Part shown: positions 1-64,000 of the stretch, one piece after another
How positions within the stretch are numbered: position 1 is the stretch's first letter
Layout: every line of letters begins with the position of its first letter
Source of the DNA: Chrysomallon squamiferum
Lineage: Eukaryota > Mollusca > Gastropoda > Neomphalida > Peltospiridae
Reading direction: 5' to 3'
Length of the DNA: 64,000 bases
NCBI GenBank assembly: GCA_012295275.1
Contig: CM022677.1
Coordinates: forward strand, 23,278,253 to 23,342,252
The notes under the pieces: generated by a model
Databases searched by the model: none
What the model was told of the DNA's origin: nothing
What the model saw: the letters and a program-made list of their open reading frames with translations, nothing else
Position numbers and translations under genes: made by a program

Positions 1-138
1 CAGTTAACTTAAACTAGTATTAAGTATGATGATACCTACAGATTATATGACGACTATTAATATGACTTCAATGACTACTTCTACTGCTGCAGTACCAATA
101 CTAATTCTATTATTATGTATACAAAGTTTCGGTTTTGT

Positions 139-247
<109 letters not shown>

Positions 248-342
248 GAAGTGTTATTATCTATTTTTAGGTTTGAATTTCTGATAATAGTTTGTAATTG
301 TAAATCAGATATATCTAGATTATTACTGGAACCACAAACATA

Positions 343-344
<2 letters not shown>

Positions 345-433
<89 letters not shown>
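345..433. repeat. (TA)n followed by (GA)n compound microsatellite
   Basis: A TA tract at about 345-378 passes directly into a GA tract at about 379-433. No coding signal is present. Confidence 0.96.
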
Positions 434-435
<2 letters not shown>

Positions 436-517
436 TTTTGCGGATAACGTTGTCATAGAAAACCTGTTAAACGAGCTACGCCACGCATTTCTAAGCTGCT
501 ATTAATATTTGTATGTG

Positions 518-578
518 TACACACACACACGCACACACGCACACACACACGTTACACACAAACACACACACACAAGAC
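518..578. repeat. CA-rich simple repeat
   Basis: Imperfect CA/CG dinucleotides. A second ACGC/CA tract at about 821-884 lies on the far side of the MITE at 579-809, so that element appears to have inserted into a CA-rich stretch. Confidence 0.9.
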
Positions 579-809
579 CAGGGTTGGATTTTACCGCCCC
601 CTCCTCAAGGTTCAAGTCCCCCCCACCCTTCCCACTTAGTTTATATAATATGAATGGTTATAACTTATGATCTAGTCGAAAGCAAAAACATGGTTTTACA
701 TTTACATAATGATTTATTTATAAATCAAATGTGAAAATACAAACTTATGTAACATAAACTGCCGCCCTAGGCACTAGCGTAGAAAGCCTCTATGGGAAAT
801 CCGGCCCTG
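579..809. mobile_element. Non-autonomous hAT-like MITE
   Basis: The left end reads CAGGGTTGGATTT and the right end, reverse-complemented, reads CAGGGCCGGATTT, giving terminal inverted repeats of about 13 bases with two mismatches. The flanking 8-mers cacaagac (571-578) and cacacaac (810-817) match at 6 of 8 positions, consistent with a decayed 8-bp hAT target duplication. C-rich subterminal sequence is typical of such elements. The 231 bp hold no ORF, so this is a non-autonomous copy. The family assignment is inferred from the ends only, and part of the target-site match could come from the CA-rich flank. Confidence 0.6.
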
Positions 810-820
810 CACACAACTAA

Positions 821-831
821 CTACACGCACA

Positions 832-875
<44 letters not shown>

Positions 876-884
876 CACGCATGC
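821..884. repeat. (ACGC)n/(CA)n microsatellite
   Basis: ACGC tetranucleotides grade into CA dinucleotides. Confidence 0.93.
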
Positions 885-1239
885 AAGTATGCAAAGGATC
901 TTAGTGACAACAGAAACCAGATGACACCACACTTGGATTAATCTTGTTTAGCAGCAAAGTATATTTTATAATTATCATTTTTTTTTAAATCATTATTATT
1001 ATTATTATTATTAATATTATTATTATTATTTATTTATTTATTTGTTTTATTATTATTATTGTATAAAACCAGTCACTTGTACCTAATAATATTACACTCC
1101 CAAAACAGAAAGTTCTTGGCGTAAACATTTAAACACATTTTTTTTGTACCCTCGTCAGATCTTATCCTCACTATATAATCATCCCTTTCCCCCTTCCCAG
1201 TTCACGCCTAGAGCCCCCCGTCTGCTACGCTCGAGATAA

Positions 1240-1528
1240 TAAATTTCACGGAAGGCCGCGCTGACCTGACCTGGCTAAATCTTGTTAATCATGGATTGCA
1301 ATCATAACCCAGTCAACTCTGCCGTGACCCGTTTTCGTGTAGCTTCCAGTTCCGACTCGCAGCGTAGACGCACGCAAAAACTGACCTCTGGTCCTCACAG
1401 CGGTGGAGATTTTTTTTTTTTTTTTTTTTTTTTTGCAGTGACCAGAACCCAACTAAAACATGGAGGAAGAGAGGAATAAATGGACAGAGGAGAAAACGAA
1501 GAAGCAGAAAGAGCGAAGAACAAAAAAG
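1240..1528 (+). promoter_or_regulatory. Putative promoter and non-coding first exon of the HR3 gene
   Basis: This block is richer in C+G and CpG than its surroundings and ends in a good donor (AAAAAG|gtaggt, exon end 1528). It contains an ATG at 1460 in strong context (A at -3, G at +4). That frame is open for 23 Lys/Glu/Arg-rich codons to the donor. Spliced to the acceptor at 8025, it would run out of frame into TAG just past the main HR3 ATG and so be an upstream ORF. Spliced to an AG two bases downstream (exon from 8027), it would be in frame with HR3. No TATA box or start site can be fixed from sequence. Being the first exon of HR3 is inference. Confidence 0.3.
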
Positions 1529-2027
1529 GTAGGTTAAACGATGTTTGCGTACGTGCGTCGTACTAGTTAAACCATTATTGGTTATTGTAATATTTTATTT
1601 TTTTGTTGTTGTTTTTTTTTTGTTATTGTTACTGTATTTTTTTTACGTCAGCCTTCTACCTGACCTAAGATTAAAAACAACCTGAAAAGACTGTTAAAAT
1701 TATTTACCAAGATATTACTATCTGTTTAAAAAAGATTGTGATATAAATCATTAGGTCATGCTATTTGGAACATTACATCTATGCTTAAGGCAGGCGGTGT
1801 AACCTGGTAACATACATTTTCTAGAAATCAGGGTTACTGGATGTTCTAGGTCATATTCCCTTTCTGCTGATAAAAAACTGAACGTTTGTTTGGCTTGTTT
1901 ACATTTCTAAATTTTTCGTTTTTTAAATCATGCGTATTGTATGATTCATCTAATTTTCTTACCCTCTTTTATGGTTTTACATTAAATTGTTTTAAAAAAT
2001 AAAAATCAACATAATAATATAAATAAA

Positions 2028-2059
<32 letters not shown>

Positions 2060-2341
2060 ATAATAATAAAATAGGATAAAAAAGCAAAATAATAATTAAA
2101 AAATGCAACCAAATAATAAATAAAATAAATAAATAAATAAATAAATAAATAAATGAAAGAACGTCTGCGAGGGTTTAAAAACTGTCAAAAGCGGTCGTTA
2201 AAATAAAATCTCTCTCTTCCTCTTCTCATCTGCCTGCAACATATTTATGTATATTAAGTACGTATACACATACACACACACAAACACGCACAACACACAT
2301 ACACACATGATAGACACAACGAGGTTAGGTCGCAATGACCT
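1262..2341. promoter_or_regulatory. Cluster of nuclear-receptor half-sites
   Basis: Exact AGGTCA hexamers (either strand) occur at 1262-1267, 1267-1272, 1382-1387, 1661-1666, 1753-1758, 1848-1853 and 2336-2341, with related TGACCC at 1325-1330. The one at 1753 (preceded by atcatt) resembles a ROR response element, an AT-rich extension before RGGTCA. The last forms a near-perfect inverted repeat with AGGTCG at 2327-2332 (spacing 3). Roughly half a hexamer is expected by chance in this length. The sites lie upstream of a nuclear-receptor gene and could mediate auto- or cross-regulation; that function is inferred. Confidence 0.4.
1409..1434. repeat. Poly-T tract
   Basis: A run of about 25 T lies immediately upstream of the putative first-exon ATG. 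It could be the tail of an insertion or a polypyrimidine tract: it ends in gcag at 1434-1437, which could act as a splice acceptor. Confidence 0.85.
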
Positions 2342-2491
2342 AGACTCATACTAATTAACTCTTTGCGCGTGTTCCATTTCACTAAACATCTAGGTTTCTG
2401 ATACAGATACCGCAGGGACAACACTAAGGTGGAGTGACCCGTCTGTGAAGGTGCGGTAACAAAGACACTAAACAATAACAACAGCAGTAAC

Positions 2492-2494
<3 letters not shown>

Positions 2495-2541
<47 letters not shown>
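2495..2541. repeat. (TAA)n microsatellite
   Basis: About 15 TAA units, followed at 2860-3060 by a longer A/TAA-rich low-complexity stretch. Confidence 0.95.
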
Positions 2542-2542
<1 letters not shown>

Positions 2543-2859
2543 TATAATAACTGTACAGAGATATGAAGATTATCGTTATAAAATTAACTAATATCTGTAC
2601 AGACATCAAAATATTGTTACAAAATGAATTATTTTGTACAAAGCGACATAAAAAATATTTATCAAATTACAACTAATATTTGAACAACGGACATAACAAA
2701 AGATGATAATATTATGGAATTAACTAATATTTTTACAAAGCGTCATAAAAAAAAAATTTGATCTAAAATAACTAATGTATGTACAAAAAGATATCAAAAA
2801 TATTGTTATAAAGTTAACCTAATATTTGTACAATTATATATCAAGTATTATAAAATTAA

Positions 2860-3060
2860 CAAAAACAACAACAAAAAAGAAAAAAAAAAAAATTAAAAAA
2901 TTAAAAATTAAAATTAAAAATTAAAAAAAATTAAAATTAATAATAAAAAAATAAACAAAAATAATAAAAGAAAAAAAAAAAAATAAAATAAAAAAAATAA
3001 TAAAAATTAAATAGATAGATAGATAAATAATAATAAAAAAAAAAAAATTATAATTAAAAA
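2860..3060. repeat. A-rich low-complexity tract
   Basis: Nearly pure A with interspersed T (AAATTAAA and TAAA motifs) over about 200 bases. Confidence 0.93.
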
Positions 3061-4041
3061 ATTAAAAAATTTTCTTTTTATATTATTTTTAGTTACAATT
3101 TTGTAACTGTACAAGAGAGAGAGAGTCAGCTGTCGGAACGCCGTGGAGAATTAAAATAACAAACACAGCAATCTGTCATTCAGTAAATTCATTGCAGAAA
3201 TCACTCAGCTATTGCAGACGTTCGTCGCTCGCTCAAGCAGAATCGGTTTTTTGTTAGTTTTTTGTTTGTTTATTTATTTTTTTTTTTTTTTTTTTTTTTT
3301 TATATGTTAGCGGATGCGTTAGAAGATAACCATGTTTATCTTAAATCAAGTATTATGCCAACTGGTTGTTTTATCGAGATTACTACTACTACCACTACAA
3401 CAACAACAACTGCAACACTACTATTCAGCTACAATTATTAAGAATACTGCTATCTTACTTTTACTATATTTACTGCTAATATTGTTATTAATACACCCAC
3501 TACTGTTCCTGCTTTAGTATGAATGTCACAAACGGGAGTTGATCCTACTACGTACAAAACTCAGCGCCGATACTTCTGTTGATCTGTTATAATACTGCTA
3601 TGTGGCTGCTACTGTTTTTACTAAGTACTAGTAACATTACTATACATACTACAGCCACTCTTACTATCATCCCTGCTGCAATGCTATAATATATATTAAA
3701 ACTGCAGTTACTTCATTTCACGGATTTGTTTGCAGCAACACAGCGTTTGCCCTTGTTACTAATAAAACTGCGGTAGTTTGGTTATAAGTATTAGTAATTG
3801 TATTAATAATGGTAATCTAGTGATAGTGATAGTAGTAGCAGAATTAATAATTATAATAATATTTAGCCATATCTGTGGCAGAAAAATAAATATTAATAAT
3901 TTTCACATTTTATTAGCTTTGATTTGGGGACCCTCACGGAAGGGTAACCCAGTAGTGACGCATATTTATTTGACAATATTTAGATTCTGTGAGAAGCTAT
4001 GACGTCAAATTTATTATATTAATATTAATGAACTTTTCTCT

Positions 4042-4074
<33 letters not shown>

Positions 4075-5163
4075 ACAAAAAGTAATGAAATAGTTACCTT
4101 GTTTATATTGTTACGTTTCGTTGGTCCAGTAAAATGACATTTAACATTTAAATTTCAAACTGATTGTTATTTCTCACTTTTGTATTTTATCTACATTAAA
4201 AGGATTTAATTTTTTATTTCGCGCGTAACAAAATACGATTACTTTCTCCTATTGTCTCAAATTTAGGTTGGGAAACCCTCCAATTTGTAATTCCCGGTCC
4301 CTAAGAGCGCCTCTCTTCGACGTCACCAATAAAGTAGGTCGGGCAACCCTGTGTAACTACGCAGAGGTTCATCATGTAGTTCTATTATATATCAAAGTAT
4401 GCAATTACTCCCATTCAAGTTTAAAACTGTTTAGATTGTAGAATATATTAATGGCATGCATTGCTTGAATGCAACTGAAAGTTTAATTTTGATCGCTCTT
4501 TAAAAGTATCTACCTGCGCAATGTTATCATTTTAAATGTAATACGGTTCCTTGCACAAGTAGTGCGAGGTTATTTTTATCTCGTTCTTATGGTTCCGTTT
4601 GGACGAAATTATTGTCCTACTTTTGGGTGAATCTAGGCTAATATACGAATGTAGAAGAGAAACAATGTCTGTCACCATAAAAGGTAAGTTTGCGACAACA
4701 AGTCTTCGGTTTTTTAAACTTTGCAGTCGAAAATGTTGTCTGTATAACGTGTCGTGCATACGTGTTTGAGAAAATGGCGTGAAAGCGTAAAGCAGGCAGT
4801 GAGTGGCTTCCCAGCTGATTTTAACGGGGAATTCTCAAGCTAGTCAATAAAATTGGTCGGTGACAGCTTTGACAATCAACATATGAGTGTTAATTACTCC
4901 GCAGGGAGATACATTTAGAGTATGGCTAGATGTATAAAGTTTGATATCGCCTCCGCAGTGTTGCGATTTTAAATTATCGGAACAGCGCTCAGATAACATA
5001 AACCACACCCCCATTTTGTAAAGTTGTTTCGATGGTGCAGCTTTGCAAGAGATGTGTTTATTTATTCATTGTCACCAACATTATTTCATCGCTTTTATTT
5101 CAGTTTTATACATACTCGTTTATGATAAGTTAGCACATTATGAACGGTGTGTATAAGCTTACT

Positions 5164-5433
5164 TTAGTTTTTATTTACAGAGATAATATCGGGCTTGAAC
5201 TTTGATTTAGATGACTGGACCAAACCACTTTGTACTTTATAAGGGGTGACAGCATTATACGAAAGAATGCAATTAATGAATTCGCGGTTTTCTTTGGAAC
5301 AATCGATGTGGAAATGTTCATCGTTTATTGTTTTTCTATTCGTTGTGATGATTAGAATAGTTTCAAAGACATTTTCCTGTAATCTAGACATGTGGCGCTC
5401 ACATAGTTGAAGATAGCAGTTTTTCATAGTCAC
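5164..5433 (-). other. Unrecognised 89-codon minus-strand ORF, possible exon or gene fragment
   Basis: The frame has mixed composition rather than repeat-derived residues (for example HIDCSKENREFINCILSYN near its middle) and sits in a segment less AT-biased than its flanks. I do not recognise a family. No convincing splice sites or upstream partner exon were found. It could be a chance ORF, an exon of an antisense gene, or a relic. Confidence 0.15.
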
Positions 5434-6708
5434 GTGACTGATAAGCGTTTATAGTTTGTTTCATTATTTATGTCATAACGGTAAAGTGGCACCTGTTTTA
5501 GTTCTTTTTATTGTTTTGAATAAAACGCGTACTATCAATAAAAGTCGATATTGTTAGTGTTATTATTAAATTTTTAAATTTAATATTCATAAATTAGCAG
5601 TGATTTAATAAATTAATGTTTACTAAACTAGTTTTAAAAGTTTAATATTTTACGTTTTTGTAAATCCTTTTTAAAAAGATTATACTATTTAAAAATAAAT
5701 TATAATAGTAATCTTATAGAAATGTTAAATTTAGCAGTTTATCACATGCTTACTTACGTAATATTTCAGGAATGGAACATTACTAATATTACTACAGCAG
5801 CTACTTTTTTCTCTTTTTTTTTATCAACGCTTATTGCTACTTATGCTGTTGTTAGTAATCCTAATACAACATTACTAAAAACACTATGTGTGTGTGTGTG
5901 TATTGAGAAACGAAAAAAACAGTTAAAAAAGATTATTACTGATGATGTAAAATGAGAGAAAAGATAATAATCTTGGATCATTTTACTGTTATAAAAAATA
6001 TTTTAAAAATACAACACAAGATAATATTTCACAACTGACAAAGAAATGTGATTAAATTGTAAGTAAAGTCCACTGCTAGTTACATGTGGTCAGTTCGCAG
6101 GCTAAACACGGACACACTGAGTGGGAGGATGGTTCCAGTGTAACATCTAGGTTATTTATTGACAATATTGATTTCTATTTGCTTTTGTATTCAACGTTAC
6201 AAATGCATTTTAATTATTTACATATTCTAGGTATTGTAATTCAGTGAAAAAAAAAAAAAGAAAAAATAAGCCTGTGAAAATGATAGATAGAAAATGTCAA
6301 CTGGCTTTCTGATTTGCATTTTTGATTATATAATAGGCGTGCATCTACTGCGACATGTAGAGCGAATGGTGAGGTGGGATATACATTTTATCTGTAGAAT
6401 AGATTATCCTGGATAGTATTCACATACTTTTTATGTTTCTAGTTGAAATGTTCGATTCAAATAATAGCCAAAATATATTATAAATATGGGGTTATTTGTA
6501 AGCACAAACAAAAGGGAATTAAAAAAAAATAATTTAAGAATAAAAAATTAATAAATAAAATAATTTAGTTAGAACTGTACAAAATATATTTGGTTATTTG
6601 CACTTGAACCCCTCCCATTCATATATTTTGATGGGTTTAGAATTTTTGTACTATTTAGCTACATTGTTGGGAGAATTTTTTTTTTTTTTTATGGAATTGA
6701 ATTGAAAT

Positions 6709-6747
<39 letters not shown>

Positions 6748-7784
6748 AGTAAGGATTAATATGGTTGTAGGTACACATTAACAGATGTAAACTTTGGAAA
6801 AGACTATAACAGTTTGGGACACGTCTGTTTGATAAATTGAAATATGAGCTAAATACAAATTTTAGTGTTTACTTTGAGACAACCTGTTGGTAGTGTGAAG
6901 TTTCCATGGAAGTTTTTGTTGTTTTAAAAAAGTACAGACACTCAGACATACCATGTCGGGTGGAATTACATTTGTTTGGATGGGAGGGGGGAGACTGGGT
7001 ATTGTGATCATATAACTGGGTACTGTAATAATCAACACAGATGATAGAATGTCCAGTGGAATTTAAAAAAAGAAAGAAAAAAGTTTTTGCTCATATTGTG
7101 TGTATCTTCCTTCTTAAGTATTAAAGCTAATTGAAACACAAACACATGCAGACACAATACAGCAAATGGTTGTATAAAATGTGTTATTTTTAAAAGTAAT
7201 TATTATTATTTTTTAAATGTTGCTTTTTTAAAAATTATTTCTGATATTTTTAATTTTTACTGACACATTTAATTGAAAAGTAACATTTAAAAAAATAAAT
7301 TCATCTAGAATATGTACCTGTCACTTCTGTATTAAGCTGACATGATATGGAATTTAAATTTATGCAGTGTTTGCAATAAAATATACATTCAGCAGAAAAC
7401 AATTTTAATTGAAGTGACTGAAATTTCAGATACATGAAATTAATAGCAGGTATAAAATGATATATCTGTAGTTACGCAGCTGGTAAATGAATAAATATTC
7501 AGATTGAGAAACAACTAAATGAACATAATAATTTTTGAATAAATGAGCTAAATACTGGCATGACCTGTCTGTAGACTTTATGTTTAATAGCAAAGCATCT
7601 TTTACATGCATCTTGCATATATATTTTTATATTGTTAATGTTTTAAAATGTTTCTTGTTTATTTTCTCTGTGTCACCAGACAAGCAACATTATGAACATT
7701 TGACTGATTACTGAAATATGTGTGGATAGTCTGCTGGTATACTATTACCTGCACACCCACCCACACCCACACACACACACACAC

Positions 7785-7909
7785 ATTGTAGATGCATTTG
7801 AATAAGTGTTTTAAGAAGCTTTTGGCCTGTAAATTTTGATCAGTATTAAATAATGATTTTTATTCTTCCTTACAGAGGAGGTACAAACATAAACACACAC
7901 ACACAGACA

Positions 7910-7941
<32 letters not shown>

Positions 7942-8035
7942 TTGTAGATGCATATGAATAAGTGTTTTAAGAAGCTTTTGGCCTGTAATCAGTATTAAAT
8001 AATGATTTTTATTCTTCCTTACAGAGGAGGTACAA

Positions 8036-8037
<2 letters not shown>
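7785..8037 (+). repeat. Tandem duplication spanning a 3' splice site
   Basis: Two near-identical copies (about 7785-7887 and 7941-8036, offset about 150-156 bases) each contain the same intron end, polypyrimidine tract, ttacag acceptor and first exon bases AGGAGGTACAAA. Only the second copy continues into the ATG at 8036. A CA repeat lies between them. The first copy supplies a decoy or alternative acceptor at 7876. Confidence 0.9.
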
Positions 8038-27432
<19,395 letters not shown>

Positions 27433-28598
27433 AAAAAAGGACAACATGGTGGTTTTTAATTCGTGGAAAAAAAAAAAAACATCGACATTTCTTTATGGTT
27501 TTAATTTACATACATTATTAAAATGAATACAAGAGTGAAGTATTTTATGTGCTAGACAACCTTCTATAAACAAAAGTAAAAATTTTCCAGATTTGATTGA
27601 GAGTGTTGATGTAAAGAAAAACAAAGATACTGTGTTCTAAAGAACTGTCTTCATTTAAACATGCTGCATGTGACGTTAGACAGCAAACTTTAGAAATCAG
27701 ATTACAAACACAACAAAATGCTATGTTCTAAGCAACTGTCTTTATAACAAAGAACACAACTGTTTGAGGATTGAAAAGAAATATTTTGACATTCATCGTG
27801 GATATGAAAAGGACAACATGCTTACTTATTATATACGTTCAGGACAAGGAGAACTTATTTTTTATTTACAGAATGAAAAATATATGGTGGTTTGTTCTTG
27901 GAGTACCTTTCTTTTTTTAAATTTTTTATTTTATTAAAAATGTTATCAATATAATAAACTGTGCAGGTTTAATTTTCTCCATTTTATGCATGGACGTTTA
28001 AAAAGAGTGTTCACTACAGAAGCAGATATTTTTGTTTTTATTTTTATATATAATATCTGCTGGATTTGAAAACACAGACGATGTTCATAGACTAAAAATT
28101 ACCTGAATATAATGCACTGGATTTCAATTGTTTTTTAACAGAAATATTTTTTTTTTTTTTCCCCTTTAATAGAAGACCAGAACTTTTGGTTGTAGGTGGT
28201 TTGTACATAGATTTACATAATGTGCTACTCAGTTACCATGGAGTCGTGTTAATTTACATAACAATTGGTTGGTGCTGTTTCCATGGATACGGCTGAGTGT
28301 TTTGTTGTTGTTGTTGGATTTTTTTTTTATAACATGGTGAATAAGAAAGAAGAAGAAGCAAAAAAATACATAAATAAATAAATAAATAAATAAATAAAAT
28401 AATAATAATAATGTTTTATATTTTATTCCAGGAGTGTAATTTGATGATTGTTAATGGAAAAATTTTAGCTTGGGATATTAAAAATAGAATTTTTTTTTTT
28501 TTTCAAGTTTTATTTTTCTTACTCTTGTTCTAAAACAATGGCAGCTGTGAGAAGTGGTTAACACTTTCAAGTGCATGAATTATTACAGTTATTATTAC

Positions 28599-28604
28599 AA
28601 TAAA
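28599..28604 (+). terminator. Candidate polyadenylation signal of HR3
   Basis: AATAAA about 1.17 kb after the HR3 stop. It is one of several in this AT-rich region, so it is only a candidate. Confidence 0.2.
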
Positions 28605-29954
28605 AATACAGTTGTGATTCATATTTATGTGCAGGGAGACATATTTTTACACAAATAGAAGAAATTAATAGTTGAAAGAAAAAACTCAAATAGCTCGTTT
28701 CTGCTGTTTAAATTTATAACGATTGCCATATTCTTTTCCTCCACTTGTCAAAGAGAAGACATGTAGAATCATCCACATTTTAACCTTTATTTTAATTATT
28801 TGGTTGAAAAAGAGAGTGAAATATCACCATAAACTCCCCTTCAAGTAGGATAGTTACTCGCAGAATCATTTATCATTATTTTATCGTAACAACATAACTA
28901 ACATGTTTGCTTTTATAATACATACACTGTTCAAGATTTGGTGGAAACAAATGACCAAGTACATTTTGTATTCTTACTTCTGTGTCATTTAGTGTTTGAT
29001 TGTTTACTTACAACAAATATATCAAGTTCTTGTAACTGTTTCGTACCTGACAACCAACTAGTTAATGATAAATGTAATGATGATGAAACAAAGATTTTAT
29101 GATTGTTTGTATTAATTCTGATGACGACAAATCTCTATCTAATAATGATTAATAATTGCAACGTTTTTCATTTATGTAAATGACAGCCAACCTTCCAAAT
29201 GACAATATGAGGGAGGGGAGGTTTGTATTTCCATTTTATGATGGCATTTTGAACAGATAAGAATTTTTTTTAAAAAGATAAAAAAGATTGTTGCAGTTTT
29301 TAAATATTTATTAATATACGATTAAATGTCAAACTTATAAATGTTGAAAATGTGTCACCAATCACAACTAAAATTGTAACTTGAATGCAGTATATAAAAT
29401 ATATTTATCAAAAGTACTCTTTCAATTGTAGACTGGTTCTATACTGACTGTATACATTGGTTTTCTTTAAGCTTTTTTCTCTTTGTTATATTTCTGTTTT
29501 TTAAATTATATATACTTTAAATTATGTTGCATTTATAAAAATATAACCAATGCTAATTTTTTCCTAAATAAATTCTGTTTAGGAATGAAGTGTCAATATT
29601 CTTTTTGTACTTATGTCTATAAACAGTGTATTTTATTTTTACTTTTTTAAACCTGAATTTTAAATCAGTTTTATGAGTGAGTACTAAATATTAAATTATT
29701 TATGAATAGATTAAATTTTAAAATTATTATTGCTTTTTTTTTTTGTTTGTTAATGTTTTGTTTTTCTGACTTATTTTTTATATCAGTTGTTAATAGTTAT
29801 TAAAACATTTTAATACTGAAAATAAGAATTAAACAAAAATTGTAATCTATTTCACATTATGTGTTAAAAAGATTCATTCAGAACAAAGGTAGAAGTGAGT
29901 ATGTGTGTTTCTAAAAAAGTTAAAAATATCATTATACACAACTGATCTACTCAG

Positions 29955-29958
<4 letters not shown>

Positions 29959-30004
<46 letters not shown>
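29959..30004. repeat. (CT)n microsatellite
   Basis: About 23 CT units. Confidence 0.96.
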
Positions 30005-30007
<3 letters not shown>

Positions 30008-30497
30008 GTATATGCTGAAAAAAATCACATAGATAAAAAATATTAAAGTTAGATAATCCTTATTTTTTTATTATTTTTTTTTATTACTATTTTTATTTTG
30101 TTCAATGGCGGTGGAAGAATTATCACATACATTTGTCTCTGTCATTTTTATAATTTTTATTTTCTCCATCTCAGTAATTTTTGTCTCATTTTAATAATGT
30201 TTGTGCTGGATTTAGCATAACTGAAAAATAATCTCGTATTAATCTTTTTTAAAAAGGAATTTTTGTATTATTAATGTTTCACATGTGTCATAACCATGGT
30301 AATATAACAAGCATATGTAAGTATATCCATGGTGTATTGTATAGTATATGAATATAAAATTATTTAGTTACTGTACAGATTTTTTTGTTGAGATACACAG
30401 AAAACTTAATTTTCATGCATTGTACAAACTCTTGTTGTTATTCATGCTGTCTGTGTATGCATGTGCATGTGTTTTTTCATGTGCATGTGGGACTTTT

Positions 30498-30535
<38 letters not shown>

Positions 30536-31459
30536 AGTATGTGCATATTTCACTATGTTCTAGCTATTCCAGAATATTACTGAAACTGATCATTTTAAGA
30601 GTAGCTCTATTGTTTTACACAGCTATGCACTGTAATGTATGAAGTAAGCATTTTCAGTAATAAATATCCATAATATTGTCTAAACAGTTCTAATCTTTTA
30701 GGGGAATTATTCTAAATAAATTTTGTATAACCTTTATTTATTAAATCTTTCTTTATTATTTTTAAAAAAATGTTTAATATTTATTTATTTTTATTTTTAT
30801 TTTTTTTTAAGTTCTGCCTTTTCCTATTTTGGAAATGATTTAATTTTTCTTTAAGGAAAGATACTGTATATTCTTTTTTATTTATTATTTTTTTTTGGTT
30901 ATTACTTTTTTTTATATTCTTGTTTCAGTGATGAATGACTATATTTTGTGCAGTTTTCAAACTGTTTCTTTACATTTAAATGGATGATTAATTAAACATT
31001 AGTTCAGTATCAGTATAATTTATGTAAGGAAAAAATAACTGCTACTACTCCACTATGGGTTACTCCTGATTAGCAGCAACATTTTTGTTAAATAGTGTTT
31101 CTCATGAACAGGAAAATATACCACTGGACCTTTTATCTTCATATGAGTGGCTGGGCACAGGCTTGAATGTGAAATCACGTGACTCTACTAGCAGTACTTC
31201 AGAACTGAAGTTCTGTGCTAATAAATGTATACTTTTGGCACTTTCTTTATGTAGATTTTATTTCAATGTTGAAAATTGTATTTCTTAGGAAATTCTTCAT
31301 TTTTCATTATCTAAAAGTAATTTGGAATGGTCTGTGTATTTGTACAAGTTTTAGAGCACAAATGAAATCATTGTTACCTGTACATTCCTACAAAGTTTTC
31401 ATTAGCGGGGTTTGGTGGGGTTCATGGAGTTAATACTAATACAATTGTTCCAGATCTGA

Positions 31460-31516
<57 letters not shown>
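31460..31516. repeat. (CA)n microsatellite
   Basis: About 28 CA units followed by irregular CA-rich sequence to 31560. Confidence 0.96.
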
Positions 31517-31518
<2 letters not shown>

Positions 31519-34500
31519 CACACACAAACTCATACACAGTCACACGCACACATACACACATTCATTCATTCTCTGATAGACCTTCTCTTAAATTACACAG
31601 TTGTTTGTCTTTATTATTTGTAATACTGAATAAGATGATTGCAGAATGATAAGAATATCTGTATTTTAATAATGCTGGAATGATATAGAAATTGATATAC
31701 AAACAACTACACACACATTATATTTAAATTAATGCTTGAATCAGAAAGTTGGTCTGGAGTCACTGAGGTAACTTACCTGGTACAGTAAAGAGTTTTATTA
31801 CAAAGAAAACAAAGAATCCTTGGGATTGAAACTTGAAGTGTAATCATATCTGGAACAGTCCCAGTGCCTTTAAATGCAATCAGGACTAATTTGGTCTTAA
31901 TTTTATTTTTTAACAATCATACTTTGACATTTTAATTGTATATACTGCCTTTCATTTGTATCATATAGATAATTATATATACATACTCATATCATCTCAG
32001 AACTGACCGTTATTTTGTTAAACTGTGCTGGTCATTTATGTGCACAATACAGATAAGTAAAATGTCACTAAAAAGTGAGATAAAGAAAATTATATTTTAT
32101 GAGAATTCATATTTAATAATATTAAACAAATCCTTTTTTTTTTCTGTTTTTTTTTTTTTAAATTTTCTACTGAAAACTAAAATTGTAAATAACCTTAAAA
32201 ACACATTTTAAATTATATAGTGTTTTATGTTGAATTACCTCTTTTAAGAAAGTATATTTCACCTTTACTGTAGAAATGGCAGTATTAATATTTATGTTTT
32301 TTTTTCACAAATGGAAAAAGTAATATTATTTACTCAATTGTACAATAGACCAGTTAAAGAAACATTGTATTATACATATGTATGTACATAATAACATTCA
32401 TTGAAATTCTGCAGTTGAAATCTCTGTATAGGAGTACAGTATAAACAAAAATGTTATCTACTCATCTACACAGTAGTGTTGTTAATTAGACTGATACCCC
32501 AAATAACCTGAGAGAAATGAGCAATCACCATTTTGTTAGCAAGTTGATGCAGAATCTAATTATCCACATTTTATTACAATGTGGTTTGTTTATTTATCAA
32601 TTACTGATAATGATATAGAATATATATATAAAATATGAAGTAATGTGTCAGTTTGTGTCAATAGGTTGATGTAAAACTGACTCTATATTATCAATATAAT
32701 TATCACAAAGAAAACAGATTATATATTAGACTGATGTAGAACTCATCAGTTAGTGTTAGTGTGTTGATGGAGAATGTGACTGATAGTCTGTTGATTCAGA
32801 ATGTACAGAAATTATCAACATAATCTCATAGTTATATCACTGTTAGCATGTAAACTTACGAGGGATTTGTATAATGTAATATTAACTGGTATATACAAAA
32901 TAATACTAAATACTAACAAATAAAAATTATTGTTTCCTGTAGAATTTTTGCAAATCCAAATTGCGGAAAGCTTTCATTTTCTCATTTCAAATAAGTATTA
33001 TTGCAAAATAAGTTAAAACCAATTTATTTCATTTCAGTCTGCTGGAATAGATATTAGTGTACAAATTAACAAATACTGATGTAAAAATAACATAATTACT
33101 TCTAACTGCAAAACTTATGCAGAATTTTGCCATTTTTATATCTACTCCAATTATTAATTTGACAAATTATTTCAACTGATAAAAACTAAAATTTTATTAT
33201 TATTATTATTATTATTATTACTAGACAATATTGGCCTTAAGCTGATGTTAATTTGTTGGTAAAAGATTTTAGTATTATTCATTTAACTAAATAAATTAAC
33301 GATATTTTTGAATTATGTAAAAACTAATATAATCTGTAGTAGTAGTTGCAGTAGAACGTCAATAATAATAATGATAATAATAATACTAAATATATACTAA
33401 TATGTATAATTGCAGTAGAAATGTCATTAATAATAATACAAATACACATACACCAATAGTAAATTAGCTACTAACAGAATAAAGTTATTTCAGCAGCAAA
33501 ATTGAAATTTGCTAAATAATTTTATTTAGTCATTCTTAATAATAATAAATAACATCATTTATTTATATAATGTAACGTTACTTTACATACATTAAATAAA
33601 TATATTTAAAGTTATATTACATAAACAGATCTGGAACTGTTCTTAAATATGTTGGAAACTGTATTTATTAATGCTGTATAACATACATAAATTAAACATA
33701 ATAAAAAGTATTAATCAGTACTTAATAATGCTGTATAACACAAAAATTGCATTTAAGTCTGGAAATGGCAGACAAATGCTAGAAATTGAGTTTTAATCCA
33801 TGATGGTGAAGAATAAAATTCAGTATGTAACGGTAACATTTCTTATAAGACCTTTTTCTATTTGGTTTCAAGCAAAATGGACTGTTTTGATAGATGATCA
33901 TAATCTGAAGCAAATTCTGCTCTGCAAAAGATGCAGTTTATTTTAAAGCAATTTAATGCCTTCAGTTTCTAGTGTTCGTAATGTATGATAGGATAATTTA
34001 TAATATTTGGGTAAGATGTAAATGTTACAAAATGTCTGCTAAACATATAATGTTAAATACATTCTCAGTATAAACATTAAAAGTGGAAATTTAGACTTCA
34101 TAAGTGACACAAAATGTGTGACAGGAAGAAAAAGCAGCGTGTTATTGATTACAACATTTTATCAAAGAGATGTTCTGATTGGTGTAGAAATCTTTAATTT
34201 TTATAACCCTCATTACCATTAGTTGACATTTCATAACCTTTATTCCATGGTAATTCATTTGCAATAATATATGTTAAGCAGAATAATTGTTAATGTTTTC
34301 TCTATTGTTGATATATTCTCTAACCTATGTATGGCATATGTAATGTATATTTGTTTACTACTGTGTGCAGGTGAATGGACATACAGCTGTTGATACGGCA
34401 AATTTTAATGTCCAATATAAATAATAAAATTTTGTTAGCAAAATCTGAAATCAATAAATTTTTGTCTATGCATCTATAGATTGACTAGTTTTTGTTTTCC

Positions 34501-34845
34501 TTTTCTTTTTCTCGTGTGATTTGTTGTAAGAATTTTCTTGACACTTTTTCACATTCATTATTCTATTTTTATTTTTATTTTATTGTAATTTGTTTATTTA
34601 TTTTGTTTGTTCATTCGTGTTAGTTCTTTTTTTTCTTTATATAAATTATTCTTTTTTTTTTTTTTTTAATCTGTTTTATTACTTTTATGACTTTTATGAT
34701 GTGTATACAGCTTCTCTGATTATAACTAGTTGAAATATAGATAGCAAAATAAATAAATAAATGATAATAATAATAATGGCATACCCGTAAATGATAAAAT
34801 TATAATCTGTACTTGTTGAGTAAATTTCATCTTGAAATCATTTTT

Positions 34846-34972
34846 ATAACCGAGATCCAATAACTCTAGACATATTATAATAATCATCTGAGTCTATTAG
34901 GTAACCCTTTTTATAACAGAGATCCAACAACTCTAGATATATCATAATAATCATCTGAGTCTACTGGGTAAC
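34846..34972. repeat. Local duplication private to unit 1
   Basis: A roughly 65-bp segment containing AGATCCAA and CATAATAATCATCTGAGTCT occurs twice here. The corresponding place in unit 2 (about 46200-46265) has one copy. Confidence 0.85.
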
Positions 34973-35169
34973 AGCTCTCAACTTTTTTGTGTTTCCTCTT
35001 TTATTGTTACAGAGCAGCAGGTTGGACCCTTTGAGGTAGGCAGTCTGAAACAATGTTCCGCAGTTAGTTTACTGAAAGATTATCTATATGATACATTTGA
35101 GTAAATCCAACTTAAAATGTATCTTTTGTGCTTGTTATCTTAAACCATACCCAATTATTCATGATGCCA

Positions 35170-35430
35170 TTCATTTCTACGCAACAATAAACACATTATA
35201 AGCAGTTTCAGCTAAAGATGGTGTGAAGTACAGAAAACAACTGGCTAGGTACGATAATACTTTAATGGAATGGACAATGGAAGAGCTCAGAGCTACTGTA
35301 AACAATCTGAAGATGTGAAAGACATCTTTGATACGATTTAGAATATCTGCAGCTGAGCATGATGGAACTGATGGCCCTAATTAATTAACTGCTATAATGG
35401 GTGAAATTTGCAAAGAATCTGTTTTATAAT
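35170..35430 (+). other. Conserved block upstream of nSTAND-ANK copy 1, possible gene relic
   Basis: Nearly identical to about 46300-46560 in unit 2 and less AT-biased than its surroundings. One frame reads YRKQLARYDNTLMEWTMEEL before a stop, then SLIRFRISAAEHDGTDG. Both copies keep the stops. I do not recognise the source; an old coding relic, a non-coding exon or a regulatory block are all possible. Confidence 0.25.
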
Positions 35431-36399
35431 AAATACCTGACAGATAAAGATGTGTTTATAATATTTTTAAATGTTATTTAGGTGTTTTTCACATTTATAA
35501 TAACTGTTTCAAAATGTCCTAGTTCTAACATAACCGCGACATCGGGCACATTTCAGTAGTAATCAACATTATTTTAGGTGAAACGTTTCACTGATGATAT
35601 ACTTGTCATAACTAAATTGGAGAAAAAAACTCAAAGAATGTGCTTCTCTTTCATCCCAATGAGAAACCTTGAACTTCGCAACAACATTGACCATGTGATG
35701 CAGTTAAAAAAAAACCCCAAAACAACCAAACAAACAAATAAATATTAACATAAAATAACATAAATAGTAACTAAATAAATAAATAAATAATAAAAAATGC
35801 AATAAAGATAACAGAAAATAAACTTAATTTAAAAATAATCCTTTATTTAAACAGTTCATGAAAATAATGAAAGACCGTTGATAAAGCAGCTCTAGTCCCG
35901 TTTTCAACGGGAAGTAAGCAAACGGAATGTCAGAAGCGTTTAACTTGACAAACGGCCTTAGATAAATAAATGAAAGATAAACAAACAGTTACTGGCTAAG
36001 CCTCGAAAAATATATAATAATAATAATAATAAAAGGTTCAAATTGATTGAATTCGGGGTAATTTAATAGTGGCGGATACTTTTGGGTACGAATTACTGTT
36101 AGACATCAAATTATTTGCTCTTGATTTTGTTTTCTTAGAACTAGGAAGTACAAAATCTTTATAAATTAATAAGACATCTCTTCATAAGGTAATAATAAAA
36201 ATTAATAATTTCTGGTGTAGCACGGTTTGGGAACTAATGATTTTGCAAGATTAAGATAAACTGTTAAGAATTCATGGCGAATATTGTGTTAAGAAGACGA
36301 TCGATTTCGAGCAATAACTGAATTTATTGAATTTATTTTATAAATTTATTTATCTAGTCTAATTGTCATTAAAATAAATGTTTTCAGTTTATATTTGCA

Positions 36400-36475
36400 C
36401 TTTGGGTGATAGAGAGACAGAAACAAGTATCAAATTATTGGGTTTATACATGATGTCGCAATTTTAATTTATAAG
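36400..36475 (+). other. Possible 5' non-coding exon of nSTAND-ANK copy 1
   Basis: ATAAG|gtaagt at 36476 is a strong donor and is preserved in unit 2 (end 47695). The next acceptor (cttccag, exon from 36648) opens an exon with 82 untranslated bases before the ATG. The exon start is unknown. Confidence 0.4.
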
Positions 36476-36647
36476 GTAAGTTGCTGAAAGTAAGTGTTAT
36501 CGCCGGACGACACAACAAAATGGGTTACGTTGTTGTTTCTGTTTTAGGAAATAATTTTATTATCATTTTAATAATTTTTCTTCAGTTAACTTTTTAAAAT
36601 AGTATTTAAAACTTATGAATTATAAAATCATTTGATTTCGCTTCCAG

Positions 36648-36805
36648 ATTTCCTCCCACCCACAAACTACTGTTTTGACATATTAACGAAACTAGGAAGT
36701 GTATTGGAATTCATCAAAGACTTCAAAAGATGACCGACATGCAAAAGATTACTAGACCGATGAATGCTCTCACTTTAGGTTCACCAAATCCTTCTCCACT
36801 GACAG
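36648..36805 (+). CDS. nSTAND-ANK copy 1, exon with start codon
   Basis: The acceptor ends at 36647; ATG at 36730; donor ACAG|gtaggt. It encodes MTDMQKITRPMNALTLGSPN and five further residues. Unit 2 carries the same exon at 47864-48021 with the frame intact. Confidence 0.8.
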
Positions 36806-39800
36806 GTAGGTTTTCTTAGACTTTTGTTTATTTGGTTTTTAGTTTGCTGAACTAAGAGAATTTGAAATAACAATGTAGGCCAACAAATGAAGGCTATTAT
36901 TCAGATTTAGCAAAATAGTGATATCTTATTAGTTTTTGAATCATTTATACAAATATATAACTTTTTTTAATACAAAAAAGTATATACACTATAAACTATA
37001 ATGAAATATAAATATACTTTGAATTTTTTATAATTTATATCCTTAGGTTATCCTTTATTAAAATGAAGATATATATTGTTCAAAGTTACATCTTTAGCAT
37101 TTAGTTGTTGGGTTACATATTTAAAAAAAAAAAAACCCCAAAAACACAACAAAATAAAAACAAAACATAAATTAAACAACAATAACAAAAAAATAAAAAA
37201 CACAGCTATGAAAAAAGGTAATGAATAATTGTTTTTATTAATAATGATTTTATTTTGTTACATCATTGTAAAAAACAACAGTGAAATAAATATGTAAAAA
37301 TCTACAACCGTCAATGTATATTCCTAATTCCAAAAATCTGAAAACTTTTTGATCCCACAAATATTAGTAAGAGATCCTCATCTTATTTGACATTTTGGAC
37401 ACTTCTTGACAGTTCTTCTAGTTGTAGAACAATATTTCTTGTAAACTATATGTATATGTATATATATATAAATTAACCATGGTAATTAAACACAATCACA
37501 GCTTGCAGTTAACACACATATATATATATATATATATATAGCTTAACAAAATAATCAGTATCATTTAGCAAAATAATATATTATACTTTAACAGATAATA
37601 TTTTAAACATTATTACTGGAGCTGTTGATAAACAGTTACTAAAAATAGAAATAACATAATTTATGTATTGACATTTTAGCACTCTATCAGAATTCCTGAA
37701 TGTTACAAAAATGACACTGCAAATTGCAATAATGATTTAAAATATTTATTAAAATTATAATTCTTGTTTCAGTTCGGTCAGGCATTGCATCACCTGTGAC
37801 TGTTGCTGGAGTAGAAGACACTGTGGCTTCACGTGAAAAAAGTAAGTTGAAGTTATAAATACACAGTGTAGTTTTTATCAATAGATGTGTGCAAATCTAA
37901 GAAAACGTCACTTGTGTCAATATACATGTGTCTGTAGTGCTCTGTGTTTTAGTATATGTCAGAAAATAAGTTTGTGTTCTTTTGTGTTAGGGTTAATGTG
38001 AATGTTTGCTGTTTGGCTCTGTGTTAATGTTGTTGTGTCTGTGAGTTAGGCTTGGTGTGTTTGTGTATTTTCAGGTATGTGTGATTTTTGTGTCTGATCT
38101 ATGTGCTTCCTGTATGTATAAGTGTTTCTGTCTACCTGTGTGATGTATGTGTGTGTGTGTGAGTGTATTTCTCTTTATTCTGTTTGTATGTGTATTACTG
38201 TATGTGTGTGTTTGTCTTTTAATGGAAATAATGTTTAATTTATCCAAATGAATGTCATTTGTAGGTACATAATTAATGTATAAAAAGAAAAGAAAAAAAC
38301 AAAAAGAAACAAAACAACAAAACAAAAAATCCCAATCCCTCCACAAAAAAACAACAGCAGCCGAATAGATTTACATGGTCGATAATAGGGTATAGGACAC
38401 AGCCAGTGTCTATAACTATTAAATAATGACTTCTAAATAGATATTTAAAAAATATTGCCTTCTCATTGATATAAAACATGTTTAACTTGTGCAAGAAATA
38501 GTTTGATGTGTGAAGAAATTTTAAAAAAATATATTTTTGTTATAATTAAAATTTTGTTATAAAGAATAAAAGTTTGCTCAAACAAAATAAATATAAATAT
38601 GTTTTTTTTAAATTCTAAGGCATTTCCCCCAGACATTCCCCCCAGGCAATTCCCCCCAGTCATTTCCCTGCTCATTTCCCCTGTAGGATATTTCCTCCTA
38701 GGATATTTCCCCCCATATCTCTATTATGTTTATTATAATAATATACTATTGTTAACATTATGTGTATATTAAAATATTTTATATTAAGTTTTAAGCTTAG
38801 TAATATTTTATTTTAAGTAATTGATGGGTTGTTTCTGAGTAGGAGAATAATCAAATGCAATTGTGATAAACATAAAAAGGCTGGTTTTCCTTCAGTGAAT
38901 GAATTAGTGTGAATTAATTACGATTAAGATTGTATGCAATATTAATTCCCCACAATTATATTTATAGAGTGGATTTTTCTTAATATGTTAATTGCAAGCT
39001 GTGATTGTGTTTAATTACCATGGTTAATTTTATTGACGTTAATTAAATACATGTTTGCTTGAATCAAAGAAATTAATTTACAAATGAAACAACTACTAAT
39101 GAGAACTGCTCCAGAGCAGTAGGTACTCTTTGAGGATATAAAAGGAGGTAATATCTTAGTACGAGTCAGTTACTTTCAAATCTAACCATGGCTTCTATTA
39201 CTTCTACATGCGGCAAAAATAAGATAGTTATAGATGGCTACATTTATGTGAAGCAGAAGGATCTCGAACGAGGTGTGGTGTCGTAAGAGTGTCATATATG
39301 TAGATGAGGAAAGGTTAATAGTGGACAGTGTAAGGTTAAGGTCAATGGAGAAACAGTGGGCAGACTGAATGAACATACTCATGCGCCAGTTGTTGGCAGA
39401 TCTGAAGCAATACAAGTTTGGGCAACTATGAAACACCGCACATTGGATACCGTGGAAACACCACAGCAGATCCTTGCCACTGGCTTGCAGAAAATCACGC
39501 AACACAACTAATAACTCCACTCAGAACCATCAGAAGAGCAAACGACTCCTCACCAGTTGCTCAACAAGTAACCAATCTTCTAATTCCTGACAACTGTAAG
39601 CCTATCATGGATTATTTCGAGGATTTGTTCATTGGGCGTCCAGGTCATCGAACAGGCGAGGTCCCACATTTCCACACTCCCTGTGGAACTGTTATGATCG
39701 TGTTGAAGCTGGTCTACCTCGAACCAATAACAACATTGATGGGTGGCATCAACGCGTGGCTGCTTGTGTCAGCTGTCATCATCCAAACATCTGAATATTT

Positions 39801-42800
39801 CTGGACATTTTGAAGAAGGAACAGAATTCACCAAACAGAATGACTAGATCCTAGCAGGAGAATGTCCACCCCCTCAGCTACAGGTATACAGAGATATCGG
39901 GCAACGCCTACAAACACTAGTCAGGGACTACCAGAACAAACCCCATCTCAATTTCCTGCATGGTGTGGCACACAATCTCTAAATGTAAATTTATTATGAA
40001 ATCTAGGACATATATATAACTGTATATAAATGCATACAAATGTACAAAAAAGTTAACACGTTCAACATAATTTGCATTTCATTGTTTCATTTACGTTTTC
40101 ATAATAAAAGATATAATAAAGGAGGGAAATATCCAAGGGGGAAATGACTGGGGGAAGTGCCCGAGGGAAAACTATTCGAGAGGGAATTGCCCTGCAACTG
40201 TTTTTTTTTTTTTAAAACCTTTCACTTACACTGCTACAGACATATGTGGTTTTGTATCTCTGTTTCTCTGCATTGTGTTTATGTAACATTCTTATTTATA
40301 TGTTTAATGTTTTAATTTGTTAAATTGTAGGACATCTCAACAATAGGATTACTGAAGCCCACAGTCTGTTTGTGGAAACAAAAGCTTTCAGACATGCTAG
40401 AGATGCTCTGGCTGATGTTCAACACTTGATTCTTCTAGATGCGCCAGGCTGTGGCAAAACAACCATCTCCCTGATGCTGATGAGAAAATACATTAAAAAA
40501 AAATATCGTTATTATTTTATTGATTCCTACGATGATTTTAATGTAATACATAAAATTGATACTCGTGATAAAAATGTGTTGATTTTTGATGACTTTTTTG
40601 GAAAAAGTGGTTTAAAAGATTTTGTAAAATTGTCCAAAACTCTACAAGATTTGGACAGTATTAGTAGTAAACTGAATAATTTGAAACATGGTGAGGATTC
40701 GCAGCATGATTTAAAAGTGATTTTCACTTCAAGAAACTACATTTTCGCAATGGCAAAACCACAGCTTGGACAGTACGAACGTACAATTATGAAAGATTCA
40801 AATGTAGTTAACTTGTCTGAGTATCCACTTACAGAGACGGAAAGAAAACAAATGTTATTAAAGCACTGCCAGTCTGTAAATATTGAAATGAGTGAAGAAA
40901 AATTAGGAGACATTGTAAAGAAAACAGAAAACACGATAGGCTTTCCCTACAGTTGTAAAATGTTTTCAAAAGTAAACGTTTTCCAGAAAATGCCTGAGTC
41001 ATATTTTTCAACGCCATTCATCTATCTTAAAGATCATTTGGCAGAGATTTTACTGAAAGGGACAGTGCCTGGTCAAGCGTCTGCTTTGGTATTAATGTTT
41101 TTACTGGAAGGAAAACTCATGATCAGAGATCTTGATCCCTGGACACGAAAGGAACCAAAAGTAGAAGAATATATGAACTGTTTATATGCTAATATGACTA
41201 AGGAGCCACATGAAATAACTCAAGGTGCCGTGTCTTTGGAAGGTTCATTTTTAGAAAGAAACAACCAGACATATGTGTTTACTCATCCAGCAGTCTATGA
41301 TGCTATAGCTTCTATCATGGGTAAAAAAGATCCCAATTTGATCCTTAAACATTGTCAGATGTCATTCATCCTAGAATATGTTCATCTAGAGACGAACAAG
41401 TCAGGGATGAACAAAACAGATGATTATGAGTGTTCAGTTACCATACCCGAAGTACATACAGCAATGATGGTAAAACGTTTTGCTGATGAAATAAAGGAAC
41501 GTAATTTCAGAGAGACTTTACCACATGATGTTTTCCAGGAAGAAACATTTGTTGATGAAGTCATTGGAGAATTGGAAAGTGATGACAGTTTGCCTGATAT
41601 ATTTCACAAGTGTGACAGAACACATGGACACTGTTTTTTATTTTGGGCCACACTTTACTCGACACCACAAATTGTGAAAACATCACAAGAAACTAATTTT
41701 GTTAAACATTTTTTGGTGCAGAAAGCCTGTGAACGTTCTGAGTTTAATAACAGCGAACTGCTTGCTGGATTTCTTGGCTGTGCCTTAAGTGGGAACATGA
41801 AATCATTTGAAAGAATCATTGAAAATAAGAATAAATCTTCTAACTTAGAGAACGATAATGTGGCATCAGCAACAGTGGAAGAAATAATAAAAGGAAATTT
41901 GTTAAGATCACTTTCAGAGGAAAATGAACAAAATTCACAGTTTGCATTCTTTGGCAACCAGAGAGATGGCCTACTTCATGTTGCCTGCATTCATGGTTAT
42001 GCAGACATTGTAAAAGAGTTTCTGAAATTAGGGTGTATTGTGAACGGTCGGGGAGAGCTTGGCCGAACACCCTTAATGTACGCCAGCAGATATGGACATG
42101 AGGATGTTGTAAACATTTTACTAGACTTCGATGCTGATATTAACCTTACAGATGACGAAGGAGCAAGTGCACTTCACCTTGCTGCGCGTGGTGGTCACAT
42201 CAGTGTGATGAAAATGTTCACTGATCATGGAGTTGATATCAATGAGAGAGGAGAGCACCAGAGAACACCACTGTTGTATGCCTGCAGATATGGATACTAT
42301 GAGTTTGTAAAGTTTTGTCTTGACAATGGAGGTGACCTCAGCTTGAAATGTGATTATGATTCGTGTTTACATCTGGCTTGTATTTCTGGTAGACTTGATA
42401 CAGTGAAACTTCTGGTGGAGAAGGGAATGGATGTTAATGAACCAGGACAGTTTTCTCGTAGCCCTGTAATGTTTGCAATCCGACATGGAAATATTGAAAT
42501 TGTTGAGTATTTGAAAGAACATGGAGCAGATTTAAATATTGCTGACGACAAAGGGGAAACTGCATTTTCTCTTGCAGTAGTTAGTGGAAACGTTGAACTG
42601 GCCAAACAGTTCCTTCCAATTGTTGAAGGTCTAGAGAATGTATGTGACAAGGAAGGGCTTACTCCTTTTGAAAAAGCCAGTGCACTGGGTCACACTGACA
42701 TGATAAAATATTTCATGGACAACAACAGGGAAGTCCTTCCTTTATCTCGTTGGCTTATTGCTGCATCTTACAAGGGTAGAATGGATATCATCAAACTGTT

Positions 42801-44019
42801 GGTAAAACAGTGTGATATCAATGAAAAAGGACACAAAGGACGGACTGCTTTAATCACTGCTTGTCTTGGAGGGCAGGCAGAAACTGCAGAGTTCCTCATT
42901 GAAAATGAAGCAGAGGTCAATCTTTGTGATGAATGTGACAATAATTGTTGGAACTATGCATGCAGTAGCGGTTCAGTAGATTTAGTCAAAGTGCTCCTCA
43001 AAAAAGGATTTACACTGAAAACAAGATGTCAAAATGAAAAGACTGCTTTAATGTGTGCTTGCAGAACAAATTCTTGTGAGCTTTTTGAGTTCCTTCTTGA
43101 AGCTGATAAAAAAAGTGTTGAAACATTGGATAAACATGGTTTAAACTGTCTTCATCACTGCTGCTTTTCAAAAAGTGACTCTCCAGTGTTATTAGAAAAA
43201 CTGATTGCTCTTGGGTTAGATGTTAACAGCAGAGATGACAGTTTGAAGACTCCGGCTATGTACGCTTGTAGAAATGGTCTGACAAAAATTCTTAAATGTC
43301 TTATTAAGCATAATGCCAACTTAGAACTAAAAGACAAGAATGATCAGAACTGTCTACATTTTGCTTGCTGGACTAAGAGAAGAGATATTGTACAAATTTT
43401 GATTGATCATGGGCTGAACATTAACTGCATAGACAACAATAAAACTACTCCTTTAATGGTTGCTTCATATAAAGGTAATCCAGCAGTGGCTGAGTTTCTT
43501 CTGGAGAACGGGGCTGATGTCAACAAACAAAATAGCTTTGCTCGAAACTGTGTACATGAAGCTGCAAAAGAAAGACAGATACCAGTACTTGAAGTCTTCA
43601 TCAAACATGGTGTTGACATGTACATGGAGGGCAAATATGGAAGGACACCATTCTTGTGTGCATGTCAGTACGGAAACACAGATGTTGTAGAGTTTTTTAA
43701 AAAACACGATGTTAGGGTATTGGACAGAGATAGCAATGGAGCCAATGGCCTTCACCTTTGCTGCATGGGAAAGAAAGATACTTCTTCTGTAGCTAGAAAA
43801 CTGATACACTATGGAATAAATGTCAATGATAGGGACAATAATGGAATGAGTCCAATTATGTATGCTTGTTTACATGGTAATGAGGTACTTTTTAATTTTT
43901 TATATTCAAAAGGAGCTAGCATTCATTTTCAGGATAAACACAGAAGAACATGTTTGCAGTTAGCTAGAAGAGGAGGGAACTCACGGATAGAAGCTAAGAT
44001 TAGAGAATATCTAAACTGA
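36730..44019 (+). CDS. nSTAND3-like NTPase with ankyrin repeats, copy 1 (3 coding exons, 1277 residues)
   Basis: Exons 36730-36805, 37773-37841 and 40331-44019 join in phase 1 with GT-AG borders; the total is 3834 nt including TGA. Residues 1-60 are polar and disordered. Residues about 60-300 are a P-loop NTPase: Walker A LLDAPGCGKTT (K91), Walker B NVLIFDDFFG (D135, D136), a sensor-like LKVIFTSRNYIF segment, then a helical region with VFTHPAVYDAIASIMG, as in nSTAND3 proteins. Residues about 590-1277 form about 21 ankyrin repeats. No signal peptide, membrane segment or effector domain is visible, so a cytosolic product is likely. STAND-repeat proteins commonly act as ligand-triggered oligomerising switches in immunity; that role is inferred. 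The GTG at 40372 is not the start: the reading frame extends upstream through the splice junction, and exons 1-2 are conserved in both copies. Confidence 0.9.
37773..37841 (+). CDS. nSTAND-ANK copy 1, coding exon 2
   Basis: Between tttcag and AAAA|gtaagt, 69 nt, phase 1-1, encoding RSGIASPVTVAGVEDTVASR. The frame-neutral phase means it could be skipped. Confidence 0.85.
38619..40192 (+). mobile_element. Decayed DNA transposon with inverted terminal repeats and FLYWCH/MULE-type transposase (unit 1)
   Basis: The left end (GGCATTTCCCCC, 38619-38720) and the right end (reverse complement GGCAATTCCCTC, 40120-40192) are imperfect inverted repeats of about 75-100 bases. Both carry the words CAGTCATTTCCC and GGATATTTCC. 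In between, a plus-strand relic (ATG 39188) encodes a FLYWCH-like N-terminus with two early stops. Further on it encodes a fragment resembling MULE-type transposases (DYFEDLFIGRPGHRTGE, then in another frame LWNCYDRVEAGLPRTNNNID). The central DDE region seen in unit 2 is missing. No clear target duplication was found. It sits in intron 2 of the nSTAND-ANK gene. Confidence 0.65.
39188..39840 (+). pseudogene. FLYWCH/MULE-type transposase pseudogene, unit 1
   Basis: It starts at ATG 39188 with a frame containing IVIDGYIYVKQKDLER, then TAA and TGA within the FLYWCH-like finger (GYxYxK, CxxC and HxH pattern). The LATGL segment follows, then the internal deletion, then the C-terminal IGRP to PRTNNNIDGWHQRVAA block after a frame change. 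The TGA is shared with unit 2; the TAA is private. Confidence 0.65.
40331..44019 (+). CDS. nSTAND-ANK copy 1, long exon 3
   Basis: A 3,689-nt exon after ttgtag carries the whole NTPase and all ankyrin repeats with no interruption. A single giant exon for NTPase plus repeats may reflect an old retrocopy; that origin is a guess. Confidence 0.96.
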
Positions 44020-44446
44020 CTGCTGTGTAGAGGTTTCTTCTCGTACATGTTGTGTCTTGTAACTACATGTATTTGGAAAAAGTCATTTATTAAATGCACA
44101 AAAGGTTTGCTAATAAGATGTGTTTTATTACAAATAGTGAAGACGGTCACCTGTCAAGTATGCTGATTTCTTCTTATTTAAAAGCTAAATATCAAATATT
44201 CAAGCTGCTTGCAAAATACATACCCCAAAAACATAAAAGAAGATAAAAATATCCACATATATACACATAGATATTTATACATAAATAAGCATGTAATAAG
44301 CATGTAAAATAACAGAATATGCACTGATTAACTGTTTACTGTCTGCAGATACCAGCCTTATTCAGCACAGGTTAGAATGGAAACTGCAGAGAGGCTCTGC
44401 AAATATTCTGATACTTATTAGTATTGGTACATTTCTTTATTTGTTA

Positions 44447-44448
<2 letters not shown>

Positions 44449-44488
<40 letters not shown>
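44449..44488. repeat. (GT)n microsatellite
   Basis: About 20 GT units; the corresponding unit 2 site (about 54464-54510) is a TA/GT mixture. Confidence 0.95.
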
Positions 44489-44490
<2 letters not shown>

Positions 44491-45609
44491 TTTTTATGCC
44501 ATTTCAGATGTTCTTAATTCACATACTTAATTAGAAAGATAGAAACATAATTCAATTTGTGATTGTTTACAGATGTAAATTTACTTCTATGAATATATTT
44601 TGAATGTTGTCACAGTTATGAATATTTATAATAATATGTATGATGTCTTCTGTTTTATAAATTTTTACATTTTATGGAGATATTATATACCTAATTATAA
44701 TATATTTGACATTGCATATTTTCTGACAGAAAGTTAATGTGTTTGTGACGGATAAGGTATTTATTTATTTATTTTGTAAGTTTATCTTGTTGATATCTTC
44801 CAAATTATCATATTATACTTTCTATACATTAATATACATTTTATTACTTACTTTTGGTGTTTGATAGTTGTTATTTAAAAATATATGATTTATTATTTAA
44901 TATTTGATATTTTAAACATAATTATTGCTGCCGCTGCTTCTAACTGAATTTTAATGACAATTAAATATATATATATATATATATAATTTTTATTTATTAT
45001 TCATGTTGCATGTTATTTAAAATGCTTATTAAAGACATTGATTCCTATTTCTCTTTTATTTTCTATTTAGTTATGTTACAAAAATAAAATATAATTAATC
45101 ATTTATCCCTTTTCTTCTATTCAGAAATGAATGCGTTTTTTATACGCGTATATTTACGTGATGAAATACACTTAATTATATGCTAACGATCGATCTGGAA
45201 CTGTGAATCTTTTGGTCGATAGCATTTGAAAGGCACTCGCGCGCGCGCGCACGCTCGCACACACAAACACTGGCACAATACAACATAACATATAGTTACT
45301 AAAATTAGGGCATGCAGGTTGAAAAATCTTAGACGGTTGGTTAGCATTTTCTTTGTTGCTTAACCACATAAATTTAAAATCAAAACAGAAATCGAAAGAG
45401 CAACATAAAAAGAAATTAAACAAAACAAAACGAACAAATAAATAAACAACAACAGCTAACGAACGTAGAGGTACGAAATGCAACTATTTCTGACATTTTT
45501 GCAGACAGATGTCTTTCTCTTCTGTCCAGTCAAACGCATTGTTTGCTGATATATTGCAACTTGCTCTGAATGCGAGACTACGGAAGCCCATTTCCGCCAT
45601 TAGTAAAAC

Positions 45610-45760
45610 AAGTGTTTATTACGTTATTAAGAGATAATATTTTACAGCGTGTTATTATAACTAGACAATTTTTGCGTTACTGCGAGATATTGCATTATTA
45701 AGAGATAACCACTGCGTTATTTTTGAGAAAACATTGCATTATTACGAGATAACGTTTTAG
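45610..45760. repeat. Degenerate GCGTTATTACGAGATA repeats, unit 1
   Basis: Seven or so diverged copies of a 16-20-base word (TTATTAAGAGATAA, TTACTGCGAGATA, TTATTACGAGATAA). The same array is kept at about 55565-55705 in unit 2, near the end of each duplication unit. Confidence 0.8.
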
Positions 45761-47156
45761 GCTTAATTGCTACATGTTTTACGGACATGACGATTGTTGC
45801 TTATGGATATGGATTTCCACATAATGAAAAATCTGAAATCAATAAATGTTTAGCTATGCATCTATAGACTAATTTTTATTTTCCTTTACTTTTTCTCTTG
45901 TGATTTGTTGTGAGAATTTTCTTGACACTTTTTCACATTCATTTGATTGTAATTTATTTATTTATTTATTTTGTTTGTTCATTCCCTTTAGTTCTTTTTT
46001 TTTCTTTATATAAATTCTTTATTTTTTTCTTTATTAATCTATTTTAATGCTTTTATGATGTGTATACAGCTTCTCTGACTATAACTAATTGAAATACCAA
46101 AATGATAATAATAATAATGGCATACCCATAAATGATAATATTCAAGTGATATCTAAAATTAAATGTGTACTTGTTGAGTAAATTTCATCTTGAAATCGTT
46201 TTATAACAGAGATCCAATAACTCTAGATATATCATAATAATCATCTGAGTCTATTGGGTAACTGCTCTTAAATTTTTTGTTTTCCTCTTCTTGATGCCAT
46301 TCATTTCTACGCAACAATAAACACATTATAAACAGTTTCTGCTAAATTCAGCTAAAGAAGTTATGAAGTACAGAAAACAAGTGGCCAGGTATGATGATGC
46401 TTTAATGGAATGGACAATGGAAGAGCTCAGAGCTACTGTAAACAATCTGAAGATGTGAAAGACATCTTTGATACGATTTAGAATATCTGCAGCTGAGCAT
46501 GATGGAACTGATGGCTCTAATTAATTAACTGCTATAATGGGTGAAATTTGCAAGAATCTGTTTTATAATAAATACCTGTCAGATAAAGATGTGTTTATAA
46601 TATTTTAAAATGTTATTTAGGTGTTTTTCACAATTATAATAACTGTTCCAAAATGTACTAGTCTTAACATAACAGCGACATCTAACAGTTTCAATAGTAA
46701 TCAACATTATTTTAGATGAAACGTTTCACTGATGATATACTTGTCATAACTAAATTGGAGAAAAAAAACAAAGAATGTGCTTCACGTTCATCCCAATGAG
46801 AAACCTTGAACTTCGCAACAACATTGACCATGTGATGTAGTTAAAAAAACAACAACAAAAAAAACAACAAAAAAATAAATATTAACATAAAATAAAATAA
46901 AATAAAATAAATAGTAACTAAATAAGTAAATAAATAATAAAAAATGCAATGAAGATAACAGAAAATAAACTTAATTTAAAAATAATCCTTTATTTAAACA
47001 GTTCATGAAAATAATGAAAGACCGTTGATAAAGCAGCTCTAGTATCGTTTTCAACGGGAAGTAAGCAAACGGAATGTCAGAAGCGTTTAACCTGACAAAC
47101 GGCCTTAGATAAATAAATGAAAGATAAACCAACAGTTACTGGCTAAGCTTCGAAAA

Positions 47157-47289
<133 letters not shown>

Positions 47290-47619
47290 GTTTCAAATTG
47301 ATTAAATTCGGGGAAGTTTAATAGTGGCGGATAGGTTTGGGTACGAATTACTGTTAGACATCAAATTATTTGCTCTTGATTTTGTTTGTTTTCTTGAAAC
47401 TAGGAAGTACAAAATCTTTTTAAGTTAATGACATCTCTTCATAAGGTAATACTAAAAATTAATATATTTATTGTGTAACACGGTTAAGAAGTCATAGCCA
47501 ATATTGTGTTAAGAAGACGATCGATTTCGAACAATAACTGAGGTTATTGAAGTTATTTTATAAATTTATTTATCTAGTTTAAAATAAATGTTTTCAGTTT
47601 ATATTTGCACTTTGGGTGA

Positions 47620-47695
47620 TAGAGAGACAGAAACAAGTATCTAATTACTGGGTTTATACATGATGTCGCGATTTTAATTTATAAGGTAAGTTGCT
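47620..47695 (+). other. Possible 5' non-coding exon of nSTAND-ANK copy 2
   Basis: Same strong donor (ATAAG|gtaagt) and upstream sequence as unit 1. The start is unknown. Confidence 0.4.
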
Positions 47696-47863
47696 GAAAG
47701 TAAGTGTTATCGCCGGACGACACAACAAAATGGGTTACGTTGTCGTTTCTCAGTTTTAGGAAATAATTTTATTGTTATTTTAATATTAATTTTTCTTCAG
47801 TTTATTTTTTAAAATAGTTTTTATATTTAAAACTTATGAATTATAATTTGATTTCGCTTCCAG

Positions 47864-48021
47864 ATTTCCTCCCACCCACAAACTATTGTTTTGACATATT
47901 AACGAAACTAGGAAGTGTATTGGAATTCATCAAAGACTTCAAAAGATGACCGACATGCAAAAGATTACTGGACCGATGAATGCTCTCACTTTAGGTTCAC
48001 CAATTCCTTCTCCACTGTCTG
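47864..48021 (+). CDS. nSTAND-ANK copy 2, exon with start codon
   Basis: ATG at 47946, donor G|gtatgt. It differs from copy 1 by three replacements (R to G, N to I, T to S) and no silent change that I could see. Confidence 0.8.
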
Positions 48022-48347
48022 GTATGTTTATTTGGGTTTTAGTTTGCTGAACTAGGAGATTTATTTATTTATTTACTTATTTATTTTCAAATAGTTCTAA
48101 ATTTGAAATAACTATATAGGCCTACAAATGAAGGCTAATGAAAAAAGGTAATGAATAATTTTTTTTTAGTAAAAAACAACAGTGAAATAAATATGTAAAA
48201 ATCTACAACCGTCAATGTATATTCCTAATTCCAAAAATCTGAAAACTTTTTGATCCCACAAATATTAGTAAGAGATCCTCATCATATTTCGCACTTTGGA
48301 CACTTCTTGACAGTTCTTCTAGTTGTGGAACAATATTTCTTGTAAAG

Positions 48348-48378
<31 letters not shown>

Positions 48379-51300
48379 AAAAATTAACCATGGTAATTAA
48401 ACACAATCACAGCTTGCAATTAACATATATATATATAGCTTAACAAAATAATAAATATCATTTAGCAAAATAATATATTATACTTTAACAAATAATATTT
48501 TAATCATTAAGTAAAATATCAACATATTTTAAAAATAGATTTTATAATGTAGATAATAAGATGTAGTCTTTTCCTATAATTATTATTATTTTTTAATTAT
48601 CATTATTATTGTGATTGTAATATTATTTATCTTACTTATAATATTATTACTGGAGCTGTTGATAAACAGTTACTAAAAATTGAAATAACATAATATATGA
48701 ATTGACGAAATTTCGGAATGTTACAAAAACAACACTGCAAATTGCAATAATGATTTAAAATATTTATTAAAATTATAATTCTTGTTTCAGTTCGGTCAGG
48801 CATTGCATCACCTGTGACTGTTGCTGGAGTAGAAGACACTGTGGCTTCACGTGAGAAAAGTAAGTTGAAGTTATAAATACACAGTGTAGTTTTTATCAAT
48901 AGATGTGTGCAAATCTAAGAAAACGTCACTTGTGTCAATATACATGTGTCTGTAGTGCTCTGTGTTTTAGTATATGTCAGAAAATAAGTTTGTGTTCTTT
49001 TGTGTTAGGGTTAATGTGAATGTTTGCTGTTTGGCTCTGTGTTAATGTTGATGTGTTTGTGAGTTAGGCTTGCTGTATTTGTGGGTATGTGCATGTGTAT
49101 TTTCAGATATGTGTGATTTTGTGTCTGATCTCTGTGCTTACTATATGTGTAAGTGTTTCTGTCTACCTCTGTGATGTATGTGTGTGTGCAAATTAATTTC
49201 ATCTGTAGGTACATAATTAATTTATAAAAAGAAAAGAAAAAAAAAAGAACAAAAAGAAACCAAAAAACCAATACAATCCCTGCACAAAAAAACAACAACA
49301 AGGAGGTAATATCTTAGTACGAGTCATAACTTTCAAAACAAACCATGGCTTCTGTTACTTCTACACGTGACAAAAATAAGATAGTTATAGATGGCTACAT
49401 TTATGTGAAGCAGAAGGATCTCGAACGAGATGTGGTGTCGTACGAGTGTCAAATATGTAGATGAGGAAAGGTTAATAGTGGACAGTGTAAGGTTAAGGTC
49501 AATGGAGAAGCAGTGGGCAGACTGAATGAACCTACTCATGCGCCAGTTGTCGGCAGATCTCAAGCAATACAAGCTTGGGCAACTATGAAACGCCCCGCAT
49601 TGGATACCATGGAAACACCACAGCAGATCCTTGCCACTGGCTTGCAGCAAATCACAATTAATAACTCCATTCAGAACCATGAGAAGGGCAAACAACACCT
49701 CAACCGTGACACAGTTCTCGTCCATTTCTAAACGGGAGCAATCATGTTCCCAGATGTTAATGTTCACGGATGCCTCTATCATCTAGCCCACTATGTCTGT
49801 CGTCGGATGCAGACTTCAGGATTACAGCAGCGCTATCATAACGCTAATCATGGATTATTTCCAGGTTTCGTTCATTGGGCGTCCAGGTCATCGAACAGGC
49901 GAGGTCCCACATTTCCACACTCCCTGTGGAACTGTTATGATCGTGTTGAAGCTGGTCTACCTCGAACCAATAACAACATTGATGGGTGGCATCAACGCGT
50001 GGCTGCTTGTGTCAGCTGTTATCATCCAAACATCTGAATATTTCTGGACATTTTGAAGAAGGAACACTCACCTAACAGAATGACTAGATCCTAGCAGGAG
50101 AAGGTCCACCCTCTCAGCGACAGGTATACAGAGATATCGGGCAACGCCTACAAACACTAGTCAGGGACTACCAGAACAGACCCCGTCTCAATTTCCTGCG
50201 TGGTGTGGCACACAATCTCTAAATGTAAATTTATTATAAACTCATTCAACAGAATTTGCATTTCATTGTTTCATTTACGTTTTCATAATAAAAGATATAA
50301 TAAACGGGGTAAACATCGGAGAGGGAATTGCCCTGCAACTGGTTTTTTTTAAACCTTTCACTTACACCACTACAGACATATGTGGTTTTGTATCTCTGTT
50401 TCTCTGCATTGTGTTTATGTAACTTTCTTATTTATGATATTAATTTTTTTTATTTGTTAAATTGTAGGTCATCTCAACAATAGGATTACTGAAGCCCACA
50501 GTCTGTTTGTGGAAACAAAAGCTTTCAGACATGCTAGAGATGCTCTGGCTGATGTTCAACACTTGATTCTTCTAGATGCGCCAGGCTGTGGCAAAACAAC
50601 CATCTCCCTGATGCTGATGAGAAAATACATTAAAAAAAAATATCGTTATTATTTTATTGATTCCAACGATGATTTTAATGTTATACATGACATTAATACT
50701 CGTGATAAAAATGTGTTGATTTTTGATGACTTTTTTGGAAAAAGTGGTTTAAAAGATTTTGTAAAATTGTCCAAAACTCTACAAGATTTGGACAGTATTA
50801 GTAGTAAACTGAATAATTTGAAACATGATGAGGATTCGCAGCATGATTTAAAAGTGATTTTCACTTCAAGAAACTACATTTTCGCAATGGCAAAACCACA
50901 GCTTGGACAGTACAAACGTACAATTATGAAAAATTCAAACGTAATTAACTTGTCTGAGTATCCACTTACAGAGACGGAAAGAAAACAAATGTTATTAAAG
51001 CACTGCCAGTCTGTAAATATTGAAATGAGTGAAGAAAAATTAGGAGACATTGTAAAGAAAACAGAAAACACGATAGGCTTTCCCTACAGTTGTAAAATGT
51101 TTTCAAAAGTAAACGTTTTCCAGAAAATGCCTGAGTCATATTTTTCAACGCCATTCATCTATCTTAAAGATCATTTGGCAGAGATTTTATTGAAAGGGAC
51201 AGTGCCTGGTCAAGCGTCTGCTTTGGTATTAATGTTTCTACTGGAAGGAAAACTCATGATCAGAGATCTTGATCCCCGGACACGAAAGGAACCAAAAGTT

Positions 51301-54156
51301 GAAGAATATATGAACTGTTTATATGCTGATATGACTAAGGAGCCACATGAAATAACTCAAGGTGCCAGGTCTTTGGAAGGTTCATTTTTAGAAAGAGACA
51401 ACCAGACGTATGTGTTTACTCATCCAGCAGTCTATGATGCTATAGCTTCTATCATGGGTGAAAGAGATCCCAATTTGATCCTTAAACATTGTCAGATGTC
51501 ATTCATCCTAGAATATGTTCATCTAGAGACGAACAAGTCAGGGATGAACAAAACAGATGATTATGAGTGTTCAGTTACCATACCCGAAGTACATACAGCA
51601 ATGATGGTAAAACGTTTTGCTGATGAAATAAAGGAACGTAATTTCAGAGAGACTTTACCACATGAGGTCTTCGAGGAAGAAACATTTGTTGATGATGTCA
51701 TTGAAGAATTGGAAAGTGATGACAGTTTGCCTGATATATTTCACAAGTGTGACAGAACACATGGACACTGTTTTTTATTTTGGGCCACACTTTACTCGAC
51801 ACCACAAATTGTGAAAACATCACAAGAAACTAATTTTGTTAAACATTTTTTGGTGCAGAAAGCCTGTGAACGTTCTGAGTTTAATAACAGCGAACTGCTG
51901 GCTGGATTTCTTGGCTGTGCCTTAAGTGGGAACATGAAATCATTTGAAAGAATCATTGAAAATAAGAATAAATCTTCTAACTTAGAGAACGATAATGTGG
52001 CATCAGCAACAGTGGAAGAAATAATAAAAGGAAATTTGTTAAGATCACTTTCAGAGGAAAATGAACAAAATTCACAGTTTGCATTCTTTGGCAACCAGAG
52101 AGATGGCCTACTTCATGTTGCCTGCATTCATGGTTATGCAGACATTGTAAAAGAGTTTCTGAAATTAGGGTGTATTGTGAACGGTCGGGGAGAGCTTGGC
52201 CGAACACCCTTAATGTACGCCAGCAGATATGGACATGAGGATGTTGTAAACATTTTACTAGACTTCCATGCTGATATTAACCTTACAGATGACGAAGGAG
52301 CAAGTGCACTTCACCTTGCTGCGCGTGGTGGTCACATCAGTGTGATGAAAATGTTCACTGATCATGGAGTTGATATCAATGAGAGAGGAGAGCACCAGAG
52401 AACACCACTGTTGTATGCCTGCAGATATGGATACTATGAGTTTGTAAAGTTTTGTCTTGACAATGGAGGTGACCTCAGCTTGAAATGCGATTATGATTCT
52501 TGTTTACATCTGGCTTGTATTTCTGGTAGACTTGATACAGTGAAACTTCTGGTGGAGAAGGGAATGGATGTTAATGAACGAGGAACGTTTTCTCGTAGCC
52601 CTGTTATGTATGCAATCCGACATGGAAATATTGAAATTGTTGAGTATTTGAAAGAACATGGAGCAGATTTAAATATTGCTGACGACAGAGGGGAAACTGC
52701 ATTTTCTCTTGCAGTAGTTAGTGGAAACGTTGAACTGGCAAAACAGTTCCTTCCATTTGTTGAAGATCTAGTGAATGTATGTGACAAGGAAGGGACTACT
52801 CCTTTTGAAAAAGCCAGTGCATTGGGTCACACTGACATGATAAAATATTTCATGGACAACAACAGGGAAGTCCTTCCTTTATCTCGTTGGCTTATTTCTG
52901 CATCTTACAAGGGTAGAATGGATATCATCAAACTGTTGGTAAAACAGTGTGATATCAATGAAAAAGGTCACAAAGGACGGACTGCTTTAATCACTGCTTG
53001 TCTTGGAGGGCAGGCAGAAACTGCAGAGTTCCTCATTTCACATGGAGCAGAGGTCAATCTTTGTGATGAATGTGACAATAATTGTTGGAACTATGCATGC
53101 AATAGCGGTTCAGTAGATTTAGTCAAAATGCTGCTCAAAAAAGGATTTACACTGAAAACAAGAAGTCAAAATGAAATTACTGCTTTAATGTGTGCGTGCA
53201 GAAAAAATTCTTGTGAGCTTTTTGAGTTCCTTCTTGAAGCTGATAAAAAAAGTGTTGAAACATTGGATAAACATGGTTTAAACTGTCTTCATCACTGCTG
53301 CTTTTCAAAAAGTGATTGTCCAGTGTTATTAGAAAAACTGATTGCTCTTGGGTTAGATGTTAACAGCAGAGATGACAGTTTGAAGACTCCGGCTATGTAC
53401 GCTTGTAGAAATGGTCTGACAAAAATTCTTAAATGTCTTATTAAGCATAATGCCAACTTAAAACTAAAAGACAAGAAAGATCAGAACTGTCTACATTTTG
53501 CTTGCTGGACTAAGAGAACAGATATTGTACAAATTTTGATTGATCATGGGCTGAACATTAACTGCATAGACAACAATAAAACTACTCCTTTAATGGTTGC
53601 TTCATATAAAGGTAATCCAGCAGTGGCTGAGTTTCTTCTGGAGCAGGGGGCTGATGTCAACAAACAAAATAGCTTTGCTCGAAACTGTGTACACGAAGCT
53701 GCAAAAGGAAGACAGATACCAGTACTTGAAGTCTTCATCAAACATGGTGTTGACATGTACATAGAGGGCAGATATGGAAGGACACCATTCTTGTGTGCAT
53801 GTCAGCAGGGAAACACAGATGTTGTAGAGTTTTTTAAAAAACAGGATGTTAGAATATTGGACAGAGATAGCAATGGAGCCAATGGCCTTCACCTTTGCTG
53901 CATGGGAAAGAAAGATAATTCTTCTGTAGCTAGAAAACTGATACACTATGGAATAAATGTCAATGATAGGGACAATAATGGAATGAGTCCAATTATGTAT
54001 GCTTGTTTACATGGTAATGAAGTACTTTTTAATTTTTTATATTCAAAAGGAGCTAGCATTCATTTTCAGGATAAACGCAGAAGAACATGTTTGGAGTTAG
54101 CTAGAAGTGGAGGGAACTCACGGATAGAAGCTAAGATTAGAGAATATCTAAACTGA
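47946..54156 (+). CDS. nSTAND3-like NTPase with ankyrin repeats, copy 2 (3 coding exons, 1277 residues)
   Basis: Exons 47946-48021, 48791-48859 and 50468-54156, of lengths identical to copy 1 (76, 69 and 3689 nt), join in phase 1 and stay open to TGA. The Walker A lysine and Walker B DD are unchanged, as is the number of ankyrin repeats. Against copy 1, I count by eye about 50 amino-acid differences in the last exon and about 19 silent ones. The replacements are densest in the ankyrin half, and several codons carry two or three changes (for example E-N-E to S-H-G at 53038-53046). Both genes therefore look functional but diverging in the presumed ligand-binding surface. Role and regulation are as inferred for copy 1. 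Confidence 0.9.
48791..48859 (+). CDS. nSTAND-ANK copy 2, coding exon 2
   Basis: 69 nt, phase 1-1, with one silent difference from copy 1. Confidence 0.85.
49305..50332 (+). mobile_element. Decayed FLYWCH/MULE-type transposon, unit 2
   Basis: Unit 2 counterpart of the element at 38619-40192. The left terminal repeat is deleted and the right one is reduced to about 20 bases (ending GGGAATTGCC at 50332). More of the transposase is kept than in unit 1. Confidence 0.6.
49345..50090 (+). pseudogene. FLYWCH/MULE-type transposase pseudogene, unit 2
   Basis: From ATG 49345, FLYWCH-like KIVIDGYIYVKQKDLER then YECQICR, with TGA at 49462-49464. After this stop the frame continues in the same finger with NEPTHAPVV (the HxH-type end) and LATGLQQI. 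After a frame change, MFPDVNVHGCLYHLAHYVCR (49744 on) matches the FP...GC.FH motif of MULE-type DDE transposases. The block then ends in PRTNNNIDGWHQRVAACVS. Several frame breaks make it non-functional. Confidence 0.65.
50468..54156 (+). CDS. nSTAND-ANK copy 2, long exon 3
   Basis: 3,689 nt with no indels against copy 1. The first codon across the junction is Ser rather than Arg. Confidence 0.96.
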
Positions 54157-54476
54157 CTGGTGTGTAGAGGTTTCTTCTCGTACATGTTGTTGTTCGTAAC
54201 AGCTAATATTCAAGCTGCTTGCAAAATACATACAGAAAAATCAAAAAAGAAGATAAAAATATCCACATATACACACATACATATTTATACATAAAATACA
54301 CTGTGTAATAAGCATGTAAAATAACAGAATATGCAGTGATTAACTGTTTACTCTCTGCAGATACCAGCTTTATTCAGCACAGGTTAGAATGGAAAATGCA
54401 GAGAGGCTCTGCAAATATTCTGATACTGATTAGTCATTGATATTGGTACATTTCTTTATTTGTATATGTATGTATG

Positions 54477-54510
<34 letters not shown>

Positions 54511-55779
54511 GTTTTTATGCCATTTCAGATGTTCTTAATTCACATACTTAATTAGAAAGATAGAAACATAATTCAGTTTGTGATTGTTTACAGATGTAAA
54601 TTTACTTCTATGAATATATTTTGAATATTGTCACTGTTATGAATATTTACAATAATATGTATGATGTCTTCTGTTTTATAAATTTTTACATTTTATGGAG
54701 ATATTATATACCTAATTATAATTTATATTTGACATTGCATATTTTCTGACAGAAAGTTAATGTGTTTGTGACGGATAAGGTATTTATTTAGAAACTATGT
54801 GAGATAGTATATACCAAATTATTGTTTGATAGTTGTTATTTAAAAATATATGGTTTATTATTTAATATTTGATATTTTTATCATAATTATTGCTGCTGCT
54901 GCTCCTAACTGAATTTTAATGACAATTAAATATATATATTTAAATTAATTTTACTGGAGATGTTTCTAATTTATATTATTTTTATTTATTATTCATGCTG
55001 CATCTTATTTAAAATGCTTATTAAAGACATTAATTCCCTATTTTTCTTTTCTTTTCTATTTAGTTATGTTATAAAAATAAAATATAATTAATCATTTATC
55101 CATTTTCTTCTATTCAGAAATGAATGCGTTTTTTATACACCTGTGTTTATATGTTGAACTATACATAATTACGTGCTAACGACCGATCTCGAACTGTGAA
55201 TCTTTTGGTCGATAGCATTTGAAAGGCACTCGCGCACGCTCTCACACAGTTCAACATAACATACAGTTACTAAAAGGAGGTTGCAAATCTTAGACCCTTT
55301 TCTTTGTTGCTTAACCACATAAATTTAAAATCAAGACAGAAATCGAAAGAACAATAACATAAAAAGATATTAAACAAAACAAAACGAACAAATAAATAAT
55401 AACAGCTAATGAACGTAGATGTACGAAATGCAACTATTTCTGCGTTTTTTGCAGACAGATGTCTTTCTAATCTGTCCAGTCGGACGCATTGTTTGCTGAT
55501 ATATTGCAACTTGCTCTGAACACGAGGCAACGGAAGCACATTTCTGCCATTAGTAAAACAAGTGTTTATTACGTTATTAAGAGATAATATTTTACAGCGT
55601 GTTAATATAACTAGACAATTATTGCGTTATTGCGAGATATTGCATTATTAAGAGATAACCACTGCGTTATTTTTTAGAAAACATTGCATTATTACGAGAT
55701 CACGTTTTAGGCTTTATTACTACATGTTTGTCGGGCATGACGATTGCTGCTTATGGATATGGCTTTCCGCATAATGAAA
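54157..55779 (+). other. Downstream flank of nSTAND-ANK copy 2
   Basis: Aligns with 44020-45790. It contains TA/GT tracts at about 54464-54510, a candidate AATAAA near 55076, and the degenerate GAGATA repeats at about 55565-55705. Confidence 0.6.
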
Positions 55780-56015
55780 TATGTGGGACACCAAGATAAG
55801 GTTGAAGTAGTTCTGATACCTTTGATATAGCTTAGTACTTTACGAGAAACAGCACATACGCTGGACAATGGAAGATATTCTATGATTTTTATCGCAGTAT
55901 ATAGGCTTAACGACGTCAAACATCCTTTTGGCAGAAGTATTTCAAGGGAGTCCTGGATAACAAGGGTTGTATATATGGAGAATCGAATTATCCCGTATCA
56001 ATCCAGTAGTATTAA

Positions 56016-56018
<3 letters not shown>

Positions 56019-56072
<54 letters not shown>
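56019..56072. repeat. (GA)n microsatellite
   Basis: About 26 GA units. Confidence 0.96.
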
Positions 56073-56075
<3 letters not shown>

Positions 56076-56643
56076 CATTCAGATCAAATGTTTACATTAA
56101 TCTTATAATGAAAAATAAAAGATAAACTTAAGCAATTAATCGGTAAACAAGTTAGCTTCATGCTATCTGTAAGAATATTCTTGCATTTTGATATTTCAAT
56201 TTAAATCAGTGCTTCACAGATTGCTTCTTCTTTTTTTCTTGACTGAATCGTTGACATACATAGGCCGAAGAACAATAAAAGTACTCTAGTAAGTTATCAA
56301 TTTTGGATCGAACGAGGGCTAGGACGTTTTATGGTTTTCCATACTTCCCTCCAACTTGGAGAGCATTCATGATACCTCAAAATAGATGTTACATGTAACT
56401 TCGGAAAATTCCGAGTGCCGTCGTTTACGTAGCTATTAGTGCCCGTGACGTTACTGACCGCCATAATTATAATCTGAAAACCATCGGACAGAAAACTAAA
56501 CAGCAACATGTTTTAATTGCTGCAATTGCATTCAAACAGATATTTGTATGTCAGTAAGATATTTTGATCATCTTTTTCATAACAAATATTAATATACACA
56601 ATTATAAATAAATAAATAAATAAATAAATGAACGAATAAAATA

Positions 56644-56645
<2 letters not shown>

Positions 56646-56696
<51 letters not shown>

Positions 56697-56735
56697 GAAG
56701 AAGAAGAAGAAATAAATAAATAAATAAATAAATAA
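56646..56735. repeat. (TAA)n-(GAA)n-(TAAA)n compound repeat
   Basis: About 16 TAA units followed by GAA and TAAA units. Confidence 0.95.
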
Positions 56736-57203
56736 AAGTTAGTATTGTAAACCGAATTATCCCGTCAGTGCTCCAGAATTAAATGGATATTCTCCTAATA
56801 TTAATAATAGTTATCAAACAATCTTATTTCTGATTCCATTTGTACTCAAAAACAAGACATAAACTACAGCAAAACAGCAGAAAACTGCAAACAAAACAGA
56901 ATACAAATGACAACAACATAAAAAAAAAAAAAAAAAAAAAATAAACAACTGATGATAGGAATAATTAAAAATAAATATTCACAAAAATAGCCTAAACGTG
57001 AAACGACCTTCAAAGAATATTAAAATAAATAAAAACGAAAGCAAACAACAACAACAACCACAATAAAAAGAAATTTAAAAAAAAAATGATTCAGATCCAA
57101 TATATTACGGCCACAGACTGTATTTATGCCAAATGATTCATTTCAGAAACTGACAAAGAAAACAAAACTCAAGTTTACTTAAAATACAGATCTTCTTAAC
57201 AAC

Positions 57204-57249
57204 ATGACGATTCTACTGTGGCTTGTTTTTATTCTGGGATTTTTTATAG
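57204..57249 (+). CDS. Signal-peptide exon of the microexon gene
   Basis: ATG 57204 then ILLWLVFILGFFI, a hydrophobic core without a charged residue; donor ATAG|gtaacg, phase 1. The following exons are all compatible with this phase. Confidence 0.65.
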
Positions 57250-57433
57250 GTAACGTTGTACTATTATTACTGTTAGTTATTAGAAATATATATATAGAGG
57301 GCTTATTAATAGGATTAAAAATATATAAAATTTTGTATGAAGACAAAATTCTACTTTTTAAAGTTGCAAAATGATTGATAACATTCCAAAGGAATTTCCA
57401 ACACTGATCTGAGTGTTTTTGCAAAAGGCAAGT

Positions 57434-57472
<39 letters not shown>

Positions 57473-57601
57473 TATAATTAATATATTTTTGAATGGAAGA
57501 GAACATTTACAAATATCCCTATTCAGTATTAAAAATTGAGAGTAAACACTTTTACTGCTGTTTTCATTTTTTACATTATTATTTTTTTTCATTTTGTTGC
57601 C

Positions 57602-57653
<52 letters not shown>

Positions 57654-58186
57654 GTTCTTGCATCATCATCAAAATCTGTTTTCTTTTAGCTGAACCATTG
57701 GATTCAGGATCAGGTAAAAACACATACATAAAATAAAAATATTGTTTTGATTTTTCTATCATTATGAGTGATGACACTGCATAATACCTGTACAGGGTAA
57801 TGGCTATCTTAATGCTTATGAACTGCTTTTGTTTTGAATGTTTATTGTTAGCAAAGAAAAGTATTTACAATTATAATTACTGAGGATAGCTGTTTATGTA
57901 TTGTAAATTAAAATCATTTTTTAAAAATGAAAAAAAAAAAAGAAGAAAAAAGAAGAAACAAAAATTAGAATTACCATGAAAATATACTCTCAGGTGGAAG
58001 AAAACAAAATGATAGTTACTGTATTGTATATATAACTGTCACTTTCACAGAAAAATCTTAATATTTTATTTATCTTCCTGACCAGTACTGTTACTGTGAT
58101 AGTTGGCAGAATAAATTTGACATTATTTTATTGTCTTGCAGATTATGACAGTAATGACAATGAAAGAGGTAGGTTCACACTGTACA

Positions 58187-58221
<35 letters not shown>

Positions 58222-61068
58222 CTGTGTTAGGTTTTCAGCAATAATATAACATGATAAAAAAATGGTCATACTGCTTTTATTAAATATACATTTATATATT
58301 ACTTTTTTATTTCATTTTAGATATATATTTATAATAATCTGTTTTTAGGAGATTAATAGTCTTTTAAAGGGTCTTCACATTAAATTATTTTATTTTCATC
58401 TATTTCTTGTTCTTATTATTCTCCTTCTTCTTATTATTATTGTTATCATCATATTATTATTATTATGTTATTCTATTATTACTACTACTAATGTTGTCAA
58501 TAATAAATATAATTATTAGTATTATAATTTGTTGTTATTCTTTTTATTATTGCTGCAGATGTTTTTTCTTTTCCTTATTTTCACTGAAACTGTTAATTAT
58601 GTATATCCATTTCTTTTGAAACTGTGGTACTTTGTGCAATGAACATAAAATTATTTTATTTTATTTTTAGACCATCAAACTAATGAATTTGAATTGTACA
58701 TGAATAATTATAATTGTACATATATGTGTGTGTGTGTGTGTGTGTGTGTCTGTCTGCCTAAGAAATGCACATACAAATGTACTTGAACATCAAAAGCTAT
58801 ATAATCCAAAAAAATACTAATTAAATGTCAAAATTTAAGAATCTTTTAGTACATTTTGCATTATTTATTATACATTATATACATCTATGTCTATATATAT
58901 ATTTATATATGCATATTTTTCCATCAAAACTCCCAGTATTTTCTCCTGCCTTCAGAAAGGTGAATGTGGAAAAGCTTTTTGCTGCTAATAGAAAAGCATT
59001 CATATTATTTACTTGAATAAAATTAAAGAAATAAATAGCTGGTTTTAATGAAATAGTATAATCAAAGCTGAATCTTGTTTGTGGCCCATTAGGCTAAAAT
59101 AAGATTGATGAGTGGTCAATGAGAGTGACCTAACTTTGATTTAAAAACTGTTGTTTGTTATTACATAGATGTTGTTAAGAATGATTGTTATTGTTGATAT
59201 TTATATACTTTTTTTTTACTTATTAAATGCATTTAAAATTTCAGTTGAACCATCTGAATCAGGAGCAGGTAAAACTAATTTAAAACATTTATTTATTTAT
59301 TTATTTATTTATTTATTTGTTTATTTTTATTTGCTTTAGGCAATTTTACTTATCTAAAAGATTTAGCCTGTAATCTTACTGCTTAGTGTTTGATGCATTT
59401 TCATCTAGAAAAAGGTTATTCCATATAAAGTGCATGAAATACCATTCTTGCTAATATATGTTCTTTATTATATACATATTCTAAAGGTTCTTATAAATAA
59501 ATTAATATAATTAACATGTCTTCCCAAATAAATGGAAATAAAATACATTGTAATGAAGGATCAAAAATTATTTATTAATTTATTCTGTTTTCAGGTCCAC
59601 CTATCATTACAGGTGAATATATATATATATATATATTTTTTTTTTATATATATATTTTTTATATATTTTATATATGCAGCATACAGACACACACAGACAC
59701 CCAGACACACACAGACACACACACACACACACACACAAAAACACACATCTTACTACACACCAGAGGCAGCACTGTTTTATTTTGTTTATTAATTTATTGA
59801 AAAACAGATTCACAGAAAATGTTTTTAACATTTATCTGTTTCTTCTTCTTATTATTGATACTAATCATAATATTCATCATCATAATCGTCATAATGATTA
59901 TTATGATTATTTTACAATTTTATTAACATTATTAATATTACTGTTGTCTTTATTATCACAATTCTTCTTAAAATTTTGTTATTATTATTACTATTAGTAT
60001 TGTTATTATCTACTTGCTGTTAAAATCTTATATTATATTAATTATCACTGCAAATAATCTTCTTATTTTTTATAGATGAAGAAATCCCCAGTGAAAAAGG
60101 TATCTTCAAAAAAACAATGACCCCCCCAAAACATCTTAAATAAATAAACAAACCAAAACTACCTAAAAAACCACATAAGAATTATCTTTAGGCATTAGTT
60201 GGTTTAAACCTGTATTTATGTAATTTTATTATCAGAAAAGGTTCTACATTATTGTACTATATTGTAATATTATTCACTATTATTACAGTATTTTATATTT
60301 AGCAGATCACTTTTTGATACAGTTATTACAGACTATATTGTACAGTGAACAAACAGCTGTTTAATACATAGGCAGGCCAAAATATCTGCATTCTTGTTTT
60401 GTTTGTTAATTTATTTATATAAAAAAACTAAAACTAAAATAAATTATTGTCAAAAAATAAACAATAAAAAAAATTAAAAAATACATAATAAATAAATAAA
60501 ATAAAATGAAATAAAATAAGAAAAATAATTTAAAAAATGAAATAATAGATTTGATAAAGGGTCTTCATATTAAATTATTTTCTTTTCATCTATTTCTTGT
60601 TTATATTATTCTCCTTATTATTATTGTTATCATCTTCATCATCATCATATTATTATTATTATTATTATTATGTTATTCTATTATTACTACTACTAATGTT
60701 GTCAATAATAAATATAATTATTAGTATTATAATTTGTTGTTACTATTCTTTTTATTATTGGTGCATATGTTTTTCTTTTCCTTATTTTTACAGAAAATGT
60801 TTATAGTGAAACAGGTATTGTGTTTTAATCTTACATAAAGAAACAAATAAACAATTATAATTTGTACAATCAGAACAATTTTAAATGTGGCCTTGCTGTG
60901 TGGTGAGAAATAACAGAAGGAAAACGCATGTACTAGACAGTATTGTACATTTAATAAAACACTTTTTAGTACTAAACTGTGAGAAATAAAATTAGGAACA
61001 AACCACTATACAGCATGTACATTTAATATAACAGATTTTGATATTATTTTTAGGTCTATACACTGTAC

Positions 61069-61105
<37 letters not shown>

Positions 61106-62244
61106 TGAAATAAAATTAGGTCAAAACAGTACATTTAATAGAACAGATTTTAATACGATTATTATATGTCTATGCTGTACAGTTATTATTATTATTATTC
61201 CCATCATGTGAAATGGAAATTAGGCCAAACACTACAGCATGTATATTTAATAAAATAGATTTTGAAATGATTATTATAGTTATTATTATTATTAGTGGTA
61301 GTAGTAGTAATATTTTATAGTCTTATTAGAATTAGTATTAGTATTAATATTATTTTCTGGTTTGTATTATCACTGCAAATGATTTTCTTTTCTTATTTTT
61401 AGCAGATGAAACCTCCACTGAAACAGGTATTCTGTTTTATATTAAATAAACAAACAAGAATAATTAATCAGTTTAGTTAGTACTTGATTTACAACTAGTT
61501 TCTATTCATAAAGCTGCATTTATCTAAATTTAGAACTATTTTGAACACTATCAATGCTTTAAATCCTACACTTTCCAGTGAAAAATAACAATAGGAACAA
61601 ACTACTTTACAATACAGCACTGTATTTTTATTTGATTATTATAGTCTATTCCATGCTGTTGTTATTATTGTTCTGTTAGTATTAATATTATTATGTGGTT
61701 GCTATTAGAATCTGTATTATCACTGCAAATGTTTTTTCTTTTACAGAAGAAAGCTCTGCTGAGACAGGTATTCTGTTTTATCTTAAGAAAAAAATAGAAA
61801 CACAAAAACAAAAAACAAAGAAAGAAACAAAAGAATTAATCTGTTCAGATAGTACTGGATTAACCAATGGTTTTCGTTCTTGTAGCTGCATGTACACACA
61901 TTTGTACACTTAGAACAACTTTGAATACACTGTCAATGCTTTAATGCAGCCTACACTACAGAGAGAATTACAATTATGAACAAAGTATTGTATATTGAAT
62001 AGAATGGAGATTTAATACGATTATTATACGATAGAACAGGTCTGATATAGGTTATAATATACTATTTCCTTGCACATTGCAATTAATTCTTGATTATCTT
62101 TTTAATCTTGAATTTTAGATGTTGACGAATGTTTGACTGGCCAACATTACTGTAATCCAGTGGAAGAGGAGTGTAAAAACACAATTGGCTCATTTAAATG
62201 TGTTTGTAAGTCAGGATATATAAAAGTCATGGGCAACTGCTTTG
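57204..62244 (+). CDS. Secreted or membrane EGF protein built from phase-1 microexons (5' part; gene continues)
   Basis: Inferred exons: 57204-57249, 57690-57713, 58142-58168, 59245-59268, 59595-59612, 60076-60099, 60794-60814, 61406-61426, 61747-61767 and 62119-62244. All junctions are GT-AG and phase 1. The first exon encodes a likely signal peptide (MTILLWLVFILGFFIG). The eight microexons (18-27 nt) each add 6-9 residues, mostly acidic with Ser, Thr and Pro. The last exon is a calcium-binding EGF domain: DVDEC, six cysteines, NTIGSFKC and CVCKSGY. Its donor (gtgagt at 62245) shows that more exons follow. A secreted or surface location with an extended, possibly O-glycosylated stalk is inferred. 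Each microexon alone is weak evidence; the matching phases, similar flanks and Ser/Glu/Thr content support the set. I do not recognise the family. Confidence 0.65.
57432..57469. repeat. (TA)n microsatellite
   Basis: About 19 TA units in the first intron of the microexon gene. Confidence 0.95.
57607..57653. repeat. (TTA)n microsatellite
   Basis: About 15 TTA units shortly upstream of the first microexon. Confidence 0.95.
57690..57713 (+). CDS. Microexon 1 (24 nt)
   Basis: ttttag|...|gtaaaa, phase 1-1, adds AEPLDSGS. It resembles microexon 3 including its donor. Confidence 0.6.
58142..58168 (+). CDS. Microexon 2 (27 nt)
   Basis: ttgcag|...|gtaggt, phase 1-1, adds DYDSNDNER. A GT repeat follows in the intron. 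Confidence 0.6.
58188..58219. repeat. (GT)n microsatellite
   Basis: About 15 GT units just after microexon 2; another lies at about 58724-58748. Confidence 0.95.
58365..58592 (+). pseudogene. Duplicated intron block with a decayed 'ghost' microexon
   Basis: This block matches about 60553-60820 almost base for base through GGGTCTTCA, the ATT-rich part and CTAATGTTGTCAATAATAAA. In the 60.8 kb copy it ends in acceptor ttacag, a 21-nt exon and donor gtattg. Here the acceptor and 5' part of the exon are gone, and only CACTGAAAC followed by tgttaatt remains, with the donor GT lost. Confidence 0.65.
59245..59268 (+). CDS. Microexon 3 (24 nt)
   Basis: tttcag|...|gtaaaa, phase 1-1, adds VEPSESGA. 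Its pattern (xEPxxSGx) matches microexon 1 residue for residue, suggesting duplication. Confidence 0.6.
59595..59612 (+). CDS. Microexon 4 (18 nt)
   Basis: ttttcag|...|gtgaat, phase 1-1, adds GPPIIT. It is the shortest and least acidic of the set, and is followed by a TA tract and then a CA tract. Weakest call of the series. Confidence 0.4.
59618..59740. repeat. (TA)n, T-rich and (CA)n compound repeat
   Basis: TA and T tracts at about 59618-59675, then CA-rich sequence to about 59740. The frames across it are repeat-derived. Confidence 0.93.
60076..60099 (+). CDS. Microexon 5 (24 nt)
   Basis: ttatag|...|gtatct, phase 1-1, adds DEEIPSEK. Upstream intron words (ATTATCACTGCAAAT) are shared with microexons 7 and 8. 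Confidence 0.6.
60794..60814 (+). CDS. Microexon 6 (21 nt)
   Basis: ttacag|...|gtattg, phase 1-1, adds ENVYSET. It is the intact counterpart of the ghost exon at about 58580. Confidence 0.65.
60905..61330. repeat. About 110-bp tandem intron repeat
   Basis: About four diverged copies, each with a GAAATAAAATTAGG-like word, an ACAGCATGTACATTTAATA-like word, AGATTTTGATA-like sequence and a TTA tract. A more distant copy lies at about 61575-61650. Similar words after microexons 6 and 7 imply spread together with the exons. Confidence 0.75.
61406..61426 (+). CDS. Microexon 7 (21 or 24 nt, NAGNAG acceptor)
   Basis: Acceptor ttttagcag; donor |gtattc. Using the second AG adds DETSTET; using the first AG (exon from 61403) adds ADETSTET. 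Both keep phase 1-1. Confidence 0.65.
61747..61767 (+). CDS. Microexon 8 (21 nt)
   Basis: tttacag|...|gtattc, phase 1-1, adds EESSAET. The donor flank GTATTCTGTTTTAT is identical to that of microexon 7. Confidence 0.65.
62119..62244 (+). CDS. Calcium-binding EGF exon
   Basis: Acceptor ttttag, donor |gtgagt, 126 nt, phase 1-1. It encodes DVDECLTGQHYCNPVEEECK, then NTIGSFKCVCKSGYIKVMGN, CF. The D-x-D/N-E-C start, six Cys and N-T-x-G-S-F are the cbEGF consensus. One domain per phase-1 exon is the usual layout. Confidence 0.93.
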
Positions 62245-64000
62245 GTGAGTTTATCATGCTACATATTTGTTGTTAATGTAAATGTAACACACAGATTAAA
62301 ATATATTAAAACCCTTTTTGTTATTTTAAGATACAGATTAATGTTGTGGTAATATTTAACTAGTCAGTCCTGAAAGTTTGGGTTCTTTAGTCCTTGTGGT
62401 CCAGATGGTGTAGCCTTTTCAGAATCTGTACCAAGTGTCTGAGACACTCCTGGATGCAGCTTGCGTATCTTCTCAAGGACTAGCCCCAGAGTTTGCTGTA
62501 AGTTCTGTCTTCAAGTCTCTATTTGAATGAGGGTTGTCTTCATAGACATGATCTTTCAGCTAGCCCAGTAGAAATCTCAGGGCTTAAAATCAGGTGGGGC
62601 TCATTTAGGGTCACCTACTGATCAGTCAGTCTGCCATTTGTTGCTGCAGCTGCATGTCAGTGTTTGGTTTGAAGAGTCCAAGGTAGCACCACCCTGCTGA
62701 AACCACTGCTCATTATGAGTTATGCCTGCACATCTCCCTGCTGTATTCAATCCTCTGGTTGTGTAGTGCTGCTGACATGGCCTAACAGAAGAAAATGAGG
62801 CTCAGCAGAGAATCATCAAGAAAGTCGGGGTCTTAATACTTTTTTTTCAATACAACATCAACACATGACAATTATTTTGACCAATTCAGCTTCTGTTTAA
62901 TCTTTGTTTTGTAATGGAACAACTTAACATCCATGATCAGAATCCACCTCACTGGTTCACTGGGAATGTGTAGCTGCACCTTTGGCTGGACTTCTTAGGG
63001 CTGCAACCAACAGCATCCTGGACAGCACCAACATTACCTGCCACTCTCACATTCAAACGTCGTCCATTTTTGACCCTTCACGTTTAGAGGTCAGGCTTTG
63101 AACAGCTCCCTTTTCTCTAAACTTACTGACCTATCTGCAAAATCTTGCTTTTGTACAGATAATGATTAAAATGGAAATGCCTTCAAAATTTTGCCTGTAC
63201 AGATTTAAACAACTTGGTTTCAAAACATGAGTGCATGCAAGACCTTTTCTGTTCAGTTTCCATGGCATTCTCACAAAACAAAATTATTGATGAATCTTTT
63301 TGTTATCATGTCCTTTAGAAGAATCTGCATAATAAGAACAACAGCATTATTATTCATCGTTTCATCTGCTGTAGTATGGGTTGCAACCATTTTGGGTCTT
63401 TTAAACCTATTTAATCAAGTGTGTTTGGATACTATTGTTTAAAATATTCTGTAAGTTGTATTTTTTTCTGCTTAATTAAAATTAATTTATAATGTAAAGG
63501 GTGGGCTTGATGTCTTATTGTTAATTTTATTGTATTATCATTATGATTCAAAAGTATTATTATTTTTAATTTTATTTCATGAGGTGCTTGCCTACTAAGA
63601 TAACTTAATTGTGAATCTTTATTCAAATCATGTCAGCATTTAAACAGTTATAAAATAATATTTTCTCAGTCATTTTATTTCAATAAAACAAAACGTTCAG
63701 TATCCCCAATTTAAGAACCACTAGAAGATGTTTGGACCCTTAGAACATTTTCAAATTACATTTCTTTTAATTTTTTTTGTTGAATAAATTATTGTAAATC
63801 TGAATTTAAATCCTGATTCAATAATTTTAATAAAGTTTGAATCTTCATTTAGAGAGATCTCAGTTTCTGCATTAAAGTTTAGTAGAAAAAGGCTAGTTTC
63901 ATTCTTACTTACCTAAATATTTGTAAATCTTGTATTGTAGAATGCTCACATTTTTATTTATCCAATTATTTATAAATCTAGACTTAGAAAGATAATTCTT
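62245..64000 (+). other. Intron after the cbEGF exon, open at the window end
   Basis: No further exon recognised. It contains the mariner relic and a plus-strand 71-codon frame at 63227-63442 with a hydrophobic segment, without splice or family support. Confidence 0.6.
62360..63110 (-). pseudogene. Decayed mariner-type (IS630/Tc1/mariner) transposase relic
   Basis: This segment is less AT-rich than its flanks. On the minus strand, the 5' part reads NVGAVQDAVGCSPKKSSQRC, like the helix-turn-helix part of mariner transposases. Further on, WFQQGGATLDSSNQTLT corresponds to the WFQQDGA catalytic block, with the Asp changed to Gly. After that come PPDFKP and DFYWAS in the place of SPDLNPxDFxLWG, then KIRKLHPGVSQTLGT. 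Many stops and frame changes make it dead. No terminal repeats were identified. Confidence 0.7.

What the first reader, a model, noticed from the sequence alone, without database searches (positions are those of the whole stretch)
57204..62244. Secreted EGF protein assembled from a string of 18-27 nt, phase-1 microexons
A signal-peptide exon is followed by eight symmetric microexons, each adding 6-9 mostly Ser/Glu/Thr residues, then a cbEGF exon. Any subset can be skipped without a frame change, so one gene could make a large set of stalk lengths and sequences. This layout recalls the micro-exon genes known in schistosomes, but here it is linked to EGF domains.
Basis: partly seen in the sequence, partly recalled or inferred. 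Interest (0 to 1): 0.8.

Follow-up and report, generated by a model that had tools for sequence, protein, structure and literature searches.

The report
String of in-frame microexons before EGF
A snail-like animal gene appears to build an acidic, flexible stretch of an exported EGF protein from eight tiny exons that arose by repeated copying and can all be skipped without breaking the reading frame, a layout best known from blood flukes; no transcript was available to show that skipping really happens.

Summary
A 46-nt signal-peptide-like exon (57204-57249), eight 18-27 nt exons and a complete calcium-binding EGF exon (62119-62244) have GT/AG introns, and all internal exons are class 1-1. A splice-site scan, with thresholds set after seeing the exons, finds exactly these eight on the plus strand and none on the minus; 0 of 500 shuffles reach eight, mean 0.56. 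A looser scan shows a much weaker excess. Every exon before EGF ends in G, so all 256 in-silico subsets stay open. Exons 5-8 share flanking intron, exons 1 and 3 are copies, and two dead copies remain near 58590 and 58671: the linker grew by birth and death of intron-plus-exon units. It is acidic and Ser/Thr-rich. The gene runs past the window end, no transcripts were available, and the own-genome search did not complete, so combinatorial splicing is possible but unshown. The host looks like a gastropod. In layout it works like a schistosome micro-exon gene; membership is not supported, and microexons joined to a folded domain already have a precedent (SmVAL6). Verdict: a real MEG-like architecture in a new gene context.

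The parts
57204..57249 (+). first coding exon, signal-peptide-like MTILLWLVFILGFFI + 1 base, donor gtaacg
   Evidence: donor 6.6 bits; hydrophobic core read by eye, no predictor run
57690..57713 (+). microexon 1, 24 nt, AEPLDSGS (A spans the junction)
   Evidence: 15.3 bits; 19 of 24 nt identical to microexon 3
58142..58168 (+). microexon 2, 27 nt, DYDSNDNER
   Evidence: 20.3 bits
58355..58597 (+). dead copy of the intron upstream of microexon 6 and of the first bases of that exon (exon copy from about 58587); the acceptor AG is not kept
   Evidence: 86% over 262 aligned positions
58671..58715 (+). dead or very weak copy of microexon 2: acceptor AG kept (3.7 bits), the two donors tried score -1.2 bits; 45-nt open phase-1 frame if the second were used
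   Evidence: 66% over 183 aligned positions
59245..59268 (+). microexon 3, 24 nt, VEPSESGA
   Evidence: acceptor only 0.5 bits; weakest sum, 7.4 bits
59595..59612 (+). microexon 4, 18 nt, GPPIIT
   Evidence: 19.6 bits
60076..60099 (+). microexon 5, 24 nt, DEEIPSEK
   Evidence: 11.5 bits
60794..60814 (+). microexon 6, 21 nt, ENVYSET
   Evidence: 14.6 bits
61406..61426 (+). microexon 7, 21 nt, DETSTET; NAGNAG acceptor also allows 24 nt (ADETSTET)
   Evidence: 13.2 bits
61747..61767 (+). microexon 8, 21 nt, EESSAET
   Evidence: 15.5 bits
62119..62244 (+). calcium-binding EGF exon, 126 nt, class 1-1, six cysteines
   Evidence: Pfam EGF_CA 4.6e-14; acceptor only 0.4 bits by the recalled matrix, donor 9.3

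Best explanation
This is the 5' end of a gastropod-type gene for an exported protein: signal peptide, then an acidic Ser/Thr/Glu-rich, probably disordered linker, then a calcium-binding EGF domain, with more exons beyond 64000. The linker is cut into eight tiny class 1-1 exons. It grew by repeated duplication of units of intron plus microexon inside simple-repeat-rich introns, and some copies died by losing a splice site. Because all units are class 1-1 and end in G, each gain, loss or skip is neutral for the frame, so the linker's length and sequence can drift between signal peptide and EGF. Shown: the exons as sequence features, their phases, the shared ancestry of most of them, the dead copies. 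Inferred: that the exons are spliced in, that the linker is a flexible stalk or spacer that may be O-glycosylated, and that some exons are skipped.
For: Exons and phases. Excess over chance: 8 against a shuffle mean of 0.56, 0 of 500; minus strand 0; length mod 3 of 8:0:1. Duplication: microexons 7-8 over 384 positions, E 4e-32; 6-7 over 223, E 1e-25; 6-8 over 195, E 4e-16; 5-7 over 187, E 3e-15, all spanning the exons; dead copy against the microexon-6 region 86% over 262; dead copy of microexon 2, 66% over 183; overlapping families from another tool; microexons 1 and 3, 19 of 24. Among copies 6-8 the near flanks are more alike (upstream 76-83%, downstream 70-90%) than the exons (57-76%). Linker composition of 20 D/E, 2 K/R and 16 S/T in 59 residues. 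EGF_CA domain.
Against: No transcript or protein evidence. The splice matrix is a recalled metazoan consensus, not trained on this species, and gives the EGF exon's own acceptor only 0.4 bits; its tight thresholds were set after seeing the exons, and a looser scan shows a much weaker excess (16 on plus against a whole-window mean of 12.5). The introns are rich in ATT/TTA repeats, which inflate alignment scores between copies even with masking; matches of microexon 1's flank to units 5, 7 and 8 look like such cases. The conserved-flank pattern is not general: in the three pairs with microexon 5 the downstream near flank is only 40-46% identical, below the exons (58-71%), and in the pair 1-3 the exon (19 of 24) is more alike than the 80 bases upstream (45 of 66). 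Microexon 4 has no clear copy. The protein searches found no relative that carries the linker, so conservation across species is untested.
Confidence: 0.72

Rival explanations
1. Constitutive short exons: all eight are always included, and the many tiny exons are simply the by-product of duplicating a small unit. No isoform diversity results.
For: 6 of 8 microexons reach a sum of 13 bits (scores). The duplication history explains the layout without any splicing purpose.
Against: Site strengths are uneven (7.4 to 20.3 bits), and microexon 7 has a NAGNAG acceptor. Neither is decisive.
Confidence: 0.5
2. Combinatorial splicing: the array makes many linker variants from one gene (up to 256 subsets), tuning the length or exposed face of a surface or secreted EGF protein.
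For: All internal exons class 1-1, all donors end in G, 256 of 256 subsets open. Same layout as schistosome MEGs, for which skipped variants were sequenced (passage of PMC4015677). Among units 6-8 the exons differ more than their near flanks, mostly by nonsynonymous changes.
Against: No transcripts. Microexon 1 seems needed for a good signal-peptidase site (inference). Divergence of this kind also fits a neutral linker, and pairs with microexon 5 and the pair 1-3 do not follow the pattern.
Confidence: 0.3
3. The chain is not used: the true transcript joins the signal peptide to EGF with few or none of the small exons, and the candidates are decaying or chance sites.
For: Two copies look dead. 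Candidates of similar strength occur elsewhere in the window (17 in 59.1 kb of plus strand, 15 on minus), and the loose scan shows only a weak excess.
Against: Eight in-frame exons, none on the minus strand, 0 of 500 shuffles in the tight scan; lengths 8:0:1 mod 3. The fully skipped form FFI-DVDEC would lack a small residue at -1 (inference).
Confidence: 0.08
4. The linker copies are under diversifying selection, as a recognition or immune surface would be.
For: 12 nonsynonymous against 3 synonymous codon changes, summed over the three overlapping pairs of microexons 6-8.
Against: Seven codons per exon, non-independent pairs, no population data. Near flanks hold splice signals and are a biased yardstick; the far upstream flanks (53-56%) are no better conserved than the exons.
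Confidence: 0.1

Closest known systems
Schistosome micro-exon genes (MEGs)
   Same: Signal-peptide exon followed by many very short symmetric exons with much longer introns between them, skippable without frame change; a micro-exon duplication inside a gene is also reported there (MEG-3; passage of PMC8293314).
   Different: Here the small exons are 18-27 nt and all class 1-1; a folded EGF domain follows; microexons make 180 of 352 known coding nt, 51%; the host looks like a mollusc. The MEG-3 duplication was ascribed to a transposon; here the copies sit in simple-repeat introns, and I made no transposon search of them.
SmVAL6 (venom-allergen-like gene with a MEG-like portion, S. mansoni)
   Same: A folded-domain gene joined to a run of very small symmetric exons (passages of PMC4015677, and PMC4350168).
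   Different: CAP-type instead of EGF; 38 exons; explained there as recombination of a VAL gene with a MEG, while here the array seems to have grown in place.
Proteins with calcium-binding EGF domains (NELL2 and ADGRE5/CD97 as nearest solved structures)
   Same: One complete EGF_CA domain beginning DVDEC; best two of 22 solved sequences are NELL2 and ADGRE5.
   Different: These matches are generic to the domain; the three hits cover 26-36% of the query and carry EGF domains.
Other genes with many short in-frame exons in flexible regions (tropoelastin, titin PEVK, CD45 stalk; recalled, not looked up)
   Same: Small symmetric exons code for a flexible or glycosylated stretch whose length can vary by splicing.
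   Different: Exons there are mostly longer, and the proteins are unrelated (recalled).

Membership tests
[quoted passage not shown]
   hydrophobic 15-residue start read from the sequence; no predictor available
Schistosome MEG family | very short symmetric exons (6-36 bp in PMC5825161; 6-81 bp in PMC10526429) | tested here: met
   eight exons of 18-27 nt, all class 1-1
Schistosome MEG family | most of the coding region made of such exons (about 80% in PMC5825161; up to 75% in PMC4015677) | tested here: inconclusive
   180 of 352 known coding nt, 51%; the 3' part of the gene lies beyond the window
Schistosome MEG family | product variants by exon skipping | not testable with these tools
   no transcripts; only the open frame of all 256 subsets was shown
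Schistosome MEG family | sequence relation to a known MEG, platyhelminth host | tested here: not met
   no MEG among the 3 hits (weak test: the search needs shared five-letter words); the neighbour gene's best named hit is a gastropod, Gigantopelta aegis, 53%
Calcium-binding EGF domain (EGF_CA, PF07645) | curated Pfam cut-off and six cysteines | tested here: met
   52.8 bits against a cut-off of 27, profile positions 1-43 of 43; six Cys
Genes grown by intragenic exon duplication | related exons with related flanking introns | tested here: met
   for microexons 5-8 and 1/3 and two dead copies; microexon 4 has no clear copy

The most novel reading that the evidence does not exclude
A mollusc evolved, independently of flukes, a micro-exon array of the MEG kind in front of an EGF ligand or receptor, and uses it combinatorially so that one gene makes up to hundreds of linker variants, with the exon set itself turning over quickly (eight live, two dead copies). 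If this is common in the genome, micro-exon variation is a convergent way to diversify exported proteins, found also in the phylum that hosts flukes.
Probability: 0.15. Interest if true: 0.8.

Novelty: new variant of a known kind. Interest (0 to 1): 0.5.

Why it matters
A review says that MEGs seem restricted to schistosomes (passage of PMC8293314), and a research paper that they appear restricted to platyhelminths (passage of PMC4350168). Another review says that micro-exon genes have been found in other organisms, with S. mansoni unusual in their share of the coding sequence (passage of PMC4015677), so the restriction is not absolute in print. A clear array in a gastropod-like genome, with its duplication history readable and dead copies in place, would show that the layout can arise by ordinary intragenic duplication of class 1-1 units, without parasitism. 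It also gives a concrete case for testing whether such arrays serve diversity or are a neutral outcome of a frame-safe design.

Tried and rejected
Own-genome search for further copies and for the 3' end of the gene: not completed. Relatives of the spliced N-terminus in 5.77 billion proteins: 2 hits among 5 candidates and 1 hit among 34, covering 26-36% of the query and carrying EGF Pfam domains (sequences); I saw no residue alignments of them. Next exon in 62245-64000: the phase-1 scan with acceptor at least 3 and donor above 4 bits gave no convincing exon; a 30-nt candidate at 62626-62655 was set aside because it codes VSLPFVAAAA, unlike the others, in a stretch that I suspect is a decayed transposon (no Pfam hit for four pieces). 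Other EGF or signal-peptide copies in the window: nothing convincing; best other hits E 0.91 for the EGF protein and E 8e-4 over 23 nt for the first-exon DNA. Rfam: no match at gathering scores. Far flanks as a neutral yardstick were given little weight: 53-56% upstream for units 6-8, but 65-71% in local alignments.

Literature: ten searches. The five that paired micro-exon words with mollusc or gastropod words (11, 18, 39, 42, 52) showed no paper on micro-exon genes in molluscs among the rows listed, but one search found only 1 paper and the others listed 20 of 194, 25 of 5,854, 15 of 113 and 15 of 768; one search found none. The library lacks most subscription journals. Opened: PMC10526429 (abstract and introduction) and passages of PMC5825161, PMC8293314, PMC4015677 and PMC4350168. 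The founding MEG paper (DeMarco 2010) is not held and was not read. The other listed papers were seen only as listings.
Full report
WHAT WAS CHECKED. The span 57204-62244 was read directly and all ten exons were located with their borders. The first exon is 46 nt and encodes MTILLWLVFILGFFI plus one base. Eight exons of 24, 27, 24, 18, 24, 21, 21 and 21 nt follow, then a 126-nt EGF exon. The nine introns are 320 to 1076 nt and all run GT..AG. The spliced reading is 117 residues: signal-like start, AEPLDSGS-DYDSNDNER-VEPSESGA-GPPIIT-DEEIPSEK-ENVYSET-DETSTET-EESSAET, then DVDECLTGQHYCNPVEEECKNTIGSFKCVCKSGYIKVMGNCF.

IS IT MORE THAN CHANCE? A generic splice matrix (recalled consensus, not trained on this species) was run over the span. 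With 15-30 nt, donor at least 5 bits, sum at least 7 bits and an open phase-1 frame, the plus strand gives exactly the eight named exons and the minus strand none; in 500 dinucleotide shuffles the mean is 0.56, the maximum 5, and none reaches eight. The thresholds were set after the exons had been scored. At sums of 11 and 13 bits, 7 and 6 of the eight remain. With the frame ignored, candidate lengths in the span fall 8:0:3 over the remainders mod 3 (one of the three nested in microexon 2) and 8:0:1 (18-27 nt, simple repeats left out), against 27:26:18 in the other 59.1 kb of the plus strand.

AGAINST THE CHANCE TEST. The first, looser scan (9-45 nt, no donor minimum, nested candidates counted) gave 16 candidates at 8 bits on plus and 6 on minus, while the whole window averages 12.5 and 8.8 per equal length; the contrast grows with the threshold (at 12 bits, 7 and 0 against 3.6 and 1.8). 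The rest of the window holds 17 phase-1-open 3n candidates on plus and 15 on minus at the lowest tight threshold, and sliding windows elsewhere reach 5 (top rows only shown). Windows that extend past 62118 reach 9 because of candidates at 62215-62244, inside the EGF exon, and at 62626-62655. The matrix gives the EGF exon's own acceptor 0.4 bits and that of microexon 3 0.5 bits, so low scores do not exclude real sites.

FRAME CLOSURE. Every exon from the first to microexon 8 ends in G, so every junction codon is GNN whatever is skipped. All 256 subsets are free of stops, 57 to 117 residues long. Microexon 7 has a second acceptor three bases upstream (NAGNAG). One limit on 'any subset': microexon 1 supplies the Ala that would sit at -1 of the likely signal-peptidase site; other first partners put Asp, Val, Gly or Glu there, of which only Gly is usual (inference, recalled rule).

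HOW IT AROSE. The repeat finder and blastn of each exon with 250-nt flanks show that most units are related. Microexons 7 and 8 match over 384 positions (E 4e-32), 6 and 7 over 223 (E 1e-25), 6 and 8 over 195 (E 4e-16), and 5 and 7 over 187 (E 3e-15), all spanning the exons. The intron before the EGF exon resembles the intron before microexon 8 (66% over 161). Microexons 1 and 3 share 19 of 24 bases. Two copies look dead. One, 58355-58597, copies the intron before microexon 6 and the first bases of that exon (86% over 262) and has lost the acceptor AG. The other, at 58671, copies microexon 2 (66% over 183), keeps an acceptor AG, and scores -1.2 bits at the two donors tried. A profile of units 5-8 also finds the first dead copy (E 0.00035); the next hit elsewhere has E 0.074. 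Microexon 4 has no clear copy. The introns hold many ATT/TTA, GT and AT repeats, which may promote such duplication (inference) and which inflate alignment scores.

WHAT IS KEPT. Among units 6, 7 and 8 the 45 bases upstream (76-83%) and 20 bases downstream (70-90%) are more alike than the exons (57-76%). In another alignment of 80 bases upstream and 25 downstream, exon identity was lower than flank identity in 3 of 3 pairs (Fisher p 0.02, 0.07 and 0.05; pairs not independent). The pattern is not general. In the three pairs with microexon 5, exons are 58-71%, near upstream 64-82%, near downstream only 40-46%. In the pair 1-3 the exon is 19 of 24, upstream 45 of 66, downstream 14 of 17. Codon changes within 6-8 are 5, 3 and 4 nonsynonymous against 0, 2 and 1 synonymous. 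The simplest reading is that splice signals, frame and a hydrophilic acidic character are kept while exact residues are free. Diversifying selection is possible but not shown.

WHAT THE PROTEIN LOOKS LIKE. The linker has 20 D/E, 2 K/R and 16 S/T in 59 residues, so it is very likely disordered (inference). The EGF exon is a complete EGF_CA domain (52.8 bits against a cut-off of 27) with six cysteines. Its best two of 22 solved sequences are NELL2 and ADGRE5, a generic match. No convincing next exon was found up to 64000, so whether the product is free or anchored is open.

HOST AND RELATIVES. The neighbouring nSTAND3-ankyrin gene has 53% identity over 99% of its length to a Gigantopelta aegis protein and 51% over 99% to an unnamed one; of the 54 hits the next by score has 27% over 56%. 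The genome is therefore probably that of a gastropod mollusc (inference). Searches with the spliced N-terminus found three unnamed EGF proteins. The length filter and the five-letter word seeding limit this search, so absence of orthologues is weak evidence. The own-genome search did not answer in 11 tries (listed in Tried and rejected).

COMPARISON. MEGs of schistosomes are described as about 80% short symmetric exons of 6-36 bp (passage of PMC5825161), and as seemingly restricted to schistosomes or platyhelminths (passages of PMC8293314; PMC4350168), though another review says that micro-exon genes have been found in other organisms (passage of PMC4015677). Up to seven skipped variants were sequenced in families 1-3 (same passage). 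The present gene shares the layout and the frame logic. No sequence relation was found, its known part has 51% microexon content, and skipping is untested. A folded-domain gene joined to such exons is known in SmVAL6. I therefore file it as a new variant of a known kind: it works like a MEG in layout and is not shown to be one.

CONFIDENCE. That the eight exons are real parts of one gene that arose largely by unit duplication: 0.72. That they are used combinatorially: about 0.3. That this amounts to a convergent, genome-wide system: not testable here.

Noticed in passing
34440-45829 and 45828-55779: Tandem segmental duplication of about 10-11 kb (82-97% identity in pieces), each copy with an open nSTAND3-ankyrin frame of 1231 aa, stop to stop (40324-44019 and 50461-54156); the stretch holding that frame is 97.4% identical in DNA.
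   Followed up: partly
39406-40053 and 49465-50056: Broken open frames upstream of each nSTAND3-ankyrin copy; one (49732-50037) holds RTNNNIDGWHQR, which recalls MULE transposases (from memory). Four pieces gave no Pfam match above cut-off.
   Followed up: partly
62350-63150: Minus-strand open frames (such as WFQQGGATLDSSNQT) recall a decayed DNA-transposon transposase in the intron after the EGF exon (from memory); four pieces gave no Pfam match.
   Followed up: partly
19418-19756: Exon with the first part of a nuclear-receptor zinc finger (zf-C4, 8.3e-10), which recalls ROR/HR3 (from memory).
   Followed up: no
23299-24416 and 14025-14829: Two long minisatellites (units of about 39-44 nt and 43 nt); the first has repeat-translation open frames of up to 343 aa on the minus strand.
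   Followed up: no
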